A stretch of DNA of 64,000 bases. Origin: an uncultured Prevotellaceae bacterium (lineage in GTDB: Bacteria; Bacteroidota; Bacteroidia; Bacteroidales; Muribaculaceae). Position 1 is the stretch's first letter; each line of letters begins with the position of its first letter. The notes under the pieces were generated by a model. It worked only from the letters and a program-made list of their open reading frames with translations, was not told the DNA's origin and did no database searches. The stretch lies in contig ONLH01000023.1 in assembly GCA_900318645.1 (NCBI GenBank), positions 46,867 through 110,866 of the forward strand. The letters are read 5' to 3'. This document shows, piece after piece, positions 1 through 64,000 of the stretch. The position numbers and the translations under genes were made by a program.

Positions 1-354
1 GGCTCCCATCCGGCGTTGTCCGCTTTGCAGTAAAGTCTGGTCGGTCAATCCCTTGGGGATGCCGGCAAGAGCAATGTTGTCGGCTGCTGTGCGTTGTGCT
101 TGATCCCTAGCTATGCGGTCACCGGGCACTAGACGTCCCTGTTCCATCCGGGCATAGGTGTAGTAGCCCGCGTTGTTTTTCATGACGGTGTAGCCGTCAT
201 GAGTGGTGGTGAAATGGAAAAACTCATCTCCGTGTAGTCTGATGGTCAGTGTACTGCCGTCAGGCTGGGCTACCTTCACAGGCGTTGGGTCAGCTGGGAT
301 TGCTTGTGCTGACAGACATAGCAACCCTAATACAAACAACAATATTTTTCTCAT
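1..354 (-). CDS. M6-type secreted metalloprotease-like protein, N-terminal part only (runs off window)
   Basis: An open frame of 118 codons starts at ATG 354 on the minus strand and continues past the left edge, so only the N terminus is visible. It begins with a clear signal peptide (MRKILLFVLGLLCLSAQA). A region follows that closely resembles the N-terminal propeptide of the complete neighbour at 378-2609: both share a QPDG..T..I.L.GDE..HF.TT.DGYT pattern. That makes it a tandem paralog of the M6 protease, exported and probably a peptidase, but no catalytic motif lies in the visible part. The neighbour ends only 23 bp upstream of this start, so the two may be co-transcribed. Confidence 0.75.
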   Translation of the reverse strand, partial: MRKILLFVLGLLCLSAQAIPADPTPVKVAQPDGSTLTIRLHGDEFFHFTTTHDGYTVMKNNAGYYTYARMEQGRLVPGDRIARDQAQRTAADNIALAGIPKGLTDQTLLQSGQRRMGA

Positions 355-377
355 AGATATAATAAATGAATAATTGG

Positions 378-2609
378 TTATTTCGAGATGATATCGATGA
401 TGGCGTTGATGTCGGCGATGTTGATTTCACCGTCTTCGTTCACATCAGCACGCAGACGTGTTGCATCATCGGCCATGCCTCCCAGGATGATGTCGATCAC
501 CGCATTGATGTCGGCAATATTGACCTCACCGTCATCGTTGACGTCGCCAGGAATAAATGAGCTCGGGCTGCCTTCCTCTCCGGTATAGTAGAATGTTAAG
601 TTGTCAACATAGGTGGCTGCGTTCTTGTTGCCGCCCACCTGTGAGATGCGGAAGATAGAAGGCTTGCGGTTGCTCAGATTAAGGGTCCAATAACCGACAC
701 CGGTTGTCTTGGATGCAATCTCGATGCCGTCACCACCCGAGCAACTGTTGGCCTTGGTCCAGGTGGCACCGCCATCGTTGGAGTACTCCAGTGTGTATTT
801 GGACGTGTAAGCGGTCGAGTTAAACACCTTGAGGCTTGCCTGATAGATGTTGTAATACAGCGGTGTAGTGCTATAGAACTGGCTGGGCAACTTCATCATG
901 ATACTGTGCTCGCCTTCGGCCTTGTCCTCGCCAGGGGCACGTACGCCTGACTTGTTAAATGACCAGGTGGCAATGTCGCCCTCTACATTCTGTGCTGTGG
1001 TGCTCGAGCTTGCAGGCGCGGTTTCAAAGCCCTCGATCAGCATCTGCAGGGAACTCTCATACATCACATTGAACGAGATGATGCCGTTTTTCTCATTGAT
1101 GCCATTGATAATGTACTGGTTGGGCTTGCCGCTCCAGGTCTTGAGCGAAGGCTGTGTCTCGTTGGTGATCATCGGGTTACCGGTTGTGCCGGGGAAGGGG
1201 TCACTGGCGAGGTCGCCAACGGTGGTGTTACCGGCACGCAAGATCTCAAAGTAGTTGTGCTCGGGGTTGCAATTCACCTCGTTGGCTTCCCAGATGCTAG
1301 CGTTGGTGCTATCGACGCGTGTCACGATCATGCCATGGCCAGGCAGGTAGCTGTCCCAGCTGGTCTTCTGCCTGTTCTCGATGGTGAAGAATTGGTTGGC
1401 TACAGGTGTGCGCAGGATGTATCCCTCACGAGACTCATTCACGGCCTTGAGCGAGAAGCTACCTTCGTCGGTGATGGTATGGGGCCTTGCCCATCCCAGG
1501 GCATAGCGCTCAAAGAAGGTGTATCCCACCGGAGTGCGACCATAGTTGTTGTCGGCACCGCCAGCCATCAAGTCCCATGCACCCGGGTCATGGCTCTCGC
1601 CACCACCGTCTGCATAGTCAGTGTCATAGAAGTCGGGCAGACCCAACACATGGCTGAACTCGTGACAGATGGTGCCAATGCCCTCGACGGTTACTGTTGA
1701 GGGTGAGTTCTCCCAGCCATAAAGCTCGGTGGAACTGGCATATCGGTCCATCCACTTGCCATCGTAGGAGATATAGGAATAGTAGAGATTGGAAGCATGG
1801 GGCCACAGGTAGCCACTGTTGTTGCCGCCGTAACTGGAGGAGTAACCAGCCACGAGGAAGTAAACCATATCTACCCTGCCGTCGTTGTTGTTGTCATATC
1901 GGCTGAAATCAACCTCATCGTTGGCGGCTTTCAGTGCAGCCTTGAAGATAGAAGTCGAGTAGCGCTTGCACTGATTGGCGGGACGGGAGGCGCTGTAGGG
2001 ACCGTAAACATCAAACGGCGGTGCGAAGACTCCGTTAGACTGATCGTTGAAGTAGTCGCGCACGCTGCCAAGAACCGACACGCTGTGACCTGATAACGGC
2101 TCAATGAAACCGGTAAAGTTCTCGGTGCTGAACATCTCGGTATAGAAGGACTTGGGGTCTTCGGCAGCAAACTTCTGATCGGTGAAGTCAATCAGGATGA
2201 CCAGACCGCGGAAGTTGGCAAAGTCAAAGTTTGACAGGTCAACATTCCGTTTTACACGTTGCACCTGAGCCCTCGCTACGGCAGCCTCGTCAACCATGCG
2301 TTTACTCAGGTCTGACAAGAAGGCGAGCTCGTCCGCCGAGCGTTCGCCCTCATCATGGGCAAGCACGTCGGTGGCAATAAGGTTCATGCCGTCTCGTTGA
2401 GCATAAACGTAAGCCCCCAAGTCGTTGAGTATAATGGTATAACCGTCGGCTGTGGTATTGAAGTGGTAATACTCGTCACCTACAAGATTGATAGTTACAA
2501 GAGTTCCGTCGGGCTGTGGCATCTTGATCAATCCGCGATGTGCGGGAATAGCGATAGCCTGCAGACCGACAAGCATAATTGTCAAAAACAACGTGGCTAA
2601 TTTCCTCAT
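378..2609 (-). CDS. Secreted M6-family (immune inhibitor A-like) metalloprotease with dockerin-like C terminus
   Basis: This 743-aa exported protease starts with a signal peptide at residues 1-20. Residues 316-326 read HEFSHVLGLPD, the HExxHxxGxxD zinc-binding metzincin signature of the M6 family; the two or three His and the Glu are the metal ligands and the base. An N-terminal propeptide-like segment (about 25-110) precedes the catalytic domain. A beta-rich, probably jelly-roll region follows at about 540-680. Residues 685-743 hold two EF-hand-like repeats (DVNDDGEVNIADINAVID and a second copy), the dockerin type I pattern. The same tail occurs on the GH32 protein at 40209-42578. Predicted to act at the cell surface or outside the cell on proteins. 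A promoter-like box at 2721-2755 supports this start. Confidence 0.9.
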   Translation of the reverse strand: MRKLATLFLTIMLVGLQAIAIPAHRGLIKMPQPDGTLVTINLVGDEYYHFNTTADGYTIILNDLGAYVYAQRDGMNLIATDVLAHDEGERSADELAFLSDLSKRMVDEAAVARAQVQRVKRNVDLSNFDFANFRGLVILIDFTDQKFAAEDPKSFYTEMFSTENFTGFIEPLSGHSVSVLGSVRDYFNDQSNGVFAPPFDVYGPYSASRPANQCKRYSTSIFKAALKAANDEVDFSRYDNNNDGRVDMVYFLVAGYSSSYGGNNSGYLWPHASNLYYSYISYDGKWMDRYASSTELYGWENSPSTVTVEGIGTICHEFSHVLGLPDFYDTDYADGGGESHDPGAWDLMAGGADNNYGRTPVGYTFFERYALGWARPHTITDEGSFSLKAVNESREGYILRTPVANQFFTIENRQKTSWDSYLPGHGMIVTRVDSTNASIWEANEVNCNPEHNYFEILRAGNTTVGDLASDPFPGTTGNPMITNETQPSLKTWSGKPNQYIINGINEKNGIISFNVMYESSLQMLIEGFETAPASSSTTAQNVEGDIATWSFNKSGVRAPGEDKAEGEHSIMMKLPSQFYSTTPLYYNIYQASLKVFNSTAYTSKYTLEYSNDGGATWTKANSCSGGDGIEIASKTTGVGYWTLNLSNRKPSIFRISQVGGNKNAATYVDNLTFYYTGEEGSPSSFIPGDVNDDGEVNIADINAVIDIILGGMADDATRLRADVNEDGEINIADINAIIDIISK

Positions 2610-3364
2610 TTTTTCTTTATTTTATTGGTTTTAGTAGTTAACGTTTGGCTTGACAGAATTAGAAGAATTAATCTCCAGTCGATATAGACAGACTGATATC
2701 GGTAAGTCTAAACAAGCCCGCAAAGATACATTATATTTTAGTTTTTTCGGCCAAAAATGAGAAAAATGTGCAGTGCTTTAATGATTTCGTGTTTTTTCTG
2801 CTATCGTTTTCAAACTTTTTAAGTAATTTTGTTTCCTAATCTGTTGACACAATGGTTTTGTCAGTTTCCGGCACATTGATGTTTTGGTGACTGGCAATGT
2901 GGTTTGTGTTGTATGGAAATTACATGCGTTGGCATGCTGAAGAAGACAAGTTTCATGATTTTCATAAATAAGGCGGGCCGAGGTTTTTCTGAATAGGTAC
3001 GGCCCGTTAAAAAAGATGTTTTAAGGTTTACAACTGGTGGCTGTGTCGTGACGACAGGGCCACCTTATTCATTTCGAAGCATCTAGCGGTATGGCAGAAA
3101 ATGCAATGTTCCACGAATTGTTGACAATTCATGCTATTTATGAACAATTCACCCATTTTAACGGACTTTTTCAATGTTTTTTGAGCAAAAAATCGTTTCT
3201 TTGCACCCGTGAAACATTTTGTGCCGTTAGTGACATGCGATGAATCGACGTCCGCTAACAGGCAAAAAGTTTGGTTACACGAATGGAGATTCATTGCGTT
3301 CGTGTCAATTTGTTTTAATCATTGCAATTCGCATATATAGATTTAAGGACTGATAACCAATTTA
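2610..3364. other. Intergenic region between the divergent M6 protease and parA
   Basis: These 755 bp hold no convincing gene. The protease promoter lies at the left. For parA I see no perfect promoter, only a weak TTTCTTTG near 3200. Two parS-like half sites occur (TGTTCCACG near 3109 and CGTGAAACA near 3208), but they are not arranged as a palindrome. Short reading frames here lack recognisable features. Confidence 0.5.
2721..2755 (-). promoter_or_regulatory. Bacteroidetes-type promoter for the M6 protease gene
   Basis: On the minus strand TATCTTTG (2728-2721) matches the TAnnTTTG -7 element, and a TTTG (2755-2752) lies 23 nt upstream. The spacing is slightly longer than the usual 19-21 nt. 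The leader to ATG 2609 would be about 105 nt. Confidence 0.45.
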
Positions 3365-4129
3365 ATGGGAAAAATCATAGCAATAGCCAATCAGAAGGGT
3401 GGGGTGGGAAAGACCACCACATCCATTAACTTGTCGGCAGCACTGGCCGAGAGCGGTCAGCGTGTGCTGCTCATCGATGCCGACCCTCAGGCAAATGCCA
3501 CCTCTGGACTGGGGATTGATCCGAAGGATATGTCCTCGACCATCTATGAGTGTCTGGTTGATGACTATCCGATGGGCAGTGCCACGGTCGATACTTGTGT
3601 TAACGGCCTCAAACTGCTGGGCTCAAGGATAGACCTGGTGGGTGCTGAGTTGGAACTTGTCGAGAAGCAGGGTCGTGAGCGCGTGCTCAGCAATGCCATC
3701 GGCAAGGTCAAGGGGGATTATGATTATATCATCATTGACTGTAGCCCCTCTTTGGGACTGATTACCGTCAATGCGCTCACCGCAGCCGACAGTGTCATCA
3801 TTCCTGTTCAGGCCGAGTATTATGCTCTGGAAGGCATCAGCAAGCTGCTCAATACCATCCGTATCATCAAGAGCAGGCTGAATTCGGGATTGCGTATCGA
3901 GGGCTTCCTGCTCACGATGTATGACGCACGCCTGCGTCTTGCCAACGAGATCTTTGAGGAATTGAAGGGGCACTTCGGTGATATGGTGTTCAACACGGTG
4001 ATTCCGCGCAATATCCGCATCAGCGAGGCTCCAAGCCATGGCATACCTGTCACCCAGTATGATCCCACATGCAGGGGCGCGACGAGCCACATCCAACTGG
4101 CACAAGAAATCATCGCCCGCAACAAATAA
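3365..4129 (+). CDS. parA: Chromosome-partitioning ATPase ParA (Soj)
   Basis: This 254-aa protein is a full-length Walker-type ParA. Residues 10-18 (KGGVGKTTT) form the deviant Walker A loop with the signature lysine, IDADPQAN follows as the switch I/A' region, and [10 protein letters not shown] is the Walker B region. ParA binds nucleoid DNA in its ATP state and moves ParB-parS complexes to segregate origins. The short size without an N-terminal HTH is the chromosomal Soj type rather than the plasmid type. parB follows 35 bp downstream on the same strand. Confidence 0.96.
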
Positions 4130-4164
4130 TTTATGTCAACTATAGTAATAACGATTGAAAGAAT

Positions 4165-5043
4165 ATGAAACGTAGCGCTTTAGGCAAAGGCCTTGACTCA
4201 CTGATCTCGATGGATGATATCCAGACGGGCGGCTCATCGGCCATCAACGAGATTCCCATCAGCCAGATTAACCCTAACCCCGACCAGCCCCGCCAGAATT
4301 TTGACGAGGTGGCCCTTGAGGAACTGGCAACCAGTATCAGGGAGCTTGGCATCATCCAGCCGTTGACACTACGCAGTGTCGGTGAGAATGCTTACCAGAT
4401 CATTTCGGGTGAGCGACGTTACCGCGCAGCTTTGCTGGCGGGATTGGAGACGGTGCCGGCCTATATCCGCACGGCCAACGACAGCGAGGTGACTGAGATG
4501 GCGCTGATTGAGAACATCCAGCGCGAGGACTTGAACGCCATCGAGATTGCACTCACCTTCCGTAAACTCATCGACCAGTACAAGCTCACTCAGGAAAGGC
4601 TCAGCGAGCGCATCGGCAAGAAGCGCGCTACCATTGCCAATTTCCTGAGGCTGTTGAAGTTGCCCGCCGAGGTACAGTTGGGCCTGCATGACCACACCCT
4701 GGACATGGGCCACGCCCGTGCCCTCTTGTCGCTTGATGATCCCAAGCTGCAGTTGAAACTGTATAATGAGACGATTAAGAAGGGCTTGTCGGTAAGGCAG
4801 GTCGAGCAGCGGGCCAAGCAGATGCAGCAGGCTGCTGACGATGAGCGCAGCATGCAGCAGGGGCAGAAATCCGTGAACATCAAGGATTATGCAATCCTGC
4901 AGAAGCATCTGTCGTCGGCCTTCGGTGTGCCAGTGAAGTTTTCCTGCGACCGTTCGGGAAAGGGTAAAATCACTTTCCCCTTTACCACCGAGGAGGAATT
5001 GGAAAAGATTATCGGCATCTTTGACCAGTTGAAAAACGCTTGA
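4165..5043 (+). CDS. parB: Chromosome-partitioning protein ParB (Spo0J), CTP-dependent parS-binding clamp
   Basis: This 292-aa protein shows the ParB/Srx N-terminal domain with GERRYRA at residues 82-88 and ENIQR at 116-120, the conserved CTP-contacting motifs. A central HTH region follows (TQERLSERIGKKRATIANFL) that reads parS. A C-terminal dimerisation domain is present. ParB loads at parS, slides as a clamp and stimulates ParA. It lies directly downstream of parA and ends at the start of the DUF5683 gene, the usual Bacteroidales order. No complete parS site was seen in this window. Confidence 0.96.
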   Translation: MKRSALGKGLDSLISMDDIQTGGSSAINEIPISQINPNPDQPRQNFDEVALEELATSIRELGIIQPLTLRSVGENAYQIISGERRYRAALLAGLETVPAYIRTANDSEVTEMALIENIQREDLNAIEIALTFRKLIDQYKLTQERLSERIGKKRATIANFLRLLKLPAEVQLGLHDHTLDMGHARALLSLDDPKLQLKLYNETIKKGLSVRQVEQRAKQMQQAADDERSMQQGQKSVNIKDYAILQKHLSSAFGVPVKFSCDRSGKGKITFPFTTEEELEKIIGIFDQLKNA

Positions 5044-5054
5044 AAAAATACCTG

Positions 5055-5894
5055 ATGGAGAAGGGCTTGACGACATATCGCAATCGATTCTGGCAGCTGG
5101 CGGCAACCTTGTTGCTGTGCCTTTTGTGGCATGGCAGCACGGCAATGGCCCAAGAGCCTGTAGTCGGCATCAACCAGGAAGATAGCGTCGTCAAAGTCGC
5201 TCCGGTGGTGTCGCATCACGTGCGCAAGCCCGTCATCATTGATGACACAGTCCGCCTGGAGGGCAACCCTGTGCGTGTGGTCAATGCCGCTGGCGATACC
5301 ATCACCTTTGCATCGATCGACTCCATCCGTGGCATCGAGGGCGTGGAAATCCTCATGGACAGCACTGCGTCGCCCACCCTGGGACAGGTGAGGGTATTCA
5401 ATCCCGACCCGCAGCGGGCCCTGTGGCTGTCGGCCCTGTGCCCTGGATTGGGACAGATCTATAATCGTCGCTACTGGAAGCTGCCGATTGTTGTGGGTGC
5501 CTTTGTGGGACTGACTTATGGCGCATCGTGGAACAACCGCATGTACAAGGACTATTCCAAGGGCTACCGGGACGTGATGGACAGTGACCCCGACACGCGC
5601 AGCTACATGGACTTCTTCCCGCCGACGGTCAAGGAAAGTGACTTGGATAAGGCATGGCTGCAGAAGGTGATGAAAAACAAGCGCGACTACTATCGGCGAT
5701 ATCGTGAGATCTGCGTCATCGCGATGGTGGGTGTGTACTTGATTAATGTTGTTGACGCCTATGTTGACGCCTCGCTGGCACACTTCGACATCTCGCCCGA
5801 TTTGTCCCTGGATGTGACGCCTGCCGCCATCGACAACACGGCAATCGGGGGGCGCCTGCCCTCCTTGGGCCTGCAGTGCGCCATCAGTTTTTAG
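5055..5894 (+). CDS. DUF5683-domain exported/membrane protein
   Basis: The protein is about 279 aa from ATG 5055. A TTG at 5040 overlapping the parB stop is an alternative that adds five residues. The N terminus is a signal or anchor segment (LAATLLLCLLWHGSTAMA). The DUF5683 core begins near residue 125 (LWLSALCPGLGQIYNRRYWKL), with predicted membrane segments around IVVGAFVGLTYGAS and ICVIAMVGVYLINVVDAYVDA. In Bacteroidetes this family sits between parB and a LysM lytic transglycosylase, as here. Its biochemical role is unknown; the context suggests an envelope function. Confidence 0.82.
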   Translation: MEKGLTTYRNRFWQLAATLLLCLLWHGSTAMAQEPVVGINQEDSVVKVAPVVSHHVRKPVIIDDTVRLEGNPVRVVNAAGDTITFASIDSIRGIEGVEILMDSTASPTLGQVRVFNPDPQRALWLSALCPGLGQIYNRRYWKLPIVVGAFVGLTYGASWNNRMYKDYSKGYRDVMDSDPDTRSYMDFFPPTVKESDLDKAWLQKVMKNKRDYYRRYREICVIAMVGVYLINVVDAYVDASLAHFDISPDLSLDVTPAAIDNTAIGGRLPSLGLQCAISF

Positions 5895-5919
5895 TGAACA
5901 TAACAAAACAGAATAAGAT

Positions 5920-7932
5920 ATGATAAAACATCGACTCTTGACATTGCTTCTCACAACAGCGCTTGCTGCCATCACCATGGCGGCAGGACCGCGTGAGAAA
6001 CACAACATCCTCTCGTTGAAGAACTCTATTACCGACGATGACATCGTCTTCCCCGAGAGTTTTGATACTGATGTACACCAGATGATGACCAACTGGTACC
6101 TTCAGAATTATACGGTACTGGATGCCGACGTGGAGAACAAGAATCCTGGTGAGGTGGGAGAGGAAACCTATATCAGGCGATTGGCTCAGATTCCGTCGGT
6201 CATTGAGTTGCCTTACAATCAGGTGGTTCGCAAGCACATAGAGCGCTACGTCTATCGCAGCCGCACGCTCGTCGAGCAGATGCTGGGCATGAGTTTGTAT
6301 TACATGCCCATCTTTGAACAGGCCCTTGAGAAGGAGGGATTGCCGTTGGAACTCAAGTACTTGCCCATCGTCGAGAGTGCCCTTGACCCCAATGCGACAT
6401 CCCGCGTGGGTGCCGCCGGTCTGTGGCAATTCATGATCGGTACGGGCAAGGGCCTGGGACTCGAGGTGAACTCGCTCGTCGATGAGCGTCGTGACCCTTA
6501 CCGCTCCAGCGAGATGGCGGCCAAGTATCTGAAGAACCTGTATCAGATTTATGACGACTGGTCACTCGCCATCGCTGCCTATAACTGTGGTCCTGGCAAC
6601 GTCAACAAGGCCATCCATCGTAACGGTGGCAAGGGCGACTTTTGGGACATCTATGAGTACCTGCCCCGCGAGACGCGCGGTTATGTGCCGGCATTCATCG
6701 CTGCCAACTATGCGATGACCTACTACAAGCAGCACAACATCAGCCCGTCATTGGCTCGCAAGCCGCTCATCACCGACACCGTCAGTGTGAACCGTCGCAT
6801 CCACTTCTCACAGATTTCTCAGGTGCTCAACATCCCCATTGAGGAAATCCGCACCCTCAATCCGCAGTTCCGTGCCGACGTCATCCCTGGCGACAACCAT
6901 CCCTACATGCTCGTGTTGCCCTCCCAGCAGATTTATAGCTTTATCCTGAGTGAGGATTCCATCGACAATTATCGTGAGGACCTGTATGCCCACAGGCCCA
7001 TTGTGGAGCCTGGTGGCGAAACGCCGACTACCGAGGAGTACCTCAGTGGACTCACTTCCACGGGCGAGGTGCGTACCATCAACCACAAGGTGGGGCGCGG
7101 CGAGACGCTCTCGACCATCGCGTCCAAGTATGGCATGACTACCGATGAGCTGATGGCGCTCAACGGAATGAGCAGCGAGCGGGTGCGTCGTGGCGACAAC
7201 CTCAAGGTCAAGGCTCCCGCCCACAACAATGCCAGTGCCGACAACGATGACATGGTGGCTATGCGCACCGATGTTCAGGGCGAAGCGTCAGAGGAGGATA
7301 TGGCCATGAGTGAGCAGGCACAGTTTGATGAGGTCAAGAACATCGAGCGTGAGGCTGCCACCAAGGCTCCCTACAAGGGTTCCTATACCGCTGGCTCCAA
7401 CCAGGAGACCACCAGGAAATCCAGTGTCAAGAGCGACGACCAGACGGCAAGACAGCGTGCCTCACGCAGCAATAACCGCGACTGGCATGACCGCAACAAC
7501 AAGTACAACAAGAGCAAGAGTGACCGCAAGTCCAGCAGTCGCAACGAGAATACTGCTCACAGTTCGCGCAGCAGTAAGCACAAGAAATCGTCCAAGCCTC
7601 AGCAACCCACCGAGGTGACTGTCCAGAAGGGCGAATCGTTGACCAAGATTGCCGAGAAGACAGGTGTGTCGGTCAAGGACCTCGAGCGAGCTAACGGCAT
7701 TGAGAACGGCAACAAGATCAAAGCCGGTGAGAAAATCAAGATTCCCACCAAGGCCGAGGCCAAGGCTGCTGCCAACGAGAAGAAATCCGGCAGCAAGTCT
7801 GGCAAGAGCAGTAAGTCCGAAAAGGGTGGAAAGGGCAGCAAGTCCTCAGGAAAGTCGTCAAAAGCGTCAAAAGACTCTTCGAGCAAGTCCAGTAAATCAG
7901 GCAAGAGCTCCAAGAAGTCCAAGAAGAAATAA
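5920..7932 (+). CDS. LysM-containing membrane-bound lytic transglycosylase (MltD-like)
   Basis: This 670-aa exported enzyme has a signal peptide (1-22) and an SLT domain. The ES dyad (E152 in IVESALDP) is the predicted catalytic acid. GAAGLWQFM and AAYNCGPGNVNKAI are the conserved GLWQ and AYN blocks. LysM domains lie at about 388-433 and 566-612 and bind peptidoglycan. The enzyme would cleave glycan strands to 1,6-anhydro-muropeptides. An odd point is the tail from about residue 613: it is almost entirely Lys, Ser and Gly, a highly basic low-complexity segment of about 58 residues. It ends 12 bp from the convergent tcdA gene. Confidence 0.92.
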   Translation: MIKHRLLTLLLTTALAAITMAAGPREKHNILSLKNSITDDDIVFPESFDTDVHQMMTNWYLQNYTVLDADVENKNPGEVGEETYIRRLAQIPSVIELPYNQVVRKHIERYVYRSRTLVEQMLGMSLYYMPIFEQALEKEGLPLELKYLPIVESALDPNATSRVGAAGLWQFMIGTGKGLGLEVNSLVDERRDPYRSSEMAAKYLKNLYQIYDDWSLAIAAYNCGPGNVNKAIHRNGGKGDFWDIYEYLPRETRGYVPAFIAANYAMTYYKQHNISPSLARKPLITDTVSVNRRIHFSQISQVLNIPIEEIRTLNPQFRADVIPGDNHPYMLVLPSQQIYSFILSEDSIDNYREDLYAHRPIVEPGGETPTTEEYLSGLTSTGEVRTINHKVGRGETLSTIASKYGMTTDELMALNGMSSERVRRGDNLKVKAPAHNNASADNDDMVAMRTDVQGEASEEDMAMSEQAQFDEVKNIEREAATKAPYKGSYTAGSNQETTRKSSVKSDDQTARQRASRSNNRDWHDRNNKYNKSKSDRKSSSRNENTAHSSRSSKHKKSSKPQQPTEVTVQKGESLTKIAEKTGVSVKDLERANGIENGNKIKAGEKIKIPTKAEAKAAANEKKSGSKSGKSSKSEKGGKGSKSSGKSSKASKDSSSKSSKSGKSSKKSKKK

Positions 7933-7944
7933 CAATAATGTGCG

Positions 7945-8688
7945 TTAGCTGGTGAGGTCCACGATGACCTCACGGGCAATCAACAAACCGGCCGCGGCAG
8001 GAACAAATGCGTTACTGCCCGGCTGTTTTTTCCCATCCACATAGACGGGTACATCGGGGTTCCAGCGCGGTTCCTCCTCGCTATAGACGCACTTGAAGTG
8101 GTGGATACCCTCGCGGTGTAGCAGCTTGCGCAACATGCGGGCCAGCGGGTCGATGCGCGTCGCGTCAAAGTCCGCCACGCGGAAGGCCATCGGATCCATT
8201 TTGTAGGCAGCACCCATTGAGCAGATGTGGGTCACCCCCAGGCGCAGGCATCGCCGGGCAATCTCCATCTTCGCCGTAATCGTGTCCAGGCTATCGACTA
8301 CGTAGTCAAAGCATGTCATGTCGATTTCATCGGCGTTTTCAGGCAGGTAGAACATCTTGTGGACCGTCACCTTGCACTGCGGATTGATGTCGCGCACGCG
8401 CTCGGCAGCCACATCCACCTTCGAGCGTCCGATCGTGCTGTGCAGCGCAAAAATCTGGCGGTTGATGTTCGTCACGCTGATTGTGTCATCGTCAATCAAG
8501 TCCAGCGCACCCACGCCGCTACGCGCCAGTGCCTCCACCACATAACCGCCCACGCCGCCGATGCCGAACACCGCCACGCGGCTACGCGCCAGCCGTTCCA
8601 TCGCCTCCGCACCCAGCAACAATTCCGTGCGTGCAAACGGACTCTCTTTTACACGATTCTCTTCAGGATTCTCCATGCCGATTGTCAT
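7945..8688 (-). CDS. tcdA: tRNA threonylcarbamoyladenosine dehydratase TcdA (CsdL), ThiF/E1 family
   Basis: This 247-aa protein has the E1-like nucleotide-binding loop GIGGVGG (42-48), the acidic ribose-binding strand LIDDDTISVTNINRQ, and the family block SMGAAYKMDP. TcdA activates and cyclises t6A37 of ANN-decoding tRNAs to ct6A using ATP. Two starts are possible: ATG 8688, or ATG 8676 (MENPEEN). A -7 box TACTTTTG on the minus strand at 8706-8699 would leave a leader of only about 5 nt before 8688, so 8676 may be the true start. Confidence 0.92.
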   Translation of the reverse strand: MTIGMENPEENRVKESPFARTELLLGAEAMERLARSRVAVFGIGGVGGYVVEALARSGVGALDLIDDDTISVTNINRQIFALHSTIGRSKVDVAAERVRDINPQCKVTVHKMFYLPENADEIDMTCFDYVVDSLDTITAKMEIARRCLRLGVTHICSMGAAYKMDPMAFRVADFDATRIDPLARMLRKLLHREGIHHFKCVYSEEEPRWNPDVPVYVDGKKQPGSNAFVPAAAGLLIAREVIVDLTS

Positions 8689-8776
8689 TTTTCGCCCGCA
8701 AAAGTACTAAAAACCAAGCCCCATCATGGTGAAAATCACCATAAAAAACATTCAAATACAAAAAAAATGTGATTTT

Positions 8777-8810
8777 TTTGCCCCCAATTCAAAATTTTGA
8801 CGTACCTTTG
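8777..8810 (+). promoter_or_regulatory. Promoter of the tRNA-Leu gene
   Basis: TTTG (8777-8780), 22 nt, then TACCTTTG (8803-8810) matches the Bacteroidetes -33/-7 consensus, and the tRNA 5' end lies 13 nt downstream. The promoter looks fully intact although the tRNA body is damaged. Confidence 0.75.
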
Positions 8811-8823
8811 CACCCGCTCTGAC

Positions 8824-8906
8824 GCCCAGATGGCGGAATCGGTAGACGCGTTGGTCTCAAACACCAATGGGGTAACACCCGTGCCGGTTCGACCCCGGCT
8901 CCTTGA
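8824..8906 (+). tRNA. tRNA-Leu (CAA anticodon), acceptor stem disrupted
   Basis: The 5' acceptor strand GCCCAGA is followed by a D arm, an anticodon arm with a TTGGT/ACCAA stem and loop CTCAAAC (anticodon CAA), a class II variable arm (GGGGTAACACCC), and a T arm with GCCGG/CCGGC around TTCGACC. After the T arm the sequence reads TCCTTGA, which cannot pair with GCCCAGA; TCTGGGC would be expected. Only about three of seven acceptor pairs form. The 3' end therefore seems to have been replaced, probably by integration or deletion at the left end of the AT-rich island. A functional tRNA is doubtful. Confidence 0.72.
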
Positions 8907-9272
8907 AATTAAAGACTTTAGCGATTTTCTATTTCTCGGTTTTCCCCACATTTTCCCCACATCTGCAAAGAATCTTGCAAAAATTTTTCTTTTCCCCACA
9001 CATTTTCTTCACATTTCCCATCTTTCCCCACCAAGACCACAACAACAACCCCAACCACTTCAACTTCATTAAATCCAATTAAACAGTTTTCAATGTTTAT
9101 CTAATTGACTGAACCATCTCTACCCTATATTCGGTGAGAACTATAGTTCTTTTTAGGACGACCTAGAGTACAGATGATCTCTTGTCAAAAAACAGAAAAA
9201 GCCTTGTTCTTTTGACGTAAAATGTGTATTTTTGATTTTTAAATTATATTTTAATTATTTCTTATTCTAAAT
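8907..9272. other. Island left junction, non-coding
   Basis: About 366 bp without a credible gene. It starts at the point where the tRNA acceptor stem diverges, holds the TTTTCCCCACA repeat cluster, and becomes strongly AT-rich before the small gene at 9273. Open frames crossing the tRNA on either strand are artefacts of the tRNA sequence. Confidence 0.5.
8940..9032. repeat. Cluster of TTTTCCCCACA direct repeats next to the tRNA
   Basis: Three perfect copies of TTTTCCCCACA occur at 8940-8950, 8951-8961 and 8990-9000. Degenerate copies lie at about 9003-9013 and 9022-9032. They sit 35-125 bp beyond the tRNA-Leu junction, where arm-type binding sites of a tyrosine integrase would be expected. 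They could also be protein-binding sites of another kind. Confidence 0.55.
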
Positions 9273-9593
9273 ATGATAGAGAAAAGAATATTGGACCTAA
9301 TAAATCAAGACCATGCATTACTTGAAAGCATGTTGAGAGGAGATAATTATGGTGCAAATCATTGCAATCTGCCGATTAATTATCGTCATTTTGAAAGTAT
9401 CACATTAAGACTTTTTGATTATGTTGATACAATTCCTTCAGATTCGTTTAGTATTGAAGAATATAAACGAATTTGCGATATTAAACGAGCTATGAGAATT
9501 GATATGATGTGTCAAAAGAAGGAGCCAGTAATCAAACAACTGATGGCATATGTAGATGAAGTCATTTCGATACTTCGTTCTAAAACTGATTGA
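9273..9593 (+). CDS. Small hypothetical protein
   Basis: A 106-aa protein from ATG 9273, with AT-rich codon use typical of the island. It looks soluble and largely helical (MIEKRILDLINQDHALLESM at the N terminus), with no signal peptide, membrane segment or motif I recognise. It precedes the WYL regulator by 136 bp that contain a separate promoter, so it is probably not in that operon. It is supported by an uninterrupted frame and a plausible start, nothing more. Confidence 0.5.
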   Translation: MIEKRILDLINQDHALLESMLRGDNYGANHCNLPINYRHFESITLRLFDYVDTIPSDSFSIEEYKRICDIKRAMRIDMMCQKKEPVIKQLMAYVDEVISILRSKTD

Positions 9594-9671
9594 CTTATTC
9601 CTATTTCAACTGGAAGCTAACGTTTCGTCCTTAAGTAAACACACGCTTAACAAGCAGAGTAGCGGGAATAG

Positions 9672-9703
9672 TTTGATGATTCAAGATAAATACACTATCT
9701 TTG
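9672..9703 (+). promoter_or_regulatory. Promoter of the WYL regulator cassette
   Basis: TTTG (9672-9675), 20 nt, then TATCTTTG (9696-9703): an excellent match to the Bacteroidetes consensus. It is followed by a purine-rich ribosome-binding stretch (GGAAGGAGGAA) just before ATG 9730, unusually strong for this phylum. Confidence 0.7.
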
Positions 9704-9729
9704 CCTTTTGAAGAGGAAGGAGGAACAAT

Positions 9730-10752
9730 ATGCCCAGCAATAGAAAAGCTCTGCTACGATACAGAGTGCTTGACAAATGTCTCAGTGACCAGCATAACAT
9801 TTACTACATCGACGACCTCGTGGATGAAGTAAATCACGCGCTGGAGGTTGCAGCTATTCTGCCGGTCTCCAAGCGACAAATTTATGCCGATCTTGATTTC
9901 ATGAAGAGCACCGATGGCTGGGAGGCTCCTATCATATCCGTTCAGGATGGCAAACGGAAACACATCAAGTATTCTCGTGATTTCTCAATCATGGAGACCC
10001 CCATCACTGAGATGGAGATGGAACAGTTGGAGACGCTCATCACCTCGTTGTCAAGGCTCCAGGGCATACCAATGTACGACTGGGTGGATGATCTGCTGGC
10101 TCAGTTGCGGCCTCGCTTCGGTGGTGGCGGCAATGAGGCTAGTCTTATCGGTTTTGAACAAAACCGTGATCTGGCAGGATTGCGTTACCTGTCTTACCTA
10201 ATCAATTACACAATCAGGCACCAGGTTGTGGTGATTGACTATCATCCTTTCGGAAAGGAGAAAGTGCAGTGGATGATACATCCTTATTACCTCAAGCAGT
10301 ACAATAATCGCTGGTTCCTGTTAGGGTATAACCCATTATATGACGACTTGTCGATTGTGGCTTTGGACAGGATTGAAGGTCTCGAGCCTATCGAGAGACC
10401 CTTTAAAGAGAACCAATATATCAACTTCGACAACTACTTCCGCAATATCATTGGCGTTTCGCTTGAGGAAGAAAGAACGGTAGAACAAGTCATGTTGAAG
10501 TTCACTCCTAATCGTCTGCCCTATGTCCTCTCAAAGCCGCTCCATCACTCCCAGATGATAGAGAGCCGACGTGAGGGCATCATCTCCATTCGTGTAATTC
10601 CGAATAAGGAACTGATTTCTGAGCTGATTTGGTTTGGCAATGACGTGGAAGTACTGGCTCCAGATAGTCTGCGAGACCAGATCAAACAAAAAATTGCACA
10701 AATGCATGAAATATATTTTGGTGTGAAGAGTGACTTCACAACTGGCTCATAA
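9730..10752 (+). CDS. WYL-domain transcriptional regulator
   Basis: This 340-aa protein has an N-terminal winged-helix region (about 1-75, including VSKRQIYADLDFMKS) and a central WYL domain. The WYL core spans about 160-245: a strand VVVIDYHPFG, then HPYYLKQYNNRWFLLGYNP at about 184-203, and the closing ALDRI. A C-terminal extension (WCX-like) follows. WYL regulators sense ligands, often nucleic acid or nucleotides, and several repress phage-defence operons (BrxR, CapW). It lies 33 bp upstream of the kinase gene on the same strand, with its own strong promoter, so it probably controls the kinase/regulator pair. Confidence 0.88.
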   Translation: MPSNRKALLRYRVLDKCLSDQHNIYYIDDLVDEVNHALEVAAILPVSKRQIYADLDFMKSTDGWEAPIISVQDGKRKHIKYSRDFSIMETPITEMEMEQLETLITSLSRLQGIPMYDWVDDLLAQLRPRFGGGGNEASLIGFEQNRDLAGLRYLSYLINYTIRHQVVVIDYHPFGKEKVQWMIHPYYLKQYNNRWFLLGYNPLYDDLSIVALDRIEGLEPIERPFKENQYINFDNYFRNIIGVSLEEERTVEQVMLKFTPNRLPYVLSKPLHHSQMIESRREGIISIRVIPNKELISELIWFGNDVEVLAPDSLRDQIKQKIAQMHEIYFGVKSDFTTGS

Positions 10753-10785
10753 CTTTGCAGCCGAAAACCAAAAACACAAAAGACT

Positions 10786-13260
10786 ATGCGTACAGCAAAC
10801 AACACCAACAACTACACCGTAGAGGGCCTCGTTGCCAAGTATTGTAACTTCGTAAAGGAGAACACTCGAAAATACAAGGAGTATATTCCTCCTTATGAAG
10901 ATGAGAATGGTTATGATATTGAAGTTCCAGTATCTGATATTGATGCTAGTCCAGACCAACAATTGGTAGTTACTTTATACAATAAGGTTGCTGGTAATAA
11001 TTCAGATAAAGAAATCTTGTCTGTATTATCTGAATACTCTGATCATTTCTATAAGGGTGTTCTGAATGATGACGAATTTGCATTCTTATGCGTGCATTTT
11101 CCAGAAGTAATTGAATATGAGTTTACTCATAGAACTGACTGGTATTGCCCTTATATTCATATGCGTCTCGAAGATCAGTACGAAAAATTAGAGAATCTAA
11201 TCAAAGAAAGGGTTCCTTTTAAAGAAGGCCAGACTGTTTTCATTCCAGATGCTGGTTATTGCGACCTTGCAGTGCGCTTTAAGGGCTGTGTTGTTAAAGG
11301 CTATACAAGTATCATATCGGGCAGCAGATATAAGAAGGATATGGACATCGTATGGGCATTGGGGCAAATCCGACTCTATGCTGCCGGTATTCAATCAGAA
11401 ATCGTTCCTTATATCAATTTGAATGAGGAGTTTAATGATTCTCATGTGCAAGACAACAATCTTGTTGACTTAGTCGTTTGTCTCTCTTTTTCAAATGGAT
11501 ACGACAAACTATATAATCTGCTCAAAAAGAGTGGTCAGATGTTCCTTTTTGCCAAGCGAGACGATTTGGTCGACTATGCTAGGTATAAAGAATTCCGATA
11601 TAAAAAGATGGGCGAAGATTTTAATGAGTGGGAGGAGAAATGGGCTTTGACACGAAAGGAATTCCTCAATAAGCTCATTAAATCCCGTGCCATACATTCT
11701 TTAGTATCATATAATGACAAAGATACGGTTCTTGATGTTTCAGTTGACTGTATCCTTCTTCATATTGAGAAGAAGAATCATTCAACTGTTGATGTAGAAA
11801 GCATCAATAGGGGCGTTATTGTCAAAGTCAATCCTTCTGTTTTAGATGCCAATTTACTTTGGCCTGGCTATTATCTTGCTAATCGTCCAAAAGAAGGAAA
11901 GCCTTTGTCTAGTTTGGTTAAATTATTCAACACACAGGATGAGGTTGTTGAACAGTACTGGGCTCGTGAAGATAAGGGTATTAAATTGTCTGGTGATTTA
12001 CTCGTGCTGTCTCCGAGAGATTTTGGAAACAAGTATGCTGATGCTTGTATGAACGAAAAGGATTTGACGAAACTTTCAGACCCAATGTTTGAAGGTTGGG
12101 AACCACGCATGTTAAGCATTCATCACCCAGGTGTTTGTGTGCTTGGCAATACTAAGAAATTTCTCGTGGGTTATGTCAATGATGATCCGACAAACAAGTT
12201 CGTATGTGTAGGTATTGTGCCATACCTTATACCAAAGCGTAATATTGATGTACGCTACATCGCAGCGTTACTATTGTCTCCAGAGGTAAAAGAGCAGATT
12301 CTCACGGTTTGTGATGGTTCCATAACTGCAGAAACTATGTCATTGATTCTTGACAGAATCATCGTACCCAAGCATACACCTAAGGAGCGTATTCAGTTCC
12401 TTGCTGATACAAATTACGAAGCATTGATGTCCACCAAACAAGAGTTAAAGAAAAATCATGAGGACTACAAAAAAGCCGTCAGGATGCGTAAGCATGCTTT
12501 GACTCAAACATTGTCCTCTATGAAATCCTGCTTTTCATCATTAGACAAGTTTCGGCAGCATAATGGCGGCAAATTATCTGACGAAGATAAGATTACTCCG
12601 ATCACTGATGATACAGTTAAAGATTCGTTTGATTACTTATCATTACAATTTTCTGAAATGATGCCTATTATAGAACATATTGCTGATGTCGAATACTCTT
12701 TTCAAAATCCAGAAAAGATTGATCCCGAGAAGTTCATAGAAGACTATATCGCAAAACACGTAGGAGGTTGGCATAATTTCAAGCCCATAATGAACTGGGA
12801 AACGGGTCACAATCATTATAAATCAGATCTCGTTGATCCTATTACCCAAGAAATAGTTGCTAAAAAAGGTGATGTGATTTGGAGTTTGATTTTCCCAAAA
12901 GATGCCTTGGAGCGCGTTTTGGGCAACATTATCATGAATGCCCAGAGTCATGCTTTCATTGACAAATCACGTAAGGATTACAAGTTGCGTTTCTCTTGTT
13001 ATTCAGACGGAACATTGTTGGTTGTGAAGATTGAGAACAATGGAACCCCAATTCCGGCAGATCAAGACGTCTCTTCTTTGTTGGAATATGGTGTGTCTTC
13101 CAAACTTCACCAAGACGGTCATAATGGCATTGGGTGCAGTGAAATTGATGATATCATGCGACGCTATGATGGTAAATTAGAATTAGTATCATCTCCGAAT
13201 GAGGAATTTACGGTGAAGTACATCCTCTCGTTCAAATCTAATATTTTAGGAAGTTTTTAA
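10786..13260 (+). CDS. Histidine kinase fused to a degenerate N6-methyltransferase-like region
   Basis: This 824-aa soluble protein has no membrane segment. Residues about 120-290 resemble the fold order of HsdM/Eco57I-type adenine methyltransferases, but SAM motif I (GxG) is absent and the NPPF position reads LSFS, so it looks inactive; this assignment is inference. Residues about 470-545 look like the target-recognition part of such enzymes. From about 560 it is a histidine kinase: RKHALTQTL with H570 as likely phosphoacceptor, an N box around N714-N718, a G1 block VVKIENNGTPIP (746-757) and a G2 block HNGIGCSEI near 780. The kinase half is convincing. The partner response regulator starts 12 bp downstream. 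A promoter-like TAACTTTG (10750-10757) overlaps the upstream stop codon. Confidence 0.72.
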   Translation: MRTANNTNNYTVEGLVAKYCNFVKENTRKYKEYIPPYEDENGYDIEVPVSDIDASPDQQLVVTLYNKVAGNNSDKEILSVLSEYSDHFYKGVLNDDEFAFLCVHFPEVIEYEFTHRTDWYCPYIHMRLEDQYEKLENLIKERVPFKEGQTVFIPDAGYCDLAVRFKGCVVKGYTSIISGSRYKKDMDIVWALGQIRLYAAGIQSEIVPYINLNEEFNDSHVQDNNLVDLVVCLSFSNGYDKLYNLLKKSGQMFLFAKRDDLVDYARYKEFRYKKMGEDFNEWEEKWALTRKEFLNKLIKSRAIHSLVSYNDKDTVLDVSVDCILLHIEKKNHSTVDVESINRGVIVKVNPSVLDANLLWPGYYLANRPKEGKPLSSLVKLFNTQDEVVEQYWAREDKGIKLSGDLLVLSPRDFGNKYADACMNEKDLTKLSDPMFEGWEPRMLSIHHPGVCVLGNTKKFLVGYVNDDPTNKFVCVGIVPYLIPKRNIDVRYIAALLLSPEVKEQILTVCDGSITAETMSLILDRIIVPKHTPKERIQFLADTNYEALMSTKQELKKNHEDYKKAVRMRKHALTQTLSSMKSCFSSLDKFRQHNGGKLSDEDKITPITDDTVKDSFDYLSLQFSEMMPIIEHIADVEYSFQNPEKIDPEKFIEDYIAKHVGGWHNFKPIMNWETGHNHYKSDLVDPITQEIVAKKGDVIWSLIFPKDALERVLGNIIMNAQSHAFIDKSRKDYKLRFSCYSDGTLLVVKIENNGTPIPADQDVSSLLEYGVSSKLHQDGHNGIGCSEIDDIMRRYDGKLELVSSPNEEFTVKYILSFKSNILGSF

Positions 13261-13272
13261 TTCAAAATAGAA

Positions 13273-14313
13273 ATGAGAAATTATGATTTAATCCAAGTAT
13301 TATGGGTTGAAGATGATGGTTCCATCATCAACCAGTACAAGAAAGATGCTTATTATGCTAATCTAGAACTAGTTTCTTATCCTTGTTGGGACGATGCAAG
13401 AGAGGCTCTAGAGAATGAATATGACCGATGGTCTGCAATTATCCTTGATGCCAAATGTAAGCATCATCGTGATAGTTCAGATAGTGCTGTAGTTTTTCTA
13501 CGTGAAGCTCTAAAGGATATTTCAGTGCTCGCAGAGAAGAAACAAAGTGTTATCCCCTGGTATGTGTTAACTGGAGGTGACACAACTGAAGTTTCCGATA
13601 GCATTAACGATGAAAGATTAAGATGGGATAGTGATTGGACAAGGAGTAGCAACAAAAAATACTATTCAAAGAATACTGATACAGGGATGCTCTATGATCG
13701 TATTAGGACTCATGCTAGGTATTCATATTGTCTTCAAATACATAAATTGTATCGCAATGTTTTTGAGGCTATAGAAGAGTGCAAAATTGACGATGCTGCT
13801 TATAATGCCCTTGAGGACTTGTTGATTCCCGTCCATTTTCCTAATGCGATTGAAGCTAAAGACTATAATGATAAATATCAGAAAGCGAGGGATGTACTGG
13901 AATATATCTTCCGTTCCATGTCTACCTTTGGGATTCTTCCTAATTGGGGCAAACAAGTAAACCTCACTGCGTCCAGTCTCCTCCTTGACAATATGGATTT
14001 CAAGAATAAAGATGACTCACCCATAGTGACGAGTAGAGCCCGCATTCTTCCCAAGGAATTATCACGTATTATGAAAGTGATGGTGAATATCATTCCACCA
14101 TTCTGCCATTCGGATAGTGGTATCGAAGACAATGTTCGCAAAAAAGAGTACATTAACTCCGTTGATAATTCTACATTCTTGCTAAAGAGTTTCACTCTTC
14201 AATTCTGTGACTTAATCCTCTGGTACCGCAACTATCTGCGAGAACATCCTGATAAGGAGGAGAATGCTAAAAACTGGGAAGTCATGGATGAAAAACAACT
14301 AAAGCGAAGATAA
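13273..14313 (+). CDS. Response regulator with unknown C-terminal effector region
   Basis: This 346-aa protein has a complete receiver signature: VLWVEDD with acidic D14/D15, phosphoacceptor D59 in IILDAKCK, T100 in YVLTGGD, and K128/K129. The receiver is somewhat unusual, with long insertions between strands. Residues about 165-346 form a helical region with no DNA-binding HTH or enzyme motif I recognise, so the output is unknown. It is encoded 12 bp after the kinase and must be its partner. A perfect hairpin terminator follows at 14326-14356, closing the three-gene cassette. Confidence 0.75.
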   Translation: MRNYDLIQVLWVEDDGSIINQYKKDAYYANLELVSYPCWDDAREALENEYDRWSAIILDAKCKHHRDSSDSAVVFLREALKDISVLAEKKQSVIPWYVLTGGDTTEVSDSINDERLRWDSDWTRSSNKKYYSKNTDTGMLYDRIRTHARYSYCLQIHKLYRNVFEAIEECKIDDAAYNALEDLLIPVHFPNAIEAKDYNDKYQKARDVLEYIFRSMSTFGILPNWGKQVNLTASSLLLDNMDFKNKDDSPIVTSRARILPKELSRIMKVMVNIIPPFCHSDSGIEDNVRKKEYINSVDNSTFLLKSFTLQFCDLILWYRNYLREHPDKEENAKNWEVMDEKQLKRR

Positions 14314-14325
14314 TAATTTTTGAGG

Positions 14326-14356
14326 AATAGGCAATGTGGTGCCAGCATTGCCTATT
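14326..14356 (+). terminator. Terminator after the WYL/kinase/regulator cassette
   Basis: AATAGGCAATG (14326-14336) and CATTGCCTATT (14346-14356) form a perfect 11-bp stem with a 9-nt loop, followed by TTCTT. The 3' arm also contains the -33 TTG of the next gene's promoter. The arm sequence AATAGGCAA recurs at 14389-14397 just before the next start codon. Confidence 0.7.
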
Positions 14357-14378
14357 TCTTAGATTATTTGTACATTTG
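14348..14378 (+). promoter_or_regulatory. Promoter of the AlbA_2 regulator gene
   Basis: TTG (14348-14350), 20 nt, then TACATTTG (14371-14378) matches the Bacteroidetes promoter. The start codon at 14399 is about 20 nt downstream of the -7 box, giving a very short leader. Confidence 0.6.
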
Positions 14379-14398
14379 CAAACTTAACAATAGGCAAA

Positions 14399-15742
14399 AT
14401 GGCAGAGGATCAGAACATAGAATACAAGAAATCTTGGCGTGACGAGTATCTGAAGTGGATTTGCGGCTTTGCCAATGCGCAAGGTGGCAAACTTTATATC
14501 GGCATCGATGATGATAAGCGGATTGTAGGCGTTGAAAATTCACATCGTTTGCTGGAAGATATACCCAATAAGATCGCCACAACCATGGGCATTGTTTGTG
14601 ATGTGAATCTGCGCAAAAAAGACGGGAAAGAGTATATTGAAATCATTGTCGAACCAAGCAATGTGCCTATTGCTTACAAAGGCGAATACCACACTCGAAG
14701 TGGTGCCACCAAACAACAGTTGAGAGGAACCGCATTACAGCTTTTTATTCTTAAGAAGATGGGTATGAGCTGGGACGATATTCCTCATCCAAGTGCAACT
14801 ATTGAATGTATTGATGAGGAAGCTGTCAAGTATTTTGTTGAAAAAGCGATTGACGCAGAGCGTCTTTCTCCCTCTGCTCGAAAAGACTCAGTGGAAAAAG
14901 TGCTCCACAACCTTGAGCTTATTGATGATGAAAATCATCTTAAGAATGCAGCCATCTTGTTGTTTGGCAAGAAGCCACAGCACTTTTTCGGGGGTGTTGA
15001 ATTCAAAATTGGACGGTTTGTCCATGACAACACAGACTTAATCATTCAAGATGTTGTAACTGGTAATATCTTGCAAATGGCCGATGAAGTGATTAGCATC
15101 CTGCGTTCGAAATACCTGATTTCTCCGATTCATTATGAAGGAATGGTTAGGAAAGAGCCATTGGAGATTCCCGATTCAGTTTTACGTGAGGCAATATATA
15201 ATGCAATCGTTCACAAGGATTATTCTGGCGTATCTATCCAGATGAAAGTTTGGAATGACCGCATTGAACTTTGGAACGATGGAACGCTGCCCGAAGGATA
15301 CACGATAGAAACATTGCTGAGTGAGCACTCGTCAAAGGCCAGAAATAAAAACATAGCTAACGTGTTCTATATGGCTGGTTTTATCGAGACTTGGGGTCGC
15401 GGTATTGACAAGATACGTAATGGGCTGAAAGATGCTCATCTACCAGAACCAAGTTTCCAAGAGTATTGTGGAGGTTTGCGGGTAACAATTCCTAGAGCTA
15501 AATTATTAAGCGACTTGTTATATTATGACACTCAAAAACTGAGTGCTCGTCAAAAGAAGATCTTAAATATGATACGCAAGGACATTATGATGTCCGGGAA
15601 TATGCTATCTGCCCGGTTAGGTGTATCTTTGTCAACTGTTAGACGAGATATTAAAGCTTTGACTAAGATGGGGGTTCTACAATATGCTGGATCAAGTAAA
15701 GATGGACATTGGGAGATTTTAAAAGAAATTGGTACTAAGTAG
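14399..15742 (+). CDS. AlbA_2 (Schlafen-like) / HATPase_c_4 putative regulator
   Basis: This 447-aa protein belongs to the family once annotated as RecG-like or 'putative transcriptional regulator'. Residues 1-115 are the AlbA_2 (Schlafen AAA_4) domain, with EYKKSW, NAQGGKLYIGIDDD and the conserved YHTRSGATKQ strand. Residues about 255-365 are the HATPase_c_4-like part (REAIYNAIVHKDYSG, then FYMAGFIETWGRGIDKI). The last 65 residues are a winged helix (LGVSLSTVRRDIKALTKMGV). Such proteins are common in Bacteroidales islands; they are thought to act as regulators, with targets unknown. A 12-bp tandem repeat begins immediately after the stop codon. Confidence 0.85.
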   Translation: MAEDQNIEYKKSWRDEYLKWICGFANAQGGKLYIGIDDDKRIVGVENSHRLLEDIPNKIATTMGIVCDVNLRKKDGKEYIEIIVEPSNVPIAYKGEYHTRSGATKQQLRGTALQLFILKKMGMSWDDIPHPSATIECIDEEAVKYFVEKAIDAERLSPSARKDSVEKVLHNLELIDDENHLKNAAILLFGKKPQHFFGGVEFKIGRFVHDNTDLIIQDVVTGNILQMADEVISILRSKYLISPIHYEGMVRKEPLEIPDSVLREAIYNAIVHKDYSGVSIQMKVWNDRIELWNDGTLPEGYTIETLLSEHSSKARNKNIANVFYMAGFIETWGRGIDKIRNGLKDAHLPEPSFQEYCGGLRVTIPRAKLLSDLLYYDTQKLSARQKKILNMIRKDIMMSGNMLSARLGVSLSTVRRDIKALTKMGVLQYAGSSKDGHWEILKEIGTK

Positions 15743-15810
15743 TGACACTCAAAATGACACTCAAAATGACACTCAAAGTGATACTCAAAATGATACTCTA
15801 AATATCACTC
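15743..15810 (+). repeat. 12-bp tandem repeat after the AlbA_2 gene
   Basis: About six imperfect copies of GACACTCAAAAT follow the stop codon directly. In the +1 frame they read as Asn-Asp-Thr-Gln repeats and stay open to a TAG after 15840. Linkers of this kind normally lie inside AlbA_2 proteins, before the winged helix, so this looks like a displaced or slipped coding repeat rather than random intergenic DNA. Confidence 0.7.
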
Positions 15811-15921
15811 TAATGAATTTTCTAAATAGAAAACCTAACATTGCATAGAATATGTTTGTTGTGAAGTGTCACTGCACAACAAGGCGCTACCTTTGCCATC
15901 GGAAACCAAAACGAGATTGCA

Positions 15922-17979
15922 ATGGTAGAGAACAACTTCACATTTGACCCCAACAACAAAGAGCAGCAGAAGGCTTTCGAGCTTGTAAAGAACACAAATA
16001 GCAGCTTGTTTATCACAGGAAAGGCCGGTACTGGAAAAACAACTTTTATCAAGCGTATTCAACAAGAGATCAATAAGAACTTCTTGGTGTTAGCTCCGAC
16101 AGGAATTGCTGCTCTCAAGGTCGAAGGACAGACCATTCATTCCGTTTTCCGCTTTCCGTTTGGTACCATTACGCCCGATACTATATTATGGGGTGATTAT
16201 AGGAAGATGCCTGAATTGTATCAAAGGTCTATAGCGCTTATGAGAAATGTTGATACCATTATCGTTGATGAAGTGTCAATGGTAAGGTGTGACCTTGTTG
16301 ATGCGATGGACAGAATACTGCGCTGGGTAATGACCACAAATCAACCTTTTGGAGGTAAACAGGTCATCTTTGTTGGTGACTTGTGCCAATTGCCACCAGT
16401 AACTCGAAAATATGATTTGGATATCCTCTCTAGATATTATGGTGGGGGTACTCCGTTTTTCTATAAAGCACAAGTAATCAGAAGAATGAACTTGCCAAAA
16501 ATTGAGTTTTCTAAGGTTTATCGCCAAACAGATATTAAGTTCATCAACTTGCTCAATAAGATGCGAACCGGCGAGACCACAAACACCGATTTAGAGTTAT
16601 TGAATCAACATATTGGCACTCCAGATGATAGTGATGATTTCTTCATCACCTTAGCCACCGTTAATAGGAAAGCCGATGCAATCAATTCACAAAAGCTTGC
16701 TGCTCTTGATGGAGAAGAGTATAGCTACGATGGAGTAGTAACTGGCAATTTCAAGATTGAGGATTGCCCGGCTCCCGAGTCATTGAATCTGAAGGTAGGT
16801 GCTCAGGTCATTATCTGCCGCAACAAGTGCGTCAAAGGATGTGTGAATGGCACTATTGCAAAGGTCGTAGCCTTGGGTGATGATCATATCAAGATAATTC
16901 TTGAGGATGGGCGCGAAGAATTTGTGGAGAAAACTACCTGGACTAAGAACGAGAAGGTACTTAACGAAGAAAATGGCAAACTCGAAGAACGAGAGGTGGG
17001 CAGTTTCCTTCAGTACCCCTTGAAACTCGCTTGGGCCATTACCATCCACAAGTCTCAAGGCATGACCTTTGATCGTATGCACTTTGATTTATCTGGGGGT
17101 GTATTCGCCTCAGGCCAGACCTATGTTGCCATCAGTCGTATGCGCTCATTAGATGGCTTGACCTTAAGCAGTCCAATTAAGCCAAGAGACATTAAGGTGA
17201 ATCACGAAGTGAGCGAATTCTACAAGTCGCTCAACGACTATAACGTGATTGATACGGAGTTGGTAACAGGTGCGACTATTAAGCATTGCTTGGATACGAA
17301 AGACTACAATGGTGCAGTTCGTTACTGTTTACAGAAGACTATCGATCAGACACATCAAGGAGACTATCGCAGTGCTGTCTTGATGGCGAAGATGATGTTT
17401 GATGTCATGCTTGATGATGACTGTTTATTAGGCTTGACAAACAACGAGAAAGTCGTCAACATTGCCACTACGACATGCAGTTTCTTAAATGCAGTGATTT
17501 GTCTCTATGGCAATCGCTTCGAGTTGGCTATCAATTATGCAGACAAGGTTCTAGCACATCGAATGTGTATCGATGCTCTTTTCGTTAAAGCACGCGCCCT
17601 CTACGCACTTGGCAAGTATGAAGAAGCATACGATGTCAATTTTGAGATTGGTATGGCTTCCAGCAAGACTGTCGAAGGAGAAGTCAAGGATCAGAAACAA
17701 TACTTGTTTGAGGCTAAAGTCAACGAGAAGCTTGGTCAAAGTAATGTAGACCTCTGCAAAAAGCTACTCAAGTTGTGTCCAGTATGCTTTGGAGCCTATG
17801 CAATGATGCGCCGTGAGGCTATTAAGAACGGCAGAATCATAGAAGAGTCTGGGCGATTATACAATGCCTTCAACGATGCGTCGATAAGCGATGATGATTT
17901 CATTGAGCAACTCGCCCAAGCAGATAGTCGTGAACTTGCGAAGTTCAACAAAAAAGTGTGTCGTATCTCTGATATGTGA
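15922..17979 (+). CDS. PIF1/RecD-like superfamily 1 helicase with C-terminal TPR-like extension
   Basis: This 685-aa protein has an SF1B helicase core: Walker A GKAGTGKT at 33-40, motif Ia LAPTGIAAL, Walker B VDEVSM with D116/E117, and a late motif AWAITIHKSQGMTFDRM near residue 375 (UvrD_C_2 type). PIF1 helicases unwind DNA 5' to 3' and resolve R-loops or G-quadruplexes. Residues about 430-685 are helical with TPR-like spacing (ALFVKARALYALGKYEEAYD), an extension absent from core PIF1. It follows the AlbA_2 gene by 180 bp; a TACCTTTG box at 15888-15895 gives it its own likely promoter. Confidence 0.85.
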   Translation: MVENNFTFDPNNKEQQKAFELVKNTNSSLFITGKAGTGKTTFIKRIQQEINKNFLVLAPTGIAALKVEGQTIHSVFRFPFGTITPDTILWGDYRKMPELYQRSIALMRNVDTIIVDEVSMVRCDLVDAMDRILRWVMTTNQPFGGKQVIFVGDLCQLPPVTRKYDLDILSRYYGGGTPFFYKAQVIRRMNLPKIEFSKVYRQTDIKFINLLNKMRTGETTNTDLELLNQHIGTPDDSDDFFITLATVNRKADAINSQKLAALDGEEYSYDGVVTGNFKIEDCPAPESLNLKVGAQVIICRNKCVKGCVNGTIAKVVALGDDHIKIILEDGREEFVEKTTWTKNEKVLNEENGKLEEREVGSFLQYPLKLAWAITIHKSQGMTFDRMHFDLSGGVFASGQTYVAISRMRSLDGLTLSSPIKPRDIKVNHEVSEFYKSLNDYNVIDTELVTGATIKHCLDTKDYNGAVRYCLQKTIDQTHQGDYRSAVLMAKMMFDVMLDDDCLLGLTNNEKVVNIATTTCSFLNAVICLYGNRFELAINYADKVLAHRMCIDALFVKARALYALGKYEEAYDVNFEIGMASSKTVEGEVKDQKQYLFEAKVNEKLGQSNVDLCKKLLKLCPVCFGAYAMMRREAIKNGRIIEESGRLYNAFNDASISDDDFIEQLAQADSRELAKFNKKVCRISDM

Positions 17980-18349
17980 CTATTGACTTCATTTTGAGCG
18001 AGCGATGAGATCAAGAAATAACAGAAGAGCATTTCCGCGACTCTCGATAGGTATCACTAAGTAATCGTTATGTGGTCATTAAGTATCTCCTTTGGCGGGC
18101 CTTTAGTATCTAAAATCTCTGTATGCCTCGCCATCTACTTCGGCTGCAATACCTTGGCAACCACAAATTACAAAATGGTTTTTGTGACAAAATATAGATA
18201 CAATCGGAAAATAATGTATTTTTGCAGGACAAGCTTACTTAATTGATTTTTAATAATGATATCGAATTATTAATGAGAGAATAATTATATCGGCTTAGCT
18301 TTAAATTTGAGTATTCGATATATAAAATTCCATATATTACCATTTGATT
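17980..18349. other. Intergenic, no gene seen
   Basis: About 370 bp between the helicase and the lipoprotein gene. A TATTTTTG at 18217-18224 could be a -7 box for the lipoprotein but has no well-spaced -33 partner. The last 120 bp are very AT-rich. No hairpin terminator was obvious. Confidence 0.4.
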
Positions 18350-19456
18350 ATGAAAGCAATTATATTTACCATCTCATCTGCTATTGTGTTATTGTCAGCT
18401 TGTGGCGGACGTGCAGGTTCAAACTTCGACCCGCGTGACACTGTGAATGTTCCTGAAGGATTAACTGGAGAGGACAGCATCGCCTATATCGAGAACGCCA
18501 TTTTGAAAAGCCCAATTTCCGCTGCTGATTTGCTCAGTCTTGCTGAAGTTCATACGGTTCAAGATAGGCTTTTTCATTGCTATGAAGAAGCGGGATGTCC
18601 CGTTTATGACCCTTACTCTAGAGGAGATCATCAAACCGAAAGGCGTGATTCTGCAGCAATGTCCCTGGCCAACCGGCTCATCCGTATGGCTGATCTTGTC
18701 AATCTCAATGGCGATGCCAACGACAAGCTGCAGTGGGCTGTAGCCGTCAATGTCGCCATTGATTCGTATCATGTAGCTGTCCCATCGTTACCGATTGACT
18801 CAGTGGTTTTCGATATCAATCGTGTCGTAAGCAAGTTCTCGAATGATACACAATCTGAATTGAACTTCAGATGGTATGTTAAAGCTACTGTTGACTATTA
18901 CCGAACGATTGAGGCTTATCGGCAGTGGCTATCTGAGGTGCCGTCCAATATCAAATCTTTGATACATAATGAATATGTCGCATGGCACAATTTTAATGAA
19001 GCCCGTTTTGCCTTTTGGCGCGACGTGTCCTACAACCAGGAATGGTACAGTATGAAACCAATGGAAATAGAAGGCTATTATGAGAATCTTTCGGCAAACC
19101 GACGTGCTGAATTGGAAGAAGAACGCAGTATTATCTTAGAAGGCAAGCCATATTTTCAGAAAGGCAAGACAGTAGCATCGTCACAATGGGAGAAATGGAT
19201 TACCGACCATTCCGTTCCAGAGGATATTGAATACTTGAGAAATGAGTTTTGGAAAGACAGAATACCAAGCGATAGTATCGTAAACAATCGAGTCAACACT
19301 TTGAAGTCCACTTTCTCTCAATGGATGGAAGCACATAAGGCCATCGCAAAAGCATTACCGCAAGAACAAAGCAAGTGGTATGATAATATGACCTTAGATA
19401 TTTTCTGCCGTTTAGTTGGGAGACTTAACAATATCATTCCATTAGAGGAATTGTAA
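18350..19456 (+). CDS. Hypothetical lipoprotein
   Basis: The protein is 368 aa from ATG 18350; a TTG two codons upstream is possible but less likely. It has a lipoprotein signal peptide ending in a lipobox (VLLSACGG), so it is exported and lipidated. The mature part is helical and rich in Trp, Tyr and charged residues. It has an LprI-like feel (NEYVAWHNFNEARFAFWRD), but I cannot assign a family with confidence. It stands alone between the helicase and a minus-strand pair, with AT-rich island codon use in parts. Confidence 0.65.
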   Translation: MKAIIFTISSAIVLLSACGGRAGSNFDPRDTVNVPEGLTGEDSIAYIENAILKSPISAADLLSLAEVHTVQDRLFHCYEEAGCPVYDPYSRGDHQTERRDSAAMSLANRLIRMADLVNLNGDANDKLQWAVAVNVAIDSYHVAVPSLPIDSVVFDINRVVSKFSNDTQSELNFRWYVKATVDYYRTIEAYRQWLSEVPSNIKSLIHNEYVAWHNFNEARFAFWRDVSYNQEWYSMKPMEIEGYYENLSANRRAELEEERSIILEGKPYFQKGKTVASSQWEKWITDHSVPEDIEYLRNEFWKDRIPSDSIVNNRVNTLKSTFSQWMEAHKAIAKALPQEQSKWYDNMTLDIFCRLVGRLNNIIPLEEL

Positions 19457-19506
19457 CCGCCTTATTTCGCGGATAAAGTATGATGCATCTTCCATTAGAT
19501 TCATAT

Positions 19507-19818
19507 CTATAAATGGATTAGCAAACCGCGAAAGTCGAGATCATGCTTGAGTGCTTCTTCCATGGCATAGATGTCTGTATCGATTTGTTTTAATCTATCT
19601 GCAATTTCGTCATCATTGTGCCTGTCATCCAGCAATGTTCTCAACTTCATCATTGCCTTTCCGTACTCTATGCCATAGTGAAGAGTTATCTCATCAATAG
19701 GCATCTGAAGGTTTGCAATGCGCGACCAGGAATAGCCATAAAGGACTTTCCCACATTGTTCGTATCTTTGAATATCATGTTGACATTCCGCTATTTGCTC
19801 TTCTCTTGTTTTATTCAT
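19507..19818 (-). CDS. Small hypothetical protein downstream of an AlbA_2 regulator
   Basis: A 103-aa protein from ATG 19818 (MNKTREEQIAECQ), preceded by an AAAGG-type ribosome-binding stretch. A TTG at 19836 could extend it by six residues. It is charged and probably helical or coiled (ADRLKQIDTDIYAMEEALK), with no recognised domain. It follows the AlbA_2 gene at 19841 on the same strand with only about 20 bp between them, so the two are probably co-transcribed. Confidence 0.55.
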   Translation of the reverse strand: MNKTREEQIAECQHDIQRYEQCGKVLYGYSWSRIANLQMPIDEITLHYGIEYGKAMMKLRTLLDDRHNDDEIADRLKQIDTDIYAMEEALKHDLDFRGLLIHL

Positions 19819-19840
19819 ATTGTTACCTTTTATCAAAGCA

Positions 19841-21319
19841 TTAACTAATTATTTCCCAGAAGCCGCCTTTATCTGGACCGACTCTGCGAAGGTACTTGCC
19901 ACGCATGGCTTCAATATTGCGATAAATTGAAGTTTCACTGATACCTAACATTTTTGCCAAATCTGCTCTTGAGATATATGGGTCTTCCATCATCAGTTCC
20001 AGTATCCTGATTCGATTTTGTGTCAACTTTTCACCTAATGAAGTAGCTTTTTCTATCAACTTTTCTGTTAACTTACCTTGGTTTTCTGCTACCTTTTCTG
20101 CTACCCCACTTTGATTTTCTGCTACCTTTTCACCGTTTACAGTTACTTTTTCTGCCACTTTGGGTACGGTAATCTTCAAGATGAAGTCGTCGGTGCGGAA
20201 GGAAAGGGCAGATGTGCCGTTGGCTTCAAGTTCTCTATAGATGCGGTCAACGCCCTCACCATATTCCTTGACGTAGTGATAAGCCTTTAGGAAAGCGGCA
20301 ATCTTCGGGTTACGGGAGAAATGGGTGTTGCGGATGTTGGTAGGCTTCACCATTCCAGGCAGTTTACCAGGTGATTCAAACACAAGTCGGTCGTCAAACA
20401 TTTTGATTTGAATCTCGGTCCCCTTGATGCTGTAAGCCCGATGGCAAACGCTGTTCACCGTCATCTCTTGAATGACGAATTCGGGATAATCGCGGCGCGT
20501 CACGAACTGAGCATGTTGTCCCAGGAATGTGTGTTCCCTAACCTGGGTCTCTATGAACTCTATGGTTCTCCTGACTTGGTTCAGGATGGTACCCTCAAAA
20601 GTCACATCCTTGATGACGTTCATCTCAGCACCCACCTTTTCATCGACACCCTCGTATCTGATGAAACGAGTGCGGGCACGAGGAAAGAACTGCTGGGGAT
20701 TCTTGCCGAATAGCAGAATGCAAGCCGTGCTGACATCTTCCTCGCCCTGCTTATTGGTCGTTACGAAGCCATTGTTCTCTCGCAAGTATTCCAATGGGGT
20801 CTTGCTATATCCGACCAGCCTGGTATATTCAGCAACGGCATCCATGTCGATGTCATCAACGGTGGCACCATAGACAGCCGTATCCTCATAGAAACGCTCA
20901 CCTTTGTCGTACATCAGCTGCACACGCTCATCAAACGATAGCTTCCGACTCTTGTCACCCACACGCATAAACGCTTCATCCGCCTGGTTGGTGTGCAGAT
21001 ACATACTGGCAGGGATTTCCATCAGCAAAATATGGTTCTTATTCCCATCCTTGTCCCTGCAAGGCAAGTAGGAACAGGTCACGGGAATCGACGGATTGCA
21101 GAAGTCAAACGGAACACGAAGCAGCTCATTGAGCTTTTCCGTATGCTGGTCAACACCCTCAAGCGCCCTAGTTTTATCCGACACACCGATGGCAAGTACA
21201 CCGCCGTCAGCGTTTGCCATTGCCACGATGGGCACAGCCAAAGCCTTCGGGTCAATCTGAATGCTCTTGCAATCAAACGTCTGGTCCTCCTTGCGAGTCG
21301 TTATTTCTTGTATGGTCAT
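19841..21319 (-). CDS. Second AlbA_2 / HATPase_c_4 putative regulator with repeat linker
   Basis: This 492-aa paralog-type protein has an AlbA_2 domain at 1-120 (FDCKSIQIDPKAL, ANADGGVLAIGVSD), a HATPase_c_4-like region at about 265-375 (VNSVCHRAYSIKGTEIQIKM, then AYHYVKEYGEGVDRIYREL), and a C-terminal winged helix (ISRADLAKMLGISETSIYRNI). Between them, about 385-440, is a repetitive linker of VAEKVAENQ and EKL units, likely variable in length between strains. It differs in sequence from the 14399 gene, so the two were probably acquired separately. Confidence 0.85.
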   Translation of the reverse strand: MTIQEITTRKEDQTFDCKSIQIDPKALAVPIVAMANADGGVLAIGVSDKTRALEGVDQHTEKLNELLRVPFDFCNPSIPVTCSYLPCRDKDGNKNHILLMEIPASMYLHTNQADEAFMRVGDKSRKLSFDERVQLMYDKGERFYEDTAVYGATVDDIDMDAVAEYTRLVGYSKTPLEYLRENNGFVTTNKQGEEDVSTACILLFGKNPQQFFPRARTRFIRYEGVDEKVGAEMNVIKDVTFEGTILNQVRRTIEFIETQVREHTFLGQHAQFVTRRDYPEFVIQEMTVNSVCHRAYSIKGTEIQIKMFDDRLVFESPGKLPGMVKPTNIRNTHFSRNPKIAAFLKAYHYVKEYGEGVDRIYRELEANGTSALSFRTDDFILKITVPKVAEKVTVNGEKVAENQSGVAEKVAENQGKLTEKLIEKATSLGEKLTQNRIRILELMMEDPYISRADLAKMLGISETSIYRNIEAMRGKYLRRVGPDKGGFWEIIS

Positions 21320-21405
21320 ATATTAGTATCTTTATCTTTCAATTTAAAGAGGTGTTTTGTATCGATATAATTTTGCAAAAACACATTCATCATTATATAA
21401 TACGA

Positions 21406-21711
21406 CTAGCTTAACAATATACCTCTCGCCCTAAGAAAATCTTTAGCAATTGAACCTAATGATTCAACCTCTTGTTCAATCGTTAACTCCATTTTTTGTT
21501 TTTCTTCATCAGAAAGCAGAGCAGAATTTTCCTCCAATTCTAATTTTCTTATTGCTTTACAGTATTCTAAAGCTCCTTTAAACTCGCTTTCCGAGATTAC
21601 TGATGGTAAATTAAAAATACCTGAAAACAAAACCCCTAATAATTTTGCTCCTCCTTGTGAATTTAAGAGCATAGCACTCTTGTAATGAAGTATTTTGTTA
21701 TTGTCTATCAT
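21406..21711 (-). CDS. Small hypothetical protein
   Basis: A 101-aa protein from ATG 21711, with AT-rich codons. A hydrophobic stretch near the N terminus (LLGVLFSGIFNL) is too short for a clear membrane anchor. The C-terminal half is helical and charged (LSDEEKQKMELTIEQEVESL). No family recognised. It follows the methyltransferase-HIT gene by 16 bp on the same strand, so it is probably the last gene of the HNH / methyltransferase-HIT unit. Confidence 0.55.
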   Translation of the reverse strand: MIDNNKILHYKSAMLLNSQGGAKLLGVLFSGIFNLPSVISESEFKGALEYCKAIRKLELEENSALLSDEEKQKMELTIEQEVESLGSIAKDFLRARGILLS

Positions 21712-21727
21712 ATTTCAAAATAACCAT

Positions 21728-22591
21728 TTAATATTTCTGTTTCTTTGGAATCACACCGCGAACTCCACCTTTTGGATTCTCCACGTCGCCTTTATAACGA
21801 GGAATTAGGTGCATGTGGCAGTGAAAAACGGATTGGCCGGCGGCTTCGTTAATGTTTATGCCGACGTTATAACCATCAGGGTGGAAGCGCTCGTCTATCT
21901 TTTGTTTGACGTATTGCAGCATTACATTCATGGCCTCGCGCTCATGATTAGTGAGGTCGAAGTATGAGGCCACATGACGTTTGGGTATAATCAACGCATG
22001 ACCAGGTGAAACCGGGTAGCCGTCATGGAATGCGACACAAGTCGCCGTTTCGCAGATGATTTCCACCCTGCGAGACAGACGACAGAATGGGCATTTCTCG
22101 CCTTCGACTCGTGGGAGTTTGTTGAAATGGTTATATTGGTAGAGTTCGTAACTCTTGTTAGCAACAAGGCTCTTGAACGGCAATTTGACATTACACTGAT
22201 AGGTGTATTGCTTGTGAATCGCATGGAGCCTAAAACCTTCTTCAACCAAGTCACGACGTACTGCAAAATAAGCGGTTCCTTTAGGTGATAGCAGGTTTGT
22301 CACGTTCATCATTACTTCTGCCTGGGCATAAGGCTCAAGGACGTTAAGCACATAGTTGCAAATGATGGTATCAAACTTGCCCACTGGAAAGTCAGGACGG
22401 TAATAGTAGTCGTAGCCTGTCACATCATATCCCAGTTTGCAAAGTTCGTCTGTGTCGTAGCCGAAGCCACACCCGAAGTCGAGTATCTTTCCTTTCAACA
22501 AGTCATTTTGCAAGAGATATCTGGTTGGCACAGAAAAGTCACTGCGCTTAATTGCTGTCAGATAGGGATGATTTATCTTCTCTGGTTCCAT
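21728..22591 (-). CDS. Fusion of a class I SAM methyltransferase and a HIT-family hydrolase
   Basis: The protein is 287 aa from ATG 22591; a TTG at 22609, inside the upstream gene, would add six residues. Residues about 30-130 are a small methyltransferase fold: ILDFGCGFGYD (motif I), then DTIICNYVLNVL and LLSPKGTAYFAVRR. Residues about 165-287 are a HIT domain with CPFCRL, GHALIIPKRH and the catalytic triad string HCHMHLI. HIT proteins hydrolyse nucleotide conjugates such as AMP-lysine or dinucleoside polyphosphates. The fusion implies a linked modification and hydrolysis step on an unknown substrate. It lies 5 bp after the HNH gene. Confidence 0.85.
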   Translation of the reverse strand: MEPEKINHPYLTAIKRSDFSVPTRYLLQNDLLKGKILDFGCGFGYDTDELCKLGYDVTGYDYYYRPDFPVGKFDTIICNYVLNVLEPYAQAEVMMNVTNLLSPKGTAYFAVRRDLVEEGFRLHAIHKQYTYQCNVKLPFKSLVANKSYELYQYNHFNKLPRVEGEKCPFCRLSRRVEIICETATCVAFHDGYPVSPGHALIIPKRHVASYFDLTNHEREAMNVMLQYVKQKIDERFHPDGYNVGININEAAGQSVFHCHMHLIPRYKGDVENPKGGVRGVIPKKQKY

Positions 22592-22596
22592 GGGTA

Positions 22597-23667
22597 TCAA
22601 TATTTCCAAGTCTCAAAACCCATGTTGAGGGCTATTTGACTCATTGGGTTAAACGTCCTTTCGTATAATTCATGGAATCTCTCATCGCTCATTTCAGCCA
22701 ATTCCCTTGGGGTATAACCCAATGAAATGTAATCCTCCATGACTTGTGGCCTCTTATTGGCATTTACCATCAACCGCAATGATCGATGTTGCATTAAAGC
22801 CAATTTGGGCAGATAGAAGTCCAGATCGGGTAGTTTATTACTTTTTGATGAGTTGATGCTGTCATCTGAAGGAATCAAGTTCCACAACAAGTCGTGTGAC
22901 ACAAAACTCCACGGAATAAAGTGATCCAGCTCATAGTCCGATGAATAGAGTTCTTTGTCCGTATAAATGCAATGAATGGGACCACCAAGATTGATTACAG
23001 TATCCCAATAATTATGCTGCTTTGTCAAAGCGTTTCTGACTTCGGGCTTAATCAACTTATTGGGAATGGCTGGAACATTAGGATTACGGACTTGCAAGAA
23101 TAACGTCAAATTCCAGTAAGCAAAATCCAATAATATATTGTAATGGCCATGCAGATAAGCATCCCAAATGGGATTAAGCTCGATATAGAACCCGCCATCC
23201 TCTTTATGTAACGAATACAGGCAACCGTTTTCAAAGCCTTGAGAGCGTTTTACCATATCCTTGTCATCACTGGTATCAATCCACGGGCGAAGGAAACGAT
23301 AAGGCACATTTAACGTAAGTGTTCTCAATAAACATTGAATTTGTCTATCTTCAAGCCTCTCTTTCAGTGCCTCGATAATTGACTCTGTATTTGCATCAAT
23401 CGGAATCCGGGTAATCCTATGCAATTCCGTAACAATGTCAAATAGCGAGTCACTTTTACCAAACGACAAGCGGAAATAATGAATTGGATACCACGCATTA
23501 GCGACCATACGAATCACAATATCCCACACATCCATTCGCAGATTGCCCGACCTGGCATGTATCTGCAAGATCGATACAAACCAGAAATATTTATATGTAG
23601 CCACCGTCTTAGAGAAAACCTTTCCAAGACAGTTCGTCGTTAATATTTCCGACTGGGGTATCTGCAT
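22597..23667 (-). CDS. HNH endonuclease-domain protein
   Basis: A 356-aa protein with a C-terminal HNH-type nuclease signature at about 260-300: YELDHFIPWSF supplies the conserved Asp-His pair, followed by LLWNLIPSDDSINSSKSNKL with the Asn and Lys positions. The first 240 residues match no family I recognise and may recognise the target. It would be a metal-dependent DNA nickase or endonuclease. Translationally close to the methyltransferase-HIT gene, it forms a two- or three-gene unit that is defence-like in composition. Confidence 0.8.
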   Translation of the reverse strand: MQIPQSEILTTNCLGKVFSKTVATYKYFWFVSILQIHARSGNLRMDVWDIVIRMVANAWYPIHYFRLSFGKSDSLFDIVTELHRITRIPIDANTESIIEALKERLEDRQIQCLLRTLTLNVPYRFLRPWIDTSDDKDMVKRSQGFENGCLYSLHKEDGGFYIELNPIWDAYLHGHYNILLDFAYWNLTLFLQVRNPNVPAIPNKLIKPEVRNALTKQHNYWDTVINLGGPIHCIYTDKELYSSDYELDHFIPWSFVSHDLLWNLIPSDDSINSSKSNKLPDLDFYLPKLALMQHRSLRLMVNANKRPQVMEDYISLGYTPRELAEMSDERFHELYERTFNPMSQIALNMGFETWKY

Positions 23668-23850
23668 ACTTTTAATATGCTATATTCTTAATGATATAAT
23701 AGTTATTAGATAACACATGATGATCTTTACATATAGTTACAAATTGATCAATTATCTCATTCACGAACCTATGGGCGAATTTCCCTTGTCCTAATCCCTA
23801 ACTAATTCTTATACTTGTTTATAAATTAATCACCTTATTATTCATTCTCT

Positions 23851-24909
23851 TCACTCGTTTAAATAGAATACCAAATTATTCGGTTCTCGAAGTTTCTCAA
23901 ATTCATCAGAATCAAGCATGTCATCAAATGGTCTAAAAGAATACCTCAAATCATTAGCATTATCGTTTGGCAGGGAAACAGGGTGACCACCATTCCAAAA
24001 TTCTAAATTACCTTTCTTTGTTTTAACTCTTATTGAAATTGTCTCCTCTGCATCATTGGTAAAAAACAAGATAGAATTTGCATCATTTAATGTATTAGTA
24101 TTCTGAAGATTGAAATAAATACATTTTCCAGATACGGTATTAGGTTTTCCAAATTTGTAGGTTGAACCTATATAGGCATCTATGTTTTTTTTCTTTACGA
24201 GTTCCAAAATCATGTTATCCCAGAACTTTTCAATTGTTTCGTTATCGTATTCATTGTCTGAAATGTTAAGCTGAATTTTTCCAGAGTTATAATAAAGTTT
24301 CTTGGCATTTAAAATCACTGGTGTTTTTAGACCTTCTTGACTTAACACGGAATTAATAGTCTCTTTGTTGCCTGTTATTGCAGAACATAACTGACTATCA
24401 TTGCTGAAAAGTGCAACATATTGAAGCCTATCGTCATTCGTTGGGAAAACACTAGATATGGTAACCATACAATCTTCACGCGATACTTTTGATTGTAATA
24501 TAAAGTTACAAGTTGGCACTATAAGATTCTCATGAAGAACATGGTCGTCAAATAGCCGATTAAATGTCGAATCTAACATAGACATTTTCTCATTAACTAT
24601 TGTCGATACCTCTTGCATCTTCTGAGTATAGTCTAAACCATTTGTGTCCCAATTATGATTTTTTATGTATAATTTTTCTTTTTTATCTGGATAATGTCCT
24701 AATACTGAATGGCCAAAGAAACATATTTTCAAAACCTCTGTGAGTTCAAATTCGACATAGTGAGATGAACGAAGCCTAACAGATCTTTTATTGTTGAGGT
24801 AATTAATACTATGATTTAGGATCGGTTTGGTGCCTAATACATAGTCAACCAAGATATTCGTATCAAGGAAGATATCAATCTTAAATTTGTCGTTGACAAA
24901 ATGTTGCAT
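23851..24909 (-). CDS. PIN-like nuclease with novel C-terminal domain
   Basis: This 352-aa protein starts with a PIN-type acidic constellation: D16 in IFLDTNILVD, a Glu in VEFELTEVLK (53-60), D146 in VSREDCMV and D171 in FSNDSQL. A helical insertion lies between the second and third. This is the pattern of metal-dependent RNA- or DNA-cleaving PIN nucleases. Residues about 200-352 form a beta-rich domain (GKCIYFNLQNTNTLND, EFWNGGHPVSLP) with no match I know. It is the last gene of the minus-strand operon, 1 nt after the ATPase gene, and is the likely effector. Confidence 0.68.
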   Translation of the reverse strand: MQHFVNDKFKIDIFLDTNILVDYVLGTKPILNHSINYLNNKRSVRLRSSHYVEFELTEVLKICFFGHSVLGHYPDKKEKLYIKNHNWDTNGLDYTQKMQEVSTIVNEKMSMLDSTFNRLFDDHVLHENLIVPTCNFILQSKVSREDCMVTISSVFPTNDDRLQYVALFSNDSQLCSAITGNKETINSVLSQEGLKTPVILNAKKLYYNSGKIQLNISDNEYDNETIEKFWDNMILELVKKKNIDAYIGSTYKFGKPNTVSGKCIYFNLQNTNTLNDANSILFFTNDAEETISIRVKTKKGNLEFWNGGHPVSLPNDNANDLRYSFRPFDDMLDSDEFEKLREPNNLVFYLNE

Positions 24910-24910
24910 G

Positions 24911-26287
24911 TTAGTTCAATTGGTCGCCAATAATCTGTTTGACAAATTTTTCATCTATGACATCACCTTCCTTAAGTTCTTTTGCTGCACTTTGTAGAAG
25001 TCTAAAGCAACATTTCATAATGAAGCGAGGTGACCCCTGGAGTGTTGTATCACGTGTATTAAGGATTGCCTTTATAGCATCCTCTGTAAATGGATATAAT
25101 TCATCCTTATTGAAGCCTTCCATTCTTGCTAAACCAAGATAATTGCCAATTACAACTTTGCTTGCCTCCAAGTCATAGGGAGACAAATCTATTATACGGT
25201 CTCCTATTCTGTCAGCCAAAGGAGGTACTAATTTTTCTATTTTTTTTAAAGCTATTGCGTTCATGGCAAAAACAGAGCACCAGTTTTTTTCATTGTCAAT
25301 AAGTGATCGAAGATTTCGCAAATAATTGTCTATATCTTTATCACTTATTCTGCCTGATGCCAGTTCCTCGAATTCATCGACCAAGATGATAAAGTCAGTT
25401 GCTCCCAAATATTCTTTAGCAATCTGTACAATGGCATGGAGAATGTAAAATTCTCGTTTACTTATATTCTTTACATCGCCTGTCACCATATGATCCCATG
25501 CCTGCGACACGCTAAGACTATCAGTAACTACTTCATAAAAATACTCGGCTACAGATGCTGTTTTAAATTCTTCCATGAAGCAATTCACCAAGTAAGATCT
25601 GAGCAACCTGTTCACATCTTTCTGCTGAGCAGATTTAGCACCAGTTAACAATTTTTCAAGAAGGTATTTATAACTAATTTCGGTGCTATCCCAATTGAAA
25701 TTGAAGGCATCTTCAACAGGAACTCCTGCTAATGAAAAAAGGTCGACAGTATTACCACCTTTCAATTTGATCACTTCAGTTAGAAAGGTCTCTTTACGAG
25801 TCTTGTTTTCGCCAGCTTCTGTTTTGGACATATATTTTATAAATCCATCCCATAAATAGCGCCTAAAGTTCTCTATGCCTATTTGAGACATTACTGCGCC
25901 AATCAGCTCAGACAAAGTACCTCCAGGATTGTCTATATATACAACATATGGAAAGAATTGTTCTGTTTTAATTGCTGAAAACAGATATTTTATATACATT
26001 AGTGTTTGTGTCTTACCACTACCAAATTCACCACGAATTATAAGGCTTAAATAGTCAGGTGATTTGTTATTTCCTGCCTTTTCAAGAGCATCCTGCATAT
26101 AGGTGACAATTTCTTGTGCCGTTTTTGTATATGCAGGAGACAACTTGCTTGTGATTTCCTCACTTTCTCCAATATAAGCAATACCAGATTTTGGGAACGG
26201 ATTATACTCCAATCCAAATTTCTTTTTTAAGTCTGAGCTTATATTACTGACTTTCTTGATTTCAGAAATTAAGTTATTACTTTCCAT
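24911..26287 (-). CDS. AAA+ ATPase (ORC/Cdc6- or BREX-ATPase-like)
   Basis: This 458-aa protein opens with FGLEYNPFPKSG, then Walker A GEFGSGKT at 86-93 and Walker B ILVDEFEEL with D304/E305. A sensor-like region follows (FAMNAIALKKIEKL, PPLADRIGDRI), and then a C-terminal lid domain. The layout resembles initiator-type AAA+ and DUF2791-like ATPases found in defence loci. The inserted helical region (130-280) is long. It sits 1 nt from both neighbours, so it probably works with the PIN nuclease and the methyltransferase as a sensor or motor. Confidence 0.85.
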   Translation of the reverse strand: MESNNLISEIKKVSNISSDLKKKFGLEYNPFPKSGIAYIGESEEITSKLSPAYTKTAQEIVTYMQDALEKAGNNKSPDYLSLIIRGEFGSGKTQTLMYIKYLFSAIKTEQFFPYVVYIDNPGGTLSELIGAVMSQIGIENFRRYLWDGFIKYMSKTEAGENKTRKETFLTEVIKLKGGNTVDLFSLAGVPVEDAFNFNWDSTEISYKYLLEKLLTGAKSAQQKDVNRLLRSYLVNCFMEEFKTASVAEYFYEVVTDSLSVSQAWDHMVTGDVKNISKREFYILHAIVQIAKEYLGATDFIILVDEFEELASGRISDKDIDNYLRNLRSLIDNEKNWCSVFAMNAIALKKIEKLVPPLADRIGDRIIDLSPYDLEASKVVIGNYLGLARMEGFNKDELYPFTEDAIKAILNTRDTTLQGSPRFIMKCCFRLLQSAAKELKEGDVIDEKFVKQIIGDQLN

Positions 26288-26288
26288 A

Positions 26289-27221
26289 TTATAAAATTTT
26301 TAATATATGCGACATATATGTGTTACCTACAATAGGAAACAATTTTATCTCATCCGGGTCAACAGTTAAAAACGAAGCCTTTTGCAATCGAAAGGAATAA
26401 TTATTTGAAGTACATTCTCTCAAAATACATGTTTTTATTTCATTGAGTGAAAAACCATATTCTTTGATTATATTCCACTCAATGTCTGGAATATAATATA
26501 CTGTACCACACATCTTCTCCTGTATATAATTGCAGACAGAAAAGTCTTTTGGCATTGGATGCGTTAGATTACACACATAGATGTTTTTATATACGAGGTT
26601 ATTCGTTTTAATACTAAATCCGGAAGCTAAGCATTTATTAAGCGCCCCTAATGTCTCACCCCACTTTGTATATACATCCCAAAACCGCATAGTGTCTTGA
26701 TGGGTGTCCCCGATACAATATAGTTCTTGCTTATCAATTCGAGCAAAACGATTAAAGAAACGCTGTCCTTCCTTGAATGCAAATAATATGACAGGACACC
26801 CACTTATAGGAGTAAACATTTGATGAAAATCAGAGAATCGAAAGTATGACCAATAAATACCTCTAAACACATCTTTATCCTCTTTTGTCAACTCCATTGT
26901 TTCACTGGAAAATAATTTGCCAGCCTTTGCAATATTGGTCGACTTATCAATTAAGTCAAAGTTCTTTAGGGCATTTACTATTTCTAATAGATTCCGATTT
27001 GTCCATTTTTTCCCACTTTTTGATTTCAGATTATCTAAAACACAGATTCTAAATAATTCTGGTATCGTTAAGGGACGGTTTTCTTTATGGTAAATGGTAT
27101 ATATAGTTTTTATATCCTCTAAATAGTACACAAAAGAATAACTCCATCCCTTTCCCTCCTTTTCGGGAGATGGATTGAAAACCTTACAGTTCATTCCTTT
27201 GGTATCAAAGTCTAATATCAT
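26289..27221 (-). CDS. Unknown protein in the methyltransferase/ATPase/PIN operon (possible winged helix)
   Basis: A 310-aa protein with no recognised family. Residues about 40-110 look like a winged-helix segment (LTIPELFRICVLDNL, then TNRNLLEIVNALKNFDLI). The rest is mixed alpha/beta and rich in aromatic residues (FRGIYWSYFRFSDFHQMF). It has no signal peptide or membrane segment. Its start codon overlaps the methyltransferase stop by 1 nt and its stop lies 1 nt before the ATPase start, so it is an integral part of the unit. It may recognise DNA or adapt the ATPase to it. Confidence 0.65.
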   Translation of the reverse strand: MILDFDTKGMNCKVFNPSPEKEGKGWSYSFVYYLEDIKTIYTIYHKENRPLTIPELFRICVLDNLKSKSGKKWTNRNLLEIVNALKNFDLIDKSTNIAKAGKLFSSETMELTKEDKDVFRGIYWSYFRFSDFHQMFTPISGCPVILFAFKEGQRFFNRFARIDKQELYCIGDTHQDTMRFWDVYTKWGETLGALNKCLASGFSIKTNNLVYKNIYVCNLTHPMPKDFSVCNYIQEKMCGTVYYIPDIEWNIIKEYGFSLNEIKTCILRECTSNNYSFRLQKASFLTVDPDEIKLFPIVGNTYMSHILKIL

Positions 27222-28477
27222 TAACTTAATTGTAATATATTCTCAGATAATTCTACATTATGGCGTGTCTTTATCTTCCACCTATGCCCTCTTGAGCGTA
27301 TCTTGTCGATGCGATATTCAGAGAATCCCACAGATAAAGCGATATCACCCAAGAACTGGGTTGTTGGTATATATGCGCCATAAGGTGCCGAGTCTCCAAG
27401 AATTAAGTAAGCCCTACTTTTGGGTTTTAAAACGCGTCGCATTTCTTTAAGCACATAGAACATATCTTCAAAATAGTGCATCATGAGAATATGAAAGCTT
27501 TTCTTTCCTTGACGTTCACTACTGTACTTTTGTAAGTACATATAACGTGGCTCAAGTTCTTTCATCAGCCTCTTGTTCTCAGTCGCAAACTCTGAATTCC
27601 GAAACACATCAATATCAAAGTCACAATCTCTATAATGGGTTGTTGCCCCTGTTACAAGTTCTTTACGAACAGTTTCAGTGATGTCATGCCAATCTTTAGT
27701 CATCTCAAAGAAATGAGTATGTACCTTTGAGACCTCTCCGTAATCTAAATTATTAAGATAGGGCGGAGACGTTATACAGAGATCACACAAACAATCGTCT
27801 ATATTGATATTCTTCTTTCGAGAATCAGCCTTGAATACTTTTGCATAACGGTTGTGGTGAGGCATAGATTCTAAATCAGACAACATCTGATTAACAATAG
27901 AAGAAAATTTTCCCCACGCATCACCTGAATTCACTATTGTTTTTGATCTAACAATATAAGGCACTGCAATCGGATGCAATGCGGATTTATGCAACGTTTG
28001 ACTCAAAGCCAAATTCAAGAACAATTCATATTTCTCATCATTGATCAATCGAATAGCATTTCTAATTAAATAGAGAATTTTTAATGTTTCCTTATCATAC
28101 AAGGATTCTAATAACTCGTGAGCTTCAGATAACACATCATCAGATAACACATTTCTAGTCACGTAATCGTTAACACTACGCATGTATTCTTGACAACGAT
28201 CACTATCAACATCCCAGTTAAGTTTTGCATTAATAATATTACACATCAATTGTTGACTCTCATTGCCCACCGATTGGATTTCTCTTTTTTGTGCAGCTAC
28301 TAATGTTGTGCCACACCCCGCGAAAGGCTCAAAAATGCAAGAGGGATGCTCTCCTATCTCGTCAACAATCAAGTCAACAAGTTTATAAGAGAAACCTGCA
28401 GTAAACTTGTACCAATTATGGATGGCACTATTTGCGTTATCTTTAGCAGACCCTATATTCGCAATTGGAATATTCAT
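27221..28477 (-). CDS. Site-specific DNA methyltransferase (N4-cytosine/N6-adenine type)
   Basis: This 418-aa protein has SAM-binding motif I FEPFAGCGTT (50-59, preceded by Ile) and the catalytic motif TSPPY at 236-240, the signature of exocyclic-amino DNA methyltransferases. Motif I comes before the catalytic motif, with a long intervening segment (90-230) that probably holds target recognition. LKPKSRAYLILGDSAPYG matches a late motif. No restriction endonuclease of a standard type is adjacent; the partners are an unknown protein, an AAA+ ATPase and a PIN-like nuclease. It follows the XRE regulator by 44 bp on the same strand. Confidence 0.9.
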   Translation of the reverse strand: MNIPIANIGSAKDNANSAIHNWYKFTAGFSYKLVDLIVDEIGEHPSCIFEPFAGCGTTLVAAQKREIQSVGNESQQLMCNIINAKLNWDVDSDRCQEYMRSVNDYVTRNVLSDDVLSEAHELLESLYDKETLKILYLIRNAIRLINDEKYELFLNLALSQTLHKSALHPIAVPYIVRSKTIVNSGDAWGKFSSIVNQMLSDLESMPHHNRYAKVFKADSRKKNINIDDCLCDLCITSPPYLNNLDYGEVSKVHTHFFEMTKDWHDITETVRKELVTGATTHYRDCDFDIDVFRNSEFATENKRLMKELEPRYMYLQKYSSERQGKKSFHILMMHYFEDMFYVLKEMRRVLKPKSRAYLILGDSAPYGAYIPTTQFLGDIALSVGFSEYRIDKIRSRGHRWKIKTRHNVELSENILQLS

Positions 28478-28521
28478 AGTTTGTAGTCTTTTTACCTAAG
28501 ACGGTTGCCTCTTAATTAATC

Positions 28522-28704
28522 CTAAACTCTCACCCCTAAATTATCAGCTATTAGGAAAAGTGTTTCAAGACGAGGCTGGCAAACATTGGTGCACCATTTT
28601 GACACGGTGGTAGGGGCACAGCCTAACTGCTCTGCCAGCCATTTGTTGGTTCTTTTTTTCTCGGCAAGAACCACTTTTATGCGATTGATGTCCTTTTCCA
28701 TCAT
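28522..28704 (-). CDS. XRE/Cro-type HTH regulator
   Basis: A 60-aa protein made almost entirely of one HTH_3 domain (NKWLAEQLGCAPTTVSKWCT, then ETLFLIADNLGV). The frame is open to 28767, but a -7 box TACCTTTG on the minus strand at 28732-28725 lies inside that extension, so ATG 28704 (or 28701) is the true start with a short leader. It is the first gene of the minus-strand operon and is placed like the controller protein of a restriction-modification system. It probably sets the timing or level of the downstream genes. Confidence 0.85.
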   Translation of the reverse strand: MMEKDINRIKVVLAEKKRTNKWLAEQLGCAPTTVSKWCTNVCQPRLETLFLIADNLGVRV

Positions 28705-28724
28705 GATGTCTGTAAGTTTTGTCG

Positions 28725-28732
28725 CAAAGGTA
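28725..28732 (-). promoter_or_regulatory. -7 promoter element of the XRE/methyltransferase operon
   Basis: TACCTTTG read on the minus strand, 21 nt upstream of ATG 28704. No well-placed -33 TTTG is visible, which is common for regulated promoters in this phylum. Its position decides the XRE start codon. Confidence 0.5.
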
Positions 28733-29459
28733 ACCATTTTCATCGAAAAAAAGGTGCAGAATATCACTTAAATTAGCAAAGATTTCACTTAATTGCTCTC
28801 CTGACCACTTTTTTGACTGAGAAAATGGCGGTTTGGTATGTGCTTGTGCGATATATAAAGTATAAAATCGAGCAAAGGGAAGGGAGTTTATAAAAACTCT
28901 TAGCCTAATAAGAGTTAACTTTCATTAACACTTTGGGCTGTCTCTCCTGAAGGAGTTCCTAAGGAGAGCAAGCTCAGGAAAAAGAGGGTACAATACTCGT
29001 CATGGGATGCCCCTTTAGGTCTTGATGTGTATATCATTATGTCATATTTGTGAGACATTAATATATGTGCCCTTTTTACTTGAACATTTGGAGGGGTGTA
29101 GTTCCATGATAATCAGTGAAACTCATCCTTGATGTGGTTTAATGGGTTGATTCTCTGTGATATTGGGTGATTCTCTGTCAGTATTGATGGTGGTGGGCGC
29201 TATCTGGATTTGGGCACAAGGTGCTGGCAATTAATTGATTGCGGCACCTTTTTTGTTTTTTCTTGCGGTGGGGCGATGCATACTGGGAATATAGGTGTCT
29301 TTATCGTATCGATCACCTTTTTTTCTACAATATATGGTCAAAATAATTGTCTGGTTTTCAGTTTTTGAGCGGTGGGAGATGGTTCTTGATGGTTTTTTCT
29401 ATACTTTTGCAGTGGAATAGTTTGTGGATTCCGGCTTCTGTGATTGATTGACAGTTGAG
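28733..29459. other. Right edge of the island, no protein gene seen
   Basis: About 730 bp. It contains an inverted repeat ACTCTTA/TAAGAGT near 28896-28916 and a strong rho-independent terminator at 29218-29256 in the plus direction. No plus-strand gene precedes that terminator, so an unannotated small RNA or the remnant of a lost gene is possible. A TACTTTTG at 29402-29409 may be the -7 box for the DUF3667 gene. AT-rich island sequence gives way to GC-rich chromosome here. Confidence 0.45.
29218..29256 (+). terminator. Strong terminator without an obvious upstream gene
   Basis: AAGGTGC (29218-29224) pairs with GCACCTT (29244-29250), with an inner CAAT/ATTG pairing, followed by a T run. It terminates rightward transcription, yet no plus-strand gene is seen in the preceding 450 bp. 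Confidence 0.65.
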
Positions 29460-30458
29460 ATGAGGATGAATTGGCATTCTTTGAAAGAACAATACGCGCG
29501 TTTCAAGCGCTGGCAACGTGAGCCGATGCGATACGTCCAGGGTGAGGATGAACACCGTTGCAACAACTGCGGGTTCACCTTCACGGGCCACTATTGCCCT
29601 ACATGCTCTCAACGGGCAAGTTTGGGGCGCATCGGGTGGCACAGCGTGCGCCAGAGCGTGATGGACATGTGGGGCTTGGGATCGCGTTCGCGTTCTGTCC
29701 TGTACAGCGTGTGGCAGTTGCTGTTTCGCACTGGTTACTTCATCAGTGACTACATCAGTGGCAAGCGCCAGGTGAGTTTTCCACCCGTGAAGATGCTGTT
29801 CATTCTCGCAGTAGCTTATGCGCTCATCTTCCATTGGTTGTTACCTGAATTTAAGGGCCTCGGATATGGTCTGGATTTCCACGAACTTGGCTTTACTGTG
29901 GATGAGGGGAATGACATGACAAATGTGTCAAAGCCGTTTTATGAATGGTATGAAACGCATTTCAGTTGGTCCATGCTGATCCTGTCCTTCTGCGCTATCT
30001 TCCCCACCTGGGTCGTGTTCCGCTACTCGCCGCGCCACACGCGGCACACGCTGCCCGAGGGGTTCTTTATCCAGGTTCTTTTTGCCTGCCTGGAAGTGGC
30101 CCTCTTTCTGCTGATGTTGCCGTGCTGGTTCATTTTTAAGCAGATATCAGTGCTCTCGGTCATATACGTCGTCGTGACGGCTTACTATATCATCGGTTAC
30201 AAGCAGTTGTTCGGCTATGGCTTGTGGGGCACCGTGTGGCGTCTGTTATTCGTCTTTGGCTTTGTGTATTGTGCAGCATTACTGCTGATGCATGTGGCGT
30301 TCTATTTGGGGCTTGCCCGCGATGTGCAGGTAGCAGAATATAAATTACCTGCCAAAAGCTTTATGGCTGGCTTCTATATCTTCTTCGGAGTCCTGATTAT
30401 AGTTGTGGGCTACTTCATCAACCGCATCGTCACGCGCAAGTCCAGACAACAGCCCTGA
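29460..30458 (+). CDS. DUF3667-domain membrane protein
   Basis: The protein is about 332 aa from ATG 29460; TTG 29448 is a less likely start. An N-terminal zinc-ribbon-like motif CNNCGFTFTGHYCPTCSQ lies at about residues 34-51, followed by several hydrophobic segments (LFILAVAYALIFHWL, LFACLEVALFLLMLPCW, YIFFGVLIIVVGYF and others; about five to six). This is the DUF3667 layout in Bacteroidetes: a cytoplasmic zinc ribbon joined to an inner-membrane domain, function unknown. Its GC-rich codon use fits the core genome. It is monocistronic, with a terminator directly downstream. Confidence 0.82.
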   Translation: MRMNWHSLKEQYARFKRWQREPMRYVQGEDEHRCNNCGFTFTGHYCPTCSQRASLGRIGWHSVRQSVMDMWGLGSRSRSVLYSVWQLLFRTGYFISDYISGKRQVSFPPVKMLFILAVAYALIFHWLLPEFKGLGYGLDFHELGFTVDEGNDMTNVSKPFYEWYETHFSWSMLILSFCAIFPTWVVFRYSPRHTRHTLPEGFFIQVLFACLEVALFLLMLPCWFIFKQISVLSVIYVVVTAYYIIGYKQLFGYGLWGTVWRLLFVFGFVYCAALLLMHVAFYLGLARDVQVAEYKLPAKSFMAGFYIFFGVLIIVVGYFINRIVTRKSRQQP

Positions 30459-30472
30459 TCAACATCTTGAAT

Positions 30473-30517
30473 AAAAAAAGCAACGGACCTAGCCCCTGTG
30501 GAGTTCATGCTTTTTTT
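30473..30517 (+). terminator. Terminator after the DUF3667 gene
   Basis: AAAAAAAGCA and TGCTTTTTTT flank a 25-nt segment, giving an A/U-framed hairpin that could work in both directions. It isolates the DUF3667 gene from the fructan locus. Confidence 0.55.
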
Positions 30518-30730
30518 GACTCTCAAATGATGCGATTTTTGCATCTGTTTGAGTGTCTTTTTTTGTAGTGAGTGGGTGAGAAGTCTGGGTGCTTCAAGTA
30601 GGTCGTTTTTCAAATAACGGGCGGGAAATTTTGATATGTTTTAGAATTTTAGCAATTTTGCAGCCTGATTGAGTATTTTTAACCATCATGTTAGTTATTT
30701 AATCTGATTTTAGCCACAAAGTTGACAAAA

Positions 30731-32923
30731 ATGCGAAAATATTATCATTTTGCTTTTATTATACTGATGATTTTTGGCCTGCTGGCCTCATGCTCGCAGG
30801 ACGAGAAAAGATATCGAGTCGGGGTGTCGCAGTGCTCTGATGACATCTGGCGCGACAAGCAGAACTCGGAATTGCAGATTGGCGCCTATTTCCACGATAA
30901 CGTGGATTTGTGCTTTGCTGCGGCATACGATAGCGATGAGCGACAGATACAGCAGATTGACAGCCTTGTCGAGACTGGAATTGACCTGCTGATTGTGGCT
31001 CCTAACCAGGTTTCGACGATTTCACCCGCCATTGACCGGGCCTACGATAAAGGCATTCCGGTGATTGTATTTGAGCGCAAGACCAATACCAAGAAATACA
31101 CGGCCTATATGGGTGCCGACAACTATGAGATGGGGCATCTGATGGGCGAGTATGTCGCTACACGGCTGCATGAACATGGCCGGATCATTGAGGTGATGGG
31201 ATTGAAAGGTTCCTCGCCTGCCATTGAACGCCACAACGGATTCAGGGAAGCCATTGCCCAGCATCCTGGCATCCAAGTGATTGCGACTTTGCAGGGCGAC
31301 TGGACCGAACCGACAGCCTATAACACGGTCAAGCAATGGCTCAACAAGAATAAGGGAGAGAAGATTGACTTGGTATTTGGCATGAACGACCGTACTGCGA
31401 TGGGTGCCCGCAAGGCCTTTGAGCAGGCAGGCGTTGTGCTGCCGCTGTTCTGCGGCATCGATGGTCTTCCTGGCGAGAACGGCGGCATCCGCCTGGTGCA
31501 GGATTCGCTGCTGGATGCATCCTACATCTATCCCACCCACGGCGACCAGTTGCTGCAATTGGCGGTAGATATCCTTGAAGGGAAGCCCTATGAGAAGGAG
31601 ACCAAACTCATGTCGGCGCTTGTGACTCAGGACAATGCCCGCGTGCTGCTGATGGAGAGCGAGGAAATCATGCGCCAGTCGCGCAACCTGGAGCAACTGC
31701 ATGAGAAAGCAAGCAAATACCTGGATCAATTGGGCAATCAACGCATGCTCACGTTTGTCGCTCTAGCTGCAATATTCCTGCTGCTGGCCCTGCTTGTCGG
31801 CATCTACATGTACTACCTGCAGCGTGCCCGCATCCAGGATGAACGAACCAAGATGGAGCGCGAGCAGCTGGATTTCTATGCCCAGGTGAGCCACGAGCTG
31901 CGCACGCCGTTGACACTCATCCAGGGCCCTCTGGACCAGTTGTTAAGGACCAACGACTTCCGTACTGCAAGCGACAATGCGCGTGAACTCTTCACTATCG
32001 TTCGCCGCAATACTCATCACCTCACCGGTCTCGTCAACAAGATGCTGGATGCCCAAGTGGGCGGCACTATCACCGACGTCAATGCCCATGTAGAGACGCA
32101 AAATCTTGCGTCTCCTGAATCGGCTGGAAATGTCAAGCCCGACGAGGATGCGCCCACGGTGCTCATCGTCGATGACAATGCCGATATCCGCACCTATCTG
32201 AAGTCCATCCTTCAGGGCAAATACCGCGTGCTGGAGGCCGAGGACGGCAAATCGGGACTGGACATGGCACGTGAGCATGTGCCCGACCTCATCGTGTCGG
32301 ACGTGATGATGCCCGTGATGAACGGCTTGGAATTCTGCCAACAGGTGAAAAAGGACGGCATCTCCAGCCATATTCCCGTTATCCTGCTCACGGCAAGGGC
32401 GCTGGAAAAACATCAGATTGAGGGTTATGAAAGCGGAGCCGACGCCTATATCACCAAGCCCTTCTCCCCGGAACTGCTGCTGGCTCGCATCGACAACCTG
32501 CTGCAAAGCCGCCATCAGCTCAAGGACCTGTGGGCCATGAAACCTGCCGCCGAGACCGTTGCCGCCACACCGCCCGAAGCTACTGTAGTCGCTACAACAC
32601 CCATCGAGGACGCCTTCATTTCCCAATTCAAGGGTATCGTGGAGGAACGTCTGGCCGACAGCAACCTGAGTGTCGAAGATCTTGCGACAGCCATGGGGTT
32701 GAGCCGCGTTCAGCTCTATCGCAAGGTCAAGGCCTTGACAGGCAGTTCTCCAGTTGACCTGCTGCGCAAGGCAAGACTCGCCCAAGCCCAAAGGTTATTG
32801 CAAGAGTCAACGCTCTCGGTCAGCGAGATTGCTTATCAGGTGGGATTTGCCTCCCCGTCCTACTTCACCAAGTGCTACAAGGACGAGTTCGGCACTGTGC
32901 CGGGTGAGGCGCGCAAGTCCTGA
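30731..32923 (+). CDS. Fructan-locus hybrid two-component-type regulator lacking the HATPase domain
   Basis: The protein is 730 aa from ATG 30731. The N terminus is a lipobox-like segment (GLLASCSQ), then a periplasmic sugar-binding domain (about 30-310, ribose/fructose-binding type as in the Bacteroides fructose sensor BT1754). A membrane helix lies at 339-362 and a HisKA helix with H388 in FYAQVSHELRTPL. Then, after only about 35 residues, comes a receiver (VLIVDDN; phosphoacceptor D524 in LIVSDVMMP; K in ITKPF) and an AraC-type HTH (about 635-725). The normal catalytic HATPase_c domain between HisKA and receiver is missing. The frame is intact across the junction, where a palindrome lies at 32093-32114. 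It should activate the downstream fructan operons, but phosphate supply is unclear. Confidence 0.9.
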   Translation: MRKYYHFAFIILMIFGLLASCSQDEKRYRVGVSQCSDDIWRDKQNSELQIGAYFHDNVDLCFAAAYDSDERQIQQIDSLVETGIDLLIVAPNQVSTISPAIDRAYDKGIPVIVFERKTNTKKYTAYMGADNYEMGHLMGEYVATRLHEHGRIIEVMGLKGSSPAIERHNGFREAIAQHPGIQVIATLQGDWTEPTAYNTVKQWLNKNKGEKIDLVFGMNDRTAMGARKAFEQAGVVLPLFCGIDGLPGENGGIRLVQDSLLDASYIYPTHGDQLLQLAVDILEGKPYEKETKLMSALVTQDNARVLLMESEEIMRQSRNLEQLHEKASKYLDQLGNQRMLTFVALAAIFLLLALLVGIYMYYLQRARIQDERTKMEREQLDFYAQVSHELRTPLTLIQGPLDQLLRTNDFRTASDNARELFTIVRRNTHHLTGLVNKMLDAQVGGTITDVNAHVETQNLASPESAGNVKPDEDAPTVLIVDDNADIRTYLKSILQGKYRVLEAEDGKSGLDMAREHVPDLIVSDVMMPVMNGLEFCQQVKKDGISSHIPVILLTARALEKHQIEGYESGADAYITKPFSPELLLARIDNLLQSRHQLKDLWAMKPAAETVAATPPEATVVATTPIEDAFISQFKGIVEERLADSNLSVEDLATAMGLSRVQLYRKVKALTGSSPVDLLRKARLAQAQRLLQESTLSVSEIAYQVGFASPSYFTKCYKDEFGTVPGEARKS
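32093..32114. repeat. Palindromic repeat inside the hybrid regulator coding sequence
   Basis: GAGACGCAA-AATC-TTGCGTCTC is a perfect 9-bp inverted repeat with a 4-nt loop, in frame within the regulator (residues about 455-461). It lies exactly where the HATPase domain should be. A related, less perfect version (AGAGACGCA...TTGCGT) is the terminator at 43235-43264. Such hairpins are normally intergenic in Bacteroidales. Confidence 0.8.
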
Positions 32924-32969
32924 TTCCGTTAATTTATACCTTATAAATACAACTATTTACAGAATACCC

Positions 32970-33000
32970 TTTGATAACTGAGGGAAAAACACTACATTTG
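32970..33000 (+). promoter_or_regulatory. Promoter of the first susC operon
   Basis: TTTG (32970-32973), 19 nt, then TACATTTG (32993-33000). The same arrangement (TTG, 19 nt, TAACTTTG) recurs at 43299-43328 in front of the second susC. Transcription from here would give a leader of about 405 nt. Confidence 0.7.
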
Positions 33001-33411
33001 CACATTCTCCCATGTGGGGGAGGAAAGACATTGTGGGATTTATTATTGAGTTACTGACTCTTTTCGGACCAAACTGCGACCTTGGATTACTGGAATAGAG
33101 AGTTCAGGACACCACCATTTATAGGCATAAGAATGGTGTGGACCGACGTTTCATCTATTCCAACGGTTGTCGCAGACCTGGTTCGAAAGTGAAACGACGC
33201 GAGTCCACACCTTTTGCTATTTCTACAGCACAAAGGTAGCGCATTGACACTGATTATTGCTTGAAAAAATCGTTCTTTGGCTAAAAAAAATGATACATTG
33301 AAACATATTTGCAAGTAAAAGAACGAAAACTGATAGTCCCTCATGTATCAATAATTTAACTTTGCCAAAAAATGACATAAACTATCATTATTAACCAAAA
33401 CCAACAGAACA
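33001..33411 (+). promoter_or_regulatory. Long structured leader of the first susC gene
   Basis: About 410 nt between promoter and ATG, strongly similar to the leader at 43329-43742. Its core is a long stem: GGTGTGGAC (33135-33143) pairs with GTCCACACC (33203-33211), extended inward by CGACGTTTCA against TGAAACGACG. An upstream CACCATT (33113-33119) can pair with AATGGTG (33132-33138), overlapping the first arm, so two mutually exclusive folds are possible. Near the start codon a second conserved TAACTTTG (33357-33364) could be an internal promoter. This looks like a cis-regulatory RNA or sRNA-encoding leader. Confidence 0.6.
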
Positions 33412-36400
33412 ATGAACGTACTGAAAAGATTTCTACTCAGCTTCATGCTCATGTTGACGTGTACCCTAGTGTATGCTCAAACAGAAATCACAGGCACCGT
33501 CGTTGACGAGACTGGAGAGACCGTCATCGGCGCCACTGTGGTTGAGAAAGGTACCAGCAACGGTACAGTGACCGACTTTGATGGTAACTTCGTCATCAAG
33601 GTAAATCCCGGAACCATTCTGGTGGTATCCTACATCGGTTATGAAAAGATGGAGGTTGCCGCCGAGAATGGTATGACCATCACCCTCAAGGACAACGCCG
33701 TCGAGCTCAAGGAACTTGTGGTGACCGGTTATCAGGTACAGCGCAAGGCTGACTTGACCGGCGCCGTGGCTGTGATGGACATGAAGGGTCCGATCAGCGA
33801 CAGCGACCCCAACATGCTCAACTCGATGCAGGGCAAGCTCTCGGGTGTGGACATCGTGACCGATGCCGCTCCCGGTGGTGGCAGCTCCACCATCCGCGTG
33901 CGCGGTATGAGCACCGTCAACGCCTGTGACCCCTTGTATGTCATCGATGGTGTCGCCACCAACGAGAACCTGAACTCCCTGAACTCGGCCGATATCGAGT
34001 CCATTCAGGTCTTGAAAGACGCCTCCTCGGCTTCTATCTACGGTAGCCGTGCTGCCAACGGTGTCATCATCATCACCACCAAGAAGGGCAAGGACGGCCG
34101 CATGGCCATCAACGTCAACTACAATGCAGCTTTGCAGACTGTAGTCAAGACGTTTGACGTGCTGAATGCCGCTCAATGGGGCCAAGCCTACTGGCAGGCC
34201 GCCAAGAACGACGGTATCGCCCCCTCGGCAGCCGCTGCCCTGTATGGCACCGGCGCAACGCCCCAACTGGTATCATCGGTCAATGGCATCAATACTGCCG
34301 ACACCGACTGGCAGAAAGCCGTTTACAGCAACGCATGGACCCACAACATCACCGCCAGCATCAGTAATGGCAGTGAGAAGGGTTCCTACCTGTTCTCGGG
34401 CAGCTACATCAACCAGAACGGTCTGATGGACCGCACGTTCTACAAGCGCCTGAGCGGTCGTGTAAACTCTACCTACAACTTCAACCAGTACCTGCGTGTA
34501 GGTGAGAACTTGATGATAGCCAAGTGGGACAACCGTGGTGCCGACACCAACGGTGACCGTGGCATCCCCTACAGCGCCATGCGTCAGCATCCCGCCATTC
34601 CCATCTATTCGGCCGATGGCGTATTTGCCGATCCTGTTGCCATGTTGGGCAGCGATATCGACAACCCCGTGCAGACCCTTTACAATGCGCGCGACAACCA
34701 GAACTCGTCATGGCGCATCTTCGGTAACGCCTATGTTGACATCATGCCCATCAAGGGCCTGACCTTGAAGAGCAACATCGGTATTGAGCACGTCCAGTTC
34801 CTGAACAAGACGCTCACCCGCAATGTGCGTCCCAGCGACATCTCGGCCAACCGTGCCGTGAGCCGCAGCTACGGCCAGGGCGACACCTGGACTTGGACTA
34901 ATACCGCCAACTACCTGCTCGACATCAACGGTGTTCACCACTTCACCTTCCTGGCAGGTACCGAGGCTATCAAGTATGTGTTTGAGGACGTGGCAGCCAC
35001 CCGCAAGGACTATGCCTTTGAGGATGTGGATTACATGCAGATCGGTGCCGGTTCGGGTACGATGACCAACGGCGGTGGCAAGCAGGAGTGGGCATTGTTC
35101 TCGCTCTTCGGCAAGATTGACTACAACTATGCCGACCGCTACCTGTTGTCAGCCACCCTGCGCCGCGACCAGACTTCGCGCCTGTCCAAGAAGAACAATT
35201 CAGGCATCTTCCCCGCCTTCTCGGCCGCTTGGCGTATCTCGGAGGAGGCATTCTGGCCCAAAAACCACACCATCGACAACGTCAAGCTGCGTGCCGCATG
35301 GGGACAGAATGGTAACTCCGCTATTTCCAACAACTATGCTGCATATTCGACCTACGTCTATGACATGGGCAACGGTGCATACGACCTGAACGGCACCAAC
35401 ACCGGTGTTGTGAGCGGTATCAAGGTGCTCACCACCGGTAATCCCGACCTCAAGTGGGAGACCACGACCCAGACCAACATCGGTATTGATGCCTACCTGT
35501 TCAACAACACGGTAAGCCTCTCGGCCGACTACTATTGGAAGGACACCAAGGACATGATCACCATTCCTCCCGTGCTCTCAGTTGCCGGTGAGAATGCTGC
35601 CAAGTTTGTCAACACCGGTGAGATGAAGAACCACGGTTTCGAGTTGAACCTGGGTTACCACTCGCCCTCTTACGGCGACTTCTCTTGGGAAGGCAACTAC
35701 AACTTCTCGCTGTATCGCAACAAGCTGGTGAAGTATAATGATAAGGTGAGCGTCATCGGTGGTGACTTCCGTCTCATCGAGGGCAAGCCCATGGGCGTTT
35801 ACTATGGCTATGTGAGCGACGGCATCTTCCAGAATGCTGATCAGGTGAGCAACCATGCCATCCAGGAGGGTAAGGACATCGGTCGCCTCATCTTCCGCGA
35901 CATCAACGGCGACGGTTACGTGAATGACCAGGACCGCTGCATCATCGGTGACCCCAATCCCGACTTTGCAATGGGTCTGACACTCGCATTTTATTACAAG
36001 AACTGGTCGCTCTCGACCTTCTTCTCGGGCGAGTTTGGATTTGACATTTATAATGGTACGCGCAAGCAGACCGAGTTCATGACCTATGGTAACCTGTACA
36101 CCAACCGTGGTACTGCTGTCATGAATGCATGGACCCCCGAGAATACCGGTGCAAAGATTCCGGCTCTGACGACCATCGACGACAACAACGAGATGCGTAT
36201 GTCCACCTACTTTGTAGAGGACGGTTCCTACTTCAAGTGCAAGTACATCAAGTTGGGTTATCGCTTTGACCAGTCTTGGCTGCACACCCTTGGCCTGACT
36301 GCCATGAACATCTACGGCCAGGTTGAGAACGTCTTTACCGCTACCAAGTACAGCGGTCTTGACCCCGAGGTGCCCCTGGGCGTGTATGGTGCCCGCATCG

Positions 36401-36459
36401 ACAACGGCCCCTATCCCCGTGCAAGAACATTCTCGTTGGGACTGAACCTGTCATTCTAA
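33412..36459 (+). CDS. SusC/RagA-family TonB-dependent outer-membrane transporter (fructan locus, copy 1)
   Basis: This 1015-aa protein has a signal peptide (1-23, ending VYAQ), a carboxypeptidase-regulatory-like domain (about 24-105; EITGTVVDETGETVIGATV), a plug (GYQVQRKADLTGAVAVMD onward, about 110-230) and a C-terminal beta-barrel ending in LGLNLSF with the terminal Phe. It forms the import pore with the SusD lipoprotein encoded 36 bp downstream, taking fructo-oligosaccharides across the outer membrane with TonB energy. It has no N-terminal STN domain, so it is a transporter rather than a sigma-factor-linked receptor. Confidence 0.95.
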   Translation: MNVLKRFLLSFMLMLTCTLVYAQTEITGTVVDETGETVIGATVVEKGTSNGTVTDFDGNFVIKVNPGTILVVSYIGYEKMEVAAENGMTITLKDNAVELKELVVTGYQVQRKADLTGAVAVMDMKGPISDSDPNMLNSMQGKLSGVDIVTDAAPGGGSSTIRVRGMSTVNACDPLYVIDGVATNENLNSLNSADIESIQVLKDASSASIYGSRAANGVIIITTKKGKDGRMAINVNYNAALQTVVKTFDVLNAAQWGQAYWQAAKNDGIAPSAAAALYGTGATPQLVSSVNGINTADTDWQKAVYSNAWTHNITASISNGSEKGSYLFSGSYINQNGLMDRTFYKRLSGRVNSTYNFNQYLRVGENLMIAKWDNRGADTNGDRGIPYSAMRQHPAIPIYSADGVFADPVAMLGSDIDNPVQTLYNARDNQNSSWRIFGNAYVDIMPIKGLTLKSNIGIEHVQFLNKTLTRNVRPSDISANRAVSRSYGQGDTWTWTNTANYLLDINGVHHFTFLAGTEAIKYVFEDVAATRKDYAFEDVDYMQIGAGSGTMTNGGGKQEWALFSLFGKIDYNYADRYLLSATLRRDQTSRLSKKNNSGIFPAFSAAWRISEEAFWPKNHTIDNVKLRAAWGQNGNSAISNNYAAYSTYVYDMGNGAYDLNGTNTGVVSGIKVLTTGNPDLKWETTTQTNIGIDAYLFNNTVSLSADYYWKDTKDMITIPPVLSVAGENAAKFVNTGEMKNHGFELNLGYHSPSYGDFSWEGNYNFSLYRNKLVKYNDKVSVIGGDFRLIEGKPMGVYYGYVSDGIFQNADQVSNHAIQEGKDIGRLIFRDINGDGYVNDQDRCIIGDPNPDFAMGLTLAFYYKNWSLSTFFSGEFGFDIYNGTRKQTEFMTYGNLYTNRGTAVMNAWTPENTGAKIPALTTIDDNNEMRMSTYFVEDGSYFKCKYIKLGYRFDQSWLHTLGLTAMNIYGQVENVFTATKYSGLDPEVPLGVYGARIDNGPYPRARTFSLGLNLSF

Positions 36460-36495
36460 ATTGTTGAGGTACTAATGATTAAAAATTCAAAGACA

Positions 36496-38187
36496 ATGAA
36501 AAAGACAATATATCAACTGATTCTTGTAGTCTGCATCTTGGGTGTTTTCACCTCTTGTAATGATATGCTCGACACCGTTCCTCAGGGACAGTTCACCAGC
36601 GAGCAGATTGACGACTCTTCGGTAGAAGGCCTTGTGGCTTCGGCCTATGCTGGTCTGGAGGCACACTTCTATGGCAACAATGAGGCTTTTGCTGGACCTT
36701 CCACCAACTGGATCTTTGACGTGCGCAGCGACGATGCCTATAAGGGCGGTGGCGGCACTGGTATGGAGGAGAACATCCACCTGCTGGAGGTTTCCGAAAT
36801 CAACTCCGACAACGTTTCCTGCCTGAACAAGTGGCAGAACAACTACTACGCCATTTCTCGTGTACACAATGCGATGAACGCTCTGGCTGATGCTACCTCG
36901 GTGAGCAATGCTGCTCAGCTGATGGGTGAGCTCAAGACCCTGCGCGCCTGGTACTACTTTGACCTCATCCGCATTTTCAACCGTATTCCTTACTTCAACG
37001 AGACCGATGACGTGAATACCAAGACCAATGATGAGTTCACCCGTGATGAGATCTTCTCATTCATCAAGCGTGACCTCACCGAGGCTATTGAGGTGCTGCC
37101 TGCAGCCAAGAGTCCTGCTGGCCGTATCACCCGCACCACCGCCCAGGCCATTATGGCCAAGGTGTGTGCCTTCACTCGTGACTGGGAGGGTGTCAGGACC
37201 TATGCCGACGCTGTTATTTCCAGTGGCCAGTACAGGCTGTATGACAACTTTGGCGACCTGTCCAAGATTGCCTTCAACAACGGCAGCGAGAGCGTGTTTG
37301 CACTGCAGTGCTCGACCGCTAACGACAATGCCCACATCAACTGGTCCAACTTGCTGAACTGCACCTACAGCGACGGCAACCTCTATGGCACGGGCGACGA
37401 CTTCTTCTATGGTTCGCAGAACCTGGTGAACGCCTTCCGCACCGACCCTAACAGCGGTCTGCCTTACCTGGATGGTAGTTTCAACGATGTGGATGTGACC
37501 GAGAACTATGACGGTTGTCTTGACCCCCGCGTGGACTTCACCGTGGGCCGTATCGGTTTCCCCTGGCGTGGCCATCTCTATACCGCCGGCTGGTGTCGTG
37601 CCTATGACGTGTATGGTGAGTTCTCCAACAAGAAGGCTTGGCCCGCTCCCGAAGAGGCGCTCGCATCCTGGCCTTGGGGCTGCAGCTCATTGAACTTCAT
37701 GTTCATCCGCTATGCCGACATTCTTTTGCTGAAGGCCGAAGCCCTCATTGAATTGGCTACAGGCACCAATGCCGCTACCGACGAGACTCTCGTTGAGGCC
37801 CGCGCTCTGGTCAATCAGGTGCGCCTGCGTGCTGCCAACAGCATCGATGGCAATTATTATCCCCAAGACCTCGACCCGTCCAAGGCCGACTACTATGTTG
37901 AACCGTATCCCACCGATTGGGACGGCAATCTGTTCTGGACCAAGGAGCGTGCCCGTCTGGCAGTGCGCTTTGAGCGCCGCCTGGAACTTGCTCTGGAAGG
38001 CAACCGCTGGTTTGACCTCGTGCGCTGGGGCAATGACTATCTCATCAACACGATGAACACCTACATGACCAAGGAAAGCGCTCTGCGCAGTTACTACGCT
38101 GGCCGTTCAGTTAGCGCCAACGAGATTTTCCTGCCAGTTCCTCTGGCCGAGATTGACAATTCCAATGGACTTTACAAACAATATTAA
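36496..38187 (+). CDS. SusD/RagB-family surface glycan-binding lipoprotein (copy 1)
   Basis: The protein is 563 aa from ATG 36496 (MKKTIYQLIL); ATG 36475 would add seven polar residues ahead of the signal and is less likely. The signal peptide ends in a lipobox FTSCND. The TPR-rich SusD fold is supported by LKTLRAWYYFDLIRIFNRIP, RYADILLLKAEALIELA and the C-terminal FERRLELALEGNRWFDLVRWG. SusD forms the lid over the SusC barrel and captures oligosaccharide. It follows susC directly and shares its operon. Confidence 0.94.
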   Translation: MKKTIYQLILVVCILGVFTSCNDMLDTVPQGQFTSEQIDDSSVEGLVASAYAGLEAHFYGNNEAFAGPSTNWIFDVRSDDAYKGGGGTGMEENIHLLEVSEINSDNVSCLNKWQNNYYAISRVHNAMNALADATSVSNAAQLMGELKTLRAWYYFDLIRIFNRIPYFNETDDVNTKTNDEFTRDEIFSFIKRDLTEAIEVLPAAKSPAGRITRTTAQAIMAKVCAFTRDWEGVRTYADAVISSGQYRLYDNFGDLSKIAFNNGSESVFALQCSTANDNAHINWSNLLNCTYSDGNLYGTGDDFFYGSQNLVNAFRTDPNSGLPYLDGSFNDVDVTENYDGCLDPRVDFTVGRIGFPWRGHLYTAGWCRAYDVYGEFSNKKAWPAPEEALASWPWGCSSLNFMFIRYADILLLKAEALIELATGTNAATDETLVEARALVNQVRLRAANSIDGNYYPQDLDPSKADYYVEPYPTDWDGNLFWTKERARLAVRFERRLELALEGNRWFDLVRWGNDYLINTMNTYMTKESALRSYYAGRSVSANEIFLPVPLAEIDNSNGLYKQY

Positions 38188-38204
38188 AGCAAACTCTTCG
38201 CACT

Positions 38205-40199
38205 ATGAAAAAGATATATTTTGGTCTTATCGCCATTTTGACGCTTTTTACTGCCTGCTCGGATGTTGATCTCGAACCGATGAACTCCAGCGAGGCAGTG
38301 ACCAACCTGCGTGCCGAGTACACCCCTGGGAGCCGTCAGGTAACCCTCAAGTGGACCAACCCGACGATGCCGGGCCAGACCGGTATCCAGATTATCAAGG
38401 ACGATGCCGACGTCATCAACCTGGATGGTGTGGTGGACAGCTACTTTATCAAGAAGGCTCCAGCCAATGTGGACGTTTCCTATACGGTCAAGGCCCGTTA
38501 CAACGACGGCCGCGTGTCGCAAGGCCAGACCGTGCGCCTGCACATCGACTATGAGGCCCAGAAGGGTGCCAATATCGTTGCCATGCTTGTTCCCGAGGAC
38601 TATGAGACCTCAGCCGACGAGAAAGACGCTGTGGCATGGTTCCAGAACAATTATGTGAAGACCGGTAAGGGTGTCCTGCTCACTCCCTCGACCATCGATG
38701 ACCTCGATATCGAGAGCCAGTCGGCTTGCTGGGTAATGTGCGACCGCGTCGGCATCGACCGCGGCTGGCAGAACCTGCCCGGCAACTTGGCATCGACCGC
38801 TACCATCGAGGCCCTGAAGGCCTTTACCGCTGATGGTGGTAACCTGTTCCTCACCAACCATGCTACCCAGCTCACCGTAGCCGTGGGCCGTATCGCCGAG
38901 GCTTACGCTCCTGGTATCTACGGTAGCGGCGAGGGTGGCCAGAATGGCGACATCTGGGGCTCACAGCCTATCATCGGTAACGCCGAGGGTCAGATTTATG
39001 ACCACAGCGGTCACGACATCTACCGCGGCATGAAGTTCGTCAGCGGTCTGTATGAGCGCTCGATCTACACCTTCATCGGTGCTGGTGTCAAGGGCGACCA
39101 CAACTGTATGTGGGACCTCAATGCCTATGGCTTGGCTCCCAATCCCAACGTCGTGAAGGCTTGGGAAGACCTGACTAACTCGCACGTATTGGGTACCTGG
39201 AACCACGTGGTGGACTACTGCTGCGCCGGTATCATCGACTTTGATCCCACTTCGACCTTTGCAGGCCGCGTCCTCGCCGTGGGCTTGGCAGCCTATGAGT
39301 GGAACCTGGGTGGACAGACCAATTCCTGCCAGGATCAGTTGGAGCGATTCACCGCCAACTGTTTGACCTATGTGAGCACGCCCGCTGAGGAAAAGGTGGC
39401 CATGCTCGTGCCCAACGACTATAGTAATAGCGACGACGAGAAGAGCGCTGTCGAGTGGTTCAAGGCCAACTATGTGAACAAGGGCAAGGGTATCCTGCTC
39501 ACTCCCTCCACTATCGACGAACTCGACATCGAGAACAATCCCATGTGCTGGGTAATGTGTGACCGCATCGGCATAGACCGTGGCTGGCAGAACCTGCCTG
39601 GTGATCTGGCATCGACCGCCACCATCGAGGCGCTGAAGGCCTATGCCGCCGACGGTGGTAACCTGTTCCTGACCAACCACGCTACCCAGCTCACAGTAGC
39701 CGTAGGCCGTATCGCCGAGGCTTATGCTCCTGGCATCTACGGCAGCGGCGAGGGTGGCATGAATGGTGACGTCTGGGGCTCACAGCCCATCATCGGCAAT
39801 GCCGAAGGTCAGATTTATGACCACAGCGGCCATGACATCTATTGGGGTATGGACTTCGTGAGCGGCCTGTATGAGCGCTCAATCTACACCTTCATCGGTC
39901 CTGGCATCAAGGGCGACCACAACTGCATGTGGGATCTCAATGCCTATGGTCTCGCTCCCAACCCCAACGTCGTGAAGGCTTGGGAAGAGCTGACCAACTC
40001 GACCGTGCTGGGCACCTGGAACCACGTGGTGGACTACTGCTGCGCCGGCATCATCGACTTTGCTCCCACCACTGGCTATCCCGGCCGCATCCTCGCCGTG
40101 GGCTTGGCAGCCTATGAGTGGAATCTGGGTGGAGAACCTAACTCTTGCCAATCACAACTCGAGAAATTCACCGGTAACTGCATCAGCTACCTGAAGTAA
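38205..40199 (+). CDS. Surface glycan-binding lipoprotein with two tandem DUF4960-type domains
   Basis: This 664-aa protein has a lipobox (TLFTACSD), an N-terminal FN3-like domain (about 30-115; VTLKWTNPTMPGQTGIQI) and two nearly identical DUF4960-like domains at about 125-390 and 398-664. Each runs from AMLVPxDY..S.DEK.AV to the final .C..Y. Single-domain relatives in fructan loci (BT1761 type) bind levan at the cell surface. The doubling would raise avidity or reach. Codon-level similarity between the repeats is high, so the duplication is recent. It lies 17 bp after susD and 9 bp before the GH32 gene. Confidence 0.88.
   Translation: MKKIYFGLIAILTLFTACSDVDLEPMNSSEAVTNLRAEYTPGSRQVTLKWTNPTMPGQTGIQIIKDDADVINLDGVVDSYFIKKAPANVDVSYTVKARYNDGRVSQGQTVRLHIDYEAQKGANIVAMLVPEDYETSADEKDAVAWFQNNYVKTGKGVLLTPSTIDDLDIESQSACWVMCDRVGIDRGWQNLPGNLASTATIEALKAFTADGGNLFLTNHATQLTVAVGRIAEAYAPGIYGSGEGGQNGDIWGSQPIIGNAEGQIYDHSGHDIYRGMKFVSGLYERSIYTFIGAGVKGDHNCMWDLNAYGLAPNPNVVKAWEDLTNSHVLGTWNHVVDYCCAGIIDFDPTSTFAGRVLAVGLAAYEWNLGGQTNSCQDQLERFTANCLTYVSTPAEEKVAMLVPNDYSNSDDEKSAVEWFKANYVNKGKGILLTPSTIDELDIENNPMCWVMCDRIGIDRGWQNLPGDLASTATIEALKAYAADGGNLFLTNHATQLTVAVGRIAEAYAPGIYGSGEGGMNGDVWGSQPIIGNAEGQIYDHSGHDIYWGMDFVSGLYERSIYTFIGPGIKGDHNCMWDLNAYGLAPNPNVVKAWEELTNSTVLGTWNHVVDYCCAGIIDFAPTTGYPGRILAVGLAAYEWNLGGEPNSCQSQLEKFTGNCISYLK
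38580..40196 (+). repeat. Intragenic tandem duplication of about 0.8 kb
   Basis: Unit 1 spans about 38580-39382 and unit 2 about 39400-40196. Long stretches match almost base for base, for example around 38877-38935 and 39697-39755. It encodes the doubled DUF4960-type domain. Confidence 0.85.
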
Positions 40200-40208
40200 C
40201 GTTAAGTG

Positions 40209-42578
40209 ATGAAACTGAGACAAATCCTGTTTACTGCATTGGTGTCTGCCCTGCCGGCAGGCATCAATGCCCAGCAGGTTGCAGCACACTACACCATGTC
40301 GCTGACCGACGGCGGTAAGATTGAGGAGACGGTGTCACACAACCAGTACACCGTCACCTCACAGTTGCCCGCCTGCATGGTTCAGGGACTGAATGGTGAT
40401 GCCTTGCGCTTTGATGGCTACTCCAACTATGTGAAGGCTGGCCTTCCCGTGGGCTCTTTCAGCACCGATGCCTTGACCATCAGTGTTGTGCTCGCAGCCG
40501 AAGCCTATCCGATGATGCAGGTGGATGTCGCCGAGACGACCCCCACGTTTGCAACAGTGTTTGGTAATCTGGATGGCAAACAAGGCTTTGCTCTGGAATT
40601 GTCGTCTCAGGGTGACCTGCGCTTCCGTTTCGGTTCTGCCTACGCTGGCGGTTATCTCTTCTCCTTCAATGGTGATACCAAATTGCCGCGTGGCAAGTGG
40701 AGCGTGGTAACCGTCGTGCTTGACAAGGCTGGCAATGCTGCAACCATGTACCTCAACGGTACCGCCATCGGAACTGGCCGCATGAGCCGCGCCGGTGTTG
40801 TCCACAGCACTGCCGATTTCTATATCGGTAAGGATGCCTCCGACGTCAAGGCTGGTCCGTTCCTGATCAATACCTTTGTCGGTCTGATTGATGATATCGC
40901 CATCTATAACGGTGTCATGACAGCCGATCAGGTGGCAGCATTGGTGCCCGTCAATCCCGCTTTGCCCGATTTCAATTATCCCGCATCGCGTTATGCGTCA
41001 AGCCTGTGGCGTCCTCAGTTCCACGGTATGCCTTCGGGCGGCTGGACCAACGAGAGCCACGGTATGACCTATAGCGACGGCAAGTTCCATGTCTTCTTCC
41101 AGAAGAATGCCAATGGCCCCTACATGTCACGTCTGCACTGGGGACACATCACGAGTGAGAACCTGTACAGTTGGCGTGAAGAGCCCATTGCCATCGCCCC
41201 GGGCGAGAACTATGACATCAAGGGCTGCTGGAGCGGTTGTGTCTATGACAACAATGGCACTCCCAGCATCCTTTATACCGCTGTGGACAATGCCCGTGCG
41301 GTGATTGCCCAAGCCAATCCCGCAGATGCTACGCTCATCGACTGGAACAAGCAGGGCATTATCGTCAACGGACGTCCTGCAGGATTGTCCGATGATTTCC
41401 GCGACCCGTACCACTTCACGGTGGATGGAAAGCAGTACGTCATCGTGGGTACCAGCAAGAACGGTGTGGGTGCTTGCACGTTGCACAAACTGGAAGGCGG
41501 CACCTGGACCAATGACGGTACCATCTTCTTCCAGGGTGGTAATGCCAATCAGCACGGAACCTTCTGGGAGATGCCCAACGTGACCGATATGGGCGGCGGC
41601 AAGTGGCTGTTCACTTGCACTCCGCTGGGCATGGGCAGTGGTGTACGCACCCTGTGCTGGACCGGTTCCATCGGTGCCGACGGCAAGTTCATCCCCGATG
41701 GTAGTGGCATACAGTATCTTGAGATGGGAGGCATCAGCCGTGACGGTTACGGCTTGCTCTCACCCACCATCTACAAGAAGGACGGTAAGATCCTCATGCT
41801 GGGTATCGTGCCCGACAAACTGCCGACCAACGTGAACTATAACATGGGTTGGGCGCACAACTACTCCCTGCCCCGCGAAATCAGCCTCGATGCGAATGGT
41901 TCACTGGTTCAGAAGCCTTATAGCGGTCTGACAGGGATGCGCACCAAGACTGCCGTTACCCGCAACCTCACCCTCAACGGCACTGAGTCGCTGGCTCCCG
42001 TCAGCGGCCGCCAGATTGAGTTGCTGGGTGAGTTCACGGTGACCGATGGCAAGATGGGCTTCAATTTCCTGAAGTCGGGCTCAGGCAAGGTATCCTTGAC
42101 CTATGATGCCGCTAGCGGTAACCTCACCCTCGACATGACGGCTCTGACCAGGACCTCCAATGATGGTGGCGTTTACAATGGTATCTATACTGCCGCCCTG
42201 CCCAAGCGCGTGGCTGCCGGAGAGACGTTGAAACTCCATGTTTATCTCGATGGTTCCATCGTTGACATCTTTGTGAACGACACTTGGGCCTACTCGGTGC
42301 GTCTGTTCCCCAACGATGCAACCCAGGTCGAGGCCGAGGCTTTTGCCACAGCTGCAACACCTGCCCGCATCAATGCTTGGACGCTGGACCCTACAATGGA
42401 ACCCGCCCCTACCGTGGTGGGTGATGTAAATGGTGATGGCGAAGTGAATATCGCCGACGTTAACGCTGTGATTGACATCATCCTGTCGGGCGGTTCTTCT
42501 GATTCTGCCGATGTGAATGGTGACAGCGAAGTGAACATCGCCGATGTGAATGCAGTGATTGACATTATCCTTAGTTAA
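40209..42578 (+). CDS. GH32 glycoside hydrolase with N-terminal LamG-like domain and dockerin-like tail; altered nucleophile motif
   Basis: The protein is 789 aa from ATG 40209; GTG 40206 is an alternative. A signal peptide (MKLRQILFTALVSALPAGINA) is followed by a LamG-like jelly roll (about 30-235), a GH32 five-bladed propeller (about 255-580), a GH32 C-terminal beta-sandwich, and two dockerin-like repeats (about 738-789). GH32 enzymes hydrolyse beta-fructans. FRDP (D399) and WEMP (acid/base E454) are present, but the usual WMNDPNG nucleophile motif reads GWTNESHGM, with E282 in place of Asp. This may mark a variant subfamily or altered activity. It is the last enzyme of the first susCD block. 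Confidence 0.85.
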   Translation: MKLRQILFTALVSALPAGINAQQVAAHYTMSLTDGGKIEETVSHNQYTVTSQLPACMVQGLNGDALRFDGYSNYVKAGLPVGSFSTDALTISVVLAAEAYPMMQVDVAETTPTFATVFGNLDGKQGFALELSSQGDLRFRFGSAYAGGYLFSFNGDTKLPRGKWSVVTVVLDKAGNAATMYLNGTAIGTGRMSRAGVVHSTADFYIGKDASDVKAGPFLINTFVGLIDDIAIYNGVMTADQVAALVPVNPALPDFNYPASRYASSLWRPQFHGMPSGGWTNESHGMTYSDGKFHVFFQKNANGPYMSRLHWGHITSENLYSWREEPIAIAPGENYDIKGCWSGCVYDNNGTPSILYTAVDNARAVIAQANPADATLIDWNKQGIIVNGRPAGLSDDFRDPYHFTVDGKQYVIVGTSKNGVGACTLHKLEGGTWTNDGTIFFQGGNANQHGTFWEMPNVTDMGGGKWLFTCTPLGMGSGVRTLCWTGSIGADGKFIPDGSGIQYLEMGGISRDGYGLLSPTIYKKDGKILMLGIVPDKLPTNVNYNMGWAHNYSLPREISLDANGSLVQKPYSGLTGMRTKTAVTRNLTLNGTESLAPVSGRQIELLGEFTVTDGKMGFNFLKSGSGKVSLTYDAASGNLTLDMTALTRTSNDGGVYNGIYTAALPKRVAAGETLKLHVYLDGSIVDIFVNDTWAYSVRLFPNDATQVEAEAFATAATPARINAWTLDPTMEPAPTVVGDVNGDGEVNIADVNAVIDIILSGGSSDSADVNGDSEVNIADVNAVIDIILS

Positions 42579-42594
42579 TCAAGACTGAACGACA

Positions 42595-43209
42595 ATGATG
42601 TTGATTGCAGATACCCTGGTGGTCATTGGACTCGCTACCGCCTCGCTGGGAACCATCCAGGAGACGGGTGGCGTGCAAGAACGCAGCTTCTGGCTCCGTA
42701 ACGACGGGTCAGAGGCTGTGACCTTGCAGCAGGGTTACACCTCCTGTGAGTGTACAACTATCGAGTTCGACAGGTTTGCCCAGGTGCAGCCGGGTGATTC
42801 TTCCCAAGTCATCCTGCGGTTCAATCCGCAGGGCAGGGGAGGGGACTTTAACGTGACAGGCACCGTGGTCTATGGCACCGAGCGCAAGCGCGTGAAGCTG
42901 GCGATGACGGGAAACAGCATCCTGAGCGAAGAGACGCTCATGAGGCGCTACCCCATCGCTGTGAGCGAAAACCTGCGCCTCTCGACCGACCGTTTTGACC
43001 TCGGCATTTTGCACCCCGGCGAGACCAAGGAGAGAAGTGTGGTTGTCCTGCACCGTGACGAGAGTGACCGCACCGAGACCTTGACCATCACCTACACCCC
43101 CGATGAAAAGACCCCAAAAGGGCTGCAACATATCCCCTATACGGTCACCACAACCGAGCAGGGCAAGCCGCGGCAACTGGTCATCACCCTTGACGTGATG
43201 ATTAAGTAG
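42595..43209 (+). CDS. DUF1573-domain protein
   Basis: A 204-aa protein with the DUF1573 (ASH/Ig-like) signature: LGTIQETGGVQERSFWLRND, the motif YTSCECTTIEF, and a second similar beta-sandwich from about residue 115 (FDLGILHPGETKERSVVV). The N terminus is a short hydrophobic stretch without a clear cleavage site or lipobox, so export is uncertain. Family members are usually periplasmic or secreted, with unknown function. It lies 16 bp after the GH32 gene and is the last gene of the first fructan operon, followed by a terminator. Confidence 0.8.
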   Translation: MMLIADTLVVIGLATASLGTIQETGGVQERSFWLRNDGSEAVTLQQGYTSCECTTIEFDRFAQVQPGDSSQVILRFNPQGRGGDFNVTGTVVYGTERKRVKLAMTGNSILSEETLMRRYPIAVSENLRLSTDRFDLGILHPGETKERSVVVLHRDESDRTETLTITYTPDEKTPKGLQHIPYTVTTTEQGKPRQLVITLDVMIK

Positions 43210-43234
43210 GATGAGTGATTAGTGAATATTTTTA

Positions 43235-43264
43235 GAGACGCAGACCTTGTGTTTGCGTTTTTTT
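43235..43264 (+). terminator. Terminator after the first fructan operon
   Basis: AGACGCA and TGCGTTT flank a short loop and are followed by a T run. It is related in sequence to the palindrome inside the hybrid regulator (32093-32114). Confidence 0.6.
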
Positions 43265-43298
43265 ATACCTGAAAAAAGCAACTATTTGCAAATATTCC

Positions 43299-43328
43299 TT
43301 GGTAACCGAAGGAAAAATACTAACTTTG
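43299..43328 (+). promoter_or_regulatory. Promoter of the second susC operon
   Basis: TTG (43299-43301), 19 nt, then TAACTTTG (43321-43328). Spacing and flanks match the promoter at 32970-33000, so both operons are probably read by the same activator. Confidence 0.7.
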
Positions 43329-43742
43329 CACATCCTATCCTAATAAGGGAGGAAAGACATTGAGGGACTGTTTATGAGTTACTGATTCCTTTTGAACCAA
43401 ACTGCGACCATTGATTAGAGGAATAGAGAAATCAGGAAAACCGCCATTTCATCGGTATAAAATTGGTGTGGATCGACGTTTCATCTATTCTAAAGGTTGT
43501 CGCAGACCTGGTTTGAAAGTGAAATGATGCAAGTCCACACCATTTGCTGTTACTTGAGTAGATAGTTAGTGCATCAACCACGAGAAATACTTATAAAAAT
43601 CGTTCATTGAGTAGTAGAATTGATACATTGAAACATATTTGCAAGCGCAGGAACGAATACTTATAGCCCCTCATGTTTCAATAAGTTAACTTTGCCCAAA
43701 ATAACATAAACTATAGTATTATTAACCAAAACCAACAGAACA
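43329..43742 (+). promoter_or_regulatory. Long structured leader of the second susC gene
   Basis: A near-duplicate of the leader at 33001-33411. The main stem is kept: GGTGTGGAT (43465-43473) against GTCCACACC (43533-43541), and CGACGTTTCA against TGAAATGATG. Differences from copy 1 are often G-U compatible. The conserved TAACTTTG near the end is at 43687-43694. The last 25-30 nt before ATG and the first 65 nt of the coding sequence are identical to copy 1. Confidence 0.6.
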
Positions 43743-43847
43743 ATGAACGTACTGAAAAGATTTCTACTCAGCTTCATGCTCATGTTGACGTGTACCCTAG
43801 TGTATGCGCAAACAGAACAGGAGAAACCGTCATCGGCGCCACTGTGA
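43743..43847 (+). pseudogene. Out-of-frame signal-peptide segment of the second susC
   Basis: ATG 43743 opens the same signal peptide as copy 1 (MNVLKRFLLSFMLMLTCTLV), but the frame then reads QTEQEKPSSAPL and stops at TGA 43845-43847. Alignment with copy 1 shows about 25 nt missing just after the cleavage site, which shifts the frame. The mature transporter continues in another frame (next entry). Confidence 0.8.
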
Positions 43848-46825
43848 TAGAGAAAGGTACCACCAATGGTACAGTGACTGATTTTGACGGCGTCTTCACC
43901 CTCAAGGTGAATCCCGGGGCAACCCTCGTTTTCTCCTACGTGGGCTACCTGAACGTCGAGATGCCTGCCGCTAACGGCATGGTCGTGACGATGAAAGAAG
44001 ACGCCCTCGCTCTGAACGAGATTGTCGTGACTGGTTATACCACACAGCGCAAGGCCGACTTAACCGGTGCCGTGTCGGTCGTCAGCGTGACCGATCTGGT
44101 CAAGCAGAACGAGAACAACCCCATCAAGGCGATGCAGGGTCGCGTGCCGGGCATGAACATCTCGGCCGACGGTAACCCCTCGGGTGCTGCTACAGTCCGC
44201 ATCCGTGGTACAGGTACCCTCAACAACAACGACCCGTTGTACATCATCGATGGTGTTCCCACCAAGGCCGGTATGCACGAGCTTAACGGTAACGACATTG
44301 AGAGCATCCAGGTATTGAAGGATGCCGCTTCGGCGTCTATCTACGGTAGCCGCGCTGCCAACGGTGTTATCATCATCACCACCAAGGGCGGCAAGGACGG
44401 AAAAGTGAAGATTGACTTCGACGCCAGCCTGTCAGTACAGACCTATGCCCACAAGATGAAGGTGCTGAACGCCAAGGAGTTTGGCCAGACGATGTGGCAG
44501 GGTTATGTAAACGATGGTCTGAATCCCAACTTGAATGGTCTGGGATACTACTATGACTGGAGTTACGATGCTAAGGGCGTTCCCGTGCTCAACTACATCA
44601 CCATGAACAAGTATCTGGATCCTGCCGGTATAACTCCCGCAGCCGATACCGACTGGTTCAAGGAGACCACCCGCACGGGCTTTGTTCAGCAGTATAATCT
44701 CTCGCTGAGCCAGGGTACCGAGAACGGAACCTCATTCTTCTCACTGGGCTACTACAAGAACGATGGTATCATCAAGAAGTCTGACTTCCAGCGTTTCTCG
44801 GCCCGTATGAACTCGACCTATAAGTTGCTGAACGTCGGTGACCGCAAGATCGTGACCGTGGGTGAGCACTTCACGGTAAACCGCACCAATGAGCTTCAGG
44901 CTCCTGGCGGATTTCTGGAGAACGTGCTGCAGTTCAATCCCTCGCTGCCCGTTTACACGACCAAGGGCACTTATGCAGGTCCCGTGGGCGGTTATCCTGA
45001 CCGTGAGAACCCCGTGGCTCGCCTTGACCGCAATAGCGACAACCGCTACACCTATTGGCGTATGTTCGGTGATGCCTTCATCAACATCAACCCCATTGCC
45101 GATTTCAACATCAAGTCAACCTTCGGTCTTGACTATTCTCAGAAACAGCAGCGCATCTTCACCTATCCTATTACCGAGGGTACAGTGGCCAATTCTACCA
45201 ATGCCGTTGAGCCTAAGCAGGAACACTGGACCAAGTGGATGTGGAACGCCATCGCTACCTACAACCTGGAGCGCGGCGCACATCGCGGTGATATCATGAT
45301 CGGTACCGAGCTCAACCGTGAGGATGACTCATGGCTCAGCGCCAAGGCTTATGACTTTGCAGTCTTGAATCCCGATTACATGTGGCCCAACGCAGCCGTT
45401 GGTGAGTCTGAGGCCTACGGCTCTGGTGAGGGTTACACCCTGGTATCCTTCTTCGGTAAACTGAATTATACCTATGCTGACCGCTACTTGGCAAGCTTGA
45501 CCCTGCGCTATGACGGTTCAAGCCGCTTCGGTCGCAACAACCGCTACGGTACATTCCCCTCGGTCAGCCTCGGTTGGCGCATCAGTGAGGAGAACTTCAT
45601 GAAGAGTCTGGACTGGCTCGACAACCTCAAGCTGCGTGCATCATGGGGTCAGACCGGTAACCAGGAGATTTCCAACATTGCCCGCTACACCATCTTTGAG
45701 AGCAACTATGGTGAGGCTGGTTTCGGTGGCCAGAGCTACGGTACCAGTTATGACATTGCCGGTACCAATGGCGGCCAGACGCTCCCCAGCGGTTTCAAGC
45801 GCAACCAGTTGGGTAACGATAACCTCAAATGGGAAACCACAACACAGACTAACATTGGTTTTGACTTCGGTATGCTGCGCAACGCACTCTACGGCTCGTT
45901 TGAGTGGTACTACAAGAAGACCACCGACATTCTGGTTTACATGCCCGGTATCGGTGTGATGGGTGAGGGTAGCAGCCAGTGGATCAATGCTGGTGAGATG
46001 ACCAATAAGGGTATCGAGCTGAACGTGGGCTACCGCGGTAGCGTGGGCGATTTCCAGTATGATATCGCCGGTAACATCGGTACTTATCGCAACAAGGTGA
46101 CCAAACTTCCCGAGACCCTGGCTGCTGCCGGAACCTTCGGCGGTAACGGTGTCGAGAGCGTCGTTGGTCATCCCATGGGTGCCCAAGTGGGTTATGTATA
46201 TGACGGCATCTTCAAGAGCCAGGACGAGATTGACAATCATGCCGCACAGAATGGTGCCGGTCTGGGTCGCATCCGCTGGAAAGACTTGAACGAGGATGGT
46301 GTCATCAACGAGAGTGACCAGAAGTGGATCTACTCACCCGTGCCCGACTTCACTTGGGGTCTGAACATTTACCTTGAATACAAGAACTTTGACTTCACCA
46401 TGTTCTGGCAAGGCGTACAGGGCGTTGACGTGATCAGCGACCTGAAGCGTGAGACCGACTTGTGGGCAGGTCTGAATATTACTAACCTGAACAAGGGCCG
46501 TCGCTTGCTCGACGCATGGACCCCCAATAATCCCAGCTCCAACATTCCTGCTGTCAGCACGATGGACAACAACAATGAGAAGCGCGTCAGCAGCTACTTT
46601 GTGGAGAATGGTTCCTTCGCCAAGATGCGTAACATCCAATTGGGTTACAACTTCGGCAGTAGCATCTGTGACAAGCTGCACATCGCACGCCTGCGCATGT
46701 ATGTGTCAGCCCAGAATCTGCTGACCATCAAGAGCAAGTCGTTTACCGGTGTGGATCCCGAAAATCCCAACTTCGGTTATCCTATCCCCCTCAATGTTAC
46801 CTACGGTCTTAATGTTTCATTCTAA
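43790..46825 (+). CDS. SusC/RagA-family TonB-dependent transporter (copy 2), signal peptide frameshifted off
   Basis: The open frame of 1011 codons begins at a GTG inside the signal-peptide region (MYPSVCANRTGETVIGATV), so as written it lacks a signal peptide and the first strand of the carboxypeptidase-regulatory-like domain. The rest is intact: plug from GYTTQRKADLTGAVSVVSV, a full barrel, and a terminal LNVSF. It should be the partner of the SusD encoded at 46840 and the main levan-oligosaccharide importer, by comparison with the BT1763-BT1760 order. Either the gene is broken, expression needs frameshifting, or the sequence has an assembly error at the block shared with copy 1. Confidence 0.88.
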   Translation: MYPSVCANRTGETVIGATVIEKGTTNGTVTDFDGVFTLKVNPGATLVFSYVGYLNVEMPAANGMVVTMKEDALALNEIVVTGYTTQRKADLTGAVSVVSVTDLVKQNENNPIKAMQGRVPGMNISADGNPSGAATVRIRGTGTLNNNDPLYIIDGVPTKAGMHELNGNDIESIQVLKDAASASIYGSRAANGVIIITTKGGKDGKVKIDFDASLSVQTYAHKMKVLNAKEFGQTMWQGYVNDGLNPNLNGLGYYYDWSYDAKGVPVLNYITMNKYLDPAGITPAADTDWFKETTRTGFVQQYNLSLSQGTENGTSFFSLGYYKNDGIIKKSDFQRFSARMNSTYKLLNVGDRKIVTVGEHFTVNRTNELQAPGGFLENVLQFNPSLPVYTTKGTYAGPVGGYPDRENPVARLDRNSDNRYTYWRMFGDAFININPIADFNIKSTFGLDYSQKQQRIFTYPITEGTVANSTNAVEPKQEHWTKWMWNAIATYNLERGAHRGDIMIGTELNREDDSWLSAKAYDFAVLNPDYMWPNAAVGESEAYGSGEGYTLVSFFGKLNYTYADRYLASLTLRYDGSSRFGRNNRYGTFPSVSLGWRISEENFMKSLDWLDNLKLRASWGQTGNQEISNIARYTIFESNYGEAGFGGQSYGTSYDIAGTNGGQTLPSGFKRNQLGNDNLKWETTTQTNIGFDFGMLRNALYGSFEWYYKKTTDILVYMPGIGVMGEGSSQWINAGEMTNKGIELNVGYRGSVGDFQYDIAGNIGTYRNKVTKLPETLAAAGTFGGNGVESVVGHPMGAQVGYVYDGIFKSQDEIDNHAAQNGAGLGRIRWKDLNEDGVINESDQKWIYSPVPDFTWGLNIYLEYKNFDFTMFWQGVQGVDVISDLKRETDLWAGLNITNLNKGRRLLDAWTPNNPSSNIPAVSTMDNNNEKRVSSYFVENGSFAKMRNIQLGYNFGSSICDKLHIARLRMYVSAQNLLTIKSKSFTGVDPENPNFGYPIPLNVTYGLNVSF

Positions 46826-46839
46826 AATTCAGATTCACT

Positions 46840-48579
46840 ATGAAAAAGATATTCAATATATTGTGTGTCGGTCTGGTTTGCTGCAGTGCCACCACATTGT
46901 TTACGTCTTGCAACGATTTCCTCGACGAGCACAAGCCCCAAGCCACACTCAGTGACGAACAGGTAAAGTCGCCCGAGAATGCCGAGGCCATGGCCATTTC
47001 GGCCTATGCTATCTTCACCTCGGCCGAGGATATCAACTCATCATTCTCGATGTGGAACTTCGACGTCCGTAGTGATGACGCCTATAAGGGTGGTAATGGT
47101 ACCAGCGATGGTGACGTCTTCCATCAGCTTGAGATCCAGCAGGGTGTGCTCACCACCAACTGGAACATTAATGACATGTGGGTAAGGTTGTACAATAGCC
47201 TGTCTCGCGTGAACAGTGCGATTGCCCTGCTCAAGGAAACCGACGACAGCTACGCCATGAAGGGTCAGCGCCTGGCCGAGATGAAGTTCTTGCGTGCCTA
47301 TGGCCACTTCCTGCTCAAGCGTCTGTACAAGAACATCCCCTTCGTTGTCAACGAGAACTTGACTTATGACGAGTATAATGAGTTGTCCAACACCGAGTAC
47401 AGCAACGACGAGGGCTGGCAACTCATCATCGACGACCTGATGGAAGCCTATAACACTTTGCCCGAAGTTCAGCAGGACAAGGGACGTCCCACCCGTGCTG
47501 CCGCAGCTGCATTCCTGGCTAAGGTTTATCTTTACAAGGCCTATCGTCAGGATGATCCCAAGAGCAACCAGGTGACGAGCATCAATCAGGGCGACCTGGA
47601 GAAGGTCATTGAGTTCACCAATCCTTCTCTGTACACCAACTACGGACTGGAGGCTGACATCCACAACAACTTCCGTCCTGAGGAAGAGTATGAGAATGGT
47701 ATCGAGAGCATCTGGGCTATCCAGTACTCACGCAACGATGGTTCCACCTATGGTAACTTGAACTGGAGCTACGGCTTGATTCCGCCCAACATCCCTGGTG
47801 CTACCGATGGTGGTTGCGACTTCTACAAGCCCTCACAGAACCTGGTGAATGCCTACCACACTGGTGCCGACGGCCTTCCCTTGCTTGACAACTTCAACGA
47901 GAAGGACTTCAATTTGGCTGAGGACAATGCCGACCCGCGTCTGTTCCTTACCGTGGGTATGCCGGGCCTGCCCTACATGTTCAACCGCAACTACATGATG
48001 GAGGAGACCAGCATCTGGAGCCGCAGCAATGGTCTGTATGGCTACTATGTATCCCTCAAGCACAATGTTGACCCCGCTCTCATCGGCAGCTACCTCATCA
48101 AGGGTTCTTATTGGGCCAGCTCGATGAACCGCATCGTCTTCCGCTATGCCGACGTGCTGCTGATGCGTGCCGAGGCTTACGCTCAGTTGGGTCAGACCGA
48201 CCAAGCCATCACCCTCGTGAACCAGCTGCGCTCACGTGCTGCTACCAGCACCCAGATGATTTCCAGCTATCCCAACACCTATGGTGTGAAGATGTACATC
48301 AGCAACTATCGCGGCAGCTATTCCAAGGATCAGGCTGTGAAGATTGTGAAGATGGAACGCCGTCTGGAAATGGGTATGGAGAGCGAGCGCTTCTTCGACC
48401 TCGTGCGCTGGGGTGATGCCGCCACTGTGCTCAACAAGTACTATTCCGAGGAAATCGGCAGCTGTGCCATTTACAGTGCTGCTCATTTCACTGCCAACAA
48501 GGATGAGTACCTGCCTATCCCGTTCAGTCAGATTTCGGCCTCCAATGGTCACTACACGCAGAACATTGGCAACTGGTAA
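46840..48579 (+). CDS. SusD/RagB-family surface glycan-binding lipoprotein (copy 2)
   Basis: A 579-aa protein with a lipoprotein signal peptide ending LFTSCNDFLDE. SusD-family blocks are clear: LAEMKFLRAYGHFLLKRLYK, RYADVLLMRAEAYAQLGQTD and MERRLEMGMESERFFDLVRWG. It differs well from copy 1, so the two susCD pairs probably prefer different fructan lengths or linkages. It lies 14 bp after susC copy 2, with no lesion of its own. Confidence 0.94.
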   Translation: MKKIFNILCVGLVCCSATTLFTSCNDFLDEHKPQATLSDEQVKSPENAEAMAISAYAIFTSAEDINSSFSMWNFDVRSDDAYKGGNGTSDGDVFHQLEIQQGVLTTNWNINDMWVRLYNSLSRVNSAIALLKETDDSYAMKGQRLAEMKFLRAYGHFLLKRLYKNIPFVVNENLTYDEYNELSNTEYSNDEGWQLIIDDLMEAYNTLPEVQQDKGRPTRAAAAAFLAKVYLYKAYRQDDPKSNQVTSINQGDLEKVIEFTNPSLYTNYGLEADIHNNFRPEEEYENGIESIWAIQYSRNDGSTYGNLNWSYGLIPPNIPGATDGGCDFYKPSQNLVNAYHTGADGLPLLDNFNEKDFNLAEDNADPRLFLTVGMPGLPYMFNRNYMMEETSIWSRSNGLYGYYVSLKHNVDPALIGSYLIKGSYWASSMNRIVFRYADVLLMRAEAYAQLGQTDQAITLVNQLRSRAATSTQMISSYPNTYGVKMYISNYRGSYSKDQAVKIVKMERRLEMGMESERFFDLVRWGDAATVLNKYYSEEIGSCAIYSAAHFTANKDEYLPIPFSQISASNGHYTQNIGNW

Positions 48580-48603
48580 TCACAGCAACATAGTTAAATT
48601 CCG

Positions 48604-50034
48604 ATGAATAAAATAATAATGATTATGAAAGCTAAGATATTATATATATTCTGTGCGTTTCTTGCCTGCTGCGGATGCGCCACAATGCTCAGCTCATGCT
48701 CCGATGACAACATCAGTGACCTGGATTTGAAGGGCAACTGCATGATTGATCAGCTCACCCTTGACAACTTTGAGGGAATCATTGATTTGCCTTCACGCTC
48801 CATCCTCGTTCGTCTGCCCGAGGTTTATGAGACTTCAGCCATGAAGGTGACGTCATTGAAGATGTCGGATGGTGCCGTGTGCAATATTAGCCAGGGCGAA
48901 ACCATCAACATGGACGCTGCCAAGGTGCTGCACGTCGAGAACGGTGACGTCTTTATGGACTGGACTTTGTCTGTCCTCCACGATGAGGCCCGCATCACCC
49001 GATTTGTGATCAACGACATCTACACTGGTAGCATCGACCAGGAGGCCAAGACGATCGTAGTCTATATTCCTGCTACGCTCGACATCACCAACCTGGTTCC
49101 GACCATTACCTATAGCGCCAATGCAACGATTACCCCGTCGTCGGGTGTGGCTCAGGACTTCTCACAGCCTGTTATCTACAAGGTGAAGAACAATTCGGCC
49201 GAGAGTTCCTATACTGTTAAGGTTATTGCCATCAGCAAACCTAAGGCCATCTTCCTGGGTTCTGCTCCCACGATGAGCGAACTGGATCCCGAGGCTCAGA
49301 CCGCTTGCCAGTGGATGCTCGGCAATGTTGAGAGTTCGCTGTATGCTTCGTTTGCCGACCTGCGTGCTGGCACCCTCGACCTGTCGGAGTGCAAGCTCAT
49401 CTGGTGGCACTGGCACGTTGACGGTGGCGTTGATGGCCACGACAACTTTGTCGCCAAGGCTACCGACGCGATGAATACGCTGAACGAGCTGCGCCAGTTC
49501 TACGAGAACGGTGGTGCATTCCTGCTCACCCGCTATGCTGTTAACCTGCCGTCATTCATTGGCACGACCGGTGACGACGAGTGGACGACGCCCAACAACT
49601 GCTGGGGTCAGGACGAGGCTTATGCAGAGCTTTGCGGTGGCCCGTGGACCTTCCGCATCTTTGACGGTCAGAATGGACATGCCCTCTATCAGAATCTTGT
49701 AACTGGTGATAACCCCAATGAGGTTTATTGCACCGATGCCGGTTACCACATTACCAACTCAACCGCCCAGTACCACATCGGTACCGACTGGGGTGGCTAT
49801 GACAATTATGACGTCTGGACAGGCCGCACCGGTGGCCGGGTTCTCGGTGTCGGTGGCGACGGTGCTATCGTGCTCTGGGAGTATCCCGCTCATGACGGCA
49901 AGGGTGGCATCATCTGCGTCGGTTCAGGTTGCTACGACTGGTATTCCTACACCTACGAGGCTGGTTATACCGAGAAGTACCACAAGAACATTGAGATTAT
50001 GACCAAGAACGCTATCAACTATTTAACCAAGTAA
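48604..50034 (+). CDS. Surface glycan-binding lipoprotein (DUF4960-type, BT1761-like position)
   Basis: A 476-aa protein; ATG 48625 (MKAKILYIF) is an alternative start. The lipobox is MLSSCSDD. Residues about 35-215 are two beta-sandwich (DUF5018-like) segments: ARITRFVINDIYTGSID and TNLVPTITYSANATI. The C-terminal half (about 220-476) is a DUF4960-type domain with conserved Trp and Gly positions (CKLIWWHWHVDGG, DWGGYDNYDVW). The order susC, susD, this gene, endo-acting GH32 is that of the Bacteroides levan locus, where the homologous protein binds levan at the surface. Confidence 0.85.
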   Translation: MNKIIMIMKAKILYIFCAFLACCGCATMLSSCSDDNISDLDLKGNCMIDQLTLDNFEGIIDLPSRSILVRLPEVYETSAMKVTSLKMSDGAVCNISQGETINMDAAKVLHVENGDVFMDWTLSVLHDEARITRFVINDIYTGSIDQEAKTIVVYIPATLDITNLVPTITYSANATITPSSGVAQDFSQPVIYKVKNNSAESSYTVKVIAISKPKAIFLGSAPTMSELDPEAQTACQWMLGNVESSLYASFADLRAGTLDLSECKLIWWHWHVDGGVDGHDNFVAKATDAMNTLNELRQFYENGGAFLLTRYAVNLPSFIGTTGDDEWTTPNNCWGQDEAYAELCGGPWTFRIFDGQNGHALYQNLVTGDNPNEVYCTDAGYHITNSTAQYHIGTDWGGYDNYDVWTGRTGGRVLGVGGDGAIVLWEYPAHDGKGGIICVGSGCYDWYSYTYEAGYTEKYHKNIEIMTKNAINYLTK

Positions 50035-50041
50035 TTGACTC

Positions 50042-51631
50042 ATGAAACAGTACAAGAATATTTTCAGCGCATTTCTGCTGTGTTGCTTTATGGTCGCTTC
50101 GTCGGCATGCAGTGAGGATAAATTCGGTCCGGATCCTTCCAAGGACTGGGACAACACCGCATTCTTCAACTCGGTGGACGAGGCTGGTTTCCAGACCTAC
50201 TACAACCCCGCAATAGGCCGTTGTGGTGACCCGATGCCTTTCTATGATGCTAAGGCAGGACACTTCAAGGTGCTCTACCTGCAGGAGTTTGACAACAATG
50301 CTGCCTTCAACTATCACCCCTTCTGGGGCGTGTCCACCGTTGACGGTGCCAACTATCAGTCGCTGGGCGAAGTGCTGCATACTGGTACCTCTGCCGACGA
50401 ACAGGATGCCGCTCTGGGTACAGGTTGCTGTATCTACAATGAAAAGGATGGATTATACTATATCTATTACACGGGACATGACCGTTTTGGCCGCGAGGCT
50501 GTGATGAGGGCAACCACATCCGACTTCAAGGACAGCAATAAGGACGCTACGTGGATGTTGAAGGGCTCGACCTATGGCTACTCGGACAACGACTTCCGCG
50601 ATCCGCAGATCTTTGTTGCCGACGATGGTCTTTACCACATGGTCATCTCCAGCAACCTGAAGTTTGCCGAGTTCAAGTCCAGCGACCTGAAGACGTGGGA
50701 ACACGTCGGCAACTTCCCGATGATTTGGGACCGCATGTGTGAGTGCCCCGACATCTTCAAGATGGGCAACTATTGGTATCTCGTGTACAGTGAGGGCTAT
50801 CGTGCATCATGGAGCCGCAAGGTGAAGTACATGATGGCTAACTCCTGGGAGGCCCTGAAGGCCTGCTTCAACGATCCCGGAGCCAACTGGCCCCGTGACG
50901 GTCATGAGGGCGTGCTCGACACCCGTGCTTTCTATGCCGGCAAGACGGCTAGCAACGGTCAGGACCGCTACATCTGGGGTTGGTGCCCCTACCGCACCGG
51001 CAACACCATCCACGACAAGAATATCAACGTGGGTGCCGGTGGCGAGCCCAACTGGTCGGGTGCGCTGGTATGCCACAAGATTATCCAGCATGCCGACGGT
51101 ACGCTGACCCTGGGTGAGGTGCCTGCTATCTCTGCTAAGTTCAACAAGGAGCAGAACGTTAAGGTGATGGCCAGCAATGGTGCCCAGATGAGCGGTGTCA
51201 ATGGCAAGCTCTCGGGTGATGATGCCTTCGTGATGTACAACCGCTTGGGAACCAGCAACCACATCTCGTTCACGGTAACCACCTCCAACAACTGGGACCG
51301 CTTCGGCATCTCGCTGGTGCGTGGTACCGACAGCGACCGTTATTACACGATGATGGTCAACCCCGAGGATGAGAACCACCGCAAGGTGAACTTCGAGCAG
51401 GAAGGTAAAGCCGGTAAGGGCTTTATCGAGGGCATCGATGGCTATTGGTTCGAGCGTCCCGCCGACAACGTTTATCACATCAACATCTATACCGACAACT
51501 CGGTGATGGTGATGTACATCAACGACGTTTGCGCTTACACCAACCGCATTTACGGAATCCAGAAGAATTGCTGGAGTATCAACAATTATGGTGGAAATAT
51601 CACCATCTCTGACCTGAAAGTGTTCCAGTAA
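50042..51631 (+). CDS. Surface GH32 lipoprotein, probable endo-levanase
   Basis: A 529-aa lipoprotein (lipobox SSACSED, Cys23). The GH32 active site is complete though non-canonical: D63 in CGDPMPFYD as nucleophile, R186-D187-P188, and E234 in CECPDIF as acid/base. A C-terminal beta-sandwich follows. The GDPMP form instead of NDPNG is that of the surface endo-levanase BT1760 type, which cuts beta-2,6 fructan into oligosaccharides for the SusCD pair. It lies 7 bp after the binding-protein gene. Linkage specificity is inferred from family resemblance. Confidence 0.86.
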   Translation: MKQYKNIFSAFLLCCFMVASSACSEDKFGPDPSKDWDNTAFFNSVDEAGFQTYYNPAIGRCGDPMPFYDAKAGHFKVLYLQEFDNNAAFNYHPFWGVSTVDGANYQSLGEVLHTGTSADEQDAALGTGCCIYNEKDGLYYIYYTGHDRFGREAVMRATTSDFKDSNKDATWMLKGSTYGYSDNDFRDPQIFVADDGLYHMVISSNLKFAEFKSSDLKTWEHVGNFPMIWDRMCECPDIFKMGNYWYLVYSEGYRASWSRKVKYMMANSWEALKACFNDPGANWPRDGHEGVLDTRAFYAGKTASNGQDRYIWGWCPYRTGNTIHDKNINVGAGGEPNWSGALVCHKIIQHADGTLTLGEVPAISAKFNKEQNVKVMASNGAQMSGVNGKLSGDDAFVMYNRLGTSNHISFTVTTSNNWDRFGISLVRGTDSDRYYTMMVNPEDENHRKVNFEQEGKAGKGFIEGIDGYWFERPADNVYHINIYTDNSVMVMYINDVCAYTNRIYGIQKNCWSINNYGGNITISDLKVFQ

Positions 51632-51659
51632 TCGGTAAATAATTAGTTACTTTGCAACT

Positions 51660-53321
51660 ATGAACAGATTATTAACTATCATGGCGGCAGTGCTCGTGGC
51701 CTTCTCGGCCACGGCACTGGTCCCCCAGTTGTTGAGCGAAAACCACGCCATGCTGCGGGTTGACGCTACGGGCAAGTACCTGTTGCTGCCTGTGCAAGAG
51801 AAAGAGGAGAATGCCTTTGTGCGTGTAATCGTGGACAACGAGCAAGTGCAGACCCTCAACGTGCGTTTCGCTGTGGACAAGGTGGACTACTATGTGCCAC
51901 TGGATATCCAGCGCTTCGGCAACAAGAAGGTCCTGGTCGACATCTCCTTCCATGGCGACCGCCGCACCACGGGTGCCGTCAAGGACTTTGTCTGCTGGCG
52001 CGAGATGCGGGTGACCGACACGTTTGACGATAGCAATCGTGAGCGTTTCCGTCCCACCTACCATCACACTCCCGCCTATGGCTGGATGAACGATCCCAAC
52101 GGTATGTTCTACAAGGATGGTGTGTGGCACTTGTACTATCAGTGGAACCCCTACGGCTCCCAGTGGGAGAACATGACATGGGGACATTCCACCTCGACTG
52201 ACCTGATCCACTGGACCCACCAGCCCACCGCCATCGAGCCTGATGCCCTGGGTACCATCTTCTCGGGCTCCTGTGTGACCAACGGTGACGAGGTGGTGGC
52301 TATCTATACCTCGGCTGGGCAGAACCAGACGCAGTCGATCGCCATCTCTCACGATAACGGCATGACGTTTGACAAGTACGAGGGTAACCCTGTGCTGACG
52401 AGCGATGTGCCCGACTTCCGTGACCCGAACCCCTTCTGGAACAGTGACATCAACGCATGGAACCTGATTCTCGCTGCCGGACAGGAGATGAATATCTACA
52501 GTTCCAAGGACCTGAAGACCTGGAAGTATGAGAGCTCCTTCGGTAAGGAATACGGTAACCACGGTGGTGTGTGGGAGTGCCCCGACCTGATGAAGATCGA
52601 CGGCAAGAGGGTGCTGCTGTGCAACATCAATCCCGGTGGACCCTTTGGCGGTTCGGCAACGCAGTACTTCGTGGGCGACTTCGACGGCCACAAGTTCACC
52701 TGCGAGTCGATGCCCAAGGTCACCAAGTGGATGGACTACGGCAAGGACCACTATGCCACGGTATCGTTCTACAATGCACCTCAGGGTCGTCATGTGGTAC
52801 TGGCGTGGATGTCCAACTGGCAGTATGCCAACCAGGTGCCTACCCGCCAGTTCCGCAGCGCCAACTCGATTCCCCGCGACCTGGGTGTTTTCACCGACGG
52901 TGAGGAGACTTACGTCAGCGTGAAACCCTCGCCCGAGATGCTCGCAGTGCGCGGTGCTAAGGTGAAAAAGCCGACCGAGACCTGCGAAATCGTCGTGGAT
53001 GTGAAGAACTCGATGGAGTTGACCCTGTCCAACGCCAATGGTGAGCAGGTAGTGATGACCTATGATGCCGCCAAGCAGACCTTTGCGATGGACCGCACCG
53101 CCAGCGGTGACGCTTCCTTCAGCGAGGCCTTCCCCGCCGTGACTGTCGCTCCCACCCATGGTGCCATCAAGCAGCTGCGTATCTTCGTTGACCGTTGCAG
53201 CATAGAGGCCTTTGATGCCGATGGCAAGATGGCGATGACTAACCTCGTATTCCCCACCACGCCTTACACCAATATCAAGGTGAAGGGTGGCAAGGCTACG
53301 ATTTACCAGATCAGCTATTAG
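51660..53321 (+). CDS. GH32 exo-acting fructosidase with N-terminal DUF4980 domain
   Basis: A 553-aa exported enzyme with a cleavable signal peptide (1-20) and no lipobox, so probably periplasmic. An N-terminal DUF4980 beta-domain (about 28-118) precedes a canonical GH32 domain: WMNDPNG with nucleophile D145, FRDP with D255, and WECP with acid/base E306. A C-terminal sandwich follows (about 430-553). It should release fructose from imported fructo-oligosaccharides, inulin or levan. It lies 28 bp after the endo-acting enzyme and 53 bp before the sugar permease, matching the uptake order. Confidence 0.93.
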   Translation: MNRLLTIMAAVLVAFSATALVPQLLSENHAMLRVDATGKYLLLPVQEKEENAFVRVIVDNEQVQTLNVRFAVDKVDYYVPLDIQRFGNKKVLVDISFHGDRRTTGAVKDFVCWREMRVTDTFDDSNRERFRPTYHHTPAYGWMNDPNGMFYKDGVWHLYYQWNPYGSQWENMTWGHSTSTDLIHWTHQPTAIEPDALGTIFSGSCVTNGDEVVAIYTSAGQNQTQSIAISHDNGMTFDKYEGNPVLTSDVPDFRDPNPFWNSDINAWNLILAAGQEMNIYSSKDLKTWKYESSFGKEYGNHGGVWECPDLMKIDGKRVLLCNINPGGPFGGSATQYFVGDFDGHKFTCESMPKVTKWMDYGKDHYATVSFYNAPQGRHVVLAWMSNWQYANQVPTRQFRSANSIPRDLGVFTDGEETYVSVKPSPEMLAVRGAKVKKPTETCEIVVDVKNSMELTLSNANGEQVVMTYDAAKQTFAMDRTASGDASFSEAFPAVTVAPTHGAIKQLRIFVDRCSIEAFDADGKMAMTNLVFPTTPYTNIKVKGGKATIYQISY

Positions 53322-53374
53322 CCTTTAGCTATACAACTAAAAACTGACAACAAACAACTTAAAACTAAATAAAA

Positions 53375-54541
53375 ATGGCAAAGACAAATAAAATCGCGAT
53401 CATCTCGGTCATGCTGTGCTTCTTCTGCATGGGCTTCGTTGACCTCGTAGGTATTGCTTCCAACTATGTGAAAGAAGACCTTGGCCTTTCGGACACGTGG
53501 GCTAACCTTTTACCCTCACTGGTGTTCTTTTGGTTCCTCATCTTCAGCGTTCCCACGGGCATGCTGATGAACAAGATTGGCCGCAAAAAGACTGTATTGC
53601 TCTCGTTAGTAGTGACCATTCTTTCGCTGATGATCCCGCTGTTCGGCTACAGTTTCCCTGTGATGCTGGTCGCCTTCTCGCTGCTGGGTATTGGTAATGC
53701 GCTGATGCAGACCTCGCTCAACCCGCTCGTATCGACTGTAATGGGCGGCGGCAATCTGGCATCGACATTGACCTTCGGCCAGTTCATCAAGGCCATCGCT
53801 TCGTTCATTGCGCCTTATTTGGCCATGTGGGGAGCCAAACAGATGATTCCCAGCCTGGGACTTGACTGGCGCGTGCTGTTCGCCATCTTCTTTGTGGTAG
53901 GTACTTTCTCGGCTGTCTTGTTAGGAGTTACCCCCATCCATGAGGAGAAAATCGAGGGCAAGCCTTCAACATTTGGAGAGTGCTTCAAATTATTGGGCAC
54001 TCCCATCGTGCTGCTCTCATTCCTGGGTATCATGTGCCATGTGGGTATCGACGTGGGTACCAACACCACCGCTCCCAAGATTCTCATGGAGCGTCTGGGC
54101 ATATCCCTGAACGATGCCGCTTTTGCTACCTCACTCTACTTCATCTTCCGTACCATCGGCTGCCTGACGGGCTCGTTCTTCCTGCGCGTGCTCAAGATGA
54201 GAACGTTCTTCGTCATCAGTGTCATCATGATGGCCCTGTCGATGTGCGGCCTGTTCTTCGGCCAGGAGAAGTGGATCCTTTACACCGCTATCGCCCTAGT
54301 GGGCTACGGCAACTCCAACATCTTCTCGATGTGCTTTGCCACGGCTCTTGAATCGATGCCGCAGAAGCAGAACGAGGTGTCTGGTCTGATGATTATGGGC
54401 CTGTTTGGCGGTACCATCTTCCCGTTCTGCATGGGTCTTGCCAGCGACGCTGTTGGCCAAGCAGGTGCCGTAGCAGTGATGGCCATCGGTGTCATCTACC
54501 TGTTCACCTACATCAAGCAACTCAGCCCCTCTAAACTTTAA
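53375..54541 (+). CDS. MFS sugar permease, probable fructose importer
   Basis: A 388-aa major facilitator with about 12 hydrophobic segments, similar in layout to FucP/glucose-galactose transporters (GFVDLVGIASNYVKEDLGLS at the N terminus, PTGMLMNKIGRKKTVLLSL after TM2). It would bring fructose from the periplasm into the cytoplasm by proton symport. Position between an exo-fructosidase and a fructokinase supports fructose as substrate, as with BT1758. No signal peptide beyond the first helix. Confidence 0.9.
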   Translation: MAKTNKIAIISVMLCFFCMGFVDLVGIASNYVKEDLGLSDTWANLLPSLVFFWFLIFSVPTGMLMNKIGRKKTVLLSLVVTILSLMIPLFGYSFPVMLVAFSLLGIGNALMQTSLNPLVSTVMGGGNLASTLTFGQFIKAIASFIAPYLAMWGAKQMIPSLGLDWRVLFAIFFVVGTFSAVLLGVTPIHEEKIEGKPSTFGECFKLLGTPIVLLSFLGIMCHVGIDVGTNTTAPKILMERLGISLNDAAFATSLYFIFRTIGCLTGSFFLRVLKMRTFFVISVIMMALSMCGLFFGQEKWILYTAIALVGYGNSNIFSMCFATALESMPQKQNEVSGLMIMGLFGGTIFPFCMGLASDAVGQAGAVAVMAIGVIYLFTYIKQLSPSKL

Positions 54542-54563
54542 ACTCTAAACTCTAAACTAGAAT

Positions 54564-55454
54564 ATGGACAAACGTTATGTAGTGGGCCTGGGCGAGGCCC
54601 TGTGGGATGTTCTCCCCGAAGGTAAGAAACTGGGTGGTGCCCCCGCCAACTTCGCCTATCATGCTGGACAGTTCCTGGGTAGTGACAATGCTATTGCCAT
54701 CAGTGCACTGGGTGAGGACAAACTCGCCGAGGAGACCATCAATGCCCTCGAGGAGCATGGCCTCAAGTACCTCATGCCGCGTGTGCCTTATCCCACTGGC
54801 ACCGTGCAGGTAACGCTTGATGAGCAGGGTATTCCCACCTACGACATTAAGGAAAATGTGGCATGGGACAATATCCCCTTCACGCCCGAGATTGAGGAGA
54901 TTGCACGCAACTGCCGTGCCGTGTGCTACGGTTCACTGGCTCAGCGCAACGTCGTTTCACGCGAGAACATCCAGCGTTTTCTGGATGCGACTCCTGGCGA
55001 CTGCATGAAGATTTTTGACATCAACCTCCGTCAGCAGTTCTATAATAAGGAGATCATTCAAGAGTCATTGCGCCGCTGCAATGTCCTCAAGATCAACGAT
55101 GAGGAGTTGGTGATCATTGGTCGCATGTTCGGTTATCCTGGTCTTGACATGGAGAACAAGTGCTGGCTCATTCTGGGCAAGTACAATCTCGACATGTTGG
55201 TACTCACCTGTGGCACCAACGGTTCCTATGTGTTCAAGCCCGGCGAGATGTCCTTCCAGGCGACTCCCAAGGTTGAGGTGGCTGATACCGTTGGCGCTGG
55301 TGACTCGTTCACTGGTTCCTTCTGCGCCGCCATCCTGGCAGGCAAACCCATTCATGAGGCCCACAAACTTGCAGTAGAGGTGAGCGCCTACGTCTGCACG
55401 CAGAACGGCGCCATGCCCACCTTGACTCCCGAGCTCCTCGCTGCAGCCCAGTAA
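54564..55454 (+). CDS. PfkB-family fructokinase
   Basis: A 296-aa ribokinase-like carbohydrate kinase. GEALWDVLPEGKKLGGAPANFAYH holds the N-terminal substrate-binding Gly-Gly (split here: LGGAPANFAYH at 24-34), and DTVGAGDSFTGSF near residue 240 is the anion hole and catalytic Asp signature. It phosphorylates fructose with ATP for glycolysis. It closes the fructan locus, 22 bp after the permease, and is followed by a terminator at 55482. Confidence 0.93.
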   Translation: MDKRYVVGLGEALWDVLPEGKKLGGAPANFAYHAGQFLGSDNAIAISALGEDKLAEETINALEEHGLKYLMPRVPYPTGTVQVTLDEQGIPTYDIKENVAWDNIPFTPEIEEIARNCRAVCYGSLAQRNVVSRENIQRFLDATPGDCMKIFDINLRQQFYNKEIIQESLRRCNVLKINDEELVIIGRMFGYPGLDMENKCWLILGKYNLDMLVLTCGTNGSYVFKPGEMSFQATPKVEVADTVGAGDSFTGSFCAAILAGKPIHEAHKLAVEVSAYVCTQNGAMPTLTPELLAAAQ

Positions 55455-55481
55455 AGCGAATACCTGCTCATTAAATAACAG

Positions 55482-55520
55482 ACCCGATAGGAATCACAGC
55501 ATTCCCGTCGGGTTTGTTTT
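55482..55520 (+). terminator. Terminator at the end of the fructan locus
   Basis: ACCCGATAGGAAT (55482-55494) and ATTCCCGTCGGGT (55501-55513) form a stem with one or two mismatches around a 6-nt loop, followed by TTGTTTTCTT. Confidence 0.75.
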
Positions 55521-55646
55521 CTTATACCACATGACCCCAAAATCTCATCTGCACCCTAAGCATATTTTAACGAAAAATGATGGAAACGTGAGAAGATAAG
55601 TGGAAAATGCGTATCTTTGTACCCTTAATAGAATTTGCTGAATGAT

Positions 55647-57017
55647 ATGGCAATGAATCTGAAATATGACGGCCAGGGCGATGTGCCCAAGCGGCTGATG
55701 CTGGAGACCTATGGTTGCCAGATGAATGTAGCCGACAGCGAGGTCGTCGCTACCGTAATGAAAATGGCTGGCTATGAGACGTGCGAGAGCATTGACGAAG
55801 CCGACGCGATATTCATCAATACTTGCTCAGTGCGCGACAATGCCGAGCAACGCATTTTCTCGCGATTGAATCAGCTGAACGCTTACCGCCTCAAGCGGCA
55901 AAGGCGCTTGATTATCGGTATTATCGGCTGCATGGCCGAGCGCATGAAGGAAGTGCTCATCAACGAGCATGGTGTGGATCTGGTGGCTGGTCCCGACGCT
56001 TATCTGGAGCTGCCGTCACTCATCGTGCTGGCCGAGCGTGGCGAGAAAGCCATCAACACCCAGCTGTCGACTACCGAAACCTACCGCGACATCATTCCAT
56101 CGCGCGTGACGGGTAGCAAGGTGAGCGGCTTTATCAGCATCATGAGAGGGTGCAACAACTTCTGCACCTACTGCATCGTGCCCTATACCCGTGGCCGTGA
56201 GCGCAGCCGTGAGCCTCAGAGCATCCTCAACGAGTTGGCCGACCTGCGTACCAGGGGCTTCAAGGAGGTGACCTTGCTGGGCCAGAATGTCAATTCTTAC
56301 CTCTACAAACCCGCTGACGGCAGTGAGGCTGTTGACTTGTCCCGATTGCTGGCCATGGTTGCCGAGGCTGCACCTGAAATGCGCGTGCGTTTCACCACCA
56401 GCAACCCTGAGGACCTGAGTGATGCCATCATCGATACGATGGCCAGTCATGACAACATCTGCAACCATATCCACCTGCCCGTGCAGAGTGGCAGTAACAA
56501 GGTGTTGAAACTCATGAATCGCAAATATACGCGCGAGTGGTATCTGGATCGCATTGCTCGCATCCGTGCCGCTATGCCTGATTGCGGCATTTCTACCGAC
56601 ATGTTCACAGGTTTCCACAACGAGACCGAGGAGGACTTCCAAGAGACCCTCTCGCTGATGCGTGAAGTAGGCTTTGACTCGTCGTTCATGTTCAAGTATA
56701 GTGAGCGTCCCGGAACCTTTGCCGCCAAAAACCTGCCCGATAACGTCCCCGAGGATGTTAAAATCGACCGATTGAACCGTATGATCGCTTTGCAGAATGA
56801 ACTGTCGCTGTGCAGCAACAGGGCGGACGTGGGCAAGACCTTTGAGGTTCTGGTCGAGGGTTACAGCAAGCGCAGTCGCGATGACATGTTCGGCCGCACG
56901 CAGCAGAACAAGGTCGTTGTCTTTCCCGCCAGCGGTGAGCAACCTGGCGACAAGGTGATGTGCCGTGTGACCAGCGCCTCAAGCGCGACCCTCAAGGGCG
57001 AGCGCGTTGATAACTGA
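55647..57017 (+). CDS. miaB: tRNA-2-methylthio-N6-dimethylallyladenosine synthase MiaB
   Basis: The protein is 456 aa from ATG 55647; a TTG at 55635 is less likely. The N-terminal MTTase domain has ETYGCQMNVADSE and INTCSVRDNAEQR, holding the auxiliary cluster cysteines. Radical SAM cysteines are C169, C173 and C176 in GCNNFCTYC, followed by PYTRGRERSR. A C-terminal TRAM domain is present. MiaB inserts a methylthio group at i6A37 of tRNAs reading UNN codons. A -7 box TATCTTTG at 55612-55619 lies 28 nt upstream. Confidence 0.95.
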   Translation: MAMNLKYDGQGDVPKRLMLETYGCQMNVADSEVVATVMKMAGYETCESIDEADAIFINTCSVRDNAEQRIFSRLNQLNAYRLKRQRRLIIGIIGCMAERMKEVLINEHGVDLVAGPDAYLELPSLIVLAERGEKAINTQLSTTETYRDIIPSRVTGSKVSGFISIMRGCNNFCTYCIVPYTRGRERSREPQSILNELADLRTRGFKEVTLLGQNVNSYLYKPADGSEAVDLSRLLAMVAEAAPEMRVRFTTSNPEDLSDAIIDTMASHDNICNHIHLPVQSGSNKVLKLMNRKYTREWYLDRIARIRAAMPDCGISTDMFTGFHNETEEDFQETLSLMREVGFDSSFMFKYSERPGTFAAKNLPDNVPEDVKIDRLNRMIALQNELSLCSNRADVGKTFEVLVEGYSKRSRDDMFGRTQQNKVVVFPASGEQPGDKVMCRVTSASSATLKGERVDN

Positions 57018-57057
57018 AAAACTGTCAACTAAAAACTGAAGACTGAAAACTGAATCT

Positions 57058-57678
57058 ATGACTTTTTCAAATAAATGTAACGAGATATTTGACCAGACGG
57101 TAAAGTTGTACCATGTTACCGACGATGTTGATGCCGTGTTCAACAATCCGTTTGAGGAAGATTCAATCTGGGCCAAATTAGCCCGTAAGAATTGGATTGA
57201 CGCTGTACAATGGCATCTCGAGGACCTGATTCGTGACGAGGACATTGATCCTGTTGAAGCCCTTGCCTTGAAACACCGCATTGACCACAGCAATCAGGAC
57301 CGCACTGACCTCGTTGAGGAGATTGATTCCTACTTCCGCCAGCAGTATGCCGATGTGAGCGTCCTGCCCGATGCCACCATCAACACCGAGAGCCCCGCCT
57401 GGGCGATTGACCGCTTGTCGATTCTGGCCCTCAAGATATGGCACATGCGTGAGCAGACCGAACGCACCGATGCTGATGCCGCCCACATCGCCATGTGCCA
57501 GTCAAAGCTGGATGTACTGATGGAGCAACGCAAGGACTTGACTACGGCTATTGACCAGTTGCTTGAGGACATCGCTGCTGGCCGCAAGTTCATGAAGGTC
57601 TATCGGCAGATGAAGATGTATAACGATCCCGAAACCAACCCCGTGCTCTATGGCAAAAAGCGAGGAGGCACCGAGTAA
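57058..57678 (+). CDS. DUF4254-domain protein
   Basis: A 206-aa soluble helical protein of the DUF4254 family (LARKNWIDAVQWHLEDLIRD, LALKHRIDHSNQDRTDLVEE). Function is unknown. In Bacteroidetes the gene typically precedes an ADP-heptose-type GT9 glycosyltransferase, and here it overlaps that gene by 29 nt, so translation is probably coupled. A role in LPS or surface glycan assembly is an inference from context only. Confidence 0.85.
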   Translation: MTFSNKCNEIFDQTVKLYHVTDDVDAVFNNPFEEDSIWAKLARKNWIDAVQWHLEDLIRDEDIDPVEALALKHRIDHSNQDRTDLVEEIDSYFRQQYADVSVLPDATINTESPAWAIDRLSILALKIWHMREQTERTDADAAHIAMCQSKLDVLMEQRKDLTTAIDQLLEDIAAGRKFMKVYRQMKMYNDPETNPVLYGKKRGGTE

Positions 57679-58702
57679 AGTACTCGTCATGCGCCTGTCG
57701 GCACTGGGTGACGTGGCAATGACCATCCCTGTGCTGTATCCCGTTTGCCGTGCTAATCCTGGCGTTCGTTTCGTCATGCTGACCAAGAAGTGGCCAGCCT
57801 CGATGTTCCATGACCGCCCCGACAACCTGATGGTGGTGGGCATTGACACCAAGACCGAATATAAAGGGCTGATGGGGCTCATGAGGCTCTCCCGCCATCT
57901 GCGTCGGCGCTATGGCATTAATGCCGTTGCCGACCTGCATAGCGTCATTCGCACGCGTGTCATTGGGCTATGCATGAGTCTTCGTGGCATTCCTGTGGCT
58001 CGCCTGGACAAGCAGCGTGCACGCCGCAAGGCCCTCATCAATCACCGCATGGGCGAACCCGTCACGCCGACTATTGAACGCTATCGCATGGTGTTTGAGC
58101 AGTTGGGTCTGACGGCCCCTGATGATTTCACACGATTGTATGACGGCAAGGAAGTGCCCTCCAGCCCTATGGTGCCGGAAAAGCAACCTGGGCAGCGCTG
58201 GATTGCCGTATCGCCGTTCTCGGCCCATGAGGGGAAGGTTTATCCCCTGGAACTGATGAAACAGGTCATCCGCCAGTTGGCTGCACGCGAGAATTACCGC
58301 ATCTTCCTGATGGGTGGCGGTAAGGAAGAGAAGATTGCCCTGCGTACGATTGTGCGTGAGAACCACCACGTCTTGTCTATGGCCGAGGCCAAGCACGGTT
58401 TCCTCGACGAGTATGCCCTGCTGGCCAAGTGCGACCTCATGCTCACCATGGATTCCGCCAACATGCATCTGGCATCTCTCATGGGGCTGAAGACCATCAC
58501 CATCTGGGGCGCTACTGCACCGCAATGTGGATTTCAAGGCTATGGTCAGACGTCGGACGATGATGTGCAACTCGACATGGAATGCCGTCCGTGCTCGATC
58601 TACGGCGAGCGTGAATGCCGTTTCGGTGACTATCGCTGTCTTAGGAATATTACTCCCGATATGGTAGTCAAGAAGGTATTTGATACCATTGAGTCGGAAT
58701 AA
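57650..58702 (+). CDS. Glycosyltransferase family 9 (heptosyltransferase-like), copy 1
   Basis: A 350-aa GT9 protein starting with VLVMRLSALGDVAMTIPVLY, the typical N-terminal donor-domain strand. The C-terminal nucleotide-binding part has WIAVSPFSAHEGKVYPLE, IFLMGGGKEEKIAL and LTMDSANMHLASLMGLKTI. GT9 enzymes transfer heptose or related sugars to the LPS core on the inner face of the inner membrane. It overlaps the DUF4254 gene and is followed at 73 bp by a paralog. Confidence 0.88.
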   Translation: MAKSEEAPSKVLVMRLSALGDVAMTIPVLYPVCRANPGVRFVMLTKKWPASMFHDRPDNLMVVGIDTKTEYKGLMGLMRLSRHLRRRYGINAVADLHSVIRTRVIGLCMSLRGIPVARLDKQRARRKALINHRMGEPVTPTIERYRMVFEQLGLTAPDDFTRLYDGKEVPSSPMVPEKQPGQRWIAVSPFSAHEGKVYPLELMKQVIRQLAARENYRIFLMGGGKEEKIALRTIVRENHHVLSMAEAKHGFLDEYALLAKCDLMLTMDSANMHLASLMGLKTITIWGATAPQCGFQGYGQTSDDDVQLDMECRPCSIYGERECRFGDYRCLRNITPDMVVKKVFDTIESE

Positions 58703-58775
58703 TAATTGTATAATGGTTGCTCAATTCGTGTAATTTGATTAACTTTGCCAATCGTTATCATCAATCCTATGCTTT

Positions 58776-59900
58776 ATGGCACAGAAGAATAAACCCTCTC
58801 GCAACGTGCTGGTCATGCGCCTGTCGGTGCTTGCTAATGTGGCGATGACCATTCCGGTACTGTATCCGTTGTGCAAGGCCAACCCTGACACGCGTTTCAT
58901 CATGCTCACCAAGAGGTGGCCCGCTTCGATGTTCCATGACCGTCCTGCCAACCTCAAGGTGGTGGACTTTGACGTCAATGAGAAACATAGCGGACTGTTC
59001 GGCTTGTTGAAACTGTCGGCACAACTTTACAATCTCTATGACATTGATGCCGTGGCCGACCTCCACAACGTCAGTGGAACATGGATTATTGATGCCTATA
59101 TGCGTTGTCGAGGGGCCAAGATAGCACGGCTGGATAGGGAAAAACCGAAACGGCGGGCACTGGTCAACCACAAGTCCAATGAGCCGGTTACGCCCATCCA
59201 TGAGCGCTATCGCAGGGTGTTCAGGCAGCTGGGATTGGAAGCACCCGATAATTTCACTCGTCTGTATGAAGGTCGCGAATGGCCTGTAAGCCCCATTGTT
59301 CCCGTGAAGGAGGAAGGGCAGCGTTGGATTGCCATCTCGCCCTTCTCGTCACATCGCCAGAAGGCTTACCCCTTGGAATTGATGGAACAGGTGATTGCAC
59401 AATTGTGCCAGCATGAGAACTATCGCATTTTTCTCATTGGTGGCGGCAAACCAGAGAAAATCGCTTTGAGGCCCATTGCCCGCAAGTACAAGAATGTCAT
59501 CTCCATGGCCGAGGTTAAGCACACCTTCATTGACGAGTACGCGTTGCTAGGCAAGTGTGACCTCATGCTCACGATGGAGTCGGCCAACATGCACTTGGCA
59601 TCGCTGGTGGATCTGCAGGCAATGACCATTTGGGGACCCACCTCGCCCGCTTGCGGATACTTGGGTTATAACCAGATGGTGGAGGATGATATCCAGCTTG
59701 ATATGGACTGCCGCCCATGCTCCATCACGGGCGACAAGCCGTGTAAATATGGTGATTTCCCTTGTCTGAAGAACATCAAGCCCGAAACGATTGCACAGCA
59801 TGTGATTGAAGCAGTGGAGTATAATGCCGAGCACCAGACTAAGTCAACCAAGCTGGCCATGGTGCGTAAGGCCAAAGGGATTGAAAAAGAAACTATCTGA
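58776..59900 (+). CDS. Glycosyltransferase family 9 (heptosyltransferase-like), copy 2
   Basis: A 374-aa paralog of the preceding gene, matching it block by block (VLVMRLSVLANVAMTIPVLY, WIAISPFSSHRQKAYPLE, LTMESANMHLASLVDLQAM). The family Asp in TMDSAN is Glu here (TMESAN), and the tail is about 20 residues longer and basic (KSTKLAMVRKAKGIEKETI). It probably adds a second sugar in the same core or surface-glycan pathway. It overlaps the next gene by 1 nt. Confidence 0.87.
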   Translation: MAQKNKPSRNVLVMRLSVLANVAMTIPVLYPLCKANPDTRFIMLTKRWPASMFHDRPANLKVVDFDVNEKHSGLFGLLKLSAQLYNLYDIDAVADLHNVSGTWIIDAYMRCRGAKIARLDREKPKRRALVNHKSNEPVTPIHERYRRVFRQLGLEAPDNFTRLYEGREWPVSPIVPVKEEGQRWIAISPFSSHRQKAYPLELMEQVIAQLCQHENYRIFLIGGGKPEKIALRPIARKYKNVISMAEVKHTFIDEYALLGKCDLMLTMESANMHLASLVDLQAMTIWGPTSPACGYLGYNQMVEDDIQLDMDCRPCSITGDKPCKYGDFPCLKNIKPETIAQHVIEAVEYNAEHQTKSTKLAMVRKAKGIEKETI

Positions 59901-60907
59901 TGAAAAGTATATTGATTACTGGCGCTGGTGGATTTATCGGCGGATTTCTTGTTGAAGAGGCACTCAAGCGAGGATATGACACCTGGGCAGCGGTGCGGGA
60001 GTCCACCAATCGTGAATTTCTCCAGGACGAGCGCATCCATTTCATTGAGTTGGATTACAGTGACCAGGACCACCTGGAGGAAACCCTGCGCGACCACATG
60101 GGCGAGTGGGGACGCTGGGACTACATCGTCCACAACCTGGGGGTGACCAAGAGCACCAATTACCTGGATTTTAAACGTGTTAACTACGGCTACCTGCGCA
60201 CTCTGGTTGATGCTTTGCAAGCCACTGGAATGACTCCTGATGTCTTTTTGATGATGAGCAGTCTGAGCGTCATGGGTCCAGGCGATGAGAAATCCTACAA
60301 GCCCATCATGCCCGATGACCAGCCTATGCCTAACACTTTCTATGGCATGTCCAAGCTCAAGGCAGAGGCCTATCTGCAGAGTGTTGAGGGATTCCCATAT
60401 ACCATTTTCCGTTGCACGGGAGTCTATGGACCGCACGAGAAGGACTACTACCTGATGATCAAGAGTATCAAACGTGGTTTTGACTTCAGTGTGGGCTTTG
60501 ACAAGCAGATGCTCACATTCATCTATGTCAAGGACCTAGTGAACGGTGTGATGGATGCATTGGAGAAGGGGCCTCTGCGTAAGGCCTATTTCATCAGCGA
60601 GGACCGTGCTTACACCCAGCAAGAGTTCCGCAAAATCGTGTGCGAGGAACTGGGCAAGAAGTTCGTCATTCCGGTGACGTGCCCGCTGTGGCTTGTCAAG
60701 ATTGTGTGCAGCGTTGCCGAGAAGATAGGCCTGGTGACTCTCAAACCCAGCACCCTCAACCGAGACAAGTTCAAGATTCTTAAGCAGCGCAACTGGCAGT
60801 GTGACACCAGCGAAGCGCAGCGTGACTTTGGCTTTGCCCCCAAGTACTCGTTGCGCGAGGGTATCCGCGAGGCCATCGCCTGGTACCGCGAGGCCGGCTG
60901 GCTATAA
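59900..60907 (+). CDS. NAD-dependent epimerase/dehydratase (extended SDR)
   Basis: A 335-aa extended short-chain dehydrogenase with the nucleotide-binding motif GAGGFIGGFL (8-17), the SSLS active-site strand (LMMSSLSVMGPG) and the catalytic YGMSK (about 148-152). Likely a nucleotide-sugar epimerase or a reductase acting on a lipid or sugar substrate; the closing residues (KILKQRNWQCDTSEAQRDFG) are standard for the family. It is coupled to the second GT9 gene by a 1-nt overlap, so surface-glycan synthesis is the likely setting. Confidence 0.85.
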   Translation: MKSILITGAGGFIGGFLVEEALKRGYDTWAAVRESTNREFLQDERIHFIELDYSDQDHLEETLRDHMGEWGRWDYIVHNLGVTKSTNYLDFKRVNYGYLRTLVDALQATGMTPDVFLMMSSLSVMGPGDEKSYKPIMPDDQPMPNTFYGMSKLKAEAYLQSVEGFPYTIFRCTGVYGPHEKDYYLMIKSIKRGFDFSVGFDKQMLTFIYVKDLVNGVMDALEKGPLRKAYFISEDRAYTQQEFRKIVCEELGKKFVIPVTCPLWLVKIVCSVAEKIGLVTLKPSTLNRDKFKILKQRNWQCDTSEAQRDFGFAPKYSLREGIREAIAWYREAGWL

Positions 60908-60910
60908 TTG

Positions 60911-60983
60911 GATATCTAATGCCTGAAGTCTAACGTCTAACGTCTAACGTCTAACATCTAAGGTCTATAATCTAAAATCTAAT
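60911..60983 (+). repeat. Short tandem repeat of TCTAACG/TCTAA units
   Basis: About eight degenerate units of 7-10 bp (GTCTAAC, GTCTAACG, ATCTAAG) fill the gap before aroK. Comparable low-complexity spacers of ACT-AAA type lie at 54542-54560, 57018-57055 and 62876-62930, always just ahead of a start codon. Confidence 0.7.
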
Positions 60984-60988
60984 TCCCT

Positions 60989-61528
60989 ATGAATCCCATC
61001 TTTCTAATAGGCTATATGGGTTGTGGTAAGACCACGCTAGGTGTGGAACTTGCCAAGCAGATGGGACTCCGCTATATCGATCTTGACGACTATATCGAGG
61101 CTAGACAGGGAATGTCAATCACCGAAATCTTCGATGAAATGGGCGAAGGGCACTTCCGTGAACTGGAGACCGTCGCCCTGCAAGATGTGGCAGCTATGGC
61201 CGATGTCGTCGTCGGCTGTGGTGGCGGTACGCCTTGTCATGGCGACAACATGGCGCTGATGAATCAAGCGGGTGTTACGGTCTGGCTTACCACCAGCCCT
61301 GAGCGCATCACAGACCGATTGCTCCTGCCTGACCAGAAAGCCAAACGTCCCAAAATATCCCGTCTGCCTGATGATGAGGTATTGGCTCTTGTCGTGACGG
61401 AGCTGCGAGCCCGTACCCCTTACTACGACCAAGCCCAATTGCAATTTGACTCCACCGACATTGAGACTGCCGAGGCTACCATTATCACTGCCCGCCATCT
61501 TGTCGATTTACTGCAAAAATGTCACTAA
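60989..61528 (+). CDS. aroK: Shikimate kinase
   Basis: A 179-aa protein of normal family length. Walker A GYMGCGKTT lies at 8-16. LDDYIE carries the shikimate-binding Asp, FRELE the Arg-Glu pair, and CGGGTPC the glycine loop that binds shikimate. The enzyme phosphorylates shikimate at O3 with ATP in the chorismate pathway. The lid sequence is DQKAKRPKISRL. It follows the repeat spacer and stands alone. Confidence 0.95.
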   Translation: MNPIFLIGYMGCGKTTLGVELAKQMGLRYIDLDDYIEARQGMSITEIFDEMGEGHFRELETVALQDVAAMADVVVGCGGGTPCHGDNMALMNQAGVTVWLTTSPERITDRLLLPDQKAKRPKISRLPDDEVLALVVTELRARTPYYDQAQLQFDSTDIETAEATIITARHLVDLLQKCH

Positions 61529-61568
61529 ATTACGCCTGTTGTGCGCTTCGGCGCGCTGTGGCCTTGAA

Positions 61569-61600
61569 TTTGCCGATTTCAGAAAAATGATGTACTTTTG
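61569..61600 (+). promoter_or_regulatory. Promoter of the RNase H gene
   Basis: TTTG (61569-61572), 20 nt, then TACTTTTG (61593-61600), 31 nt upstream of ATG 61631. Close to the ideal Bacteroidetes consensus. Confidence 0.65.
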
Positions 61601-61630
61601 TAGCTTCAAGTAGCAAGAGAGAATAGTTTT

Positions 61631-62275
61631 ATGACAAGCGATAGGCGCAAGTGGTATGTTGTGTGGCAGGGAACCGAACCTGGCATCTGTGACTCGTGGG
61701 CAGAGTGCGAGTTGCGGGTCAAGGGCTTTCCTGGTGCCCGCTACAAAGCATTCAATACCCAGGAGGAGGCCGTCGAGGCATTCCGCAACGACCCTGGGGA
61801 AATGGATATCCTGCGTGCCATCGCCCGTGCCCCCCGTGAGTTTGTCAACTATGATGCAATCCCTGGCATTGTCCATGACAGCATCGCTGTGGATGGCGCT
61901 TGCTCCGGCAACCCAGGAGTCATGGAGTACCGTGGGGTAGATGTGCCTACTGGCGTGGAACTGTTCCATCAGGGACCGTTCCCCGATGCGACCAACAACA
62001 TCGGCGAGTTTCTCGCCATCGTGCACGCACTCGCGCTGTTTCACAACCAGGGCAACGACCACACCGCCATCTACAGTGACAGCAAGACGGCATTGGCATG
62101 GATCAGGGCAGGGCAGTGCCGCACTAAGTTGGCGCGCACCGACGCTAATGCGCATCTGTTTGCTATCATTGGACGGGCTGAGCATTGGCTTGCAACCCAC
62201 ACATGGCCCAATGCCTTGCTCAAGTGGAATACCACCGAATGGGGTGAGATACCGGCTGATTTTGGCCGAAAATAA
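61631..62275 (+). CDS. Ribonuclease HI with N-terminal viroplasmin-like domain
   Basis: A 214-aa protein with an RNase H1-type N-terminal hybrid-binding (viroplasmin) domain at 5-50 (KWYVVWQGTEPGICDSW, FPGARYKAF), then an RNase H fold. Catalytic acids: Asp in SIAVDGACSGNPG, Glu in NNIGEFLAIVHAL and Asp in IYSDSKTALAW; the fourth may be the Asp of ADFGRK. It cleaves RNA in RNA-DNA hybrids. The layout is common for Bacteroidetes RNase HI. Confidence 0.92.
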   Translation: MTSDRRKWYVVWQGTEPGICDSWAECELRVKGFPGARYKAFNTQEEAVEAFRNDPGEMDILRAIARAPREFVNYDAIPGIVHDSIAVDGACSGNPGVMEYRGVDVPTGVELFHQGPFPDATNNIGEFLAIVHALALFHNQGNDHTAIYSDSKTALAWIRAGQCRTKLARTDANAHLFAIIGRAEHWLATHTWPNALLKWNTTEWGEIPADFGRK

Positions 62276-62289
62276 AGAGGGAAAAGACT

Positions 62290-62826
62290 ATGAAAGAGAA
62301 ACCGATGGTAATGAAATATCGTGATGAGTTGGACAAGAGCTATGGCGTGGCTGGCATGGTGCTAGGCTTGTCGGTGCTCGATGCCGAAGACTTGTTCACA
62401 TCTGTTACGCTCGATGGTGACGGGACGGGATGCATTCAGTTCACACCTGAGTTTTTCTTTGCAGGAAATCCTCGATTGTCACCGCGTGGAGCATGGAAGT
62501 ATATCTTGGGTCATTACCGCATCTCGGTGGGACTGGCAGTCGCTAACGCCCTCTGCCGCCGTATGGTGCTCGACAACGACAAAGTAGACCATCAGTTGCG
62601 CGACCAGTTGTTCAACATCGCCTTTGCCGATGGCTGGGACTATTGCCAGCTCGAGCGTGACGAGGTGGAGCCTATCTTTGATGAGGCATTCGAGAACATG
62701 TCGCGTTTGTTCGGCGACGTGCGTGTCCGTCATGCCATGGACTCGTTTGTTGATACCTTGCAGCAGCGACGCACCCTCTCGCACATCGATGTCATTGACA
62801 TCCTCCAGCAATTAAATCTCGCCTAA
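62290..62826 (+). CDS. Conserved hypothetical protein
   Basis: A 178-aa soluble protein from ATG 62290, 14 bp after RNase H and probably in its operon. It has an N-terminal mixed region (LDGDGTGCIQFTPEFFFAG) and a helical C-terminal half (VANALCRRMVLDNDKVDH, FIDTLQQRR-like end). I recognise no family; it looks like a Bacteroidales-conserved protein without catalytic motifs. Confidence 0.65.
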   Translation: MKEKPMVMKYRDELDKSYGVAGMVLGLSVLDAEDLFTSVTLDGDGTGCIQFTPEFFFAGNPRLSPRGAWKYILGHYRISVGLAVANALCRRMVLDNDKVDHQLRDQLFNIAFADGWDYCQLERDEVEPIFDEAFENMSRLFGDVRVRHAMDSFVDTLQQRRTLSHIDVIDILQQLNLA

Positions 62827-62932
62827 TGTGTCTTTTTTATTATATAATAATGTGTAATGAAGAGTTACATTAGTTATAAAACTGAAAACTGACAACTAAA
62901 AAACTGACAACTGATAACTAAAAACTAAAGCC

Positions 62933-63712
62933 ATGCAGACTGTACTATTCCACTCAACGATATATGGACCCATCCACAGCCGCCGGCTGGGAATGTCCCT
63001 CGGCATCAATCTCATGCCCAACGACGGCAAGATCTGTTCTTTTGACTGTCTCTATTGTGAGGCTGGATTCAATGCCCAGGGACCTGGCAAAGATGGTGTG
63101 CCCACCCGTGAAGCTGTCAAGAAGCAACTCAAGCGCAAACTCACCGAGATGAAGGAAGCAGGCCAGACACTCGACGTCATCACCTTCTCGGGTAATGGTG
63201 AGCCTACCTTGCACCCCGAGTTCCAAAAGGTGGTCGAGGACGTCCTGCGATTACGCACAGAATTCTTCCCCGATGCCAAGGTGTCGGTGCTGAGTAATTC
63301 TACGATGGCTGGAAAACCTGCTGTTGCCGAAGCACTCCTCAAGGTGGACAATAACATCCTCAAGCTTGACAGCGCTATACCTCACACCTTCATTGCCATC
63401 AACCGCCCTACTTCGCCCAATTGCTTACCCGACGGCGTGATTGCCGACCTCAAGAAGTTTAACGGCCAGTGCGTGGTGCAGACCATCATGATACGCGGCG
63501 AGTATGACGGCGTGAAATTTGACAATACGACTGATGAGGAACTGGACGCCCTGTTGCGAGCCTATCTTGAGATCCGGCCGCGTGAAGTCATGCTCTACAG
63601 CATCGACCGCAAGACGCCTGCCGAGAACCTTGAGAAAGTTTCCAAGGAGGAGATGGAACGCATTGCTGAGCGTTTCCGTAAAGCCGGCTTGAAGGTTCAG
63701 GTCAACGCGTGA
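62933..63712 (+). CDS. Radical SAM protein
   Basis: A 259-aa protein with the radical SAM cluster motif CSFDCLYC (C35, C39, C42). SGNGEPTLHPEF is the SAM-contacting GNGEPT strand. IRGEYDGVKFDN and LYSIDRKTPAENLEK follow. It resembles the wyosine-type/'radical SAM domain protein' group that is widespread in anaerobes, with no auxiliary cluster domain visible. Substrate unknown. It is preceded by an AACTGA-type repeat spacer. Confidence 0.87.
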   Translation: MQTVLFHSTIYGPIHSRRLGMSLGINLMPNDGKICSFDCLYCEAGFNAQGPGKDGVPTREAVKKQLKRKLTEMKEAGQTLDVITFSGNGEPTLHPEFQKVVEDVLRLRTEFFPDAKVSVLSNSTMAGKPAVAEALLKVDNNILKLDSAIPHTFIAINRPTSPNCLPDGVIADLKKFNGQCVVQTIMIRGEYDGVKFDNTTDEELDALLRAYLEIRPREVMLYSIDRKTPAENLEKVSKEEMERIAERFRKAGLKVQVNA

Positions 63713-63733
63713 TAGATTCACAAAACACATGGT

Positions 63734-63755
63734 GAGGTGGGGTAATGCCCGCCTC
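63734..63755 (+). terminator. Hairpin after the radical SAM gene
   Basis: GAGGTGGG and CCCGCCTC form an 8-bp stem (one G-U pair) around a 6-nt loop. The following T content is weak. Confidence 0.45.
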
Positions 63756-63830
63756 ATCTTGTATAAACAAAGATTGATGGCCTAAATCGGGTGACCGTTA
63801 CAACCCAACTAACCGTTTTCGGAGGTTTTG

Positions 63831-63869
63831 AGGCAAAAAACAGGCAAAAATGCCTATTTTTCGCCTTTT
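63831..63869 (+). terminator. Strong hairpin terminator
   Basis: Arms 63831-63846 and 63851-63866 (AGGCAAAAAACAGGCA with TGCCTATTTTTCGCCT) pair with two mismatches around a 4-nt loop, followed by TTT. Confidence 0.6.
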
Positions 63870-63912
63870 AATTCTTAATGTAGGTTAAATATTAAATTTT
63901 TCTAGGAAAATA

Positions 63913-63944
63913 TTTGGTCAGTTTCCGGAGCGGCTGTAATTTTG
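63913..63944 (+). promoter_or_regulatory. Promoter reading out of the window
   Basis: TTTG (63913-63916), 20 nt, then TAATTTTG (63937-63944). It serves a gene or RNA beyond the right edge. Confidence 0.55.
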
Positions 63945-64000
63945 CATCGCTTTTGCGGCTCACAAGATGTCAAATTGCGTGAGCGATTTTTTTGACGCCT

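Follow-up and report, generated by a model that had tools for sequence, protein, structure and literature searches.

A soluble histidine kinase with a restriction-enzyme-derived sensor and its response regulator, often found near DNA-defence genes in Bacteroidota

A cytosolic histidine kinase encoded by an uncultured Prevotellaceae bacterium carries, on good support, a sensor made of an HsdM-type methyltransferase fold followed by an HsdS-type target-recognition domain (TRD) that runs into the phosphorylatable helix. The kinase and its neighbouring response regulator occur as a pair in some gut and other Bacteroidota. That DNA-defence genes are often close by suggests an alarm in which the reading of DNA turns on defence. 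The fuller reading is that a dead type I methyltransferase and a DNA-recognition domain became a kinase sensor, that foreign DNA or a phage mimic sets off a phosphorelay controlling adjacent, exchangeable defence modules, and that sensor, core and output recombine as modules; I hold it tentatively, at somewhat less than an even chance. Here the window means the whole stretch of 64,000 nucleotides that was analysed. A sequence-only description of the locus holds, with two corrections, which concern the TRD and the possible extension of the transcription unit past a hairpin, and the interpretation that went with it is supported in part.

The cassette consists of three plus-strand open reading frames at 9730-14313, separated by gaps of 33 and 12 nt and positioned as had been reported: a WYL regulator (9730-10752), the kinase (10786-13260) and the response regulator (13273-14313). 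The first encodes a 340-aa WYL-WCX protein (Pfam WYL, 3.8e-10; WCX, 3.2e-11), a probable DNA-binding regulator of the cassette. The WYL gene and a terminator had been proposed to frame the three genes, and both are present, the latter as a terminator-like hairpin (14319-14363, plus strand; 19-pair stem, T-rich tail) between the regulator and the next gene; the region 9100-18400 holds 8 such sites in all, while shuffled sequence gives a mean of 5.3 (sd 2.4). The frame itself is less secure: the unit may extend beyond the hairpin, because two genes follow on the same strand and relatives share them. These possible associated genes encode an AlbA_2 (Schlafen-type)/HATPase_c_4/wHTH protein (14399-15742, plus strand; Pfam SLFN_AlbA_2 1.3e-16, HATPase_c_4 1.4e-22, HTH_11 8.3e-9) and a Pif1-type helicase (15922-17979, plus strand; Pfam PIF1 1.1e-32). 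Loci L029 and L035 also have the AlbA_2 gene between regulator and Pif1, and it is missing from L036, where the Pif1 gene alone follows the regulator. No type I genes adjoin the window cassette, and an Rfam search of the window gave no match.

Related loci came from a genome scan (52) and from 395 Bacteroidota genomes drawn evenly across the phylum (8 more). The kinase alignment (n=47) leaves out four loci whose kinases have no sensor (L052, L053, L056 and L060), L062 and the phage record L010; the regulator alignment (n=50) leaves out L060, L062 and L010, and the output alignment drops 11 more of those 50. L001-L009 are in none of the three alignments, and L045, a 3.5-kb contig, is left out of the kinase and regulator alignments and of the neighbourhood tables.

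The window kinase (824 aa, plus strand) has no hydrophobic segment, its top 19-residue hydropathy mean being only 1.09, which bears out the proposal that it lacks a membrane segment. Its C-terminal part (12381-13260, plus strand), which has been swapped as one unit together with the receiver, is predicted to form a long DHp helix followed by an ATP-binding (CA) domain; in the structure model H570 lies within a helix spanning residues 532-592, and HATPase_c matches residues 706-811 (2e-6). Residues H570, N714, N718, N751-N752-G753 and G781-I782-G783 lie where the kinase motifs had been placed. H570, N718, G781 and G783 are invariant in the 47 aligned kinases, all of which match HATPase_c in Pfam. 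The family thus shows what defines a two-component kinase, an invariant histidine in the dimerisation helix and then an HATPase domain with N, G1 and G2 boxes.

The first 540 residues had been described as following the block order of an HsdM/Eco57I-type methyltransferase, with the SAM loop and NPPF motif lost. Profile comparison and the structure model both confirm a methyltransferase-like N-terminal region, and the HsdM fold stands; residues from about 360 to 530, however, are a further domain, the HsdS-type TRD. The pseudo-methyltransferase part (an HsdM/N6-adenine fold without motif IV) is encoded at 11131-11790 and the TRD at 11791-12380, both on the plus strand. By hhalign, a profile of the window clade matches HsdM at E=8.7e-9 and HsdS at E=1e-4 (probability 58%), against nine control alignments in each of the two comparisons that are all 0.06 or worse; a profile of the other clades matches HsdS at 9.4e-10 (probability 96.5%), and the family profile matches EcoR124I HsdM at 2.4e-22 and HsdS structures at 1.2e-5. 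Foldseek supports the fold as well, pairing the kinase model with M.TaqI at 2.4e-10, with a low TM-score (0.27 by query, 0.51 by target) that is low by query because one part of the kinase was matched. Although the window kinase alone gives no N6_Mtase match in Pfam, N6_Mtase is found in 19 and Methylase_S in 6 of the 47 kinases. Among PADLOC models, Specificity_I matches residues 461-566 of the window kinase (1.6e-4) and 15/47 kinases overall, and mad2, mad5 and MTase_I match 17/47, 11/47 and 17/47. Some kinases (L011, L014 and L015, judged by eye) have a second, N-terminal recognition-like domain.

The reported loss of the NPPF motif extends to the whole family alignment: motif IV, [NDS]PP[FYW], is absent throughout the whole protein in 47/47 kinases, whereas all 13 linked HsdM proteins examined retain it. 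For this reason I read the kinase as a catalytically dead relative and not as an active N6-adenine DNA methyltransferase, as far as sequence can tell; one of the eight even-draw kinases (L097, NPPW) keeps the motif. Motif IV holds the flipped adenine, and its loss also argues against the kinase reading m6A itself. Hypervariability of the TRD, as in HsdS, was considered and is not supported, as the TRD and pseudo-methyltransferase parts diverge to a like degree. Nor is the kinase most like the enzyme of its own locus: in whole-kinase comparisons the own HsdS ranked first in 0/14 cases and the own HsdM in 0/13, so that the idea of kinase and linked enzyme reading the same site is unsupported.

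The response regulator (346 aa, plus strand) begins with a receiver domain (13273-13722; model mean pLDDT 89.9, Foldseek matches to PorX and KdpE) that is complete, as had been stated, with E13-D14-D15, D59, T100 and K133; D59 is invariant in the 50 aligned regulators. The helical output domain (13723-14313, plus strand) has invariant R206 and H279 and a nearly invariant E210 in the same 50. The window copy gives no match in Pfam, so nothing marks it as a known housekeeping type, and neither Pfam nor the structure model reveals a recognised DNA-binding domain in the regulator. Thus, of the earlier interpretation, the pseudo-methyltransferase sensor and the unusual helical output stand, and the label "orphan" gives way to a domain that is possibly a DUF4145/HEPN relative. 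The matches behind this are weak: with a limit of E=0.1, DUF4145 is found in 3/50 regulators (best 0.0051), the window regulator not among them, and the output profile aligns with DUF4145 at E=0.0041 with a probability of only 8% (hhalign), the comparison set being Pfam-matched loci plus five HsdR N-termini picked by eye. DUF4145 is a member of the HEPN group, with catalytic residues 'mostly conserved (80%)' in the available text of PMC3710099. In the output alignments the R-x4-6-H motif is not conserved, there being no conserved Arg 5-7 residues before the invariant H279. Sequence comparison of the output with solved structures gave five weak matches (best 0.0039), none taken as meaningful, and Foldseek of the whole regulator (query TM-score 0.25-0.29 over the 50 rows listed) says little about the output because the receiver dominates its matches. 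DUF4145 was not found in the HsdR of L047, L059, L091 and L096, so a pairing of the regulator with HsdR is not general.

The kinase core and the receiver probably work as partners, because among window-like loci they have been exchanged as one block. DNA identity to L029 and L035 is 63-72% over the DHp, CA and receiver segments, flanked by 83-92% in the pseudo-methyltransferase and TRD and 86-92% in the output; the first 115 kinase residues are less alike (79% with L029, 73% with L035). Compared with L036, the kinase parts are 97-100%, the receiver 92% and the output 78% identical in DNA. Across 20 window-like loci the CA-receiver correlation is 0.46, against -0.01 to 0.19 for CA with the sensor parts. 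Over 46 loci CA and receiver correlate at 0.77, but the receiver correlates with the sensor parts too (0.40-0.73); the domain-wise contrast therefore holds only within the window-like set. L051 is left out of the correlation, and these statistics are descriptive, as the clade lists for divergence, correlation and hhalign were chosen by the analyst and locus pairs are not independent.

Type I restriction genes adjoin seven of the eight even-draw loci and AAA/UvrD genes the eighth, so the defence context of the pair is supported more strongly than sequence alone could tell. In the scan set it is commoner to find, as in the window, a same-strand Pif1-family gene among the next five genes downstream (20/51) than restriction (7/51); 44/51 loci have no HsdM directly downstream, and 24/51 have neither HsdM nor Pif1 downstream, some of them (L017 and L019) with non-defence neighbours. 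These 24 loci count somewhat against the defence model set out below and in favour of a housekeeping role. In 44/53 rows the kinase gene is preceded on its own strand by a WYL gene of the same family, which is immediately adjacent in 33/53. Within the family, 9/297 genomes match the kinase at 1e-5, the source genome included; one of the nine, L009, looks by eye like an ordinary sensor kinase. No match came from plasmid records, a viral contig scan confirmed 0/13 candidates, and phage records gave one match, L010, an 82-kb scaffold without annotation that is catalogued as phage and has the order WYL-kinase-regulator-HsdM-HsdS-HsdR.

How might such a cassette work? The model I consider best, with close to an even chance of being right, is a regulated soluble phosphorelay, triggered by DNA or by a decoy, that controls neighbouring defence genes. 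The TRD and pseudo-methyltransferase parts would bind either a site on DNA or a DNA-mimicking phage protein, and the binding change would run down the helix that follows the TRD; in HsdS this helix is a coiled coil, and here it would be the DHp helix. H570 would then be phosphorylated and pass its phosphate to D59, and the phosphorylated regulator would use a protein-binding domain, possibly DUF4145/HEPN-like, to act on defence genes or proteins nearby: type I restriction in some relatives, and in the window the AlbA and Pif1 genes. The WYL protein would most likely hold the cassette down until damage or infection. The anatomy beneath this model is well supported and legible in the sequences themselves: the domains, the invariant residues, the motif IV loss, the conserved gene order, the restriction linkage in a subset and the joint exchange of kinase core and receiver. 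From it I infer the DNA or mimic signal, the phosphotransfer, the regulator's target, WYL repression and the defence outcome. If true, a two-component system would here use restriction-enzyme parts to read DNA directly, and so couple DNA discrimination to a phosphorelay. It would make testable how restriction systems signal to other defences, and it offers a natural experiment in signalling specificity, in which kinase core and receiver are replaced together and sensor and output stay.

The same platform could instead be bait. A pseudo-HsdM/HsdS kinase that does not normally read DNA might be bound by anti-restriction mimics of the Ocr/ArdA type and so fire a back-up defence, and that the HsdM-HsdS-like platform is conserved, has a dead active site and in a subset lies beside real HsdM/HsdS fits this, as does the ninth Foldseek match, a type I methyltransferase solved with Ocr (7eew). 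The second recognition-like domain of L011, L014 and L015 suggests real DNA reading, however, and with no HsdM directly downstream in 44 of the 51 scan loci I consider the bait reading unlikely. I judge it equally improbable that the cassette merely tunes the dosage of neighbouring restriction or defence genes to growth or to the methylation state of the genome. The WYL gene and the gene order agree with such a role, and there are precedents for regulators at the head of restriction or immune operons, at least as RptR (PMC12255303) and CapK/CapS (PMC13373217) are presented in the available text; yet the response regulator has no recognised DNA-binding domain and many copies adjoin genes other than restriction genes.

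That phosphorylation unleashes an RNase activity of the output domain itself and so aborts infection is very unlikely. The invariant R206 and H279 in 50 regulators and the place of DUF4145 in the HEPN group (PMC3710099, in its available text) would suit an RNase, but the alignments have no conserved R-x4-6-H and the DUF4145 homology is weak. Slightly less likely still is a housekeeping signalling pair carried along in islands. Sensor-less relatives of the pair do lie among housekeeping genes in four loci: L052 has pfkB, Met_synt_B12 and lpxK neighbours by Pfam, which was run on this locus only, and by clustering the same gene clusters occur in L053 and L056, while L060, with a contig that breaks off within the regulator, has the two that lie upstream. 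Against this, when only scan-table loci are counted whose sensor kinase is full-length and whose upstream sequence exceeds 0.8 kb, L062 alone lacks an upstream WYL gene, although none was found in the fetched stretch of even-draw loci L093 and L097, and the even-draw loci all adjoin defence-type genes.

A full-text literature search, with preprints and most subscription papers outside its reach, returned no description of a kinase with an HsdM/HsdS-type sensor among the matches listed. The parts do recall known systems. In type I HsdM/HsdS the fold and the order of methyltransferase, TRD and long helix are the same, but the sensor here lacks motif IV and is fused to a histidine kinase. The matches of MADS mad2 and mad5 (PADLOC) to the kinases are read as shared methyltransferase and specificity ancestry; to judge from the search output, those models include no kinase fusion. 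A WYL plus WCX regulator heads the cassette here, and both domains are presumably present in BrxR and CapW too; the difference is that this one heads a kinase-regulator pair. BrxR and CapW are described as WYL repressors in the available text of PMC12255303 and PMC13373217. The latter text also describes CapK/CapS, in which a GHKL kinase and the protein it phosphorylates are encoded ahead of diverse immune operons and DNA is the signal; they resemble the present cassette as a kinase and partner genes near immune genes, but combine an HTH-STAS-GHKL kinase, a STAS-wHTH repressor and Ser phosphorylation, and Pfam finds no STAS domain in the window proteins. Detocs shares two-component logic in defence, a claim published for it in PMC11249213, which in its available text presents a three-gene family whose best-described member has an ATP-degrading PNP effector. 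No such domain is found in the window proteins by Pfam, and no family named Detocs was among the matches listed in defence-model profile searches. Among published systems the nearest, judging from the available text of PMC8011034, is the HEF_HK/Response_reg_2 pair, which is linked to restriction: a soluble kinase, mostly with a MORC-type HATPase_c_3 N-terminal domain, and a REC-like regulator without other known domain, encoded by adjacent genes and enriched beside restriction-modification genes, especially type II and C5 methylases. Its families, PF19191 and PF19192, match none of the 47 kinases or 50 regulators; in the source genome they match only contig C24, a HEF_HK copy separate from the window locus on C38. 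Both systems join a soluble kinase to a receiver regulator encoded next to it and are linked to restriction genes, here in a subset of loci; the window kinase is set apart by its HsdM/HsdS-derived sensor.

The anatomy of the cassette can be stated with confidence. The coordinates, strands and key residues that the sequence-only reading had given for the WYL regulator (9730-10752), the 824-residue histidine kinase (10786-13260) and the 346-residue response regulator (13273-14313), all on the forward strand, match the recomputed open reading frames and residues. Its claim that the kinase has no membrane segment also held: the highest 19-residue hydropathy mean is 1.09 and the protein looks soluble. 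The GC content of the three genes is 0.40, versus 0.50-0.56 in the window beyond 30 kb.

Profile and structure comparisons point to an HsdM/HsdS-type fold in the sensor. Taken alone, the window kinase has HATPase_c as its sole Pfam match above cut-off, together with a weak PADLOC match of residues 461-566 to a type I specificity profile (1.6e-4). Among 47 aligned kinases, HATPase_c is matched by all, N6_Mtase by 19 (best 3.5e-22) and Methylase_S by six, and the PADLOC models for type I methyltransferase, mad2, specificity and mad5 match 17, 17, 15 and 11, respectively. The kinase-family profile finds EcoR124I HsdM (2.4e-22) and HsdS structures (1.2e-5). When 20 hand-picked kinases of the window clade were profiled separately, with nine control alignments per comparison, HsdM scored 8.7e-9 and HsdS 1e-4 (controls 0.06 or worse); for the remaining kinases the corresponding values were 6e-29 and 9.4e-10, with no control better than 0.055, and the two sets matched each other at 6e-32 and 5.9e-29. 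In the AlphaFold2 model (mean pLDDT 80.6, pTM 0.68) a 61-residue helix (532-592) follows the target-recognition domain (TRD) and bears H570. A Foldseek search with this model places M.TaqI at the top (2.4e-10), and the 50 matches listed also include CamA, histidine kinases and type I-like methyltransferases. In three kinases of about 1,000 residues (L011, L014, L015) the N-terminal stretch resembles, by eye, a second recognition domain.

Judged by its motif, the methyltransferase part looks like a dead enzyme. The motif [NDS]PP[FYW], sought across their whole length, is absent from all 47 kinases, some of which carry CPPF, MPPF, FPPF, FPPM or TPPW, among other forms, at its position; all 13 of the HsdM proteins inspected next to kinases of this type retain it. 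One of eight kinases from an even draw of the phylum (L097) has NPPW, with its SAM loop lost by eye.

The regulator model has a pLDDT of 89.9 and its receiver is recognised by Foldseek. D59, R206 and H279 do not vary across 50 regulators, and E210 is nearly invariant. Three of the 50, the window regulator not among them, hit DUF4145 with E values no higher than 0.1 (best 0.0051). DUF4145 was also the best of 11 alignments compared with the output profile, three of them DUF4145 sets, at E=0.0041 and a probability of only 8% (best non-DUF4145, 0.059), and the alignment places R206...E210 and H279 opposite positions that are conserved in DUF4145. The sections consulted of PMC3710099 place DUF4145 in the HEPN group, with some members fused to restriction endonuclease or helicase modules. 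The output is possibly DUF4145/HEPN-like, lacking the canonical RNase motif.

Close relatives of the cassette show module exchange. DNA identity between the window and L029 is 79% in the N-terminal 115 residues of the kinase, 92% in the pseudo-methyltransferase and 88% in the TRD; it drops to 63-67% across DHp, CA and receiver and recovers to 92% in the output and 99.8-100% in the downstream AlbA and Pif1 genes (14399-15742 and 15922-17979). L035 shares these break points (73%, 83%, 87%, 66-72% and 86%, with AlbA at 73% and Pif1 at 71%). L036, which has no AlbA gene, is the converse, with kinase parts at 97-100%, receiver 92%, output 78% and WYL 86%. Among 20 window-like loci, pairwise identities correlate at 0.46 for CA-receiver, 0.66 for DHp-CA, 0.33 for DHp-receiver and 0.36 for output-receiver, while sensor parts and receiver show no correlation (-0.14 to 0.14). 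This contrast fades greatly when all 46 loci are taken, with 0.40-0.73 for sensor-receiver and 0.77 for CA-receiver. A genuine kinase-receiver pair held together by specificity would give the local pattern, and the two proteins are likely a cognate pair. The pattern is drawn from metagenome-assembled genomes, but a single assembly error is an unlikely source, because the cores of L029 and L035 also differ from each other (protein identity 62-75% over core and receiver, 79-91% over pseudo-methyltransferase, TRD and output). L034, L037 and L055 hold a second, diverged kinase, and L034 and L037 a second regulator too; the second kinase would require insulation from cross-talk.

A scan with the regulator alignment of one genome per species (84,980 species) gave 52 loci, mostly labelled as Bacteroidales groups; those labelled differently are L026 (Lachnospiraceae), L045 (Erysipelothrix), L055 ('uncultured bacterium') and L062 (Bernardetia). 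Neighbours were tabulated for 53 loci: the window, the phage-record locus L010 and 51 of the 52. A same-strand WYL gene lies upstream in 44, adjacent in 33; the other nine are four with less than 0.8 kb of upstream sequence (L021, L023, L027, L051), L062, and L052, L053, L056 and L060. These last four hold related pairs that lack the methyltransferase sensor, amid pfkB, Met_synt_B12 and lpxK genes (by Pfam for L052, by clustering for the rest; lpxK was not seen in L060, where the contig ends). HsdM comes next after the regulator in seven of the 51 scan loci, 399 nt away in L054 and at most 20 nt in L011, L013, L014, L015, L047 and L059; a Pif1-type helicase lies within five genes downstream in 20, and neither is found downstream in 24. 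Annotated neighbours in this last group include a YhcG nuclease (the L046 cluster, to which some loci with Pif1 also belong), helicases of the NERD/UvrD (L016) and UvrD (L012) types and a DprA-like gene (L028), but also an HHH_3 protein (L019) and an epimerase (L017). L010 (MT835483.1, 11373-24425), filed as 'Bacteriophage sp.', likewise has HsdM next after its WYL-kinase-regulator set, along with HsdS and HsdR genes of type I; it also has a gene resembling, by eye, a conjugation coupling protein, and may be a mobile element instead of a phage.

In the even draw, the output-domain profile matched nine of 395 genomes spread evenly over the phylum, including the window's own. All eight further loci have a kinase matching the family profile. 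HsdM-HsdS directly follows the regulator in six (L090, L092, L093, L094, L096, L097), L091 has an HsdR gene beyond its WYL gene, and L095 has AAA_15 and UvrD genes. WYL adjoins the kinase in five, sharing its strand in L090 and L091 and diverging from it in L092, L095 and L096; it is four genes off in L094, and none was seen in the stretch examined of L093 and L097. Type I genes lie beside seven of these eight loci, which makes type I restriction a frequent partner of the pair, possibly the ancestral one, and I infer that the AlbA-Pif1 form in the window is derived.

Other features surround the cassette. By eye, ~8824-8905 reads as what I take to be a tRNA-Leu(CAA) gene with its 3' acceptor half unpaired; neither ARAGORN nor Rfam reports a tRNA there, and the window contains no further copy of its 3' end. 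The left boundary of a genomic island may lie at this sequence. A second AlbA_2/HATPase_c_4/wHTH gene (19841-21319, reverse strand) lies opposite the first, ~4 kb away, and a gene for a methyltransferase-HIT fusion protein (21728-22609, reverse) adjoins an HNH_4 endonuclease gene (22597-23667). A reverse-strand set of four genes (23851-28477) begins with an N6_N4 DNA methylase (27221-28477), followed by a protein of unknown type (26289-27221), an AAA-like ATPase with weak BrxD and mad8 matches (24911-26287) and another protein of unknown type (23851-24909), and may be a further methylase-linked defence operon.

The nearest published system, from the sections consulted of PMC8011034, is HEF_HK/Response_reg_2, a soluble, restriction-linked pair. 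Its Pfam models do not match the window locus; they find one site in this genome, on another contig (C24, 54.6-58.8 kb) near an N6_Mtase match. As the published pair is also present, the genome may hold two distinct restriction-linked phosphorelays. The portions consulted of PMC13373217 and PMC12255303 describe CapK/CapS and RptR, respectively, as regulators of defence operons, and likewise the WYL repressors cited with them; in these portions, as in that on HEF_HK/Response_reg_2, no HsdM/HsdS-type sensor kinase is described. The window cassette plausibly senses DNA or a DNA mimic and controls defence, a reading that stands at about even.
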